The notes under the pieces were generated by a model. It worked only from the letters and a program-made list of their open reading frames with translations. It ran no database searches and was not told the DNA's origin. DNA of 64,000 nt, taken from positions 17,815,382 through 17,879,381 of the forward strand of contig JAJEKV010000001.1 in assembly GCA_021234155.1 (NCBI GenBank), given 5' to 3'. Below, one piece after another: positions 1-64,000 of the stretch (position 1 is its first letter; every line of letters begins with the position of its first letter). The translations under genes were made by a program, and so were the position numbers. Source of the DNA: Isoetes taiwanensis (taxonomy: Eukaryota > Streptophyta > Lycopodiopsida > Isoetales > Isoetaceae).

Positions 1-61
1 ATTCTAGAGGATGAGGTAAATCAGATCAGTCCATATTCACCACAGTCATTACAGTCACCAC

Positions 62-250
62 ATGCACCAAATTCATCACAATCATCACCTGCACCACATT
101 CACTACCGTCACCACAGTCACCACATTCATCCTTTGTCATCACATTCACCACATTCATCACAGTCACCACATTCACCACATTCATCACAGTCACCACATT
201 CACCACATTCGTCCTTATCACCACATTCATCACAGTCACCACATTCCATC
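62..250 (+). repeat. CACCACATTCA-type tandem repeat in the gypsy ORF
   Basis: Degenerate tandem repeats built from CACCACATTCA and TCACAGT words. They stay in frame with the pol ORF that follows and would encode a His/Ser/Pro-rich spacer (repeated PHS and SQS). The same kind of CACCA repeat reappears about 3.2 kb downstream (3440-3530), in the 3' tail of the element. Low-complexity translation, so no function is assigned. Confidence 0.8.
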
Positions 251-1104
251 AAGAACATCAATATTTCTCAAGGAAATCAAGAAGAATTAGTTACTATTGG
301 AGGCGATCTTACTCAAGAGGAGGAACGTGATTTGATATCTTTGTTAAGAGAATTCAGGGATGGTTTGGCAAGAAATTACAAAGAATTGAAAGCCATTCCA
401 CCGGAGGTTGTGGTTCATACCATTGATTTGAAACAAGGATCAAAACCAGTCCAACAAGCTCAAAGGAGAATGAGTCCAGCAATAGAGGAGCAAGTCAAGA
501 TTGAAGTTATGAAGCTTTTGGAGGCGGATTTATTGTAAAATTGCCAAATTCAGATTGGATCAGTTCTATTGTACCAGTGAGAAAGCCAAATAACTCAATC
601 CGAAAGTATGCATTGATTACGGGGATCTCAACAAAGCTACCAAAGAGATCATTTTCCTACACCATTCATAGACACCTTGTTGGATATTGTTGCAGTGAAA
701 TCAGGCCTATTCTTTCTTGGATGGTTTCAGGATATAATCAGATCCAAATCTATCCACCACATCAAGCAATGACGGCTTTTCGAACACCTTTTGGCATCTA
801 TGCTTACAAGGTATTACCTTTTGGCCTCACAAATGCTCCAGCCACATTTCAGCGAGCTATGACATATGCTTTTCATGATATTTTAGACTTTTTGAGAGTC
901 TTTATAGATGACTTAACAGTATTTTCTAATCCAAGAAAGGATCACTTGGATCATCTCGTAAAAAAGTTCTTGAAAGATGGTTTGTATGGTATAAGTTTGA
1001 ATCCTGCTAAGTGTATTTTCTTCACTAGAGGAGGAAAACTATTGGGCAATTATGTTTCAGAAAAGGGATTACAAGTGGATCATGGTAAGATTGCAGCCAA
1101 GTGA
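251..1104 (+). pseudogene. gypsy reverse transcriptase, frameshifted
   Basis: The reading frame to 538 ends in the conserved lead-in of gypsy reverse transcriptase (VVVHTIDLKQGSKPVQQAQRRM). The frame then breaks near 523-541 and resumes as PNSDWISSIVPVRKPN, the start of the palm region. A further shift lies near 600-720, where the conserved IDYxDLNKAT region can be read only in another frame. The catalytic box is FIDD at 901-912, the usual plant gypsy form of YxDD. The frame closes at 1104 and RNase H continues in a third frame. These breaks make it a pseudogene; a functional enzyme is not encoded here. Confidence 0.85.
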
Positions 1105-3038
1105 GAAGCTTATATGGCCAACTCAGTTTTAGTAGGAGGTATTTGCATAATTTTGCTAAAGTAACCCAGCCACTTGTGGATTGTATGAAGCCAGGGCAGC
1201 ATTTTAGATGGAAGGAAGATGCTCAAGAAGCATTTGAATGGTGCCTTGCACAATTAAAAGAGAGAACTTTGCTGATTCCTCCAAGAATGAGTGAGCCATT
1301 TCATTTATTCTTTACAGTTTGGGAGCAAGCTTTGGCTGTCACACTATGTCAGAAAAATCAGCAAAAGCATTATGATGTGAATTACTATGCTAGCAGGGTG
1401 TTAACTCCACAAGAGCAGAAATGGACTCATGTGGAGCATCTTGGGTTAGCATTGAAGTGGGCCTTGAACAAATTTAGACATTATCTTCTTCCTTCACAAT
1501 GGAATTCAGCAAATGTACAGTATGTTTACATTCATATGGATGTGAACCCATTGCCATGCATTTACAACAAGACTGTCCAAGATCCTAAGTTTACAAGATG
1601 GGCTCTTATCATACAAGAATTTGAGTTGAAGTATGTTAAGATGGCTCAAGGAGCTCATAATCCAAGTGCCTATTTGAGTAGTGGTGCTGAAATAGAAGAG
1701 GAAACAGACCAGCAAGTAGCATTTCAGGATAATGGAGTATTACAAGGGTTCATTGAGACCGTGGATCTTTGGTATGCCAATATATACAGGTATTTACAAG
1801 ATCAGACTTATCCTTCATCATTTTCAAAGCAACAAAAGCATGCTCTTAGAGTACAAGCAGCTGGTTATGTGGTGCATGAAGCTATTCTTTATAAGAGGAC
1901 TATGGAAGGTATCTTATTAAGGTGCGTTGCTGGTCAGCAAACTCATGATTTGTTGCAGCAAGCACATGATTGTCAGGGGCATTTTGCAGCCAGAACAACA
2001 GCTAGGAAGATCCTTCATTGGGGATATTATTGGCCAACTCTTTACAAGGATACTAGAGACTTTGTTAGCAAATGTGAGAAGTGTCAAAGGCATAAACAAT
2101 TGACAGGCCACAATAATATGCCATTCCATCCTATTTTGAGCGTTGGACCATTTCATATGTGGGGATTGGATTACATTGGGCCTATCAATCCTCCATCTTC
2201 CAAAGGTCATAAGTATATCTTGGCAGCCACATGTATGTTTACGAAGTGGGTAGAAGCAATTCCAGCAAAGCATGCTACAGAAAATACCACAGTAAGCTTT
2301 CTTTATCACAATTTGATTTCTCGGTTTGGTGTTCCAACCATTCTTTTGTCTGATCGGGGAACTCATTTCATGGGGAAAGTAGTAGCTCAGTTAACAGAAA
2401 AGATTGGTGTTCAACATGTGCAAGCTTCTGCTTATTATCCACAGGGCAATGGGCAAGCTGAGTCTACTAACAAAATTCTGAAAGCTATCTTGGCCAAAAC
2501 AGTGAAGGATAATCAAAGAAATTGGCATGAAGCCTTGACAGGTGCCTTATGGAGTTTCAGGTGTACTTACAAGTTGGCTACAGGATTTACACCATTTGAA
2601 TTGGTTTATGGAGTACAAGCTGTGATGCCTATTCATTTGGACATTCCTTTGTGTTCATTTGTGGAGCTACCTTATTATGAGAATTTAGGAGAAGTCCCAA
2701 CTCCAAATCAAGTGCATAATAGGATGGATGATTTGCTGCAATTGCAAGAGATGAGACAAGAAGCAGCAGATTTCAATATAAGGCATAAACAGAAGGTAAA
2801 GCTTATCAAAGACAAGTTACAGGTTGTCAATCCATTTGAGGAAGGCCAATTGGTATTGTGCAGGACCACTAAGAAGCATCTATCCAAATTTCAATGCCCA
2901 TGGGAAGGCCCATTTCTGATTGATAAAGAGGTACCAGGTGGGGCTTTCTACTTGATGACTCCAGAAGGGGAATTGTTGCCTAATCCCAGAAATGGCAAGG
3001 ATCTCAGGCCTTATTTTGAAAGAGAAGTGCTTTTCTGA
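1101..3038 (+). CDS. gypsy RNase H-integrase ORF
   Basis: Open frame of 645 codons. The first 200 residues resemble Ty3-type RNase H. Around residues 285-335 is the integrase HHCC zinc region (H-x-H then CEKCQRH). The catalytic core follows, with Asp in WGLDYIGP, Asp in LLSDRGTHF and Glu in GQAESTNK, so the DDE triad is present. The C-terminal part (LVLCRTTKKHL, WEGPFLI) is the usual gypsy GPY/F-like tail. The ORF is continuous but has lost its connection to reverse transcriptase through a frameshift at about 1101, so it is the remnant of a polyprotein. The first ATG has no special significance. Confidence 0.85.
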   Translation: MRSLYGQLSFSRRYLHNFAKVTQPLVDCMKPGQHFRWKEDAQEAFEWCLAQLKERTLLIPPRMSEPFHLFFTVWEQALAVTLCQKNQQKHYDVNYYASRVLTPQEQKWTHVEHLGLALKWALNKFRHYLLPSQWNSANVQYVYIHMDVNPLPCIYNKTVQDPKFTRWALIIQEFELKYVKMAQGAHNPSAYLSSGAEIEEETDQQVAFQDNGVLQGFIETVDLWYANIYRYLQDQTYPSSFSKQQKHALRVQAAGYVVHEAILYKRTMEGILLRCVAGQQTHDLLQQAHDCQGHFAARTTARKILHWGYYWPTLYKDTRDFVSKCEKCQRHKQLTGHNNMPFHPILSVGPFHMWGLDYIGPINPPSSKGHKYILAATCMFTKWVEAIPAKHATENTTVSFLYHNLISRFGVPTILLSDRGTHFMGKVVAQLTEKIGVQHVQASAYYPQGNGQAESTNKILKAILAKTVKDNQRNWHEALTGALWSFRCTYKLATGFTPFELVYGVQAVMPIHLDIPLCSFVELPYYENLGEVPTPNQVHNRMDDLLQLQEMRQEAADFNIRHKQKVKLIKDKLQVVNPFEEGQLVLCRTTKKHLSKFQCPWEGPFLIDKEVPGGAFYLMTPEGELLPNPRNGKDLRPYFEREVLF

Positions 3039-3790
3039 GGCATTCAGATTTGGCAGAGCTCCAATTACAGAGAATTTGTGGAGAACTTTTGGGTTACAGC
3101 AGGTCATTTTTCTGTAAAAACAGATGGTGACAGTTCCATAATACACAATCTATCCTACATCAAAAGATGTGTTTCGGCGATACGAATCCAACGAGCTATG
3201 GTGCAGGTCAAACGGAGGTCTGGAACTCAAGATATCAGCTTTCAAAGTTTGCCACAGTTACAGAGGCTCTGTTTCGTCACTGTCATTTTGGACCAGTTTG
3301 TTTGTATCAGTCATTTGGATTTGAGGAGGGTATTTTCTTTCTAAACATACATGTAAATGTGTCATTTGGGGACATGTCCCAAGGACCATATTAGTATTTT
3401 TGTTGTTGTGGGTTCTCTGCCACGGAGTGGCACATTTTCCCACTGTGGTCACCACTGTTGGGGTGGTCACCACTCACCACTCACCATTCACCACATTCGT
3501 CACCACTCACCACATTCACCACTATTGAGGTGGTATAGAAGATAGTATACCGTATATGGAGTGATGTACGCACATGCACGCGTGCAGGATATTTGCACGT
3601 ATCCATTATGATCACTGTATTATCTGAGCAGAGAGAGACGGTGTATTGGAGAGAGGTTTTTGCTTGATGTAGCTATGGAGATGATGATTCTTTGTCTTGT
3701 GCATTGCCTTGTTCTGATAGATTGAGCTTGGATTGTTGGGTTTTTCATCCTTCTTGCAAGGTTAGAGTCGAGGCTCTAACACAACCTATG
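3039..3790 (+). other. gypsy 3' tail and probable 3' LTR
   Basis: Non-coding sequence after the integrase stop. A purine-rich run (GAGGAGGG, about 3322-3330) could be the polypurine tract, with the LTR starting shortly after. A CACCAC/CACCATT-rich stretch lies at 3440-3530. The LTR end may be near 3785, where sequence ending in TAACACA stops. No second LTR is in the window, so the boundaries cannot be proven. Confidence 0.4.
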
Positions 3791-4345
3791 CTGGCCGGGG
3801 AGTTTCAGAGGCAGAATCTCAGATAATCTCAAGTCTGGCAGGTCGAACTTGATAGTGACAGTCGAAGTTCAGGTTCGCATGAGCCGGGATTATCAATTGA
3901 GGATCTCTGAATCTTCATAGCAGGCCGAAGTCCTCCTTTATAGCCGGATCAGCCTTTTCCTGCCGGATAAAGGTCTTCTACTCTGCATTTTTTGTCGCTG
4001 CCGAGGTCCTTCCCCTTTTTCGTTGAAAAGGACTTTGCCAAAATAGCTCGACCCGGCCCCTTCATGTAAAAGCCACCTGGAGAAAGGTCGGTACTATTCC
4101 AGACGTGCCCTTTTGTAAATCCACGACCCCAACATTTTGTCCATCTAATATTTTCAATGGCTATTTGTAATAACTAGTTCCCCTTGTCAAAATCCTATAA
4201 ACCATTGGAATGTATCACCCCCTTGGCAATTTCCTTAGTCTTTTTACTTGGATCGCTCCCCCTAGCCTGCTCCATATCAAAATACCTATAATGGCTATAG
4301 TCGGATATGATCATACTAGGGAGTTCAAGTCAAAACAATGGTGCT
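3791..4345. other. no gene seen
   Basis: GC-richer at first (3800-4120, several GCCGG and CCGGAT words), then ordinary AT-rich DNA. I see no ORF, repeat unit or RNA gene that I can support. Confidence 0.5.
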
Positions 4346-4346
4346 A

Positions 4347-4386
4347 TGAATAGAATAGAATAGAATAGAATAGAATAGAATAGAAT
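4347..4386 (+). repeat. (AATAG)n microsatellite
   Basis: About eight uninterrupted copies of the pentanucleotide AATAG/GAATA. Confidence 0.95.
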
Positions 4387-4519
4387 GTGACCCTACAATG
4401 AACTAGTACAACCATTAGTACTAGGATGCCTTGAAAGGTTTTCAAGGCTTTGCAGTAATAATGGTACTAGATAATAATCAATAAGCTTGTATAAAGAGGA
4501 CCATGGTCACTGCTAATGG

Positions 4520-5340
4520 CTCGGCAATTGAAAATACACATCTAGTACCTCAAGTACGTATAATGCCAAGTCATTCACAGATGCTACCTTGAGAAGTTGT
4601 GAAAGCGTGGAATGTAATGCTAATGCCAAATAACGATTTTTGATCATCGCAAGAGCAGGACATCTCAAAACTATATGGTTTTCATCTTCAATAACCTGTA
4701 ACTAGCAACATGCACATAATCTCGCCTCTAATGGCAATTGCGGCTTGTGTGGCCCTGTACAAATTTATGCAATATCTACAAGCTTTTTCTTGGACAAAGA
4801 AGCAAGCGAATAAGCTTATAGTCCTTGTGCCAAAGTGGGGTTTATATGTGCATGATAATGACCAGTTTTAACTTGGACCAAGGCATGTGCATCCCATATG
4901 TTTTAAAAAAATAGACCATCTAGATAGTGTTCCAAAAGCTTAAGATCACAGCGGGCAAACATTGCACGACAATGCTCTTTCCAACACTTTTTCAAATCTT
5001 GAGGAGATTCAGCCATGGCAAGCGCTAAAAGAGGGTATCTATAATCATCCATATCATGCTAAAAGAGGGTTGAAGAGGCTAAAAACCTGTCTCTTGTAAA
5101 AGAATACCATATGACACTTTAGTTTTCACTCCTAGGCTGTAAGTGATAACGGATTTTTGCACCCGTACCAAGCTCCCCAAGCGTTAGCACTAATGTTGGG
5201 CCCCACACATCATAACCATACAGTAAAACATGCTCTATCAAAGCCCAAAACAAGTGGGCTTGCCATGGCCAATCATGAAGCTCGGCGCAAAAACAAACGT
5301 TTTGCATCGCATAGAGTGCTCTCCAACTAGCAATCACACG
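4520..5340 (-). pseudogene. LINE reverse transcriptase C-terminal fragment
   Basis: Minus-strand translation shows the LINE region after the RT palm: a Trp/Leu-rich stretch with LLYGYDVWG at about 5190-5230, matching the common (V)LLYGxExWG box of non-LTR elements. Further downstream, at about 4640-4715, an interrupted frame gives a Cys-rich end followed by IEDENHIVLRCPAL, typical of the terminal zinc-knuckle part of these proteins. Several stops and frame changes separate the pieces. This is a 5'-truncated, decayed LINE copy. Confidence 0.65.
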
Positions 5341-8290
5341 CTTGGTATTACACTGTTTTTTTACAGAATTCTACACCAAGCTATTTGTAGCTATCTATAA
5401 TTTCGACTTTGTTATTCGAGAAAATAATAATATGGAATTGAAAATACATTGAAACAAGGTGTTGCACACGGAGGGTTGCCCTTTGATGGCCCGAGAGTGT
5501 GATTGCATCTTTTTGTTTCATGTTTTTTATTTTATATACTGAGAGTGTGATTGCATGTTTTTTGTTTCATCGTTTTGTGTGTGAGGGACATGAAAAGTAT
5601 TTGTTCACTCTTAAGCACGATTTATGATCAAGCTAACACGTTATTCTGGTTGTTGTGGTCGTCAGTGGTAGCCTGACATACATGCAATGTACCCTTCTTT
5701 GCAAGTTATAGATGGTTGTGGTGATAAAGATGTTGTAGAATTGAAGTTTTTGTCTAACCAAGAAGGTGTATTTGAGAAGTTGAAGACGTTATTTGTTCCT
5801 AGAAAACCCTTTGTTTCACTTAAGATCTTGAAGGTTAGTGCATTTCATTGGCACGCTCATCTGGAGACAACAAGAAACTAAATACAGGGAAATAGATACT
5901 GAATATCAATACCTAAATATGATCCTTGACATTTGTAAAAATACTGGCTGCCATGGAAGTAACCACTGGGACCCAGTGTATGTTTTTTCTAACGACTTTC
6001 TCCGCCAGTGTATGTTTTTAACGACATTTTGCCAAGCTCTAGTTGTGCTAGAGCACAAAACTATTGATTGAATGCCTTGCACCTCCAATATGAGCTCTGG
6101 TTGCGCTTCCAAAGCATGGTTTGAGGAAAGAAATTTATGGAATTCTAACCTGCAATAATGGAATGATCTCCTCCAAAGTCGCCCAAATATACCAAAACCA
6201 AGCAAAAAGTGTTCCGATAGAAGCAGATGCCATTTCGCATCCTCAACCTGGACGACAAAACTGTTTCGAGTTCATGGCATCTGCTTCTTCACGCATCCAT
6301 CTTTACTGCTTTTAGAATTTATCCTTACCTGGATTTGGATTCGGAGTTGATAAATCCCGGTATCCTGACATTTAACAAATATGGGCCCAATAACCATCTC
6401 TTATTTCTATATCTTCTTGGGCTACCTCCTCGAGTAGTGCCCCCAGTGATGGCATGTTATTGTGCTTGAAGTACATAATAGTGCTTCTCGAAAGAAGCAA
6501 TTCAGTTTTTATTCCCTAGTTTACTCCTTCATCACTGCAATGCCAAAGACAAGAGCCTTTAGCTAAGCTACTAAAGGAGGTCTAGCTTGATGTCTCAACA
6601 AATTTATAGCTTAAAAATAAAAATGATTCATACAGGAGGCAAAACCATAGGCATCACTTGGGAACGAATCCAAGACTCACCCTAGCTCGTTTTCGGTTTC
6701 CAAATCCGCCCGCATTCCCATTTTCGAGCCCAACTGTAGTTGGAAAAGATTACTAAGCGAGAAGGAAAAGATGACCTTGAGCAAACTCTGCAAACAAGTA
6801 CAGATGCTGTCATTTTTGTTCGAAAATGAATGGGCTACTAAGGAAAACAAGCCAATGATTACAATAACATAAAACCTAGAATTTTGGTTGCAAAGTTTAC
6901 TTCTCTAGAAACGAAGATGTACTTGTTTACCTAGCAATAGCAATCTGCCAAAACAAAGAAGAACGAGGTTCAGAAGTATGATGATTAAAAATATTCCACT
7001 TAAAAAATACATTCATCTACAACATAAAAAACTAAAGCAATTATATTTTATTTACCTCTGTCAAGCAACGTTGAGGCCGACATCGGAGACCACGGCAGTT
7101 TGTTCTTGTTCCGTCGAATCGACAAACACAGGCGATTGCCAGTTCACAGACAACATCCAGTTTGGAGCAGTTTCCAGTATATTCTAGACATATTCTAACA
7201 TATCCTTAGAATATGCCAAAAACCCACATGAGCGAGGGTTTGCCCCCCTAGGGGCAACCCAAAAAATCAAGAAAATATATATATCATAAGAAATGTAATT
7301 TGGCTAGTCCCTTAACAACATGGAAATGGGGTCGCAATTTTTGGCTGAAAGTGAATCTTATGTTGCCACGTAGCATATCCCTACAATCCGGAATGGAAAG
7401 AGGGAGGCCAATTCCGTGGGCTTAAAGTTTGACAGCCTACAACCGGTTACTGAAATTATCAACTCAAGTTTTAACTGCATAGGTTTTACTGAACGAACCA
7501 AGGTTTTAGAAATGCATAAGTTTTGCTGAACAAAACTTTTACAGAAGCTTCTCACAGCAGAAACATCCCGCACCGCTTTAAAACAAAAACCCTTTGCTGG
7601 TGTGATGGCATCTGGCTATAGATCTACTCTATTGCAGAAAAAAGATGAACCATTGGACCTCTCTTACAGTTCTTGGCAAACCTATGCTTACCAGAAGCAA
7701 GGCTATGTTCCTCCGGCTCTGTGGCTCTTGGCTCTATGGCTCTGTAGCTCTTGGTATTATCTGAGGACTTGGCTCATGGCTTTGTGGCTCTTGGGTTCCT
7801 CGAAGGATCAGATTATCTTAAATGTCTTGGCATACTACCAAGAAGTTCTGTGTTCTATCTTGGTACGAGAGGATACAAAGGAAAACTAAGAGGATCCCAA
7901 GAAGATCACCGAAGTCGACATTGTGACCAAGCTTAAACTAACTAAAGTCATATTACGCACATTACTTACACGCATGCAAGAAAAATTAGATTTGAAAGCA
8001 TAAAACAAAGAAACATCACTTTAAACACATAAGAAATCAGTATACCTTTTTTTTTCTCAAGAACAGAGGATCTGGACACTCATTCTCGCGAAACAACGAA
8101 GATTCGACCAGAAAATCTCCACCACAAAGAAACCAAAACACTGAATAATAGAGCGAGCGCCATAGCCGCTCGGTGCTAGGGGATGCAAATAGGCCAGCGC
8201 CATAGCCGTCGAGCCGCATGCGCGTCCAGCGCCATCGCCAAACCTCCACCGAGAAGAAAAAACTACTGAAAAAGATTGCTCCCCCTTTCC
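5341..8290. other. intergenic region without a supported gene
   Basis: Almost 3 kb between the LINE fragment and the ABC-F gene. A short ORF at 5687-5881 (plus) is Leu-rich but too short to classify. A near-palindrome (GGGTTTGCCCC... GGGGCAACCC) lies at 7227-7252. A locally repetitive GGCTCTGTGGCTCTTGG tract lies at 7715-7800. ORFs here have no recognisable domains and look like chance frames or old transposon remains. Confidence 0.5.
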
Positions 8291-8297
8291 ATGTTGT

Positions 8298-8380
8298 GGG
8301 GGCATGGTCATTGGGACCACATTCCGGTGTGGACCGGTGGGGCCCCGCGACTGGTATGTGGGACCAATGACCATGCCCCC
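8298..8380. repeat. long inverted repeat upstream of the ABC-F gene
   Basis: Two arms of 26 nt (8298-8323 and 8355-8380) are complementary apart from a few positions in the inner half. Each arm is built on GGGGGCATGGTCATTGG, with a 31-nt GC-rich loop. The structure lies about 317 bp before the start codon of the EttA-like gene. It could be a small foldback element, or part of the promoter/5' leader. Confidence 0.85.
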
Positions 8381-8696
8381 ATACATTCCTTCTGGATAGT
8401 TGTGTCAGTGTAGAGATATACCCCAATTGTTTGAAATTTCTCTTCCTCAACCCTACCGCATGGGTGCAAGATCTACATCATAAAAATTATGTCCGCTAGG
8501 AACCTAAATGGCTGCTACTGCTACTTGGGCACCACCACAAGTGATATTGAAATGGACAAGACTATTGGCCTAAAAACTGGCGGGGGTATTAGCATTGGTC
8601 TAGATTTCTAGTTCAGGGCACATTATAGAATATTCCCAATCAGCGAACAAATAACACATTTAGAAGTTCAGATAAGGGAACTCCATTCCAGCTCTC

Positions 8697-11600
8697 ATGG
8701 CAACGGCCTCGCTTTCATGCACACACAATTCTCTTCAATGGTGGAACCTTTCAGCCAACCCAGAAATTCGAAGCCTCTTTTTATCTGCACCTGCTCCATG
8801 GCAGAATGGATCATTTTGGTGCTCTGGATTGGAAATCAGAAGATCTCCCAGATTTATGAAGATAGTGAGCATGGCTAAAAAATCGAAAAAAGGTGGAGGA
8901 GCAGCTCAGAAGGAAAAAATTAGTCCTGCTGGTGCTGGAGGTGGAGGTAATTCAAGTTCAGAGAAGGGAACAGCATATGCCAATGAGACTCGGAGAGTTA
9001 TTCTCAATCTGCGTAATCTGACCAAGGCGAGGTTACTAGTCTCTATCTACTTCTTTTTTGGCTTATATCTTTTCTGGTATAGAACGCTATATAACAGCAT
9101 TACTTGTATAGTAGGCATTGAATCTTCAATATTGGAATGCATCATAACCTTACATCAGAACCATCACAACAGTCTAATGAATTATAGACCATATGTATAT
9201 TGTCTTATAGGTCACACCAACTGGAAAAGAGATACTGAAGGACATCAATCTTGGAATGTATCTGGGAGCCAAGATTGGTATACTGGGTCCCAATGGAGCT
9301 GGTAAAAGTACTCTCTTGAAAATAATGGCAGGTGTTGAAAAGAATTACAATGGGGAAGCGTTTCTCGATTCAAACATTACTGTGGGCTACCTGGCTCAAG
9401 TATGTCTTCCTTCACTTCTTTTGGGGGCACCTTTTTAACTTGTCATTTAATATGATGCAATTGCAGGAGCCGGAGTTAAACGATGGAACTACTGTCATGG
9501 ATAATATTGAGGTGCTCTTCTGCCATTAGTTGTAGCAGTGATGTTGATGAATTTTAACCTGTCAGTGACAAGCACTGTGCATCTTTAAGTGGACTTTGCC
9601 TTCTAAACCAACTGCCGGACTTTACCTTTTTAAATAGCAACGTAGTATTCCTAAAACATTCAGCAGCTGGCACATCTTTTAGTACATCTGGGTCTATGTT
9701 TTTTCGTAGTATAATGCTAAAGGGTACATACACTGCAAATCATATGTCAATAGTATCCAGAAGGGTGCAAGTTTTGCATAGTTAGAAGATAAATTACCAT
9801 GTCTTCTTTCATAGTTGAGAGGCTAGGAACTCAACACCTTGAGAGCTGTATGAAGATTTCTTCAAGTGCAATGGGATTAAGTTGTGTTTGTTCTTTCCAG
9901 CCCGCAATTTCTAAAACAAGAAAGCTTTTGGCAGATTTTGAACAGGTAATGCTTCATCGTTTGTGGTGAATAGTTGTTTCTTTTTCTATTTTCTTGTAGC
10001 GCATTGCAATCTTAAGAATCCTAGACATTGGCCTAGTAAAGGTGCTGTTCATAAATGGGCCCTTTTCCTGATACATGGGAGATGTGGTAGGTGAGTGCAG
10101 ATATGGGCTCTGATGGGGCTGATATTGAAAAGTTGATGGCGAAGATGGAAAAGCTGCAAGCAGCCCTTGATAGTTGTAATGGTTGGGAGCTTGACCGGCA
10201 ATTAGAGGTATATCAATCAGGTTATGATTATTCTGGGACTTTACCTGGAGCTTTTTTGGAACCCTCATTTTGCTTGATAGACTTCCCACTAAGTAGATTG
10301 TGAACTTATCTCCTTTGTTTAATTGTTTAAGTTCAGCAGGATAGTGAAATTCTTTGTTTAACGGTTTTGTTTCTGATTTGTCATGAGAAGGCAGCAACGG
10401 TTGTCCTCTATTATACATATTACTATCTCGAAATATGCCTTTTGATGTCCGGATGGGAAGCTACCTTATTGTTATAAAGTTTTAGCTGGACATGCTTGCT
10501 TCCTCTACATGCCCATTGGTGATGTTACGGGCCATGTACACATGAAGTCGTTAGATTTACTTTACTTGTACCAATGCGTTTTAAATAAATTGCAAATGCA
10601 TACAGGAAGGAAACGTATTGTAAAAGTTTTCTGTTGGCCTAAAATATTTCACTATGCAGCGTGCACTTAATGCACTTGGTTGCCCTCCACCAGAGGCACC
10701 TGTAATCAACTTAAGTGGTGGTGAACGTCGTCGTGTTGCATTATGCCGGCTGCTTTTACAGGTTCAACTTTTTTCTAGTTTTCTTTTACAGATCGTGTAT
10801 TTATAATAGCATTCTAAGAAACAAGTGCATGAAAGTGTGTGATTCTGTTTTGGTCTCATATATTGCACGGTATAACTTGAAGTAGGATATCACTGCGTTT
10901 TTTGTTGGCAGTTTGTTATCTATAGGACACAACATAAGAATGCAGCTTAGAATCCCATTCATAGTTACGGTCTACTGCTCAACTATGCCACCGCAATTTA
11001 TTAGCTAGAGTCATTACGAACTTGACAGGACAATTTCGTTCTTGACGAAACAATTTAAATATTTCAAGTTATCCACCACCTAACAGTCTGCTCAACACAT
11101 AGTGTGCCTTGCAATCACTAGAGATAACATCTGCAACCAGTTTAATTATCAGGAATATCCATATTATGTTCGAAGAAAGTATATTTTTTGTATCAGAAAA
11201 TTTATTTGAAGCAACTAGGTTCTGTAGAGTTTTGCAATGTACAAGAATAACAAAAAACATAATCGAAGTTGTGATTTTTCAGCTGTAAATGAACCTATAT
11301 AAGAAGTGGAAATTGTGATGGATAAGACAGGTTGTACTCGTTTTTGTTGTAGAAGCATGGGTTTTGCTATCATGATATTAAGGTGCTTATTACCCTTTGT
11401 TTTGTCAGTCACCCGACATATTGCTCCTGGATGAACCTACAAATCACTTAGATGCTGAAGCAGTTTCTTGGTTGGAAAATTATCTTGCAGATTTCAAAGG
11501 CACTGTTGTCGCAATCACACATGATCGTTATTTTCTGGACAATGTAACTTTGTGGTTACTGTGCTATTGTTACTTGCTGCATTATCTGGGAATTTACATG

Positions 11601-14600
11601 TCAGCACTGCAGGTTGCAGGTTGGATTCTTGAGCTTGATAGGGGCAGGGGTATTCCCTTTGAGGGGAACTACACATCTTGGTTGGATGCAAAGGTGAATG
11701 TATACTTATGGTACTATGACTGTGATCCTCCGCAACATATATTAAGTAATGCTGTTGTGCTTTTTTGTAGGCAAAGCGTCTTGCTGTAGAAGCAAAACAG
11801 CAAGTTGGGCTGCAGCGTACAATAGAACGGGAATTAGAATGGATTCGGAAAAATGCTAAAGGTCAGCAAAAAAAAGGGCGAGTAAGTGATACTGTGCACC
11901 TGCTCATAAAAAAGTCTGTGCTGTCTCAGTTGGCATAGATGTTTTCCACCTTTCTCCTTTCTCTTCTATCAGCCATACTGTCCATGTCCGTTTAAGTTAA
12001 GGATGTGAAGCAATTTATCCTCTGTTGGAAGCCTTCATTTAGTGGTCAGGATATTCATATGTGTTATGGATAAGTTTAGGCGGAACAGCCAAGCACTCAT
12101 GGAGTTAAAGCGGTGTGGCTTTTGATTGGAAGAAAATATTCAATGTAGTTGGAGAATATACACCTCCAGGTGTAAAGACAAATCTCTGTCAACAAGCAAG
12201 CAGCCCAAAATATCCTTAGTCCAGAAGCAGCCATCGAGCTCGCTATTCATCAGCATACAAAAAGGGAGGATGCACCTCATCAGACAGAATCAAGGGTATT
12301 ATTTGGAACTTCCAAGAGACATGCAGCTTAACAGGATGGGAGACAATCTTTTAAGGCTTTTGTGTGGTTCCTATTGAAATTATTTTACTAATATACTGCT
12401 TTAAGAAAATTCCTTTAGTTTAGCTCTAGCATGTATATTCTGGTCTAATGGTTCCTCTTAGAGATGTCAATAAATTGTTCTTTTCATTGATAACTGGACG
12501 GATCAGCACAATTGGTTGGCATGCACTTTGGCCATTAACAGCACAGGATAATACCAAAGATTGGCTAAACTTTGTTACCCCGAGGATCTTTCTTTTTATT
12601 TTTTCACTTCGTTCTTTCTCATCAGAAATAATGATTGTCTTTGAGCATCATTCTCTGCTAATTCGGAATTTGCTATTTCTTTTAGGCAAGAGAGAGGGCA
12701 TATGATGAGCTTTTGCAGAAAGCAAATGAGTACCAAAAGGCAGAGAAGCTGCAGTCAATGGTCTTTCCTCCAGGTCCTCGCTTAGGAAATGTTGTAGTAG
12801 AAGCAGCAGGTTTAAGAAAGGGATATGGCGACAGATGTCTTATAGACAACTTTTCTTTCAGTCTTCCGCCCACTGGTTGGTTCTTGATTGAGTTACAATT
12901 TTGCATGATATTAGTTGCGATTTTTTATTTACATAGTATTTTTGGCTTTCTTGTGCATTTTGAAGTCTGGATATGCATGCCTTTAATGCATGTGGAATTT
13001 CTGCAAGTAGGCATTCTTCTTCTCATTTGCATCTTACATGGTTATTCTGGTCGTGCAGACCTTTGAAATGTTGACAGATCATTATGTGTACTTTTAGGGA
13101 AGTTTAAATGCATACATCTATGCATGGAATATAAAGTCAAGATGTAAACAAACGGACGTATATTTTGAACGTACCCGCTTTGTTCCATGATATAGTTTGT
13201 ATCTGGCAAATTCATTTTATGCATATGGTTCTGCGCTTTAGAAAAAAATTGAACTTATGGTCATTTGAAAACAGCTTTGACCTTATGGGAGCCATCAACG
13301 ATGGTCCACGTGCTAAGTAAAAGACGGAATGAAGCCAGTCTGCTATAACAAATGGGGTTTTATAATTTCATAGTGTCTTAGAGGGCACGACAACTTAGTT
13401 TGAGGGTCCAGTCTAAGATTAAACTTTGTGCGTCCTTCAAACAGGTATCGTTGGTGTCGTTGGCGCCAATGGTGTTGGAAAATCAACCCTTTTTAAGATG
13501 ATTATTGGCCAGGTATAATGTGTTGAACAGTCTCTTCATTCATGCTGCATATGCTGTGTAGACATAGATATAGGTCAGTCTTTGTACTAATATTATTAAT
13601 TGTAAGAGCTTAATAATATCTGCTGATGATACAGTACAAAACGCCTTAGTTTTATAATGCTGCATCATTGGGAAGTATGCAACCTTCTATCTTTTCATTT
13701 CATGCTCAGTAATTAATCAAGCCAATATAGGTTGTTAAATTCAGTTCATTGCTCATTATGTGCTGGATGGTACAGGAGACACCTGATGCTGGTTCTTTGA
13801 GGGTGGGAGAGACAGTGGTTCCGTTGTATGTTGATCAGTCTCGTGAGTCTTTGGATGCAACAAAGTCTGTTTTTGATGAGATAAGTGATGGAGATGAAGA
13901 TATTCTGTTTGGTAAGCAATGGAAAATAACCTTCAGTGGATTTTCCTGGTTTTAACCATGCTAATATTAATTATGCCATCTACTGTTCATGCAGGGGGGG
14001 CTAAAATAAGTGCTCGTGCCTATCTTTCATGGTTTAACTTCAGAGGTCCAGATCAACAGAAAAAGGTTGGGAGTCTTTCAGGCGGGGAAAGGAATAGGTA
14101 TTGCCAACACAAAAGTCTGGAACTGTTGAGTTTGACAGTAGTTAGACGTTGACCTTATACAGCTATCTTCTCCCAGATGCCCCTAAGAGAAGGAATGTCT
14201 TTTATAAATATCCAGACAGATCGTAGTGTGTCATCCTTATCCCGTAAAAGTAGCCTGTGTCTGACACCAGGAAAATTGAACATGTGCCTTCCCAATGTAG
14301 TGAAGTATCTACAAATGTTAAAGGGGAACATGTACATATCATATAATTTCGTGTTGATGCATGGAATGGAGGAATATGCACATGGGAGTGATAAAGAAAG
14401 ACTTAGGATAGTGAGGGTGCAGAGCCTGCTGCCATGAAACAGGCAATATTCAAACCTATTATTGCTGTAGCAAAAAGGACTTGAGAGCCAAATTGGTAAT
14501 GAAACTTAGCCTGGGTCCACATGATTGCATGGAATAATAGCCTTGCAGGCATTTTGTGATACCTTATTGCTGAAGCTGCGTTGATTTGTTTGCGAAGACA

Positions 14601-15402
14601 CAGCATGGCAAGACAACAGAACCCCCTTCACCATCCATGGCAAATGGACAAAAGACAGGTCATAGCGTTGTACTCCCAACTATAACTGGAGGCTCATATG
14701 TAGATTGGCCAGCAAAAAGAAGAGTTAATCATCACTTGGTTGACATATTACAGCTCTCTACTGCAAGGAAAATAGCATTTAAAGTTTGGAGAACAGAGGA
14801 TTGATAACTCATGAAGGTTATTTAGGCTTGCTTCTAAAGGTCCAAGAGCCAGTTCAAAATTGTATAATTCACTTTTATAAATTTTCTGGAAACTAATTCA
14901 TTTTGAAAATTTGTACTATGCAGAGTACACTTGGCAAAGGTCATGAGAAGGCAAGGTAACTTTCTGTTGCTTGATGAGCCTACAAACGATCTTGATGTTG
15001 ATACATTACGTGCACTAGAGGATGCAATTTCGGGCTTTGCTGGTACTGTATTATGATTTTTGGATGTCTCTTGAAATATACGTGAATTATAAATTTATGT
15101 TTGACTTTTATGGTTTGCTATTGCAGGCTGTGCAATTATTATTTCCCACGACCGCTGGTTTTTAGATAGAATTGCAACCCACATTCTTGCATTTGAGGGA
15201 GATGCAAAGGTAATAAAGGATTGCCTTCCACGTTGAATGATGTGGATTTTCTTGAAATTAAACTGATCAAAGCTCTATTTTGTCTTCCCATAATTTTCAG
15301 GTTGTACTATTCCAGGGTTCATATTCTGAGTATGAGTTGGATAGGAGAAAGAGAATGGGCAGTAGTGGTGCCACCAAAATGAAGTATTATGCGCTTGCTT
15401 AA
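8697..15402 (+). CDS. EttA-like ABC-F ATPase, probably plastid-targeted (16 exons)
   Basis: Exons: 8697-9026, 9211-9399, 9467-9511, 9901-9945, 10091-10207, 10660-10761, 11409-11543, 11613-11693, 11771-11881, 12686-12875, 13445-13512, 13776-13911, 13995-14097, 14924-15042, 15127-15209, 15301-15402. They join in phase to 651 residues. ABC domain 1: Walker [10 protein letters not shown] (about 136-144), signature LSGGE (259-263), Walker [12 protein letters not shown] (from 281), H-loop THDRYFLD. Linker about 350-420, then [11 protein letters not shown] domain 2: GANGVGKST (455-463), LSGGE (544-548), [11 protein letters not shown] (from 565), SHDRWFLDR. The order and wording match bacterial EttA, which gates ribosome entry into elongation according to ADP/ATP. 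The first ~95 residues are extra, Ser-rich and lack acidic residues early, suggesting a plastid transit peptide. All introns are GT-AG except the first, which needs a GC donor (AAG|GC at 9027). Looks functional. Organelle targeting is inferred. Confidence 0.9.
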
Positions 15403-15640
15403 ATCTTTCTAAAAGCTCCTGTAACCTGTTAAGGATTCACATGCATGTATGCGTGATGCTTAGCTGTAAATTTTGCTGAATATGGAAACTACACCTAACA
15501 CTTGGAAATTACATAGAGAAATTTTGCCGGTGTGTATAGATGGGTGAATGAGTTTAGTTATGTCAAGTCTCAAACCATTATCCTTTTTTAAGTCTTACCA
15601 TGCTTCCCAACCATGACACCCCACAATTAAAAGTAGGGAC
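15403..15640 (+). other. 3' flank of the ABC-F gene
   Basis: AT-rich sequence that probably contains the 3' UTR. No canonical AATAAA was identified with confidence. Confidence 0.4.
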
Positions 15641-15784
15641 ATTTATAAAAATACTCCCATATTAATGCAAAATTGTGAAAAATGCCCCTGTTTTAGGGGT
15701 ACCTTTTATGGAAACGAGTGTAATTTTTTTTTGATGAACCAAATGAAAACGTCTTCTTCAAAAGTATTGTGGACAAGGATGAAG

Positions 15785-15888
15785 GGGATAAACACCCCTG
15801 AGAGCCCATTACCTCAGATAAACTGGCGAGCCCGGAGGGGCGAGCCGGCTTTATCCGAGGTAACGGGCGAAAGCAGGGTGTTTATCCC
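15785..15888. repeat. nested palindrome, GC-rich loop
   Basis: Arms of about 38 nt (15785-15832 and 15850-15888, small indels) pair through GGGATAAACACCC, CCCATTACCTC and GATAAA. The short loop is rich in GGCGAGCC. Confidence 0.8.
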
Positions 15889-16177
15889 TTTAACCGGCAG
15901 CAAGCTGCCTCATCCATTCTTTCGGATTATCGAGGTTCTGGGCAGATGGGTTATCGAGAGGTTTGGGAGGTCGCATGTTCGATTATCGAGGTTCGGGCTG
16001 TCCGTGATCGATTATCATAGGTTCGAGGATGTCCCTCCCGTAAGTTCCGCTTGCCCATCGGCTCCACCGCTGTGCATTTGTAGCCTCCCGAAGTTTTGAT
16101 TGCCTGTTATGCCCTATCACAGGGCATGAATCAATGGCCAGGAATGCTTGGATCCAAACGCCTGCCGGTTAAGAGAC

Positions 16178-16320
16178 CTAAAATCACTTAAATTAGAGTC
16201 CAGAATTATTCTTTTTAAGTCCAGAATGATTCTTAAGTTATGGTCTCCTAAATTCTTATAATTTTTGTGCATTCTAGTAATATAAATTGTGATTCTGGAC
16301 TCCAGTTCATGTGATTTTAG
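16178..16320. repeat. nested 143-bp hairpin element
   Basis: Arm 16178-16208 (CTAAAATCAC...GAGTCCAGAAT) is complementary to 16291-16320 (GATTCTGGACTCC...GTGATTTTAG), with about four mismatches. This is typical MITE geometry, lying inside the larger foldback. Confidence 0.85.
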
Positions 16321-16444
16321 CTTTTGATAGGAAGATATTATCTATAGATCATCACAAAAAAACTTCGATCGTTTTCATCAAAACTATCCCTAAAACATGG
16401 GCATTTTTATAATTTTGCATAAATATAAGGGCATTTTTATAAGT

Positions 16445-17782
16445 TTACCTTAAAGGTATGATATACTTACAACTTGCCAATAAAAAAAACAAGGATTAAA
16501 CTATGTTTTATTTTAATCCACACGATGATGGAGATGGCGTATAATCGAACCAGATTACTAAACCAGGGTGAAAGAGCATGACATAGTTTTCTTCATAGTG
16601 TTTGTTTCATGTGTTTTTCAGTGCATTTGAAAGCTGGAAATGTGAACTTTTCTTATCAGTGTATTGCTTACGTAGTTTTGTCGAGTCTAGTTGGGTGGAA
16701 TTGGAGTTTTCAAATTTTGGCCACCATGGTAAAGCCTAGTTTGTCCGCTTTTAGAATGTGTTTTTTAACCACGGGTGTGTTTTAAGTGGTAGGTGGTGAT
16801 TCTGCCTCCCCCCTTCATTTCACATTATCTATTCAACAAGGAATTGCGTTTTACAGACTATGGCCCAATTTTTTGGGTTTGTTGGCATGCAGAATAGACT
16901 CATGCACATTCCTTCTGTCTGTCTTGAATCTTTTTTGCAGTGTAATTGTTAACCACTATGATGAATGGTTTGTTGGCATTAACTTGCTTCAATCTAAACT
17001 TTTAAACATAAGTACTTGAAAGTTTACCGTCGTCATGGAAGAAAGGGGACAAAGATAGCCCCTTTTCAATATGAAGTTAACAAGATCAAATTTCTTATAG
17101 TTGTAGATCTAATTGTTTGGGTGCAGGTAAGAGCTCGCATTGAAGCATTATATTTCTTAGCGTTTTAAACATTGTTGAGGTTCAATTTTGGGGGGCATGG
17201 ACCTTTATGAATAGGTGTATTTAGCTTTTAGTCAATGGCATATTGATATTTAAGGTACGCGGAGATTGGTCCGGCACAGCTGCCAGACTGAACGATTTTA
17301 AATTGAACAAGTAGATTGAGGGATGATAATTAATGTGATCGGCTTAATTCGAAGATTGGCAGCAAGGTTTGGGCTTGCCAAGTTAAGACATTCGAAAGTA
17401 GTACAGAGTTTTGGTCGATCCCATATCTACAGTAACTTATTGTAGCAAGTTTGACAAATGATGTGATTTTCTCATTGTATTCTCTTGTAATAACTAACTA
17501 CTTCAAGTGTTTATTAACCTTGAGAATAATTCGAGTGCATAGAATTTAAAGTGTTTCTCATTCTAGAAACTTGTGTTGTATTATTCTCTTCAATAAATGC
17601 ATAAGTTATTTGAGAAAAGTCAAATCTATATTGCAGGCTCCTTCCTCATGAGCTAATGCACGCAGGGCTATGTTTTAGTGTACCATAAATTTCCAAGCAA
17701 TCTAATCTAATACATTGTTCATAAAAAATATTATATATCGTTTGATTGTCAATTATTCATTTTCTTAGAAAAGGGATTCAGT
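16445..17782. other. no gene seen
   Basis: AT-rich DNA with short chance ORFs only. No repeat structure or RNA gene that I can support. Confidence 0.5.
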
Positions 17783-18390
17783 TGTGATGAGCCTGCCGAG
17801 CTAACCCTCGGGGCAACTTGGGATCTTGTTTAACTTAAGGCTAGATTTATGTAAATGTGAATTCAGGTGAAGAATTAAATCTTCTTTTGCAATTGAAATC
17901 CACAGTTTAGGCTCAACAGACAACCCTGCTCATGTATTCAACATATTCGTAAGCTTAATATATTCCAATCTCTAATTGAGCAAATCAATAGCTCAAATAT
18001 TTACAATGGGTTATCAATATACATGTACAACAGCACTGAGCAAATCAACAGAAACTGCTAGCTCTAGAACTCAAGCACGATTCCCGGCCACATTGCCACC
18101 ATCAACTTGACCGTTGCCTTGCGGGTTCACTGCACATGCACTCACTGGGGTTAGTCCTCGTGACTAAGTGGGGATCTTATAGCTGCTGCCTACATGGAAA
18201 CACTCTGGCATCTTGGATAACAAGAACATAAACAATTCAAAACACAAGATTATATGGTGCAGTGCTAGACAATGACAATGAAAGAAACATCATAAGCGTC
18301 AGGAGCAAAGAACACATAGTCAAAGTACCAGAACAACAGAAACAAAGCTCCGGGACAATGGGAAGCTCAGCCAGCCTACAAGCAGGCCCT
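17783..18390 (-). repeat. 3' LTR of the gag-only element
   Basis: 608 bp, a few percent different from the copy at 19425-20032. It begins on the plus strand with TGTGATGAGCCTGCCGAG, and the sequence TCAGT precedes it. Its other border (gag side) is probably a deletion junction. Confidence 0.8.
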
Positions 18391-18399
18391 GTTCTGCTC

Positions 18400-19315
18400 C
18401 CATGGCACTTCTATCTAGCTGTTGTGAATCCATGGGCATTGAGGAACTACGTCCCTCAATACTGCCAAATACTGGGCAATTGTTTCTTGTATGCCCTGTT
18501 CCCCTACAACGGAAACAACGCCCCTCTTCAAAGCACTGCTGCCTTTCCTCGTCAGTGAGCCGTGGGGGTAACTTACTACCTTCAATCTGGCTGCTACTTG
18601 CCCGATTCCTCATATTGTTGCTCTGAACCTCCACAGATTGGTTAGCAGATGACTCCCCTCTAAATGATCATTTTCGGCCATACGAGTTCTCAACTGGCCA
18701 AGAGGAAGGTGCCTGTCTCTTCCTTTGGATTCTAATGCGGCTTTCTCTGCCAAATCTGTTTCTCGACTTTTGGCAATCCGAACAACCTCCTCAAGGTCCT
18801 TATAAGAAACTCCTGATATCGTACTCTTGATATCCACATGAAGGCCCTTTACAAATCTAGAACACAACTTGACTTTATCCATAGCAGGACAATGAGGCTG
18901 CAACCTTCTAAACCTCTCATTGTAATCTGCTACTGTGCCAGTCTGTACACTATCGAAGAACTCGTTCATCTTCTCAACCTTGTACCCTGGAGGTGTGAAA
19001 TGACCCTCAAAAGCGGTCTTAAAATCAGCCCATGTAGCCTGTACTGGAGTCTTCACCAGATCAATCAGACATGTCTCCCACCAAACTCTTGCAAAGCCTC
19101 CTAACATTGCCTGAGCAAGCAAAGCCTTCACAGAATCCTGTGAACGCTTCTCTTTTGGTATCCTTTAACACCTTATCAATAGCTTTCTCAGCCTCACTCT
19201 TTTGCTGCGATGCACTCTACTGCAAGGCTTGCTGAATAGCTTGCAGGATACTAGTTACATCTGGAGCTCCATCGGCTCCATCTCCCCTTGCACTACTAGC
19301 ACCACCAGTATCCAT
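18400..19315 (-). pseudogene. retrotransposon gag with CCHC zinc knuckle
   Basis: The likely start is ATG at 19315 (MDTGGASARGDGADGAP...), broken by a stop and a frameshift before 19131. The frame 19131-18610 holds the capsid-type retrotransposon gag domain (ARVWWET...WADFKTAFEGHFTPPGY, then YNERFRRLQPHCPAM). A frame change follows. The last part (18634-18400) carries the zinc knuckle CFRCRGTGHTRNNC, a CX2CX4HX4C motif. The end fuses into LTR sequence. Decayed. Confidence 0.8.
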
Positions 19316-19409
19316 GATCTCTTACTACTCTGCACATTGACAATAGAAACATTAACAACCCACTTCAAGAGCATGAATCACTCTCAAACTCCCACTAAGA
19401 TCCATCATT

Positions 19410-19421
19410 GCTCTGATACCA
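19410..19421 (-). other. primer-binding site (initiator-Met tRNA)
   Basis: On the minus strand TGGTATCAGAGC, the standard plant PBS complementary to the 3' end of tRNA-iMet. It lies 3 nt inside the LTR end. Confidence 0.9.
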
Positions 19422-19424
19422 AAC

Positions 19425-20032
19425 TGTGACGAGCCTGCCGAGTTGACCCTCCGGGCAACTCGGGATCTTGTCTAACTTAAGGCTAGATTTATGTAAATGT
19501 GAATTCAGGTGAAGAATTAAATCTTCCTTTGCAATTGAAATCCACAGTTTAGGCTCAACAGACAACCCTGCTCATGCATTCAACATATTCGTAAGCTTAA
19601 TATATTCCAATCTCTAATTGAGCAAATCAATAGCTCAAATATTTACAATGGGTTATCAATATACATGTACAACAGCACTGAGCAAATCAACAGAAACTGC
19701 TAGCTCTAGAACTCAAGCACGATTCCCGGCCACATTGCCACCATCAACTTGACCGCTGCCTTCCGGGTTCACTGCACATGCACTCACTGGGGTTAGTCCT
19801 CGTGACTAAGTGGGGATCCCATAGCTGCTGCCTACATGGAAACACTCTGGCATCTTGGATAACAAGAACATAAACAATTCAAAACACAAGATTCTATGGT
19901 GCAGTGCTAGACAATGACAACGAAAGGAACATCATAAGCATCAGGAGCAAAGAACACATAGTCAAAGTACCAGAACAACAGAAATAAAGCTCCGGGACAA
20001 TGGGAAGCTCAGCCAGCCTACAAGCAGGCCCT
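19425..20032 (-). repeat. 5' LTR of the gag-only element (at least 608 bp)
   Basis: Homologous to 17783-18390 at a constant offset of 1642. The sequence to the right (20033-20440) may be further LTR that has no partner because the left LTR is truncated. Confidence 0.75.
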
Positions 20033-20462
20033 CTTAGCAGAGAAATGCCCAGCCAGCTCACATTCCGAGCCTCGTTGGTAGAGTTGGTGGGGTGAACCTC
20101 GTATGCGCATACCCTTCCCAGCCCACGTCTGGCGCGGGAGGACCTCTTACCATGGAGTCACAGAGGTGACGTAGCATCCCTGCCAGGAGAACTACGCCCG
20201 GTGTCATAGAGCACAAGAATACCACATAGGACACAGATGAACATGAGCATGCCGGAGCAAACTAGGCCACCGAACCTAGAAGCCCGACCTCGGAGGTTCC
20301 AAATACATAATCAAAAGACCAAGAGAACACTGGGACAATGCAATGATGAAAACATGTGAAGTTTGTTAAAATATGTGCTAAACATGTGCCTAGAGACCAT
20401 TCTTTTGCCGGAGGTGCCCGTGGTCACAGTCTTTCCCAGTCGACGTAGCTAGCTCTATAAGT
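20033..20462. other. possible LTR extension, no gene
   Basis: GC-richer non-coding sequence between the LTR homology and a LINE fragment. No target-site duplicate of TCAGT was found at a sensible place. Confidence 0.3.
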
Positions 20463-21760
20463 ATGTCACATTGTAAGATGGAGGAGATTGTGCGTATTGT
20501 CAGAAATTTTATTTGGGGTGGAGATGAGTTAGGAGCGGTGGTCAAGGTAGCTTGGGCAAAACGCATTAGAGCTAAGGCAGCTGGTGGTCTTGGTATGTTG
20601 GATTTTCACCTCCAAAGCAAGGTGATGATATCAAAGTTCATTTGGAGGATTTTCATTGGTAAGGATGATTCTCCTGGCCTGAGGTTGTTGGTGCAGTCGA
20701 TTCAGCATTGTCTCCCATTTCATAAGGCCACCATTAAGCCCCTCCTTCCATGGGCTTTGCTTTATCATATGCATCTGTATTCTAATGCTTCTCCCTTTCT
20801 AAAGGGGTTGCTTCGCTTGGGACACCTGTGTCGGGTCTCTTTTCCATATTAATCCCGAGGCATGTCTTGGGTTGTCCACTCCATCTTTGGTTCCTTTGCG
20901 GTGACACTCCGCAGAATGTGCCTCTAAGTGTGGTTGTTCATCCAAAGACACAATGGTATTTGGGTAGCGGTGGTATCATCACTATTGCAGCTTGGTATGA
21001 GTCCGGTCATCTCATGTCATGGGAAGCATTTAGAACAAAGTTTTTTGTTGTACGGATGGGACGAGTAACGGAATCATATTGCCGCATTGTTGCCACAGGA
21101 TTACGGTCCCGCATTGAGGTAGTCGTATGGGGTTGCCATCGGGATATCGGCCGTGGCGGTTTGTGTCTTACGTGTATAAATTGCTTTTGCATTCCGAAAT
21201 CCTGCCTCCATCTAATAGGTGGCATCTTCAGGTCCCCACCCACAATGGAAAAGTGTTTGGATATGGGTATGGGATAAAGGCGCTTCATCCCAAAGTAGTA
21301 GTTTGTGGTGGCAAGTGATCCATAGATGCCCTCGAGTCAACGGGTTAGTCCATAAAATGGATAATCGGATTTGAGAGTCATCCTTTATGCCGACAAAGGG
21401 TTGAGAGTATTGAGCATTGTTTTTTCTTGTGTGAGCGGCTTCGGCAGGCATGGTCTTGGTTGTTGACCCTTTTTGGCACGTCTCGATCTAGCCGGCAAAT
21501 ATTGCTTGCTATCTATCCTGATGCTTGGCCCAAACTACGGAAACAAGCTTTTCATCTCGCATGTGGCTGGCTTTTATGGTCAATCTGGAAGAGAAGGAGG
21601 TTGTTTATCTTTAAGGGCGTAGATACTGCAGATGAGATTGTTCTTCAGTGGGCGCAAAATAAAATTGTTATGGCTTACAATTGTTCTTCTCTTGATCAAG
21701 AGAAGAAAGTACTGATCTGGCATACTTACCTTCAGATTCATTCTTTTGCATAGGCAGGTG
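20463..21760 (+). pseudogene. LINE/L1-type RT C-terminal region, broken
   Basis: Successive frames give the usual downstream part of plant non-LTR retrotransposon proteins: IVRNFIWGG followed by VAWAKRIRAKAAGGLGMLDF (20490-20610), then a shift and a tail matching the zf-RVT region (EHCFFLCERLRQAWSWL, about 21410-21460), followed by WPKLRKQAFHLACGWLLWSIWKRR. At least three frame breaks. The 5' end begins abruptly within the RT thumb, as expected of a 5'-truncated insertion. Confidence 0.75.
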
Positions 21761-23080
21761 GTTGTGCTCAGTTGGATCGGTTTGTCCACTGGGGTTATAA
21801 TCCTGTCTTTGCATTTTATGTTGCTCTAGTTTTTAGTTGGTGAATAAAGCAACACATTGAATGCAACACATTGAAGTTAGCCGAACTCTAACTTTGAGAT
21901 AACCACAATTGTACAAAAGAACAAAAGATTGTCAATTGTTCAGGATCCTAATTCGTGCTTATAGGTGTATGTTTGCGTGAGAAATGACAAAAGTTAATTT
22001 GAGCCCATGCCAACCCACCATCAATTTAAGACATAATTTGCTATTCTGGAGTATGGCTAAATGCCAAAATTATAAACATACTCATTAAGCATGCACACTC
22101 TATTGTCATTGGTTTTCATATCATTGGTCTCCACTTGCACAGTTTTCAACACAATCCTTATGTACCAATAACATATAAGGAGCATATATTGAAAGTTCAT
22201 ATGGACACATGGTGTGACATATGCCTGGCATGGCATTGTCAGGCGCCCATTTGCTAGGGACGTATGCCTTGCATTCTTGAGCATATCCTATGACGTTTAA
22301 TGTTTTATCAAGAGTTTGGTCATTCATCATAAATGTGTCAACCTATCGAATTGGACATCTACTACCAGTACATCAAATTAATGATTTATATGGTCTTTGC
22401 ATTTAAAAAATGGATTACATATTCAACTATCAAATTGTCCATCTTCTAGAGGTTGTCAAAATGTTGCATTATCTTGATAACGATATATCAAAATCATTCT
22501 GGAGACACGTCTCTACAACATTGCCTTAATTGTGTATGACTTGTATTTTGATCTGTCTATGAATTTTCTTAGATATGTTAAACTTTAACAAAAGAGAGAA
22601 AAGTACTAAACACAACCATGTAATTCATTGGAACCACATAGATTAGAAGGAGGCTATATACAGTCTATGACCAAAATTGCTATGGCAGATTAATAGAAGA
22701 CCTAAATTTGGTACCAACTCCATAGGATCGAGGTCTAATTAAAAAGTCTATAATAACACACACCCTTGTTATGCGCAACAATGCCGGGCACACGTTTACT
22801 AGTTATTTTACTAAGTTGAATGTGATGGGCACAACTGAATGTGATGGTACTTGAGCATATGTAAAAAAATGAGCATGTGTAAAAACACACCACCACTTTA
22901 TAAGGGATGAGCATTGTCTTGGTTACTATCCAGATATCAACATAGGAAGGAGTAATTTTCAGGAAAAAAAAAATTCGTGAAGAAATTTTTCTAGTGGCCC
23001 CCTGCTGACATGGCAGGTCGCAAGCCACGAACGGCAGCTGCCAAAAATTCTGAGCCAAATTTTTTTGTCCTGAAAATTCT
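21761..23080. other. no gene seen
   Basis: AT-rich intergenic DNA downstream of the LINE fragment and beyond the 3' end of the MTOPVIB-like gene. Short ORFs only. Confidence 0.5.
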
Positions 23081-23084
23081 TCAA

Positions 23085-23223
23085 CGAAATTTTTAGGGAG
23101 CTTGAAATTTGGCGTTTCCGGCAGTGCCGTTGCTCACTGCTACTCAGCAGAAATGGGCACCAAGATTTCGCTTTGAAAAAACATGTTGATCTGGGCCGAA
23201 ATTTTAAGGTCCCTAAAATTTCG
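23085..23223. repeat. 139-bp hairpin element
   Basis: The left arm 23085-23110 (CGAAATTTTTAGGGAGCTTG...) and right arm 23199-23223 are inverted copies with three or four mismatches. MITE-like, about 70 bp beyond the stop codon of the minus-strand gene. Confidence 0.75.
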
Positions 23224-23292
23224 TCGTGACATAGTGACATAGTTCACCAATGTCAGGTTGACACGTTTAACATGTTATGCATTTCTGCTGAT

Positions 23293-26081
23293 TTAGGACG
23301 AAATGTCATCATTTGTATCGTAGTCTTCCAATTCCAAACCTAAACCACCCTCAACTCCGTTGTCATAACTCTCCGAATCACCGGCTTCTTCGCGCAGCTT
23401 GTCCATGTTCTGAATGGCATCTGAAATCTTATTTGACAGTAAGCCCTCCAGCGTTTCAAGCCTTGTAAATGGCAACCCAACTATAGCTGCACATTCAGCT
23501 CTAAAAATGTCATCATTTGATGATTTCACCAAACTTGCAATGCACCGTGACAAATCGGGAGCATAGCTTTGCACCTGATACCAAAAAGAGCAATGATATC
23601 AAACATCTTACAATATCCAGTAGGTTGTATATTTAAGAGATCATCAGTACCTTCTTAGCATGCGAACTAAGGAAAAGATGGGGCAACTTTCCTTTGAGCT
23701 CACTCATAGCCCCTTCTATAGCATCTTTGATCAGTCTGCTCTCGGTCTTTTGCCCAAACGTTCTAGAAGTCTTGCAATTGGAGGAGAAAATTAAGAATTC
23801 TAATTGCAAGAATATAAGAGTTTAGTAGGGAGCTGATAGATACTAACTCCGTATTTGTGTATCACGAAGACCGAATTTGTGAAGACTGATGGACATTCCC
23901 ATCGGATAATCCCATCTCCAGTCATACTTATGGAAGTGTTTAATATGTCTTGCCCAAATTTATGCCATTTCACATTTTCTATTGCCTGAAGCACAGATAC
24001 TGGAGTATAGCTGTAAGTAAAGTTTTCAAAGAATAAGACCTGCATCAGCAGATAGAATGCACCATGTCAGAAGACTCCGATTTCAAAGAAGCAAGGCATG
24101 ACATCAGATTATACCTCTGTTATTGAAATGGCAGAATGATCTTCATTATTGTGTAACTGCATCCTCGGGATAGCAATACAAACATGTAAATTCCAATTCA
24201 TTCCTCGAATCTCTTTTGAACCTGTAGTGATTGCCACGGATTCCCTGCTGATACTTAACATAAGCACCAAGCATAGATGCTGAGAGTGAGCATGGTTGCT
24301 TTCTATTGATTTTTCCTGCTAATGCTTAAAAGGTAACTGTCTAGTCCATAGTACAAAAGGCTATTCAAATATCTGCACAAAGGCTGATTTGTAGAGATGC
24401 CAAAAACATCTTTGAAATGTCCGCAATGGACCTTAAGTGGTCACCTGTAATGCTGTTTCCTACATTGATATTATTCAATGTCAATATGGCAAATTCTGAT
24501 CAGTTCTGACAGTTCTAAAGCTCGTGCATATTCCAGGGCTTCTAGAGTCCATCAATCAAGGGATCTCTCCCCCATAATATGGTGGAAGTTTATTATTCAG
24601 ACTAATTTATTTGTCAGAACAATGTTCTGGGGAAAGTTGGTGAATGAAAGCGATGTCTTGCACAATAAGAAAGAAATGCCATGCAACCTATGCTACAATT
24701 TTTTTCTCCATCTAGAGGGACCAAAAGAGATGGAAAAAACCTGGAACTCTCCACCGGATAAAGATAGCGGGATATGTAGTTTTTTAGACCAACAATGATG
24801 CAATCCAAGCCTTGTAAGCTCCTCTGGAGATTCAGGCCTCCATCACAAATAAGCATATCCTTATTGTCATATTTTGATGAAGAACTTAATCTTTCCAGAG
24901 ATAATTCTAGAAAAACATTCTGCACAATCACAACCATCAATTACTACTTAAATTTTCAATAAGTAGCTTGCAACAGCCTTGCTTTAACCTTCTAACCACC
25001 TTTATCTGTAATATTGAGATCTGCAGGAAAATAGAACCCAAAATTTAGATTGGAGAATAATTACGGTCAAGGCAGAAAATCCTACTTACTTTCTGGCATA
25101 TACTCTCAGTGTAAAATATTGCCTCATCAATGGGACCCCGGATTCTCATCAATGTTTTTGTTCCACTGATCCTAAACTGACAAAGTCAATGGAGGACTAT
25201 GGGGAACCTTAACCAGCATATTAAATTGGGTGAAGGCCACCTTTCCATGTTTGGTTTTGAATCTGGATAGAGCTCCAAAACTTGTAACGTCATGTTATGT
25301 TTAGCTTTTACATGGTAATGTCGAATATTCTTCTCCCCGACACCTTAAAGTGCATTCCCATAAACACCTTAACAAACATATAATGGAAACTTAGACCAGG
25401 CCCTTCACTTCATCAGGCATATGCATACCGGTGGTAGTTATAGAAAGCAGTCCATCTGTTCAAATATAACAGGACAAAATGAGCATAAAATGGTCCATAT
25501 AATGTGAGGTTTAAGGTGCTAGAAACTATACCCCAACAAAAAATTGGACCATCCAAACACATAGATCTTGATTTCAAATTTTCAAATTCCTTAGGATACG
25601 TGCCAGGACCAGTGTCAGAAACTATTTCAATAATCCAAAAGAGAGGCGATTAATTGCAAATCTGCATTGATCATGTAGGAATGCTTTCTTCAAATGCATG
25701 TTAAGGAGACGGTGAGCTTACCAGATAAGCTGAAATTTGATTGATCCGATGCAACCGAATCCTCCGCAGTGGATATAGTGACTGTGATTCTACTGGGAGT
25801 AGAGGCGGATCGGCATCTATTAACGGAACTTGAAATTAACTGCATCATGTGGGAAAACTCATAAGCAGCTCATCTAACTGAATTATAGACTAATAATAGG
25901 ACGAAACAATGGAATAACGTAAGCTTCTGCATTCTAATGTGCAAATCAAAAGCTGGTTTTGCTCGTTTTGCAAGAAGTTTAAAAGTAAAAAAAACGTGAA
26001 ATGCGACAATACTGATTTAGGTTAATAACGTGCCTGCACGGCGATATAGAGTGGATCAGAAGATGGCGCAGCGCCCTCCAT
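23293..26081 (-). CDS. MTOPVIB: MTOPVIB-like meiotic topoisomerase VI B subunit (multi-exon)
   Basis: Exons on the minus strand: 26081-26034, 25839-25722, 25455-25429, 25343-25241, 25171-25090, 24919-24741, an unresolved part between 24741 and 24221, 24221-24115, 24039-23848, 23770-23651, 23574-23293 (stop). Outside the gap all phases agree. The N-terminus reads IAVQLISSSVNRCR, then DGLLSITTTGVG, resembling the degenerate GHKL region of plant MTOPVIB. The transducer-like part has EVLFFENF, ENVKWHKFG and IRWECPSVF. The C-terminus reads LSSHAKKVQSYAPDLSRCIASL, which I recall as very similar in MTOPVIB. In Arabidopsis and rice this protein pairs with SPO11-1/SPO11-2 to make meiotic double-strand breaks. 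The first intron needs a GC donor (CAG|GC). The family call rests on memory of the family; the middle exon must be found from transcripts. A pseudogene cannot be excluded. Confidence 0.7.
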
Positions 26082-27486
26082 AGCCTGCCGGAATCGCTCG
26101 AAACCGAAACCACTATATGAGTTATTTCTTTATAAATCTCGGTTTCCACCAATCCATGGGCACTCTCTTTTTTATTATAAAGTGTTGATCATTATTATAT
26201 GGGATGTTTTCATTTTTCAATTGGGGCCCTTGATGGGAGGAATATTCCTCCTTTTATGCCAGATGAAGGGCCCTCTAGGCCGCGACACATACAAATTTCA
26301 AAGGTGCAGAATTAAAACACATGACCATTGGCGTTATGTGAAGCGGAATTGCAGTGGACAAAAACTATATTCATATTGCTCTCTCAGATTTACATTGCTG
26401 TTTCACAATAACTCAGATAGTTACAACAGAAATTGGGTAAACTTAATTACAACAGATATTCACATTCTAATACAACAGATTACAATACACAATTCCTATT
26501 CTTCAAACACCCAATAATCAATAGTCAGAATGAAGCCTCTGTTCAACAAGGCTGTTGCCGGATCGCTGAATCCTCTGCCTCCAGCAATCAATCATAACCA
26601 GAGTAGTTTAAAATAATTTTGACAAAACATAATCACTCCCATAGCCAGCGTTTGGAGCTTGGTAGGATGTTCAAGGCCGATTTTAGAACGCCTCTATCAA
26701 ACCACTCAACATTACTAAAATTGTCCCTGCATCAGAAAAGAATAGGATTCGGTGACTCCAAGCCACTGAACGAAAGGAAATCTCTCTGTTTCGGCAAATC
26801 TATCTCAATCTGGTGGCATTCAAAATATTAGATCTTCTTGGGCGCCTCCGATTTCAGGTATTTGATGCCTCCTCTACAACCATGGCCGCCCTATTAAACA
26901 ATCTACGCTACTCTCCACAATCCCCGCCTCACCACAAGAAGCTTTGCAATCCCTATTCTAAACCAAGAAGCTTTGCCCTGTTTCATCTGGATTCCAATCG
27001 GTCAACCTACTCTGTATATTTCGGCCTCTGATGCCTACCAATGCATTGCATACATGACTTTTGGAGCTGCATCTTTCCTATTCGGCTCCAAGAACCGACA
27101 GTCTGAACACAGACACAAAGAATGAAGCCCAAGCCGTCGCCCATGCTCTTCAAAATTCGCCCCGCTCTGCACTAAAAATAGACAGTGGCGTGAAGACTTA
27201 TCCACTCCTAGAAATTAGACTCAAGCATTTCCTTCTTCCAAACAATGGCAAAAAGAAAACATCCATAACAACCCAAAATACGTGGCCACTAAATAATAAC
27301 AAGCTGCTCAAACATGCCAAAATATACCCTTTTTCATACAATACGCACCAAGAATCATAGTCCCAACCATTGCGAGAAGGCCCTCCCGCAATACCAAACG
27401 GATTGGGTAAACTTAATGTTGATTCTATAGATAGGGCAGTGATTTTGCACCTTGACAATCATCTTAGGATCCATATATGTAACCAA
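26082..27486. other. upstream region, no supported gene
   Basis: The first part probably contains the promoter and 5' leader of the MTOPVIB-like gene. The rest (26150-27480) carries short ORFs without recognised domains and looks like an unclassified old repeat. The 16-mer ATTGGGTAAACTTAAT occurs twice (about 26433 and 27402). Confidence 0.4.
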
Positions 27487-27708
27487 GGGTTAAATTTGCA
27501 TGGCAGCCCTTCCATTCTTTTGAAGGGCGCTTCCAAAACTTGCCTTTCGGTTTGAATGGCAGTTTTAACATTGCCATTCTGCTGCATAGTAAATTTTTTG
27601 GCTGCCATTCAATACAATAAATTAACAAATTAAACAGATAATTCTTAAACCATGAATTTGCCTTATCGAATATAATACTCAATGAATCCATATATTCATA
27701 TTAAAAAG

Positions 27709-30071
27709 TTACAATGGCAAAGCACGATGTTGCTTTTTGTCCATCCAATTAGAAAAAATCAATTCATAATCAGCATCTACATAACTAGGTGCTGATAATG
27801 ACAAAAACATCAAGGTCTCAAGTGTAGTCAGCAATAGGCGTTCCCTGCCTTCATCTTTTATCAAATTCTGTCTTCGAAAACCACGCTCGCGCTCTACAGA
27901 ACTTGCTGGAAGAACAAGAGTGGCCTGCCACAGTTTCATTACTTCATCGTAAACATCAACGTTAAATTGTTGCTCTCTGCAAGCATCCCATAATGCTCTC
28001 ATGTTTTTACGGCCATGCTGCACATTTAATCTCACAACAAATGCAAATGCTTGTCCTTTGCATTTTTCAATATCAACAAATCCATACCTCCCTTCTCCAA
28101 AGTTCTTGCACAAAGTAGTTGCCCATTTTTCAGTTTGTTGCTCTATCTCCACACTACCAATAGCATAGTCATTCGTTGAGAAGAGCTTTGTGCTTTCCAA
28201 TACATCGCATGTTCGTTCTTGAAACCTTTGCCTTAAACATGATATAACTTTAGCCACAAACTCTTGACCAAGTTTTGAATGAAGAGATAGTCTCCTCGAA
28301 TGTTGAGGTATCAAATGCACTGAGAATCCATGCTTAGAACAGAAACACTTTTAAGTTTAGAGCATAAAAGAAAGCACATACCTATGAGGAAATCCATCCT
28401 CATCCTTGTAGAACAAGTGATCGTGATGCTTATCGATCATGGAAATGAATTTAGTGATATACTTGGCACCCTTTCCAAAAGACGTCAGTAAATATCTTGA
28501 TCTCAAGATAGCAATGGTACAAGAAACAGTAGAGGATATGATCGAAATTTCAATCATCCCTTCTTGGAATTGCTTATTAAGAAGATTAAGTTCGAGCAAA
28601 ACATCCGCTAAAAAATGAAAATAAAATTGTACACTTGCCTTCTTGAAGGTATTAAGGAGTTCAGGTTCATCATTTGTCTCACATAAGCGCAACAAAGCAG
28701 GCATCAACTTCACAATTCTGGATATTACATTTCCACGAGAAAGCCATCTTACTTCATGAATTTGTTGCAAATTCAGCCTTGACAAATCAAATGCCTCCTC
28801 CAATAAGCGTAAACTGCCATGCCTCTTTGTAGACCTGCCTACCCATGTACACACTTTTCTTTCCAACTTCTCCAGATCTCGAAATATAGGAAAATAATTG
28901 AAGGCGTCGCTTGCTGCAAGTGCCTCTCGATGGGCAACACAATGCACACCCACCAAGTGAGGCACATCTTTACGAAGTTGTGTCACAAGACCATTTTGTG
29001 TGCCAGTCATTGCTGAACAACCATCAACTGCAATACCCACCATTCTTGAGAAAGGCAAACCCAAATCATTCAAACAAGAAACAATACTGTCATAAAGTGT
29101 ATTTGATGTACCATCTTTGATTGCAAGAAGCTTTAGAAAACGAGTACACGGGATGCCTTTGCCTTTCTCCTTCATGTAACTAACATATACAATAAGATAT
29201 TGTTCTAGAGACCTGTCTGTACTTTCATCTACCATTATAGAGAAGAACGGACTCTCCAAAACTTCTTGTAGCAATACTTGCAAGTACACTCGATGTGCAG
29301 CCGCCATGAATTCTTTGCCTATGCCATCCAAGCACAAAAATTAATAAATTCATTTTCTTGTAAAAAACAACATAGAGAAATAAAGAACGGAATAAGAAGC
29401 ATAGCGATGTAAGTTATATATACCTGCCATAAGATTTGTGTACGATGAATACTCGTCATTGATGGGCATATTAGGCGTTCCAATCCACCTTTGAAATTCA
29501 CAAAGCCGCTCATACTCTTTTAAGGATTGCATTTGTGATGTAACCTTATATGCACATTTGATTACAGATATGATACGATCCTTCTCTTGTACACATTTAA
29601 GAATCACATGCTGTGGAATTGTGGATGTAGCAGGATTGGCCTTAGCATTCATGCGGAGCACAGCAAGTTTATGTGCCTCTGATTTGTCATGAGTAGCCAA
29701 AGCTCCCAATTGTATAGATTTACTTCCCTCCTTCGCAAACGGCGTGTCCATCTTGTACTTCATGCACCACTGATTTGGAGGAATACCAACAACAAAGTTC
29801 CACTTGTATTTCTCTGCCCAACTGCCTTTTTACTGTACTTAGAGTTCTTAGTGTCTGGTTCATTTGCTTCACCATAATCTTCATCAGATAGCTCATCTCC
29901 GTCAATCAAATCTGGCTCCAAACTCAGGTCTCTTTGGAGTTCTCATTTGTCACGAATCTTTGGCGGCATATGACCCTTCAATAGTCTGCAGCAAAGATTA
30001 GAAGATAAAGAACACAGTTTGAATGCTTTGAGGAGACTTTGCTGTGTGCAATCTTTCTTGGGCCTCCCCAT
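27709..30071 (-). pseudogene. hAT-type transposase, unit 1
   Basis: ATG at 30071 (MGRPKKD), two introns, stop at 27709. Parts: BED-like zinc finger (WCMKYKM), transposase core (MVDESTDRSLEQYLIVYVSY, VDGCSAMTGTQNGL, GVHCVAHREAL, EVRWLSRG), and the hAT dimerisation end (LPASSVERERGFRRQNLIKDE). Lesions: a 15-nt deletion near 29771 removes a zinc-finger Cys with its neighbours, the N-terminal part is scrambled near 29930-29990, and the junction into the last exon (about 28290-28320) carries deletions that shift the frame. Exons 2 and 3 are otherwise long and open (29337-28357 and 28320-27709). Confidence 0.85.
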
Positions 30072-30417
30072 CTGGCTTTGTATTTTGAATGAGCAAGAAG
30101 CATTCTATAATGGAATGGAAAAGAAAGACAAAATGCAACCATATTACTAACCTGGTTTTGGTGATCCTGCCTGCCACAATATTTATCTAATACAAATGTA
30201 GAGCCGTGTGTTGTCTGATCACACAAGAAAATGGTATAAGAAGAAAGAAGAAAATTGGGACGAAATGCCAAATTGCCAATAGACTATAATATAAAAATGG
30301 TTTTAATTGTATGCATCAGACCTCGAGATCTCCCCGCCCACAAATCGCGATTACTTATAAATCTCATACTCATAAGTTCGGTAATTGTTCTTCTTCTATC
30401 GCTTTTGCTTCAACAGA

Positions 30418-30480
30418 TGTCTTCGGCTGCCCCCGCACACCACAACAAGAGATACTCAACTCGTGATCATCATAAATCCA

Positions 30481-30558
<78 letters not shown>

Positions 30559-31070
30559 GATAATTCAGAAAATTCTGACAAACTCAGAAGAATAAGTCTA
30601 TGATTACATGCTATGATTGTAGATAGAAAGGGCATTATTGGAATCAGTGCCCTGAATTTAAGAAATAGCTGCTGCAGTCCACTCGTTCGAACAATTCAGC
30701 CAATACATCTACATATACAAAAACAAATTTGAATATGGCTCAATGATCTGTCTTCATATCTCAGCCTTATGAAGAAGATAAGGGAATTATGACTCTGGTG
30801 CTACTAAACATGTTAACAGGTGCCTCAAATCTTCTGGTTTTGGAGGAAGATCAGGTGATGGTTACCATGAGAAATGGACACCATTATTACAATCTGAAAG
30901 GAAGGGGATTTACATCTTAAGTCTTCTTACACTGTTTGGAAGTTCCAGACGTGTCTTACTTACCAGGGATTCGAACCAACTTTTCAACGTCCTCTTTGGT
31001 CGACATCTTCAGCTGCCCTGCCATACCACAACAGAGATAATCGAGGAGGATGCGATGCCATACCTATAGA
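30418..31070 (+). pseudogene. Copia gag/protease fragment, unit 1
   Basis: Starts near ATGTCTTCGGCTGCC, then a CAA tract (polyGln), then a CCHC zinc knuckle (CYDC-R-x-K-GHYWNQC, about 30609-30650) and a protease-like stretch (DQVMVTMRNGHHYYNLKGRG; LEVPDVSYLPG), in several frames. This is the gag-protease junction of a Ty1/Copia element; nothing downstream of protease is present. Confidence 0.75.
30484..30558 (+). repeat. (CAA)25 in unit 1
   Basis: Uninterrupted CAA repeat, in frame as polyGln with the Copia gag fragment. Confidence 0.95.
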
Positions 31071-31127
31071 GTTAAATTTGCATGGCAGCCCTTCCATTCT
31101 TTTGAAGGGCGCTTCCAAAACTTGCCT

Positions 31128-33154
31128 TTCGGTTGAGAAGAGTTTTGTGCTTTCCAATACATCGCATGTTCGTTCTTGAAACCTTTGCCTTAAATATGAT
31201 ACAACTTTAGCCACAAACTCTTGACCAAGTTTTGAACATGAAGAGATAGTCTCCTCGAATGTTGAGTTATCAAATGCAAGCACATACCTGTATGAGAATC
31301 CATGCTTAGAACAGAAACACTTTTAAGTTTAGAGCATAAAAGAAAGCATATACCTATGAGGAAATCCATCCTCATCCTTGTAGAGCAAGTGACCGTGATG
31401 CTCATCGATCATGGAAATGAATTTAGTGATATACTTGGCACCCTTTCCAAAAGACATCAACAAATATCTTGATCTCAAGATAGCAATGCTAGATTAAACA
31501 GTAGAGGATATGATCGAAATTTCAATCATCCCTTCTTGGAATTGCTTATTAAGAAGATTAAGTTCGAGCAAAACATCCGCTAAAAAATGAAAATAAAATT
31601 GTACCTTGCCTTCTTGAAGGTATTAAAGAGTTCAGGTTCATCATTTGTCTCCCATAAGCGCAATAAAGCAGGCATCAACTTCACAATTCTGGATATTACA
31701 TTTCCACGAGAAAGCCATCTTACTTCATGAATTTGTTGCAAATTCAGCCTTGACAAATCAACTGCCTCCTCCAATAAGCGTAAACTGGCATGCCTCTTTG
31801 TAGACCTGCCTACCCATGTACACACTTTTCTTTCCAACTTCTCCAGATCTCGAAATATAGGAAAATAATTGAATTAAACTTCTTGCTGCAAGTGCCTCTC
31901 GATGGGCAACACAATGTACACCCACCAAGTGAGGCACATCTTTACGAAACTGTGTCACAAGGCCATTTTGTGTGCCAGTCATCGCTGAGCAACCATCAGT
32001 TGCAATACCCACCATTCTTGAGAAAGGCAAACACAAATCATTCAAACAAGAAACAATACTGTCATAAAGTGTATTTGATCTACCATCTTTAATTGCAAGA
32101 AGCTTTAGAAAACGAGTACACGGGATGCCTTTGCCTTTCTCCTTCAAGAAACTAACATATACAATAAGATGTTGTTCTAGAGACCTGTCTGTACTTTCAT
32201 CTACCATTATAGAGAAGAACGGACTCTCCAAAACTTCTTGTAGCAATACTTGCAAGTACACTCGATGCGCAACCGCCATGAATTCTTTGCCTATGTCATG
32301 CAAGCACAAAAATTAATAAATTCATTTTCTTGTAAAAAATAATTTAATTGCTTTAAAAGCATAGATTCACACAAAGCTGAAACATGGAGAAAACATAAAG
32401 AGGAAACATAGATTAGCTTTAGAACATAAAGAGAAAACATAGAGAAATAGAGAACGGAATGAGAAGCATAGCGATGTAAGTTATATATACCTGCCATAAG
32501 ATTTGTATACGATGAATACTCGTCATTGATGGGCATATTAGGCGTTCCAATCCACCTTTGAAATTCACATAGCCGCTCATACTCTTTTAAGGATTGCATT
32601 TGTGATGCAACCTTATATGCACATTTGATTCCAGATATGATACGATCCTTCTCTTGTACACATTCAAGAATCACATGCTGTGGAATTGTGGATGTAGCAG
32701 GATTGGCCTTAGCATTCATGCGGAGCACAGCAAGTTTATGTGCCTCTGATTTGTCATGAGTAGCCAAAGCTCCCAATTGTATAGATTTACTTCCCTCCTT
32801 CGCAAACGGCGTGTCCATCTTGTATTTCATGCACCACCTACATTTAACTCACTGATTTGGAGGAATACCAACAACAAAGTTCCACTTGTATTTCTCTGCC
32901 CAACTGTCTTTCCACTTTCGACTGTACTTGGACTTCTTAGTGTCTGATTCATTTGCTTCACCATAATCTTCATCAGATAGCTCATCTCCGTCAATCAAAT
33001 CTGGCTCCAAATTCAGGTCTACTGGAGTTCTCGATGTCTAAATGCTGCTGGCATGTGATCCTTCAATAGCTGCAGCAGCATTAGAAGATAAATAATGCAG
33101 TTTGAATGCTTTGAGGAGACTTTGCTGTGTGCAATCTTTCTTGGGCCTCCCCAT
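31128..33154 (-). pseudogene. hAT-type transposase, unit 2, C-terminus deleted
   Basis: Same gene as its neighbours, but the region for the C-terminal part, including the dimerisation domain, is gone. The terminal repeat (CTTGCCTTTCGGTT) is joined directly to GAGAAGAGTTTTGTG at about 31132, where the two ends share a short TTCG/GTTGAG microhomology. Other lesions: Trp to stop (TGG to TGA) in the zinc finger near 32850, a stop after SSTV near 31497, and a frame change near 31605 and 31876. Confidence 0.85.
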
Positions 33155-33498
33155 CTGGCTTTGTATTTTGAATGAGCAAGAAGCATTCTATAATGGAATG
33201 GAAGAGAAAGACAAAATGCAACCATATTACTAACCTGGTTTTGGTGATCCTGCCTGCCACAATATTTATCTAATACAAATGTAGAGCCATGTGTTGTCTG
33301 ATCACATAAGAAAATGGTATAAGAAACAGTAAGAAAATTGGGACGAAATGCCAAATTGCCAATAGACTATAATATAAAAAATGGTTTTACCTGTATGCAT
33401 CAGCCTCAGAGATCTCCCCTGCCCACAAATCATACTTATAAATCTCATACTCATAAGTTCGGTAATTGTTCTTCTTCTACTGCTTTTGCTTCAACAGA

Positions 33499-34171
<673 letters not shown>

Positions 34172-34393
34172 GGGTTAAATTTGCATGGCAGCCCTTCCAT
34201 TCTTTTGAAGGGCGCTTCCAAAACTTGCCTTTCAGTTTGAATGGCAGTTTTTAACATTGCCATTCTGCTGCATAGTAATTTTTTTGGCTGCCATTCAATA
34301 CAATAATTAACAAATTAAACAGATAATTCTTAAACCATGAATTTGCCTTATCGAATATAATACTCAATGAATCCATATATTCATATTAAAAAG

Positions 34394-36881
34394 TTACAAT
34401 GGCAAAGCACGACGTTGCTTTTTGTCCATCCAATTAGAAAAAATCAATTCATAATCAGCATCTACATAACTAGGTGTTGATAATGACAAAAACATCAAGG
34501 TCTCAAGTGTAGTCAGCAATAGGCGTTCCCTGTCTTCATCTTTTATCAAATTCTGTCTTCGAAAACCACGCTCACGCTCTACAGAACTTGCTGGAAGAAC
34601 AAGAGTGGCCTGCCACAGTTTCATTACTTCATCGTAAACATCAAAGTTAAATTGTTGCTCTCTGCAAGCATCCCATAATGCTCTCATGTTTTTACGGCCA
34701 TGCTGCACATTTAATCTCACAACAAATGCAAATGCTTGTCCTTTGCATTTTTCAATATCAACAAATCCATACCTCCCTTCTCCAAAGTTCTTGCACAAAG
34801 TAGTTGCCCATTTTTCAGTTTGTTGCTCTATCTCCACACTACCAATAGCATAGTCATTCGTTGAGAAGAGTTTTGTGCTTTCCAATACATCGCATGTTCG
34901 TTCTTGAAACCTTTGCCTTAAATATGATATAACTTTAGCCACAAACTCTTGACCAAGTTTTGAACATGAAGAGATAGTCTCCTCGAATGTTGAGTTATCA
35001 AATGCAAGCACATACCTGTATGAGAATCCATGCTTAGAACAGAAACACTTTTAAGTTTAGAGCATAAAAGAAGTATATACCTATGAGGAAATCTATCCTC
35101 ATCCTTGTAGAGCAAGTGACCGTGATGCTCATCGATCATGGAAATGAATTTAGTGATATACTTGGCACCCTTTCCAAAAGACATCAACAAATATCTTGAT
35201 CTCAAGATAGCAATGCTAGATTAAACAGTAGAGGATATGATCGAAATTTCAATCATCCCTTCTTGGAATTGCTTATTAAGAAGATTAAGTTCGAGCAAAA
35301 CATCCGCTAAAAAATGAAAATAAAATTGTACACTTGCCTTCTTGAAGGTATTAAGGAGTTCAGGTTCATCATTTGTCTCCCATAAGCGCAATAAAGCAGG
35401 CATCAACTTCACAATTCTGGATATTACATTTCCACGAGAAAGCCATCTTACTTCATGAATTTGTTGCAAATTCAGCCTTGACAAATCAAATGCCTCCTCC
35501 AATAAGCGTAAACTGGCATGCCTCTTTGTAGACCTGCCTATCCATGTACACACTTTTCTTTCCAACTTCTCCAGATCTCGAAATATAGGAAAATAATTGA
35601 AGGCGTCGCTTGCTGCAAGTGCCTCTCGATGGGCAACACAATGTACACCCACCAAGTGAGGCACATCTTTACGAAACTGTGTCACAAGGCCATTTTCTGT
35701 GCCAGTCATCGCTGAGCAACCATCAGTTGCAATACCCACCATTCTTGAGAAAGGCAAACACAAATCATTCAAACAAGAAACAATACTGTCATAAAGTGTA
35801 TTTGATGTACCATCTTTAATTGCAAGAAGCTTTAGAAAACGAGTACACGGGATGCCTTTGCCTTTCTCCTTAAAAAAACTAACATATACAATAAGATGTT
35901 GTTCTAGAGACCTGTCTGTACTTTCATCTACCATTATATAGAAGAACGGACTCTCCAAAACTTCTTGTAGCAATACTTGCAAGTACACTTGATGCGCAGC
36001 CGCCATGAATTCTTTGCCTATGTCATGCAAGCACAAAAATTAATAAATTCATTTTCTTGTAAAAAATAATTTAATTGCTTTAAAAGCAGAGATTCACACA
36101 AAGCTGAAACATGGAGAAAACATAAAGAGGAAACATAGATTAGCTTTAGAACATAAAGAGAAAACATAGAGAAATAGAGAACGGAATGAGAAGCATAGCG
36201 ATGTAAGTTATATATACCTGCCATAAGATTTGTATACGATGAATACTCGTCATTGATGGGCATATTAGGCGTTCCAATCCACCTTTGAAATTGACAAAGC
36301 CGCTCATACTCTTTTAAGGATTGCATTTGTGATGCAACCTTATATGCACATTTGATTACAGATATGATACGATCCTTCTCTTGTACACATTCAAGAATCA
36401 CATGCTGTGGAATTGTGGATGTAGCAGGATTGGCCTTAGCATTCATGCGGAGCACAGCAAGTTTATGTGCCTCTGATTTGTCATGAGTAGCCAAAGCTCC
36501 CAATTGTATAGATTTACTTCCCTCCTTCGCAAACGGCGTGTCCATCTTGTATTTCATGCACCACCTACATTTAACTCACTGATTTGGAGGAATACCAACA
36601 ACAAAGTTCCACTTGTATTTCTCTGCCCAACTGCCTTTCTACTTTCGACTGTACTTGGACTTCTTAGTGTCTGGTTCATTTGCTTCACCATAATCTTCAT
36701 CAGATAGCTCATCTCCGTCAATCAAATCTGGCTCCAAATTTAGGTCTACTGGAGTTCTCGCTGTCTGAATGCTGCTGGCATGTGACCCTTCAATAGCTGC
36801 AGCAGCATTAGAAGATAAAGAACGCAGTTTGAATGCTTTGAGGAGACTTTGCTGTGTGCAATCTTTCTTGGGCCTCCCCAT
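34394..36881 (-). pseudogene. hAT-type transposase, unit 3
   Basis: ATG at 36881, stop at 34394. The last exon (35011-34394) is intact through the hAT dimerisation domain. Lesions: the same TGG-to-TGA change in the zinc finger as unit 2 (near 36577), and the same stop after SSTV (near 35223). The sharing of these two nonsense codons makes units 2 and 3 close relatives. Confidence 0.85.
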
Positions 36882-37225
36882 CTGGCTTTGTATTTTGAAT
36901 GAGCAAGAAGCATTCTATAATGGAATGGAAGAGAAAGACAAAATGCAACCATATTACTAACCTGGTTTTGGTGATCCTGCCTGCCACAATATTTATCTAA
37001 TACAAATGTAGAGCCATGTGTTGTCTGATCACATAAGAAAATGGTATAAGAAACAGTAAGAAAATTGGGACGAAATGCCAAATTGCCAATAGACTATAAT
37101 ATAAAAAATGGTTTTACCTGTATGCATCAGCCTCAGAGATCTCCCCTGCCCACAAATCGTACTTATAAATCTCATACTCATAAGTTCGGTAATTGTTCTT
37201 CTTCTACTGCTTTTGCTTCAACAGA

Positions 37226-37840
37226 TGTCTTCGGCTGCCCTGCACACCACAACAGAGATACTCAACTCTGACTGATCATCATAAAGCCAAACAACAACAA
37301 CAACAACAACGACGACAACAACAACAAGAAGATAATTCAGAAAATTCTGACAAACTCAGAAGAATAAGACTATGATTACATGCTATGATTGTAGACAGAA
37401 AGGGCATTATTGGAATCAGTGCCCTGAATTTAAGAAATGGCTGCTGCAGTCCACTCGTTCGAACAATTCAGCCAATACATCTACATATACAAAAACAAAT
37501 TTGAATATGGCTCAATGATCTGTCTTCATATCTCAGCCTTATGAAGAAGATAAGGGAATTATGACTCTGATGCTACTAAACATGTTAACAGGTGCCTCAA
37601 ATCTTCTGGTTTTGGAGGAAGATCAGGTGATGGTTACCATGAGAAATGGACACCATTATTACAATCTGAAAGGAAGGGGATTTACATCTTAAGTCTGCTT
37701 ACACTGTTTGGAAGTTCCAGACGTGTCTTACTTACCAGGGATTCAAACCAACTTTTCAACGTCCTCTTTGGTCGACATCTTCGGCTGCCCTGCCATACCA
37801 CAACAGAGATAATCGAGGCGGATGCGATGCCATACCTATA
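37226..37840 (+). pseudogene. Copia gag/protease fragment, unit 3
   Basis: Same fragment, with a short, interrupted CAA tract. Confidence 0.75.
37292..37327 (+). repeat. short interrupted CAA tract in unit 3
   Basis: CAA x6, CGA x2, CAA x4. Homologous position to the long tracts in units 1 and 2. Confidence 0.9.
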
Positions 37841-38062
37841 GGGTTAAATTTGCATGGCAGCCCTTCCATTCTTTTGAAGGGCGCTTCCAAAACTTGCCTT
37901 TCGGTTTGAATGGCAGTTTTTAACATTGCCATTCTGCTGCATAGTAATTTTTTTGGCTGCCATTCAATACAATAATTAACAAATTAAACAGATAATTCTT
38001 AAACCATGAATTTGCCTTATCGAATATAATACTCAATGAATCCATATATTCATATTAAAAAG

Positions 38063-40553
38063 TTACAATGGCAAAGCACGATGTTGCTTTTTGTCCATCC
38101 AATTAGAAAAAATCAATTCATAATCAGCATCTACATAACTAGGTGTTGATAATGACAAAAACATCAAGGTCTCAAGTGTAGTCAGCAATAGGCGTTCCCT
38201 GTCTTCATCTTTTATCAAATTCTGTCTTCGAAAACCACGCTCACGCTCTACAGAACTTGCTGGAAGAACAAGAGTGGCCTGCCACAGTTTCATTACTTCA
38301 TCGTAAACATCAAAGTTAAATTGTTGCTCTCTGCAAGCATCCCATAATGCTATGTTTTTACGGCCATGCTGCACATTTAATCTCGCAACAAATGCAAATG
38401 CTTGTCCTTTGCATTTTTCAATATCAACAAATCCATACCTCCCTTCTCCAAAGTTCTTGCACAAAGTAGTTGCCCATTTTTCAGTTTGTTGCTCTATCTC
38501 CACACTACCAATAGCATAGTCATTCGTTGAGAAGAGTTTTGTGCTTTCCAATACATCGCCTGTTCATTCTTGAAACCTTTGCCTTAAACATGATATAATT
38601 TTAGCCACAAACTCTTGACCAAGTTTTGAACATGAAGAGATAGTCTCCTCAAATGTTGAGTTATCAAATGAAAGCACATACCTGTATGAGAATCCATGCT
38701 TAGAACAGAAACACTTTTAAGTTTAGAGCATAAAAGAAAGCATATACCCATGAGGAAATCCATCCTCATCCTTGTAGAGCAAGTGACCGTGATGCTCATC
38801 GATCGTGGAAATGAATTTAGTGATATACTTGGCACCCTTTCCAAAAGACGTCAACAAATATCTTGATCTCAAGATAGCAATGGTAGAAGAAACAGTAGAG
38901 GATATGATCGAAATTTCAATCATCCCTTCTTGGAATTGCTTATTAAGAAGATTAAGTTCGAGCAAAACATCCGCTAAAAAATGAAAATAAAATTGTACAC
39001 TTGCCTTCTTGAAGGTATTAAGGAGTTCAGGTTCATCATTTGTCTCCGATAAGCGCAATAAAGCAGGCATCAACTTTACAATTCTGGATATTACATTTTC
39101 ACGAGAAAGCCATCTTACTTCATAAATTTGTTGCAAATTCAGCCTTTACAAATCAAATGCCTCCTCCAATAAGCATAAACTGGCATGCCTCTTTGTAGAC
39201 CTGCCTACCCATGTACACACTTTTCTTTCCAACTTCTCCAGATCTCGAAATATAGGAAAATAATTGAAGGCGTCGCTTGCTGCAAGTGCCTCTCGATGGG
39301 CAACACAATGTACACCCACCAAGTGAGGCACATCTTTACGAAATTGTGTCAGAAGGCCATTTTGTGTGCCAATCATCGCCGAGCAACCATCAGTTGCAAT
39401 ACCCACCATTCTTGAGAAAGGCAAACACAAACCATTCAAACAAGAAACAATACTGTCATAAAGTGTATTTGATGTACCATCTTTAATTGCAAGAAGCTTT
39501 AGAAAACGAGTACACAGGATGCCTTTGCCTTTCTCCTTCAAGAAACTAACATATACAATAAGATGTTGTTCTAGAGATCTGTCTGTACTTTCATCTACCA
39601 TTATAGAGAAGAACGGACTCTCCAAAACTTCTTCTAGCAATACTTGCAAGTACACTCGATGCGCAGCCGCCATGAATTCTTTGCCTATGTCATGCAAGCA
39701 CAAAAATTAATAAATTCATTTTCTTGTAAAAAACAATTTAATTGCTTTAAAAGCATAGATTCACACAAAGCTGAAACATGGAGAAAACATAAAGAGGAAA
39801 CATAGATTAGCTTTAGAACATAAAGAGAAAACATAGAGAAATAAAGAACATAATGAGAAGCATAGCGATGTAAGTTATATATACCTGCCATAAGATTTGT
39901 ATACGATGAATACTCGTCATTGATGGGCATATTAGGCGTTCCAATCCACCTTTGAAATTCACAAAGCCGCTCATACTCTTTTAAGGATTGCATTTGTGAT
40001 GCAACCTTATATGCACATTTGATTACAGATATGATACGATCCTTCTCTTGTACACATTTAAGAATCACATGCTGTGGAATTATGGATGTAGCAGGATTGG
40101 CCTTAGCATTCATGCGGAGCACAGCAAGTTTATGTGCCTCTGATTTGTCATGAGTAGCCAAAGCTCCCAATTATATATATTTACTTCCCTCCTTCGCAAA
40201 CGGCGTGTCCATCTTGTATTTCATGCACCACCTACATTTAACCCACTGATTTGGAGGAATACCAACAGCAAAGTTCCACTTGTATTTCTCTGCCCAACTG
40301 TCTTTCCACTTTCGATTGTACTTGGAGTTCTTAGTGTCTGGTTCATTTGCTTCACCATAATCTTCATCAGATAGCTCATCTCCGTCAATCAAATCTGGCT
40401 CCAAATTTAGGTCTCTTTGGAGTTCTCATTTGTCACGAATCTGCCGGCATGTGACCCTTCAATAGGCTGCTTGTGACATTAGAAGATAAAAACCTTGAGT
40501 TTGAATGCTTTGAGGAGACTTTGCTGTGTGCAATCTTTCTTGGGCCTCCCCAT
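38063..40553 (-). pseudogene. hAT-type transposase, unit 4
   Basis: The zinc-finger Trp codon is intact here. Lesions: rearranged N-terminus (40430-40500), a stop near 39147 after EEAFDL, and a stop near 38567 in the last exon. The domain order is otherwise as in the other units. Confidence 0.85.
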
Positions 40554-40896
40554 CTGCTTTGTATTTTGAATGAGCAAGAAGCATTCTATAATGGAATGGA
40601 AGAGAAAGACAAAATGCAACCATATTACTAACCTGGTTTTGGTGATCCTGCCTGCCACAATATTTATCTAATACAAATGTAGAGCCATGTGTTGTCTGAT
40701 CACACAAGAAAATGGTATAAGAAACAGTAAGAAAATTGGGACGAAATGCCAAATTGCCAATAGACTATAATATAAAAAATGGTTTTACCTGTATGCATCA
40801 GCCTCAGAGATCTCCCCTGCCCACAAATCGTACTTATAAATCTCATACTCATAAGTTCGGTAATTGTTCTTCTTCTACTGCTTTTGCTTCAACAGA

Positions 40897-41493
40897 TGTC
40901 TTCGGCTGCCCTGCACACCACAACAGAGATACTCAACTCTGACTGATCATCATAAAGCCAAACAACAACAAGAAGAAGAAGAAGATAATTCAGAAAATTC
41001 TGACAAACTCAAAAGAATAAGTCTATGATTACATGCTATGATTGTAGACAGAAAGGGCATTATTGGAATCAGTGCCCTGAATTTAAGAAATGGCTGCTGC
41101 AGTCCACTCGTTCGAACAATTCAGCCAATACATCTACATATACAAAAACAAATTTGAATATGGCTCAATGATCTGTCTTCATATCTCAGCCTTATGAAGA
41201 AGATAAGGGAATTATGACTCTGATGCTACTAAACATGTTAACAGGTGCCTCAAATCTTCTGGTTTTGGAGGAAGATCAGGTGATGGTTACCATGAGAAAT
41301 GGACACCATTATTACAATCTGAAAGGAAAGGGATTTACATCTTAAGTCTGCTTACACTGTTTGGAAGTTCCAGACGTGTCTTACTTACCAGGGATTCAAA
41401 CCAACTTTTCAACGTCCTCTTTGGTCGACATCTTCGGCTGCCCTGCCATACCACAACAGAGATAATCGAGGCGGATGCGATGCCATACCTATA
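40897..41493 (+). pseudogene. Copia gag/protease fragment, unit 4
   Basis: Same fragment. The CAA tract is reduced to about three repeats followed by GAA repeats. Confidence 0.75.
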
Positions 41494-41715
41494 GGGTTAA
41501 ATTTGCATGGCAGCCCTTCCATTCTTTTGAAGGGCGCTTCCAAAACTTGCCTTTCGGTTTGAATGGCAGTTTTTAACATTGCCATTCTGCTGCATAGTAA
41601 TTTTTTTGGCTGCCATTCAATACAATAATTAACAAATTAAACAGATAATTCTTAAACCATGAATTTGCCTTATCGAATATAATACTCAATGAATCCATAT
41701 ATTCATATTAAAAAG

Positions 41716-44192
41716 TTACAATGGCAAAGCACGACGTTGCTTTTTGTCCATCCAATTAGAAAAAATCAATTCATAATCAGTATCTACATAACTAGGTGTT
41801 GATAATGACAAAAACATCAAGGTCTCAAGTGTAGTCAGCAATAGGCGTTCCCTGTCTTCATCTTTTATCAAATTCTGTCTTCGAAAACCACGCTCACGCT
41901 CTACAGAACTTGCTGGAAGAACAAGAGTGGCCTGCCACAGTTTCATTACTTCATCGTAAACATCAAAGTTAAATTGTTGCTCTCTGCAAGCATCCCATAA
42001 TGCTATGTTTTTACGGCCATGCTGCACATTTAATCTCGCAACAAATGCAAATGCTTGTCCTTTGCATTTTTCAATATCAACAAATCCATACCTCCCTTCT
42101 CCAAAGTTCTTGCACAAAGTAGTTGCCCATTTTTCAGTTTGTTGCTCTATCTCCACACTACCAATAGCATAGTCATTCGTTGAGAAGAGTTTTGTGTTTT
42201 CCAATACATCGCCTGTTCGTTCTTGAAACCTTTGCCTTAAACATGATATAACTTTAGCCACAAACTCTTGACCAAGTTTTGAATGAAGAGATAGTCTCCT
42301 CGAATGTTGAGGTATCAAATGCACTGAGAATCCATGCTTAGAACAGAAACACTTTTAAGTTTAGAGCATAAAAGAAAGCATATACCTATGAGGAAATCCA
42401 TCCTCATCCTTGTGGATATACTTGGCACCCTTTCCAAAAGACGTCAACAAATATCTTGATCTCAAGATAGCAATGCTAGAAGAAACAGTAGAGGATATGA
42501 TCGAAATTTCAATCATCCCTTCTTGGAATTGCTTATTAAGAAGATTAAGTTCGAGCAAAACATCCGCTAAAAAATGAAAATAAAATTGTACACTTGCCTT
42601 CTTGAAGGTATTAAGGAGTTCAGGTTCATCATTTGTCTCCCATAAGTGCAATAAAGCAGGCATCAACTTCACAATTCTGGATATTACATTTCCACGAGAA
42701 AGCCATCTTACTTCATGAATTTGTTGCAAATTCAGCCTTGACAAATCAAATGCCTCCTCCAATAAGCGTAAACTGGCATGCCTCTTTGTAGACCTGCCTA
42801 CCCATGTACACTCTTTTCTTTCCAACTTCTCCAGATCTCGAAATATAGGAAAATAATTGAAGGCGTCGCTTGCTGCAAGTGCCTCTCGATGGGCAACACA
42901 ATGTACACCCACCAAGTGAGGCACATCTTTACGAAGTTGTGTCACAAGGCCATTTTGTGTGCCAATCATTGCTGAACAACCATCAACTGCAATACCCACC
43001 ATTATTGAGAAAGGCAAACACAAATCATTCAAACAAGAAACAATAAGAAGAAGAAGAAGAAGAAGAGATTTTAATGTCACGCCACAAGGCAGAATATTGT
43101 CATAAAGTGTATTTGATGTACCATCTTTGATTGCAAGAAGCTTTAGAAAACGAGTACACGGGGTGCCTTTGCCTTTCTCCTTCATGTAACTAACATATAC
43201 AATAAGATGTTGTTCTAGAGACCTGTCTGTACTTTCATCTACCATTATAGAGAAGAACGAACTCTCCAAAACTTCTTGTAGCAATACTTGCAAGTACACT
43301 CGATGCGCCGCCGCCATGAATTCTTTGCCTATGCCATCCAAGCACAAAAATTAATAAATTCATTTTCTTGTAAAAAACAATTTAATTGCTTTAAAAGCAT
43401 AGATTCACACAAAGCTGAAACATGGAGAAAACATAAAGAGGAAACATAGATTAGCTTTAGAACGTAAAGAGAAAACATAGAGAAATAAAGAACAGAGTGA
43501 GAAGCATAGCGATGTAAGTTATATATACCTGCCATAAGATTTGTATACGATGAATACTCGTCATTGATGGGCATATTAGGCGTTCCAATCCACCTTTGAA
43601 ATTCACAAAGCCGCTCATACTCTTTTAAGGATTGCATTTGTGATGCAACCTTATATGCACATTTGATTACAGATATGATACGATCCTTCTCTTGTACACA
43701 TTCAAGAATCACATGCTGTGGAATTGTGGATGTAGCAGGATTGGCCTTAGCATTCATGCGGAGCACAGCAAGTTTATGTGCCTCTGATTTGTCATGAGTA
43801 GCCAAAGCTCCCAATTGTATAGATTTACTTCCCTCCTTCGCAAACGGCGTGTCCATCTTGTATTTCATGCACCACCTACATTTAACCCACTGATTTGGAG
43901 GAATACCAACAACAAAGTTCCACTTGTATTTCTCTGCCCAACTGTCTTTCCATTTTCGACTGTACTTGGACTTCTTAGTGTCTGGTTCATTTGCTTCACC
44001 ATAGTCTTCATCAGATAGCTCATCTCCGTCAATCAAATCTAGCTCCAAATTCAGGTCTACTAGAGTTCTCGATGTCTGAATGCTGCTGGCATGTGACCCT
44101 TCAATAGCGGCAGCAGCATTAGAAGATAAATAACGCAGTTTGAATGCTTTGAGGAGACTTTGCTGCGTGCGATCTTTCTTGGGCCTCCCCAT
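41716..44192 (-). pseudogene. hAT-type transposase, unit 5 (best preserved N-terminus)
   Basis: Exon 1 runs 44192-43529 without a break (221 codons plus one nt), from MGRPKKD through an intact WVKCRWCMKYKM zinc finger to NLMAG, then a GT-AG intron to 43328. Exon 2 (43328 to about 42390) is open, but carries an in-frame insertion with a GAA/CTT run (about 43044-43100, Leu repeat in the protein) and a 15-codon deletion near 42415. The last exon (42324-41716) has the same frame-shifting junction as unit 1. Closest to a coding copy, yet still defective as written. Confidence 0.85.
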
Positions 44193-44528
44193 CTGGCTTT
44201 GTATTTTGAATGAGCAAGAAGCATTCTATAATGGAATGGAAGAGAAAGATAAAATGCAACCATATTACTAACCTGGTTTTGGTGATCCTGCCTGCCCACA
44301 GTATTTGTCTAATACAAATGTAGAGCCATGTGTTGTCTGATCACACAAGAAAATGGTATAAGAAACAGTAAGAAAATTGGGACGAAATGCCAAATTGCCA
44401 ATAGACTATAATATAAAAAATGGTTTTACCTGTATGCATCAGCCTCAGAGATCCCACAAATCGTACTTATAAATCTCATACTCATAAGTTCTGTAACTGT
44501 TCTTCTTCTACTGCTTTTTCTTCAACAG

Positions 44529-44718
44529 ATGTCTTCGGCTGCCCTGCCACCACAACAGACATACTCAACTCTGACTGATCATCATAAAGGCAAACAACAA
44601 CAACAAAAAGATCATTCAAAAAATTTTGACAAACTCAGAAGAATAAGTCTATGATTACATGCTACGGTTGTAGACAGAAAGGGCATTATTGGAATCAGTG
44701 CGCTAAATTTAAGAAATG
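44529..44718 (+). pseudogene. Copia gag fragment, unit 5, truncated
   Basis: Keeps the gag end and the zinc knuckle, then stops at AAGAAATG. The missing remainder (from ATGGCTGC onwards) is found inverted at 45687-46066. Confidence 0.8.
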
Positions 44719-46066
44719 ATGGCATATTCAACAAAACATGGACTTATTCAGATATAATAGACAGGGATATCATTTTAAAATTATATGTCATGTTTAATTC
44801 TTCTTGATTCTTATAATTTTTCCAAGTTTTAATTATATAACTTTATCTTTAAAGTATAATTGTTATAGAAACATACAATTGCTTTCTAAACTAATTTTCA
44901 CGTGAATCTATTTAGAATTAGACATTTCAAGAATATAAAATTTTAATTTTTAGTGATTTCTTATTAAATTTAAATTTGGCAATCAGGATAATTTGTAAAT
45001 GAAATATGATAGTTTAATAAGTGATTGACTTAAAATTATATGAGAATTTTACAATTTACAAACTCTTAGCACTTTAAAAATACTTTAAAAAAGTGTTAGA
45101 TCAAAATTAATCAAAAGATAAAGTTCATGTTTTAATAACAAATATTGAATAGTTTATTATTGATGAAATAAATATATATTAAATAAATATTATTAAAAAA
45201 AAATGAACGTTGCGGTACCATTCTGGAGCCCTCCAGCCATGCAGAGAATGGCACTTCATTTTATAGCCATGCAGAAGAACGGCAATATAGAAAAGTGCCA
45301 TTCAAACCAAAATGCAGAAAAATAATATAGCCATTCAATAGAATGGTTATCATTTTTAAAAATTTCTAATTTTATGCATACATATAATATTTTATTTTAA
45401 TACGTATATGTCGAATATTTTTCCTTCCCAACCCAATATTATATGTCATATCTTGTATTGTATATATAATGCGTGTCTATGCAATGTATTATCTAACTAT
45501 GTATTAAATAAAGTTTTTGGTTAGTTGGTTGGAATTAGTGGTGGTGGTGCACGATTTGAGAAAAAGTTGACAATGGCAACCACCACCACACCACCATTGT
45601 TGAATGCAAAATTAAATATTTTTCTAATTTCAAGTTCTTCTTGATCGGGCGGTGATGGGCGGCCCCTTTTTCTTGATAATTCTAGCACAGGTATGGCATC
45701 GCATCCTCCTCGATTATCTCTGTTGTGGTGTGGTAGGGCAGCCGAAGATGTCAACCAAAGAGGACGTTGAAAAGTTGGCTCGAATCCCTAGTAAGTAAGG
45801 CACGTCCGGAACTTAAGAAGTAAATCCCCTTCCGTTCAGATTGTAATAATGGTGTCCATTTCTCATGGTAACCATCACCTGATTTTCCTCCAAAACCAAA
45901 ATATTTGAGGCACCTGTTAACATGTTTAGTAGCACCAGAGTCATAATTCCCTTATCTTCTTCATAAGGCTGAGATATGAAGACAGATTATTGAGCCATAT
46001 TCAAATTTGTTTTTGTATATGTAGATGTATTGGCTGAATTGTTTGAACGAGTGGACTGCAGCCATT
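44719..46066. repeat. inverted block ending the array
   Basis: 45687-46066 is the reverse complement of the Copia fragment found in the units, and it begins exactly where the unit 5 fragment stops. 45240-45355 resembles, in reverse, the GCCATTC/GAATGGC-rich stretch that opens each unit. The order is therefore that of a unit junction turned round, with about 330 bp of extra sequence between the two parts. The rest (44760-45200) is AT-rich. The short ORF at 45521-45754 (minus) covers this reversed junction and is not a gene. Confidence 0.75.
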
Positions 46067-46800
46067 ATGATATATTTAATAAAATTTGGACTTATTCAAA
46101 TCTAATAGATATCCTTCAAGGATGTCATGATAAGATTATTGTATTTTTAACTCTTATTGATTTTTTAAAATTTACAGTTTATCTTCAAATAAAAAGTATG
46201 ATAGTTAAAAAGTAAACTAATTCTTTACTTTAAATCTATTTATAATTAAATTTTCATCTAATATGACCTCTATATAATTAAAATGGTATTCTTTTTAAAT
46301 GTTTAAAGAAAATTTAGATGAAATGAATCAAATAATTACGTTTTATGTTTTAATTAAAAAAATTAACCATGTAACCTTCTAGTATACAAGAATGTCCACG
46401 TGGAGCAAATTTTGGCCTTGAAAATTGGTCGATGCGCAGAGGCCAACTTTCCAGCCGGAATTTGCGACACGTGGACATTAATGTAGTGAAATTTGTGGTG
46501 GGGTATTTTCTATGCCACGTGGCCAATTTTACTGTTCATAATTTTGGTCTGGCCGGTCGAGCTCCTGCTATGGCGTCATCGTGACGCCAGGGCTCTATGC
46601 ATGGTCGATTCGATCGTTGTTTGCATTTTTTGAAGCGCCTCACTCTGCTCTTTCTTTTGTTGCGATTTTCAAGTAGAGCGCCTAAGATTTTCGTAGTTTG
46701 TAAAGGATCTTTACTTCCTTGTGTCTTTTGGGACATTTTTGTGGCTTTTTCAACTAGAGCACCTCCTTTAAGCAAGAACCTTTTATTCTTGCACAAGATT
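46067..46800. other. AT-rich flank and repeat remnants, no gene
   Basis: 46070-46260 is a diverged direct copy of 44725-44960 (shared GGACTTATTCA, CTAAACTAATT, ATCTATTTA). From 46630 a GAAGCGCCT...AGTAGAGCGCCTAAGATT repeat begins that recurs at about 49826-49893. Confidence 0.5.
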
Positions 46801-46805
46801 TTAGT

Positions 46806-47139
46806 TGTTAACCACCTAGTGGTTAACATTGTGCACATGTTAGGTGTCAGTGGTGGCAGACTGACACTTGGCATGCTTAGGTTAACTTAAGTGTATGGCT
46901 TAGATTTAGCTAGATGTAGGGCTCAGATTTGCGGTCTACACTATATTAGACCGGAGCCTCTTTAGATGTACTCAGGTTTGATCTCAAATTTGGAGAGCCT
47001 CATTTGGCGCACATTTCCCGCATTCTTTGTGCATATTTTGTCTCTTTCTTGTTTCATGATCTTGAGCATGGCTGGCTTGTAGCATCCGGCAGTCATGGAC
47101 TGCTGCTGCAAGACGTATGCCAAGAACTCAAAATTAACA
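46806..47139 (+). repeat. 5' LTR
   Basis: 334 bp, TGTTAA...TTAACA termini. Just inside the left end, GTTAACCACCTAGTGGTTAAC is a perfect palindrome. Confidence 0.95.
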
Positions 47140-47140
47140 C

Positions 47141-47159
47141 TGGCGCCGTTATGCCGGGG
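47141..47159 (+). other. primer-binding site, Asp-tRNA type
   Basis: TGGCGCCGTT then GCCGGGG, the classical plant PBS complementary to tRNA-Asp, interrupted by two extra bases (AT). Confidence 0.8.
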
Positions 47160-49400
47160 TTCGCTCAAGATCATTTCTTTAGCCTTGCTGTTTGCTGTTG
47201 TCTTGCTATGCTTCTCCGTTTTGAAAACTTTTTGTATACTATTCTTCCCCCTTAAATTTCCTTAGTTTGCCCAACCAAGTCCATTCATGTATTCGTTTGG
47301 AGGCTTTTGTTTTTTCAAAACACCTGATGATTCTGCCAGCTGATCAATTTACTCTCGTAAATCTGTTCTCAAGACCACATTCTTGATCAAAGAAGCCAAG
47401 CCGGTTCTGTAAAGGATTCTTTGGAGTGGTGATGACACTCCTCTTTGCAAGATTATCAGAAAATCCACTGTTTGATCCCTTTTTCCATTCCACTTCCGTC
47501 CTTTTCTATTTCCCTTGTTTTATCAAAAAAAAAAATTCTGTGCCCTTGCACATCCCAAAAATATTTTGTATCACATGGCACATCTCAATATGGAGCATAT
47601 CAGGAAGGACATAAGTGTCTGCTTCAGCAAATTTTAAGCCTGTCATGACAATTTCTTCTTCAAATTATTTGGTTGAGGGCCAGCACCTTGGCTAGCCCCC
47701 ATCCTTCAGAGGTGGTATCTTACGGCATCAACACCAAGAAACCTAGGTTCAATGGTCACAAAGAGCTGGAAGTTCAAACATTATGCAGCCGGCAGTCAGT
47801 TTTGCATCGAGGCATCCACAGATTCCTGTTTTACCTGCAATCAATCATCTGGTTCGATACTGAGGTCAAGCAAACACAGCCAAGAGCAAATTTCTTTATT
47901 GAATCGCTATAGCCTTCAGCTTCAGTTTTGCTTCTTATTGAAGTTTTTCAAGAGGGCCAGCTCTGTGGCTAGCCCCCATCCATTATTCACCAGCAAAGTA
48001 TCGTCTGGTTTGACACCTTCAGCTATCCTGCATCACATACACTCAGTTAGCATCTTATATCCATCTGCTCCCGCAAGTATCGGTTGCAACTTCAGCAAGC
48101 ACATTTATCAGCGGATCCTTGAAGCATCAGGTCGGCCTTCTTCAAGCTGTTTTATCTCTCCAAGTTCTTCAGCACAGCTAATGCAGATTCATACACCGCT
48201 ATCATTTTGCACTCTGTTTTCAGCACCCTATGTGCAGAGAAGGATTTTCTTCAAATATTTCGGCCTCAACTTTGTATGCCTTCTTGAATTTTTTCACAAG
48301 AGCCAGCTCTGTGTCTAGCCCCCATCTATTATTCACAAGCAACGACTCAGCCTCTGTACCTGCATCAAATCCCCTGGGTTAGCAGCTTTTCTAGAGCATA
48401 TTTGGAGCAGAACAAGTCACGCATCATTGTTTCCAAGCAAAGCCATCTGATTTCTGCCTGTTTCCAACGTTGACACTTGCATAAAAAACTGCATCACCTT
48501 TTTCCCATTACCCTCTGTTTATACAAGCAATAGTATTGCCTTTGATCCGGCCGCTTCTCAAGCCAAATCCGGCACAAAATAGCATCATTGCTCCAATTCC
48601 GGCATTCTATCAGGGCCCGGCCTCCATTTTTCAGAGCTTTCTATCAGCGGCTTCGCAATCCTACTATATCAGGGCCTTCCTTCTATTTTTGAACTTTCTA
48701 TCAGAGATATCCGGAAGTCTTGGCCGACATACCTGCAAATCCGACAGCCATACCTATGTTTTCTTCAAGAGGCCTCACGCTAGGGTTTTTTTGACCCAAC
48801 GGCTCAGATCTGGCCGCCCCTAATTTTATGGTTCAGATGAAGTTTTCATATTAGGTCACGCCACACTTCACGGTCCACGCCAACCACGGTCCTCATTCCC
48901 ACGCTCATGCCCACGGCCACGGGCCACGGCCCACGCCAAGGATTTTAACTGGCTGATAACAGGTCACGCTCAGCCCACGGGCCAGGCTCACGCTGACGCC
49001 CAGGGCCAACCCACGCCAAAGCCACGCTTTTGTTCAACGCCCACGCTTCAGTACACGCTTTCCATGGCTGATAATGGGGTCCGCTTTTATGGTGTTTACA
49101 CTTTTAAAGACCCCTATAATTGTTTTTAAGCAACATTTTGGGCCCTATTTGTTAAATGGACTTACCCATAATATAAGGGGATGGTCTTTATGTTTTTTTT
49201 GGCCCAAAGTTCCTATGATCCATGTTCTGCATCGACCTTCCTTCGGATCCTCTTCGTCATCAATGCCTTCATGAAGATCTTTCGGCAACACAATCAACCA
49301 TTACCATTATCATCATTTTCGCCCCTAAATTTTTGGCACCATGTTGTAAGTGTCGGACTTGTCTTATAAAAGTCTGTGCATATTTTTGTGCTAAAAAACT

Positions 49401-49415
49401 TTTAGGGGGAGGCAG
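49401..49415 (+). other. polypurine tract
   Basis: TTTAGGGGGAGGCAG directly before the right LTR. Confidence 0.85.
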
Positions 49416-49749
49416 TGTTAACCACCTAGTGGTTAACATTGTGCACATGTTAGGTGTCAGTGGTGGCAGACTGACACTTGGCATGCTTAGGTTAACTTAA
49501 GTGTATGGCTTAGATTTAGCTAGATGTAGGGCTCAGATTTGCGGTCTACACTATATTAGACCGGAGCCTCTTCAGATGTACTCAGGTTTGATCTCAAATT
49601 TGGAGAGCCTCATTTGGCGCACATTTCCCGCATTCTTTGTGCATATTTTGTCTCTTTCTTGTTTCATGATCTTGAGCATGGCTGGCTTGTAGCATCCGGC
49701 AGTCATGGACTGCTGCTGCAAGACGTATGCCAAGAACTCAAAATTAACA
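49416..49749 (+). repeat. 3' LTR
   Basis: 334 bp, nearly identical to 46806-47139 (one visible substitution, T to C, near 49572), followed by TTAGT. Confidence 0.95.
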
Positions 49750-49754
49750 TTAGT

Positions 49755-51330
49755 AATCTTGGTTCTGACCTATTACTTTTTTGTTTTTTCAGCATTTGGA
49801 TCCTGTCGTTATTAGCATTTTCTAAAGCGCCTTGCCCTGCTCTTTCTTTTGATGCAATTTTCAAGTAGAGCGCCTGAGATTGTAATGCGCCTAAGATTGT
49901 AGACGCTACCTACTTTGATGTTGATGAAGCTGAGCTAGCAAAGTGCCTGATAACTCGCAGGGCTCTGAATCTGAATATAAACATTACGTTCAATGTATCT
50001 GAACAGACTTGAAGAGTTCAATGCAAAAGATGTGGAATTCTGTCTAATATTTCATTGAATAAATTGTGTCTAATGTCTCATTGAATGTTATAACTGTATT
50101 TGAATAATATGGAATTGAGAAATGACTGAAAAAATACCTCCAAGAAATGATTGAAAATGACCTTCCAAGAATCACTGATTCTTGAGAAATGACTGAAAAT
50201 GGCCTGCAAGAATCATTGATTCTTGGAAAGAATCTATGCCATGTGGCACACAGGGATTAGCGGATGGGGCAGAAAATGCCCCACCCAGATTTTATATTCT
50301 CTGAAAAGGGCTGTAAGTATAGACAAATTTTGGTAAAAATTGCTTCCCATGTGGGTTCATGTTTTTAGTTGCATCTCGAATAATCTTTTACATATCAACA
50401 GGGCTCAATGATTCTGCTCAAGCGGTCAGCTCCAGGTGATCAACAGGTAAAATCGGCCCGATTGCCATGTTGTGCCTGGAACTGGGTCGCTATTCTAGAC
50501 CTGCTTCCAGCTCCCGCCAGTCGCGAGGCCCCTGAAATCTGTTTCCCAGTTTCCATGCCGCCATACAAGAAGATTACTCTATTTGTCAAAATTCATTTAG
50601 CAACCGAATGTCATGTCTTTAGAATATACTCTTATAGGTACTTTACTTCTCAAGTGACTTTTCTTTATAGTGGAGCTTTTAGATGAGATGAGATACAGAT
50701 ATTGGTCTTAAAATGGACAAAAATACTCCTACTCCTCCTCCTATGGCCCTAATTGACCAGCAAGTCCACTCCTCCTCCTCCTTCTATGGCCTTAATTGAC
50801 CAACAAGTTCATCCATCCAACCTCTTAGGGCCACATTCTTGCTCTCTCGGCAAGCGTTTCGAGGCAGGGGTTTTCGGATTGCCATTTGTTAAGGGGCAAT
50901 TCATTAGGAAGAGGGTGGGCTTGAGCATCTTGAGCATATTCTAGGCATATTTTAATGATCTAATGGCTAAAATTAGTGGTTGTAGTTTTGGTGATGAAAA
51001 ATATTTTTGTATTTTCCAATCTAACTATATATAAGATTACTGGGGGGGGGGGGATGGGATGGAATTATCTATGTCTTTTGGAATGCCTTTTCCGGCCAAA
51101 ATTACTAGCAAAAAATCAAAACTTATTTTGGAAGGCTCATTCCGACCATGTATGCCGCTTTCCTTCTATTCCAGTCCCTTTAATTCCGACGCCTTCCTCC
51201 CAACAAGAGTACATTGATCGAGGTGGTTTGAAGCGCCTAACTCTAAAGAAGGCCTTTGTCGGAGCAACGATACAATGTGATCAAGGTGGTTTGAAGCGTC
51301 TGAGACAAGGTCCATAGCGGAAGGATTTGC
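49755..51330. other. intergenic, small repeats only
   Basis: 49826-49893 repeats the GCGCCT sequence of 46630-46695, so it belongs to the locus that the LTR element split. 50720-50815 has two copies of a CTCCTCCTCC...ATGGCC(C/T)TAATTGACCA unit. A G11 run lies near 51042. A possible first exon (ATGATTCTGCTC...CAACAG followed by GTAAAA, 50408-50446) cannot be linked to anything. Confidence 0.4.
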
Positions 51331-51540
51331 AAAAAGTTACTGAACCTGCATCTGGTGCAAGCAAATCTAAACGGAGCGATTCCAGAGTCCTTGCACAATT
51401 GATACCAAATCCCTATTTCTTCGACCTGTGAGAAATCCTGCCGGACTTGCAAATTTGCTGAAATTGAAGCAGATGCGGTTGTTTCAGAACCGCTTCAATG
51501 GATCACTATCTCAAAAATTTGGGGCAACTATTCCGCGTGT
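51331..51540 (+). pseudogene. leucine-rich repeat fragment
   Basis: One frame gives LLNLHLVQANLNGAIPESLHN and, after a break, a second frame gives LANLLKLKQMRLFQNRFNGS. Both fit the plant extracellular LRR consensus (LxxLxLxxNxLxGxIP) of receptor-like kinases. No kinase domain nearby; a decayed fragment. Confidence 0.55.
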
Positions 51541-51848
51541 TGTGGGGTAGAGCACATCGGATAACACTTATTTTGCGTGAAGAAATGACTCTAGCAAACG
51601 ATTCTATAACAATCCAGAATCTCTAAGATTCAAATTCAAACGCCGGAACTCGATTAATCATTCTTCCGGTGAGATTTTTTTCCCCATGTTCTATTACCAT
51701 GTCAATAAACATCGCTTAACATTTCTATATCATTAACTCACATGGAAGTTGTTTTTCTTAGCCTCTCATGCTACACGTACAACATTTCTATCCCTAATAT
51801 ATACTCATAATAATAGGCAAGAGGGAACAACTCAAACTAATACTTAAA

Positions 51849-51952
51849 AAGGAACGTAAACTAATCCTTTAAGTGTAAGTCCCTTAAAATTTTAAAAAGG
51901 AGGAACGTAAACTAATCCTTTAAGTGTAAGTCCCTTAAAATTTTAAAAAGGA
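51849..51952 (+). repeat. tandem duplication, about 52 bp
   Basis: GGAACGTAAACTAATCCTTTAAG...AATTTTAAAAAGG occurs twice in succession with no visible difference. Confidence 0.9.
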
Positions 51953-52322
51953 AGCTATCCGTAAAAAACGGCACGTAACATCTGCTAAAAAATTCTTTGT
52001 AGGTTGTGGAAGCTGGAGTAGGCCATGGTAGGATCAAGTTTCCCACAAGCACCTCTTTGGCACCAACATTGACCAAAACAGACTGATTTACGCCTCCAAG
52101 AAGCCCCTTACCAACCACACAACCATCTTTGAAGAGGTTCAACAAAATGAAATCAAAAGACATTACATAAACCTTTACAACACAATCAAAGACGGCTACA
52201 ACAACCTCATATCCTGCCCTACCAAAATTAAGAAATATTGGTACCTTAAATTAAGAAATACTGGTACCTTAAACGGAGGGGCATCATCTAAACTATCCAA
52301 ACAACATATGCTATTTCAACTA

Positions 52323-53692
52323 TAGACAATAAATTTCAATACAATTTTGCCCTAATACAAAGATAATTCAGTTATTTTTTCCTATCCAATTACCTTGCCC
52401 TAATTTTCCCGAGCCTTTATTTTGTATGGCCTCTGGCGTGTCTTTTTGCTTTTTTTTTTTTTTTTTTTTTTTTTTTTTGGCTCTTGTGTTGCTATGCTCT
52501 TGTGTTCTTTGTGCTCCTTGAACATTAAGTTTGTAGATTAATATGGTGTTTGATTTTGAAGGTTATCATTGTTTTTAATTTCTAGGTTCAATCTAGTAAG
52601 CGTGGACTTCAGGTAGGTCACGCCTAATGGAATTATCCAGGTTCAATTCTTCAAAGATACTTTAATTTTCTTACTTAATTTGAATTGCAATTGCTATTTC
52701 ACACTGGCTGTGATAATCTAGAATGTGATTGCAAGCTCACATTCGTTGATCCGTATTGATTGTTACATTCTTTATATTATTTAACAAGACCATTCAATAT
52801 CAAATTGCCTTGTATTTTATGATGCATGGCGTATATCTTCTTGTCCAAAGTATGTACTCCAATGTCATTTTAACCTTTTGATTCTTAACGAAGAACAAAA
52901 CTTGCCCAGATTGCTTGATCTTCCCAGCATATGCTAGATTATTCTCCTGACCAATGGTTGGGATAGCCATAAAGTAGGTTTTTAGCGATAAAGCAGGATT
53001 TTCTCATTTATTTTTACACAATAGGCTGGACGAAGAGGGAAAGGTGTGTCGCTACAAGCTGGAGATGGTGTACTCATTTTTATTGACTCATCTACAAAAA
53101 TTAACTTCTTGTTATTGTTTTCTGGAGCTTTGGCCTTGTTCATTACTTGATTCTTAACAAAGAATAAGTATTATTCCTAGAAGAACTTTCCAAGGTGTGA
53201 AAACTAATTTTGTGGAATATGATGACTCAAGATCTATGAGGAAGGATGGAGGTAGTCTGGAGCTATTGATATGTTAAGTGCAGGAAATGTCGGAACTTAT
53301 TTTTCAAAGTTTTTGGGGTTCTCAGTTTTCTTTTTTTATTCATCTTTCGATCTTATTCTCCACTTATAAAACTAGGCAACAACTTCTTGATGTTTCTTGG
53401 AAGCACAAAGAACAACCACCAAAATCCCTCATTTTAAAAGTTGTTCTGAATGGGTAGGCCAATCTGTTCCTAAGCAATAGGGCAGTAGTATAGAAATAAA
53501 GAATCAAGTTTGCCAAAAATGGAGTTTTCAAATGTTGAAATCCATACTATTCCAAGGCATTTGATTCCAGCTTATGGAATCCAAAGCAGTCACAAAAAAG
53601 CTAACTTTTTATGCCATATCTGTCTGACTCTAGCATTCTTTGCAACAAACATCTACTCAAAATAAGCTATTCAAGATAACGTAAACTTACAT
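52323..53692 (+). repeat. about 1.37-kb direct repeat, left copy
   Basis: Nearly identical to 59684-61048: about ten substitutions plus differences in a T run (about 29 versus 26) and a single-base indel. Begins TAGACAATAAATTTC and ends GTAAACTTACAT. It has no TG/CA ends and no target duplication, so it is not a standard LTR. Inside are short exon-like pieces (AG|GTTCAATCTAGTAAG...CAG|GTAGGT), suggesting a captured gene fragment. No long ORF. Confidence 0.93.
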
Positions 53693-54132
53693 GCTATAAA
53701 TGGATGGTGCAGTAGGGTTGACATTGAGTACAGTTAGAGGCCATGAATTCTTGCTCGTATACTCGTTGGTTTTTGGTGCGAGAAGGGGACGGAAATATGA
53801 GTCGTCGCCATTTATTGTTACTAAGGTTTCATGAAAGGCAATTGACAGTGTTGAGGGCTTATGGGATGGTTTTTTACCTTGAAATGAACGGGACCTTGAT
53901 CTTGAGAACTGATGTGACAATTCAAGTTTTCCGTAAAAGACAATATCATGGACGATGAAATGGATGTATAGTTGTAGATCCGTTTGATCGATATGATAAT
54001 ATATTGCAAGATTGGATTTGATGTGGTTAAGAACTTATACGTTAATATAAATATATATAAATGAGTGTAATGTGACAAAAAAAAGTATCTACTATGCCTG
54101 TTGCACGATATATATTCTGAAGACATCATCTT

Positions 54133-54513
54133 ATGTTGCTTTGTAGCGCAATGGAGGAACAACCTCGGAAGGAAGTTGAAAGTACACCATTGCATATTAG
54201 TCAAGAGATGGGTGAATGTTCAAACAGTCAGACAGCATTGCATGAAATTTCAGGGAAGAGGAAGCCGTCAAGGATATGTGGAATTAATGGAAAAATTAAA
54301 AAAAGGAGGCGAAATCAGATTGCATTGCATATAGCGTCGCATAGGTTATGTTCAAAGCCAAGCGCATCGAAGAGATTAGACATGCAAATAGAGAGGTTAT
54401 CAGCGGAATTGGACAAGATATCCAGTGAAGTTACTAGGTTATCTGTGAATATTAACAGGATATGTGGGCAGCTAACTCGATTGCATCGCCTTCTGCAAAT
54501 AATTGAGTCCTAG
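54133..54513 (+). CDS. unknown basic, coiled-coil-like small protein
   Basis: 126 codons (a later start at 54151 gives MEEQPRKE). The middle is strongly basic (KIKKRRR). The C-terminal third has heptad-like spacing of Leu/Ile (ERLSAELDKISSEVTRLSVNI) and may form a coiled coil. I do not recognise it. It stands in the same orientation as the helicase, about 1.3 kb upstream, and might be an accessory ORF of the element or a captured host exon. Confidence 0.35.
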   Translation: MLLCSAMEEQPRKEVESTPLHISQEMGECSNSQTALHEISGKRKPSRICGINGKIKKRRRNQIALHIASHRLCSKPSASKRLDMQIERLSAELDKISSEVTRLSVNINRICGQLTRLHRLLQIIES

Positions 54514-54735
54514 TGATGTTGCAAGAAGCATGTGGGCCAAGCAATGAAGGAAAAAATATTGAAAATATTACTATATCTAATATACAAATATATAGATTTT
54601 TGTTGTGTATGTATAAAGACAATGGGCCAGATTTTCTTATTGATCTTTTTGCTTCATGTGAGCTTTCAGTGGTTTGTATAGAATCACAAATAGAATCAAA
54701 CATAACTTTTCTCAAATGTGTGTTTATATGTGCAG

Positions 54736-54783
54736 AGGTTAATTGTAACTGTTGCTGATGCGCGTGACATAACTATAAATGAA
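54736..54783 (+). other. exon-like segment
   Basis: Flanked by GTGCAG and GTACGT, open as RLIVTVADARDITINE, and in phase with a possible next exon at 54952 (ISMGRLLPDDIL...). The same upstream sequence (CAAATGT.TGTTTATATGTGCAG) recurs at about 55556, followed by another GTACGT, so the segment may be locally duplicated. Function unknown. Confidence 0.3.
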
Positions 54784-55044
54784 GTACGTATTCTTCAAAA
54801 ATGTTATAATCTTGCTGGTTGTGCGTAGTGTTAACCTAGGTCTTAAATTCAATATCAATTAGATAGCGGCTAGAAAACATGAGTATTTGGCAAAATTTTT
54901 AACTACCTACATAAAAAAGTTACTTACGTGATCCTATATATATGTTGATAGATTTCAATGGGTAGACTGTTGCCTGATGATATTCTTATTCAAATGCATG
55001 GGAACAAATGTCTTCTTTGTGTAACCATTCGAGAGTTATAATAT

Positions 55045-55323
55045 ATGTTGGACGAACCTTATTACATGAATTGTGGTTGGTTGGAGGGATTTGGGCCAGC
55101 AATCTATAATGCACTTGCTGAGACAAAATATTTTCCCGATTCCCTATTTACACAAGTCGAAGCAGTAAACACGTATAGACCATGTGCAGCTTTGGCATAT
55201 TTTTTGCGCAAATATGGGAATCCAAGATTTCCTAAACCAGTTGCTGTCTTTCGAGTGGAAGCAAATTGGGTTGAAGAAACCTTGAAAGTTTTAGTTTACA
55301 AAGTCTCAGATGATATATCGTAG
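55045..55323 (+). CDS. unknown 92-residue ORF
   Basis: Starts MLDEPYYMNCGWLEGFGPAIY and has a protein-like composition (NTYRPCAALAYFLRKYGNPRFP). An in-frame stop six nucleotides upstream separates it from the exon-like frame at 54952-55041 (GRLLPDDILIQMHGNKC), so the two could once have been one protein. No domain recognised. Lies 450 bp before the helicase gene. Confidence 0.35.
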   Translation: MLDEPYYMNCGWLEGFGPAIYNALAETKYFPDSLFTQVEAVNTYRPCAALAYFLRKYGNPRFPKPVAVFRVEANWVEETLKVLVYKVSDDIS

Positions 55324-55771
55324 TGTGTTGTTGATCAATTTTTGTTGTCTCAACTTAGTCACACATTTATACTACATATGAGTTAAATCCTATTTACATT
55401 GGTATAAAGCGTGTTTTTCCTCTCACGAATGCACATGCAATTTTAGAATACACGTGTACGTAAACGCAAGTAATAAATATATGAGGTTTTATCATGCTTT
55501 TGTTTCTTGTGAGTTAGTGGAGTGGTTTCTATCGGATTTATATAGATAACTTTTCCAAATGTATGTTTATATGTGCAGTGTGCTATGGTTCATCGTTGTT
55601 TGCTGGTCACGATCTATATGAAATGAGATGATATATGGATCAAAGCGATAAGAAAAATAGGTACGTATTTTCTGAGTATTTCGTATTTTCCTGGTTGTAT
55701 ATCGTGTTAATTATTTTAGCATCTCCGTAAATTCTTGATTGTGCATAGTGATAGCCAAAATTTCAAGTTCA

Positions 55772-58558
55772 ATGCCAACTAGAAAGAGATTAGAAAGAAT
55801 GAACGAAGAAGATAGAGAGAGGCTACGTCAAAGGAGAAGAGAGCGATATGCAGTTCGTACAGAAGGTGAAAAAAATCGATTGCGACAGATGGAAAGTAGT
55901 AGGCGGACAGAGAGAAGAAGAGAAGTGAGGAGGATATGTCAATTGAGAGAGCCATTCGATGAGCAGTTAACCAAGGATTTACCGGATTTGAATATGCCTT
56001 CTGATAACGTGATATCGTCCACCATAGAACCTATCGATATATGTCAATTGAGAGAGCCATTCGATGAGCAGTTAACCAGGGATTTACCGGATTTGAATAT
56101 GCCTTCTGTTAACGTGATATCGTCCACCATAGAACCTATCGATCACAATGGATCGACCGATGTAGATATAGATACAAACATTGATGGTGGTCCATTAAGG
56201 ACCATTGTTGGTGTGCTTGAGACCAGTATAGGTGATGGGCAAGGACCTTTGACCCATTGGCGATCTTGTGCACATCGTATGAGCTTGGCAGTAAGTCGAA
56301 CTTATACAATGTGCACGTGGAACAAGAGGTGTACGTATTGCCAGATACCATTACTCAGCGTTGAGCAAGATGGTTTTTGTTGCAATAATGGAAAGTGGTT
56401 ATTACCTTCATTGCCATCTTTGCCTAGAATACTGGAAAACTTATACAGTACGCCTGGTTTTGACGTAGATGCAAGGAAAGTGAACAAACTATTTTGTTTC
56501 AGTGTTCTTGGAGTTGACGGTGGGTTTGTAAACCTGGGTTTTCCTTCTTCTGTGACAATTACGGGTCGCACGTATCATCGACTGCTTCCTACTACAGATA
56601 TTGGAAATCCAATACACTGGTACATTTACGACGAGTCACAACGTTATGAACAGGGACGTCGTCAAGGGGTGCCATTTCAATGGATTGCAATCGTAGGGTC
56701 AGTTCTTGACCAAATTAACCCATATATTCGAAATCTCCGAACTATGGGAAGTATGCACGTACCATCGGCATACATAACGATTGAAGGAGCAATTGCAACT
56801 GATGAGATTGCGGCCATTGCCGACGTTAATAACACGACCAATATAAGGCCTCGAGTCGCTGGTTTTTGGGTGCAAAATGAAGGAGAGCCGACATTCATGA
56901 ATATTCTTGATCCTATGTATGAGCCACTTCAGTATCCTCTATTCTACCCCCATGGAACATTAGGTTGGGGGCCTGCAAATGAGTACAATTTCACGCAGTT
57001 GCAATGGTATAGGTCGAGATTGTTGCATGAGGATCGTTTCTTGCAACTAGGGCGATTATGTGGGGAGTATTTAGTTGACATGTACTCGAGGATTGAGGAT
57101 GCCAGGTTAAATTATTTCAGAACGTCGGCCTTTCGTACTAGGAGAGTGCAATATGATCACGCAGATCACGCAGTGTCTTTAAACAGTGCGATGGAGATGA
57201 CAAGTACAATGAATGCTAACCAATTAGAAGTATATAACTATTTACGTCAGGATTTGGAATGCGCGCAAAGCAAGCATCCAATATTCGTAAACGGCAAAGC
57301 TGGCACAGGAAAGACTTTTGTCCTTAATTGCATATGCCTGTTGATACGAGGAAATCAAAACATCGTGCATCCATGTGGCACGACAGCACTTGCCGCTCTG
57401 CAATACCCAGGGGGACGAACTGCGCACTCACTTTTCCAAATCCCTGTTGTGGAAAACAATGTGGGTCTGCATTCATTACTCGATCGAGATTCGGGAGCGG
57501 CTCAACTCCTTAGTGCAGCAAAGGCCATAATATGGGATGAATTTCCGATGGCTAATAAAGCAGTGATAGAGAGCGTGAACAACCTATTGCAGCAAGTATG
57601 TAGAAATGCTTTACCCTTTGGAGGTAAGCACTTTACGGCTTCTGGAGATTTTAGACAAGTAGCACCAGTGGTGAAAGGAGGAGGCAAAACTGCAACAATC
57701 AATGCATCTATAAAATCGTCACCACTATGGCAGGCATTTCACGTGTTGAAGTTAGAGCAGCCAGTACGAAATGCAGGAGATTCTGAGCTCATGCATTATG
57801 TAGACAATATAGGAGAAAATTGCTCTCTAGACATATTTAATACAACCACCGATATTGTAGACGCAGAAATATTTCTCTATCCGTCAAACATTTTGAGGAA
57901 TCCAATTGAATGTGGAAGGCGTGCATTTCTGTCGCCTATCAACAAGCATGCCACCGATTTCAATGAACGTATGTTGAGAAAAGTTTCTAGTCAAAGTAAG
58001 TCATACTACAGTCACGATCACATTAGCGAACAAGAGGAACCCATTCTTGATCACCCCTATGCAACGTCGGATTTTCTTAACAATTTCACACATTCTGGCA
58101 TTCCTGACCATGAGCTCAAACTCAAAGTAGGGGCAATATGCCATGTTATGAAGCGCCTCGATATAGAAAAAGGTCTCGTGAAAAATGCAAGAGTAATGAT
58201 TACCTCAATGCATGAGAAATTCGTAATGGCCAAAGTATTGGGTTCGACTGCACCATCAAATAGTAGTACATATCCAATCTCTAGAGCCGATTTTTTTTAC
58301 CAACCAGATAACATGCCATGGACTATCCATAGACGTCAACTACCACTACGACTGGCATACTCTACCACATTTAATAGTTGCCAAGGATTAACACTGGATC
58401 GTGTTGTACTTGATTTGCGCACTAATGTGTTCGCACATGGTCAATTATATACCGCACTCACGCGTATACGAAAGAGGGAAGATGTGTTGATACTACTGTC
58501 TCCAGAGAATACAACGAAACGCACCGCAAACGTTGTCTACAAAGAGCTTCTTTGCTGA
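55772..58558 (+). CDS. Helitron-type protein: N domain fused to PIF1 helicase, HUH Rep missing
   Basis: 928 codons from ATG at 55772; the frame is open a little further upstream. Residues 1-45 are Arg/Glu-rich (RERLRQRRRERY), common at Helitron N-termini. A 35-residue unit (ICQLREPFDEQL...) is tandemly repeated at 55-124. Residues 190-450 are the Helitron-like N region: Cys-rich WNKRCTYC, QYPLFYPHGTLGW, RIEDARLNYFR. From about 480 to the end is a PIF1/RecD-type helicase: Walker A GKAGTGKT (508-515), Walker B IIWDEFPM (about 587-594), GDFRQVAPV, the conserved STTFNSCQGLTL and YTALTRIRKREDV. Between these the Rep nuclease with its HUH and Tyr motifs, normally hundreds of residues, is absent, yet the frame is unbroken. 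It may thus unwind DNA but could not nick it. Confidence 0.85.
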   Translation: MPTRKRLERMNEEDRERLRQRRRERYAVRTEGEKNRLRQMESSRRTERRREVRRICQLREPFDEQLTKDLPDLNMPSDNVISSTIEPIDICQLREPFDEQLTRDLPDLNMPSVNVISSTIEPIDHNGSTDVDIDTNIDGGPLRTIVGVLETSIGDGQGPLTHWRSCAHRMSLAVSRTYTMCTWNKRCTYCQIPLLSVEQDGFCCNNGKWLLPSLPSLPRILENLYSTPGFDVDARKVNKLFCFSVLGVDGGFVNLGFPSSVTITGRTYHRLLPTTDIGNPIHWYIYDESQRYEQGRRQGVPFQWIAIVGSVLDQINPYIRNLRTMGSMHVPSAYITIEGAIATDEIAAIADVNNTTNIRPRVAGFWVQNEGEPTFMNILDPMYEPLQYPLFYPHGTLGWGPANEYNFTQLQWYRSRLLHEDRFLQLGRLCGEYLVDMYSRIEDARLNYFRTSAFRTRRVQYDHADHAVSLNSAMEMTSTMNANQLEVYNYLRQDLECAQSKHPIFVNGKAGTGKTFVLNCICLLIRGNQNIVHPCGTTALAALQYPGGRTAHSLFQIPVVENNVGLHSLLDRDSGAAQLLSAAKAIIWDEFPMANKAVIESVNNLLQQVCRNALPFGGKHFTASGDFRQVAPVVKGGGKTATINASIKSSPLWQAFHVLKLEQPVRNAGDSELMHYVDNIGENCSLDIFNTTTDIVDAEIFLYPSNILRNPIECGRRAFLSPINKHATDFNERMLRKVSSQSKSYYSHDHISEQEEPILDHPYATSDFLNNFTHSGIPDHELKLKVGAICHVMKRLDIEKGLVKNARVMITSMHEKFVMAKVLGSTAPSNSSTYPISRADFFYQPDNMPWTIHRRQLPLRLAYSTTFNSCQGLTLDRVVLDLRTNVFAHGQLYTALTRIRKREDVLILLSPENTTKRTANVVYKELLC
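55934..56143 (+). repeat. 105-bp in-frame tandem duplication in the helicase gene
   Basis: Two adjacent copies starting ATATGTCAATTGAGAG (55934 and 56039), differing at about three bases. They keep the reading frame and duplicate 35 residues. Confidence 0.95.
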
Positions 58559-58920
58559 GAATGTACGTCTCCTTTGCTACTCTTCTCTCTATTTTCGGTT
58601 TGTATGATAGATGGTAATATGTATAAATACAATAAAATACTCGTCATGTGTTTGTTTGTTTTTTTTTTTTTAATGAGGCTCGAGAGCAAAAAATATGTAA
58701 ATAATGAAGTGGCACTGAGGACGTCGTCTACGGATAACTCACCCGTCTCCGCGGGTGAAGGTACATCCTCTATTCTCGTATAGAACATTGGCAAGAAATT
58801 GGACTTCATATAAGGTACGTTCTCTCAACCTTTTATGGATATCACCTTCTGCCCGTGTGATATATAGTCTACTGTTCGATTACCATGAGATTCCCCTCAT
58901 CTGTGTTTTATCGAGCTGAT
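58559..58920 (+). other. 3' flank of the helicase gene
   Basis: AT-rich with a T run near 58665; probably 3' UTR. No further gene seen. Confidence 0.4.
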
Positions 58921-58931
58921 ATAAATGGACA

Positions 58932-59270
58932 AACAAAGAAATATCCATTGCGATGATAGTCTAGTGATCAAGCCATTGGTTATGGGCAAGATCCACCTGG
59001 GCTCAAAACCCACTGATTATCATCGGGTGATTCAAAGAGGAAAAAAATATCCATCGCGCTCGCAGATTAGTGGTCAAGCCATTGGTCATGGGCGTCCCCC
59101 ATCCAGGCTCAAAACCCACTGTCTGCGATCGGATGGTAGCAAAACAGGATGAAAAAAAAGACATCTATCGCGCTCGCAGTCTAGTGGTCAGGCCATTGGT
59201 TATGGGCAAAACCCCAACCAGGCTCAAAACCCACTGTCTGCCATCGGATGGTGGCAAAAAGAACGAAGAG
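58932..59270 (+). repeat. three tandem tRNA-like units of about 115 bp
   Basis: Each unit has an A-box-like stretch (AGTCTAGTGGTCAGG; about 58958, 59067, 59179) and, some 30-40 nt later, a B-box-like GGCTCAAAACCCACTG (about 58999, 59105, 59220). The units differ by a few bases. This resembles the head of tRNA-derived SINEs. None folds into a convincing complete tRNA by eye. Confidence 0.7.
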
Positions 59271-59329
59271 AGAGAATGAAAAAATAAGAAGGAATGAAGA
59301 AATGCAAAAAAAAATGTTACAATGATATA

Positions 59330-59430
59330 CAGTGGGAATCCTATGGTCATCGACCACAGAAACCATGTATCACATGGGCAAGAGAACACAAGGCAGTAGC
59401 ACAGGTTCAAATCCCGTGTGTTATCAAACT
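59330..59430 (+). repeat. fourth, divergent tRNA-like unit with a perfect B box
   Basis: GGTTCAAATCCC (59404-59415) matches the pol III B-box consensus, with a possible A box upstream (ATGGTCATCGACC). Not a complete tRNA. Confidence 0.5.
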
Positions 59431-59648
59431 ACTAGATTGCGCATGAGCTGCATATATTCATCAAAGATATCGTATGAGCTGCATATGTTCATCAAAAATA
59501 TCGTGAATACATTTCATCAAAAATATCACGAATACATTTCAAAATCCGTAAAACTTTCGCATTAATTTGGCTTCAAATGAATATTGCATTATCAAACATT
59601 CGACATTAATTGAGGTCCAACTTTGTGGGTTTTAAACGAGAGAGATGT

Positions 59649-59672
59649 TCGCGGCGGCCTTGGCCGCCGCGA
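59649..59672. repeat. GC-rich perfect hairpin, candidate Helitron 3' terminator
   Basis: TCGCGGCGGCC and GGCCGCCGCGA are exact complements around a TT loop. Eleven bases follow, ending in CTTG, before the right direct repeat starts with T. The geometry fits the hairpin near a Helitron 3' end; the terminal tetranucleotide departs from CTRR. Confidence 0.65.
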
Positions 59673-59683
59673 TAAATTTCTTG

Positions 59684-61048
59684 TAGACAATAAATTTCAA
59701 TACAATTTTGCCCTAATACAAAGATAATTCAGTTATTTTTTCCTATCCAATTACCTTGCCCTAATTTTCCCGAGCCTTTATTTTGTATGGCCTCTGGCGT
59801 GTCTTTTTGCTTTTTTTTTTTTTTTTTTTTTTTTTTGCTCTTGTGTTGCTATGCTCTTGTGTTCTTTGTGCTCCTTGAACATTAAGTTTGTAGATTAATA
59901 TGATGTTTGATTTTGAAGGTTATCATTGTTTTTAATTTCTAGGTTCAATCTAGTAAGCGTGGACTTCAGGTAGGTCACGCCTAATGGAATTATCCAGGTT
60001 CAATTCTTCAAAGATACTCTAATTTTCTTACTTAATTTGAATTGCAATTGCTATTTCACACTGGCTGTGATAATCTAGAATGTGATTGCAAGCTCACATT
60101 GGTTGATCCGTATTGATTGTTACATTCTTTATATTATTTAACAAGACCATTCAATATCAAATTGCCTTGTATTTTATGATGCATGGCGTATATCTTCTTG
60201 TCCAAAGTATGTACTCCAATGTCATTTTAACCTTTTGATTCTTAATGAAGAACAAAACTTGCCCAGATTGCTTGATCTTCCCAGCATATGCTAGATTATT
60301 CTCCTGAACAATGGTTGGGATAGCCATAAAGTAGGTTTTAGCGATAAAGCAGGATTTTCTCATTTATTTTTACACAATAGGCTGGACGAAGAGGGAAAGG
60401 TGTGTCGCTACAAGCTGGAGATGGTGTACTCATTTTTATTGACTCATCTACAAAAATTAACTTCTTGTTATTGTTTTCTGGAGCTTTGGCCTTGTTCATT
60501 ACTTGATTCTTAACAAAGAATAAGTATTATTCCTAGAAGAACCTTCCAAGGTGTGAAAACTAATTTTGTGGAATATGATGACTCAAGATCTATGAGGAAG
60601 GATGGAGGTAGTCTGGAGCTATTGATATGTTAAGTGCAGGAAATGTCGGAACTTATTTTTCAAAGTTTTTGGGGTTCTCAGTTTTCTTTTTTTATTCATC
60701 TTTCGATCTTATTCTCCACTTATAAAACTAGGCAACAACTTCTTGCAGTTTCTTGGAAGCACAAAGAACAACCACCAAAATCCCTCATTTTAAAAGTTGT
60801 TCTGAATGGGTAGGCCAATCTGTTCCTAAGCAATAGGGCAGTAGTATAGAAATAAAGAATCAAGTTTGCCAAAAATGGAGTTTTCAAATGTTGAAATCCA
60901 TACTATTCCAAGGCATTTGATTCCAGCTTATGGAATCCAAAGCAGTCACAAAAAAGCTAACTTTTTATGCCATATCTGTCTGACTCTAGCATTCTTTGCA
61001 ACAAACATCTACTCAAAATAAGCTATTCAAGATAACGTAAACTTACAT
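59684..61048 (+). repeat. about 1.37-kb direct repeat, right copy
   Basis: Second copy of 52323-53692. Its left border coincides with the proposed Helitron end. Its right border is followed by CTGAACAAAAGG, unrelated to the sequence after the left copy. Confidence 0.93.
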
Positions 61049-61689
61049 CTGAACAAAAGGCGGCCTGAGTTTTCTCCTCGCCTAAAGCTTATACTGCATA
61101 AAACACCAATTTCAGCAAAAGATTAGATCAAATAAGAACAAGCACGGTCAGTCACTCCAACTTCATCTTCCATTGCACTCTTTGATCATGGCGTTGCCTC
61201 TGCTTTTGTTCTAGATATTGCTCCAACTCTAAGTTTTGTTTTAGTCCCAGATTTCAATAGTGATTATAATCTAGGTTTTTGATAAAGAGCTATGAAGACG
61301 ACCTTTAGGATTGATTGCAAGTTATTTATGTGAAGTCTTTTCACTATTGTCATTTCAAAAACCATTTTTCTAAGGATATCAGATCACTCGAGTCATTTCA
61401 TTTTTCCTCCAAAATCAGACAGTTGGGTCTTTTGATTCAGGGCTGCTGCATTTTAGTCACAAGATCATTTTATGCTGCCTCTTCCACGTGCAGTGCACAA
61501 ATAAATATCATTCTACCAAGTTATCCCAATCTTAAAGACAGTGCGGCCTGGTTGATCTTACAGTCTTAGTTATTTGTACATGGTTGAAAAGGTACCCTTG
61601 CCAATTCAATGACAAACTTATACATTATCCCCAGATGCCAGAACAAGTTCCTTTGCATAAATATTTGCTATATATGATGAGTCAATTTT
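61049..61689. other. no separate gene; decayed 3' part of the PPR gene at the right end
   Basis: About 61608-61689 continues, on the minus strand, the E-motif reading frame of the PPR gene beyond its stop codon (KIDSSYIANIYAKELV). The rest shows no supported feature. Confidence 0.5.
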
Positions 61690-63099
61690 TTAATCCAATT
61701 CAGAAAGGGCTGCAAACTTCCCACTTAATCGATCACCATAAATCTTATACGAATTTAGGAGAGATCTCCATGCTGTGCCATCGGCTTCAAAAGGCATGTT
61801 GTTAATCAAAGATTCAACTAAATCAAGACCTGAACATCCAAGGAAATCAATCATACAGGTGAAATGTTCCAACACTGGGGCAATGACATTATCAGTGCTC
61901 ATGGACACAAAGAAGTGGTAACAGTCACTTTCCATGCCCGCATATACGCATGCGGAGAGAATACTAACAAGAGTGATGCTATTGGGCATTACACCTTTCA
62001 ACATCATTTGCTGAAACATTTCAAGTGCCTCCTTGAAATGCCCACATTGAGCATATGCTGCAATCATGGCAGTCCAAGAAATCACATTATGCTCAGGCAT
62101 CTTGGTAAATATTTCACATGCTTCTTCTACAGCTCCACACTTAGAATACATATTAATCAATGCATTCATGACAGCAACAGCTGCCCCAATCCCATATTGT
62201 AAAATGTAGTTGTGCATCTTCCTACCTAAAGCTAGATCAGCCTTTCTTGCACATATGTCAAGAATGCTAATAAATGTAATTTTGTCAGGTATCACCCCTT
62301 GCAATTGCATTTGATAGAAGAAAGTAACAGCATGGTCTAGCATTTCATGTTGCCCATACGACGCGATCATCACATTCCAGGTAACTACATTTCTCTGGGG
62401 CATGGATCTGAACAATTGATAGGCCTCTTGGAGGTGGCCATGGTGGGCATAACCAGAAATCAGTATAGACCAAGACACCTCATCATGTGGCATGATGCTA
62501 AAAAGTATGACCGCCTCATTGAGCTTACTGTTTTGAATATAACCTGAAAGCATGGTATTCCAAGAAATGATATTTCTTTCTGGCATGTTATAGAACACTT
62601 GGCATGCTTCTTGTAACAGACCTGCCTTGGCATAACCTGCAACCATTGTAGTCCATGTTATGACATCTCGTTCGGGCATGTGCTGAAATAGCTGAAGTGC
62701 CTCCTCCATCATTCCCTGCCCAGCATAACCAGCAACAATTATGTTCCAAGAAAAGATATTCCTTCTATGGATATGATCAAAGACATTCCTCGCATTCTGC
62801 AAATCTCCACACTTGCAATACATCTCCATAAGAAGGTTTACTATGTAAATATCTTTTTGTAACATATTATCTCTGATGTAATGATGGATGCGCTTACCGT
62901 CTGAGAGAGCCTTTGTGTCTCCACAGGTCTTTAAGCTTGCAGCAACGACATATCTATCAATATACTTTTGATTACATATTTGCAACCCTGGAGATGGCAT
63001 TACCTGCCTGTTTGCTTCAATTTGCAAGGTACATTGATTCAGCATGCGAATGCAACTCCAACGGTATGACAAACTGGAATGGATCCCACTTCTCAACAT
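61690..63099 (-). CDS. PLS-type pentatricopeptide repeat protein, cut within the E motif
   Basis: 469 codons without introns, start ATG at 63099, TAA at 61690. About ten consecutive PPR motifs occupy residues 50-400, recognisable by WNxMIAxYxxxG and A.xLFxxMPERD/N spacing (ERDVITWTTMVAGYAKAG, ERNIISWNTMLSGYIQ, HNVISWTAMIAAYAQCG). An E-like region starts near 415 (INNMPFEADGTAWRSLLNSYKIYGD). The stop falls at ELD|*, where family members continue; after it the same frame still reads KIDSSYIANIYAKELV. No E+ or DYW domain follows. Related proteins bind organellar RNA and guide editing or processing. The first 45 residues might be a targeting peptide. It may be a truncated but working gene or a recent pseudogene. 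Confidence 0.8.
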   Translation of the reverse strand: MLRSGIHSSLSYRWSCIRMLNQCTLQIEANRQVMPSPGLQICNQKYIDRYVVAASLKTCGDTKALSDGKRIHHYIRDNMLQKDIYIVNLLMEMYCKCGDLQNARNVFDHIHRRNIFSWNIIVAGYAGQGMMEEALQLFQHMPERDVITWTTMVAGYAKAGLLQEACQVFYNMPERNIISWNTMLSGYIQNSKLNEAVILFSIMPHDEVSWSILISGYAHHGHLQEAYQLFRSMPQRNVVTWNVMIASYGQHEMLDHAVTFFYQMQLQGVIPDKITFISILDICARKADLALGRKMHNYILQYGIGAAVAVMNALINMYSKCGAVEEACEIFTKMPEHNVISWTAMIAAYAQCGHFKEALEMFQQMMLKGVMPNSITLVSILSACVYAGMESDCYHFFVSMSTDNVIAPVLEHFTCMIDFLGCSGLDLVESLINNMPFEADGTAWRSLLNSYKIYGDRLSGKFAALSELD

Positions 63100-63470
63100 G
63101 AAGAAAATGACGAGTGTTTTTCAAGCACATCTTCAACTCCAACACGCATGCATAATGCGTCTGCTTATCTATGCATGGAATAAACACAAGCAAAGTATGA
63201 AGCATAAGAAGGTTCAGATTAGTCGTTTCTGATCAGCTTCGGGATATGGAGGTATGATGTCGATTTCTGCAAGCTACAAAAGCTCCCACGTCTGCCATCT
63301 CTACTGTTGTAAACTACCTTACCTTGGACTAAAATAAATCTCACCTCTGTCATCCGGCCACTTGTGACCATCCCTGATGATTAAAAAGCCTACGGCTCCA
63401 GGGACACTTTCGTTTAACATCCCCTTCTCGGTGCTTCGATCGGCTCCCGAAGTAACTACAACGGCCAACC

Positions 63471-63510
63471 GGGTTCGCCCAAGCGAACCCCAAAAATTCG
63501 CCCAGGCGAA
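63471..63510. repeat. two adjacent GGGTTCGC hairpins
   Basis: 63471-63490 is an 8-bp-stem palindrome (GGGTTCGC-CCAA-GCGAACCC). 63497-63510 is a second one (TTCGCC-CA-GGCGAA). A further GGGTTCGC lies near 63561. Confidence 0.85.
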
Positions 63511-64000
63511 CCCGCACAAATGACGTGGCGGAAGCGTCGCGGCTGCGGGATCTGCGTGGTATTGCTACCGGGTTCGCTTACTCTGGCAGATGTAAAGGTT
63601 TCAGGATCGAAAATAAGAACGCAACCGGCAATGGCTTAGCAAAGCATTAATTTTTCAATCGCCGCTTCTAACGTGGCATAACCTGATGATGCGGGGCTTA
63701 AAATCAAGAACCAGGCGAATGGCGTGAATGGCGTTGGCTTAGCGAGCATTGGGCACATCTCCCATCCCACCACAATAGATCATTTATGGTGGGTGGCTTA
63801 GCAGATCGGGTGGCATTAATGCCCCTTTTTTACATCCATATATAAATTGAGGCAACACCAATAGATTCCTTGATGCCAAGGTGGAAGGTGGGTGAAAAAA
63901 ACATGAAGTCGAAAGGGGTTTGCTAAAAAACCTGTGCATATACTACCAGCGTTTTTGAACATCTTCGGCCGTCAGAAAGATTCTACTGGGCGAATTAACC
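63511..64000. other. no gene seen
   Basis: Non-coding end of the window without a supported feature. Confidence 0.5.

Follow-up and report, generated by a model that had tools for sequence, protein, structure and literature searches.

Helitrons are defined partly by an unduplicated target, and how the second end of the element is joined is, to our knowledge, unsettled. The question raised here is how a Helitron came to lie between two long copies of the same DNA. The window, that is, the whole stretch analysed, comprises 64,000 nucleotides of Isoetes taiwanensis, and contains a Helitron island (H) standing between the left (A) and right (A') copies of a 1.37-kb direct repeat, bordered in turn by flanks P and Q (Table 1). 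The near-identity of the repeats, pointed out in the original prediction, was confirmed: 1357 of the 1370 aligned columns are identical in direct orientation, and the mismatches comprise eight substituted columns and five indel columns, four of these at the end of a poly-T tract and one within a T run. The left and right copies carry different bases at 52546, 52662, 52744, 52889, 52951, 53187 and 53390-91 (left-copy positions).

Table 1. Features of the Helitron locus, in positions of the window.
Feature	Position	Strand	Remarks
P, left flank: inside an older dispersed host repeat, unbroken into A	52145..52322	+	L008 alignment, border-crossing matches
A, left copy of the direct repeat	52323..53692	+	1370 nt
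TTACAT, 6-nt overlap (microhomology) at the joint of A and the Helitron interior	53687..53692	+	six A-side and six H-side rows
H, Helitron island, 5'-truncated and internally deleted	53693..59683	+	relatives, domain and structure comparisons
ORF, 928 aa: Helitron N-terminal region and PIF1-type helicase, HUH nuclease region absent	55772..58558	+	domain search, Helraiser comparison
Nuclease-deletion joint, repeated filler GATCACGCA x2	57155..57172	+	relative L040 has 1.62 kb at this place
3' hairpin, 10-bp stem, 2-nt loop	59650..59671	+	12 nt before the Helitron 3' end
Helitron 3' tail ATAAATTTCTTG, then TA	59672..59683	+	same terminus in 21 of 21 printed family ends
A', right copy of the direct repeat	59684..61048	+	1365 nt
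Q, right flank: runs on from A' in older paralogs	61049..61138	+	L003-L006 alignments, border-crossing matches

The left copy starts with TAGACA and stops with TTACAT, next to unlike flanks (AACTA and CTGAA). A search of A and A' for TG...CA termini and a short flanking target duplication found neither, as had been stated from the sequence before; with these ends absent, no target site duplication (TSD) of 4-6 bp and host DNA at the outer borders, we rejected the repeats as LTRs. The yardstick was a young LTR element located at 46806-49749 of the window, with 334-bp repeats TGTTAA...TTAACA and the TSD TTAGT. When the genome itself was searched with A (40 scored of 386 candidates), only the two copies in the window were full length among the 41 matches listed; pieces of A are dispersed repeats elsewhere in the genome. 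A composite element with mobile arms was likewise rejected, given that no other full-length A appears among the matches listed and that both ends of the repeat lie inside older repeats.

The outer borders point to the nature of the repeat. On the left, P belongs to a repeat of about 330 bp that terminates in a poly-T tract, and the L008 alignment spans 52145-52470, across the border with A. With a query spanning this border (52322/52323), 40 of 453 candidates were scored; leaving the left copy aside, 39 matches remain, of which 38 run through the border and A' alone begins there. On the right, the L003-L006 alignments span position 61048, and 9 of 19 non-window matches cross from A' into Q, while the left copy halts exactly at this base. 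Many matches to A start at its positions 1-3, which we considered as a repeat or Helitron terminus and discarded as an artefact: they pile up there because the query itself began there, and the border-spanning query runs through. Since both outer borders are uninterrupted host DNA, P-A and A'-Q are both native and the ancestral locus read P-A-Q, in part built of older dispersed repeats. A is thus duplicated target DNA; it is not the 5' end of a Helitron, and it is not an LTR. In this arrangement, P and A are the unoccupied version of the target, cut at position 1370 of A, and A' and Q are its native downstream part.

The left edge of A' had been predicted to fall exactly where a Helitron should end, which proved right to the base. 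All 21 printed family 3' ends terminate at the same base as H, with TA next in each, and the right edge of H is thus the true Helitron 3' end. Its hairpin stands at about the distance typical of Helitrons (about 11 nt before the 3' end), and the terminal letters of the family are CTTG (19 ends) or CTTA (two). Insertion took place between A and T, as the unoccupied left copy reads CTA/TAG; a T directly follows the Helitron end in 21 of 21 family ends, the A side being observed at the window locus only. We attribute the 1.37 kb of target found on both sides of H, at odds with an element that leaves its target unduplicated, to a secondary joint.

The island was correctly taken to code for a helicase; it is, however, a remnant, its HUH nuclease region having been deleted. 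The 928-aa ORF matches PIF1 (1.9e-47), and its match to Helitron_like_N covers just residues 2-69 of 191, with an E value of 0.08, below the cut-off of that domain. Compared with Helraiser (7lcc), similarity is strong at 1024-1469, weak at 363-470 and nil at 471-1023. The window copy consequently lacks the nuclease half of the RepHel pair of HUH nuclease and PIF1-type helicase. Since the related copy L040 carries a complete Helitron_like_N domain, the family of H qualifies as RepHel and the window copy is a deletion derivative. Of two small ORFs, one (55045-55323) had no Pfam match and the other (54145-54513) had six weak ones, none of which reached the cut-off, so that Pfam put a name to neither. 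ARAGORN and Rfam gave no hits in the window.

At its other end, H is 5'-truncated. With L040 as a query, 32 of 46 rows, that of L040 among them, cross the equivalent of the H breakpoint, and the row of the window begins there; position 53693 was accordingly rejected as a genuine Helitron 5' end, since relatives continue through it. One further relative matches L040 up to position 936, some 1.28 kb upstream of the breakpoint equivalent, and judged from these two relatives the lost 5' part would be about 1.28 kb or more; searches of L040 and C1041 for the exact 5' end of the family, which in Helitrons begins with TC, did not find it. Two other copies (C1025) likewise start at position 313 of the L040 query, and the breakpoint may not be fully random.

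The truncated H is fused to position 1370 of A at a 6-nt overlap. In a search with the joint as a query, six A-side rows stop at 200 and six H-side rows start at 195, and of the 46 rows only that of the window reaches past the overlap on both sides. At the overlap site, relatives mostly read TTACGTGC, and L056 reads TTACATGC, such that most relatives seen share five of the six overlap bases (TTACGT) rather than all six.

We hold with about even confidence that a microhomology join following insertion, probably brought about by template switching between the empty and the filled site, duplicated the 1.37 kb and removed the 5' end of the element. A Helitron would have inserted at the A/T step where P meets A, with its 3' end placed directly against the first base of A. 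Unoccupied P-A would then have been joined at its position +1370, through TTACAT, to the interior of the inserted Helitron, giving P-A-dH-A'-Q; such a join would leave 1.37 kb of target on either side and strip the element of its 5' part. The most likely event would be a replication template switch or microhomology-mediated end joining (MMEJ) between empty and filled chromatids or homologs, soon after insertion. This account builds on outer borders that are native, a 3' end that is exact to the base, a truncated 5' end and a joint whose overlap is unmatched elsewhere among the rows listed. The contiguity of P with A is derivable only from an unoccupied copy, and therefore such a copy took part; we infer the polymerase or end-joining step, its timing and its partners. 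Counting against this reading are the imperfect overlap in most relatives seen, the breakpoint position shared by the two C1025 copies, and the possibility that the joint is a later deletion hiding the original one; had a later deletion shortened it, 1.37 kb would be only a lower bound for the duplication as first made. Three differences between A and A' can be polarised, and each of them looks like a change in the left copy (chance 1 in 8), with paralog L005 mixed at one of them. This bias also counts against the reading, as it is slightly easier to reconcile with new, inaccurate DNA synthesis than with a symmetric history.

An unlikely alternative couples the duplication to insertion itself. 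The Helitron would integrate 3' end first, its strand being joined to the T of the target, and the free 3'-OH of P would copy kilobases downstream by strand displacement, here 1.37 kb, before switching through the microhomology TTACAT to the 5'-truncated Helitron strand. This single event would explain why the 3' end is exact and the 5' end truncated, how the joint arose and why the duplicated stretch lies downstream of the 3' end, and all three polarisable differences lie in what would be the newly made copy; against this, the bias amounts to three events. Leading-strand synthesis started at a nick has been proposed for Helraiser transposition in the cited passages (PMC5876387), although at the donor and not at the target, and no precedent came up in the literature listings searched. 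It also counts against this alternative that none of ten other family copies has the start of its 3' flank duplicated upstream, within searched stretches of 9.9 kb (eight copies) or 19.7-19.8 kb (two), which may stop short of the 5' end of the element in some copies.

Three ordinary steps could also produce the arrangement, and we regard them as similarly doubtful: an older tandem duplication of P-A-Q, insertion of the Helitron into the right-hand unit, and a microhomology-mediated deletion running from position 1370 of A in the left unit into the Helitron. Every step is commonplace, the joint does show microhomology, the element has other deletions, and local duplication occurs in the window, where a repeat array (27482-44718) has a main period of about 3.67 kb and 91-98% identity. 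Nevertheless, three events are required, and neither remains of the intervening DNA that was deleted nor signs of a longer duplication were seen, with two full-length copies of A only among the matches listed.

It is rather improbable that the assembly joined an empty-site haplotype to a Helitron-bearing one. The assembly was presumably built from Nanopore reads with Bionano scaffolding, LR_Gapcloser and purge_haplotigs, according to the cited part of its description (PMC8566536), and the 0.6% substitutions and T-run indels between A and A' are such as alleles or polishing errors might give. However, the window contains no Ns, the joint coincides with 6 nt of overlap within the element, a spot that assemblers have no reason to pick, and on this model presumably no read running from A into H would exist to bridge such a gap.

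Integration of a circular intermediate by homologous recombination, one of the models first put forward, survives only in modified form and is not needed: a circle of truncated Helitron and A, derived from a filled allele, would integrate into an empty A. We consider this very improbable; it reproduces the observed order exactly, and joined-end Helitron circles are reported in the cited passages (PMC5876387, PMC5148889), but it needs an extra intermediate, and a circle made by the transposase does not fit because the joint lies inside the element and not at the Helitron 5' terminus. Finally, a tail-to-head tandem with A as the 5' end of a Helitron, suggested by the start of A' immediately 3' of the Helitron end, is in our reading refuted by both border tests (38 of 39; 9 of 19) and by the other, longer 5' part of the family, and can be given practically no credence. 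Nor is there support for read-through transposition that carried flanking DNA, as P-A and A'-Q are both native.

H shares with the canonical RepHel Helitrons, such as Helraiser, the Rep/helicase protein family, the 3' hairpin about 11 nt from the end and insertion between A and T, and differs from them in that the window copy lacks the HUH nuclease and the 5' end, in that its family ends in CTTG or CTTA instead of CTRR, and in being flanked by a 1.37-kb duplication of a target that is described as unduplicated in this class. Tandem duplication mediated by microhomology, through template switching or MMEJ, produces direct duplications whose joint has a short overlap. The window shows both traits, whereas its joint links the empty target to the inside of a transposon that had entered this very site. 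Tandem and truncated Helitron arrays of bat, maize and plant centromeres likewise place a truncated Helitron beside repeated DNA, although in the cited passages (PMC5876387, PMC5148889, PMC4067079) the repeated unit is described as Helitron sequence, and in the window it is target DNA of the host that runs on into both flanks.

The locus keeps its target empty on the left and filled at the 3' side on the right within 9 kb, so that a single insertion that failed or was repaired can still be read from it. If the duplication was coupled to insertion, it would point to a 3'-end-first order with DNA synthesis at the target, which, if true, would occasionally give long target duplications in a transposon class described as making none, and would account for some 5'-truncated Helitrons. 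If it was not, the locus is a clean example of a faulty join that copies host DNA and disables the element. In addition, it warns that direct repeats around a Helitron need not be its ends.

The upstream search of other family copies also returned other matches that we judged to be background repeats: 137 bp at 93% plus two shorter pieces in L011; 43 bp at 88% in L017; and six pieces in L019, the longest measuring 551 bp at 72% and the best placed of the long ones 158 bp at 83%, whose order is not colinear. A 24-nt probe, applied to 18 other loci, gave rows for 17 (the terminus of L012 lay outside the search pattern), covering only about 1.1-1.7 kb upstream at loci without a fetched upstream stretch. 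The only duplication that it found, in L033 of the same family, is 71 bp long, comprises a remnant of the 3' end and its flank, and is a small cousin of the event in the window.

The two copies of the 1.37-kb sequence that flank the island H are direct repeats identical in 1357 of 1370 aligned columns, and the original prediction was right about near-identical repeats around a helicase island. They differ by substitutions in 8 columns and indels in 5; of the latter, four lie where a poly-T tract ends and one in a T run. The window contains no Ns.

Features of the repeat-flanked Helitron locus and its neighbourhood (window coordinates)
Feature	Position	Strand	Details
Repeat array	27482-44718		main period ~3.67 kb, pieces 91-98% identical
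Inverted piece related to the array	45689-46062
Young LTR element	46806-49749		334-bp direct repeats, 99.7% identical; ends TGTTAA...TTAACA; 5-bp target duplication TTAGT
Dispersed host repeat	52145-52478
Left copy, A	52323-53692
Island H	53693-59683
Remnant at the left of H	53693-53963
Helitron ORF	55772-58558
Tandem duplication in the ORF	55934-56143
Three diverged units	58935-59259
Right copy, A'	59684-61048
PPR-repeat ORF	61690-63099	-	469 aa; next to the locus

A query joining 200 bases of P, the left flank of A, to 150 bases of A gave 40 scored matches among 453 candidates. The left border is crossed by the window's left copy and by 38 others of these scored matches, and A' alone begins at the border; in L008 the crossing is visible residue by residue. 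The right-border query gave 21 matches, of which A' itself and nine others cross, while the left copy stops exactly there; the other ten are non-crossing pieces, one of them starting 5 bases on the A' side. The loci L003-L006 align across this border. Since both borders are crossed by other matches, P-A and A'-Q (Q being the right flank of A') are each native, and the ancestral locus was P-A-Q. The repeat is target DNA, and the earlier interpretation as a composite or tandem Helitron is not right. The left copy and its flank read CAACTA/TAGACA and the right copy TTTCTTG/TAGACA; the former is, in effect, the empty site, and the latter that site with its 3' side filled. The Helitron landed inside a repeat of about 330 bp that is dispersed in the host genome, ends in poly-T and has at least 38 other copies.

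When the last 300 bases of H served as the query, many dispersed copies stopped at the identical base. The 21 family 3' ends printed, including that of the window, finish in CTTG (19) or CTTA (2), and TA follows in all of them. A few of these ends have similar flanks (L022 with L031, L012 with L014, and the two ends of L033), probably through later duplication, so that about 18 of the 21 are independent. In the window, a 10-bp hairpin ends 12 nt ahead of the terminus. The right edge of H is a true Helitron end, lying, as anticipated, at the left edge of the right copy. In canonical Helitrons the 5' end is TC and the 3' end CTRR, a palindrome stands about 11 bp from the terminus, and insertion takes place between A and T (excerpt of PMC4067079); the hairpin and the insertion site agree with this, although the 3' end here is not CTRR. 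In another locus, L016, the element finishes with a repeated Helitron end, in which a partial first tail is followed by the 21-nt 3' tail (..GGCTGCCGCGATAA/GCCGCCGCGATAAATTTCTTG).

The left edge of H is not a Helitron end. With positions 1900-2660 of L040, a relative, as a query, the equivalent of the breakpoint was crossed by 32 of 46 rows, including L040's own; of the remaining 14, two are the window's rows and the others lie to one side or start next to it, and two copies on contig C1025 begin at query position 313, adjoining the breakpoint. Likewise, among eight loci aligned to L040, six (L051, L052, L054-L057) run through the breakpoint, L058 starts after it, and L053 ends just ahead of it, at the limit of the fetched stretch. 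A relative on contig C1041 matches L040 piecewise for roughly another 1.28 kb upstream, as far as L040 position 936. With a query across the joint of A and H (46 rows), six rows on the A side, A' included, reach only to 200, and six on the H side start from 195, giving a 6-nt overlap past which only the window's own row continues on both sides. This overlap is TTACAT in A and TTACGT in the printed relatives, except for TTACAT in L056.

The island H is a Helitron remnant. Its ORF encodes a PIF1 helicase (1.9e-47) and aligns strongly with residues 1024-1469 of the solved Helraiser protein, weakly with residues 363-470 (18.6 bits) and insignificantly with residues 124-340 (7.7 bits). Residues 471-1023 gave no alignment, and the Helraiser nuclease fragment is placed at 490-745 (excerpt of PMC4778049). 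The match to Helitron_like_N, weak and below the cut-off (E 0.08), spans positions 2-69 of 191 only. Because of these gaps, and because L040 encodes the full domain (1-191 of 191, 1e-33) and has an extra 1.62 kb at the deletion point of H, the island does not encode a nuclease of its own. At the deletion joint lies a 9-nt filler (GATCACGCA), repeated, of the kind that error-prone end joining leaves. Within the ORF, 105 bp (35 codons) are also duplicated in tandem and in frame, at 98% identity. Ahead of the Helitron 3' end there are three diverged copies of a unit of about 106-115 bp which, in our reading, has a tRNA-like A- and B-box look; ARAGORN found no tRNA in the window. The leftmost remnant of H matches a longer L040 stretch, with two gaps relative to it, and possibly, as we read it, belongs to a second reading frame carried by the Helitron.

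Because contiguity of P with A can come only from an unoccupied copy, the present order corresponds to an empty copy, up to +1370, joined to the Helitron interior in a filled copy. The locus is a Helitron that has been truncated and lies between duplicated stretches of target DNA; most likely, it arose when repair or replication went wrong at an insertion. Once the Helitron had inserted, the empty and filled chromatids or homologs would have been partners, and the simplest mechanism would be a template switch or a microhomology-mediated join between both, which in one step would duplicate the 1.37 kb and remove the 5' part of the Helitron. Helitrons make no target-site duplication according to excerpts of PMC5876387, PMC5148889, PMC6544945, PMC4067079 and PMC4778049, some of which mention truncated Helitrons, Helitrons in tandem or circles with joined ends. 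Literature searches on Helitrons near direct or tandem repeats, on long or flanking target duplications, on microhomology and on template switching retrieved no title or abstract opening that describes this arrangement, which does not establish its absence from print.

There is a smaller chance that the duplication was made during insertion itself, as a record of a 3'-first insertion pathway. Compared with paralogs, the left copy is derived at 52546 (L059) and 52744 (L059, L060), and probably at 53390-91, because the right copy's bases are also found in L003, L004 and L006 and, for the first or the second base only, in L007 and L005, respectively. Polarity is ambiguous at 52662, where L059 conflicts with L060; for 52889, 52951 and 53187 there is no paralog. 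All three polarised differences are thus on the left copy, with a chance under symmetry of 1 in 8, which is a hint, and no more, of newly made DNA. A regular insertion-linked duplication should, however, be seen in other copies, and none of ten relatives, over 9.9-19.8 kb, had an upstream copy that starts with the 3' flank's first base, some of these stretches perhaps ending within the element; three of the ten have repeat-like matches elsewhere in their flanks. Other alternatives are an initial tandem duplication, after which the Helitron inserted and a deletion took place, and an assembly error that joined two haplotypes.

For the favoured repair or replication accident, L033 (contig C1053, near 6435188), the only one among 17 other loci giving rows in which an upstream duplication of the 3' flank appeared, shows on a small scale the same type of switch inside a filled site. 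Its second 3' terminus, a 21-nt remnant (GCCGCCGCGATAAATTTCTTG), lies 71 bp after the first, and the 71-bp repeat comprises the 3'-end remnant and 47 bp of flanking sequence, the copies of the latter differing at 2 positions.
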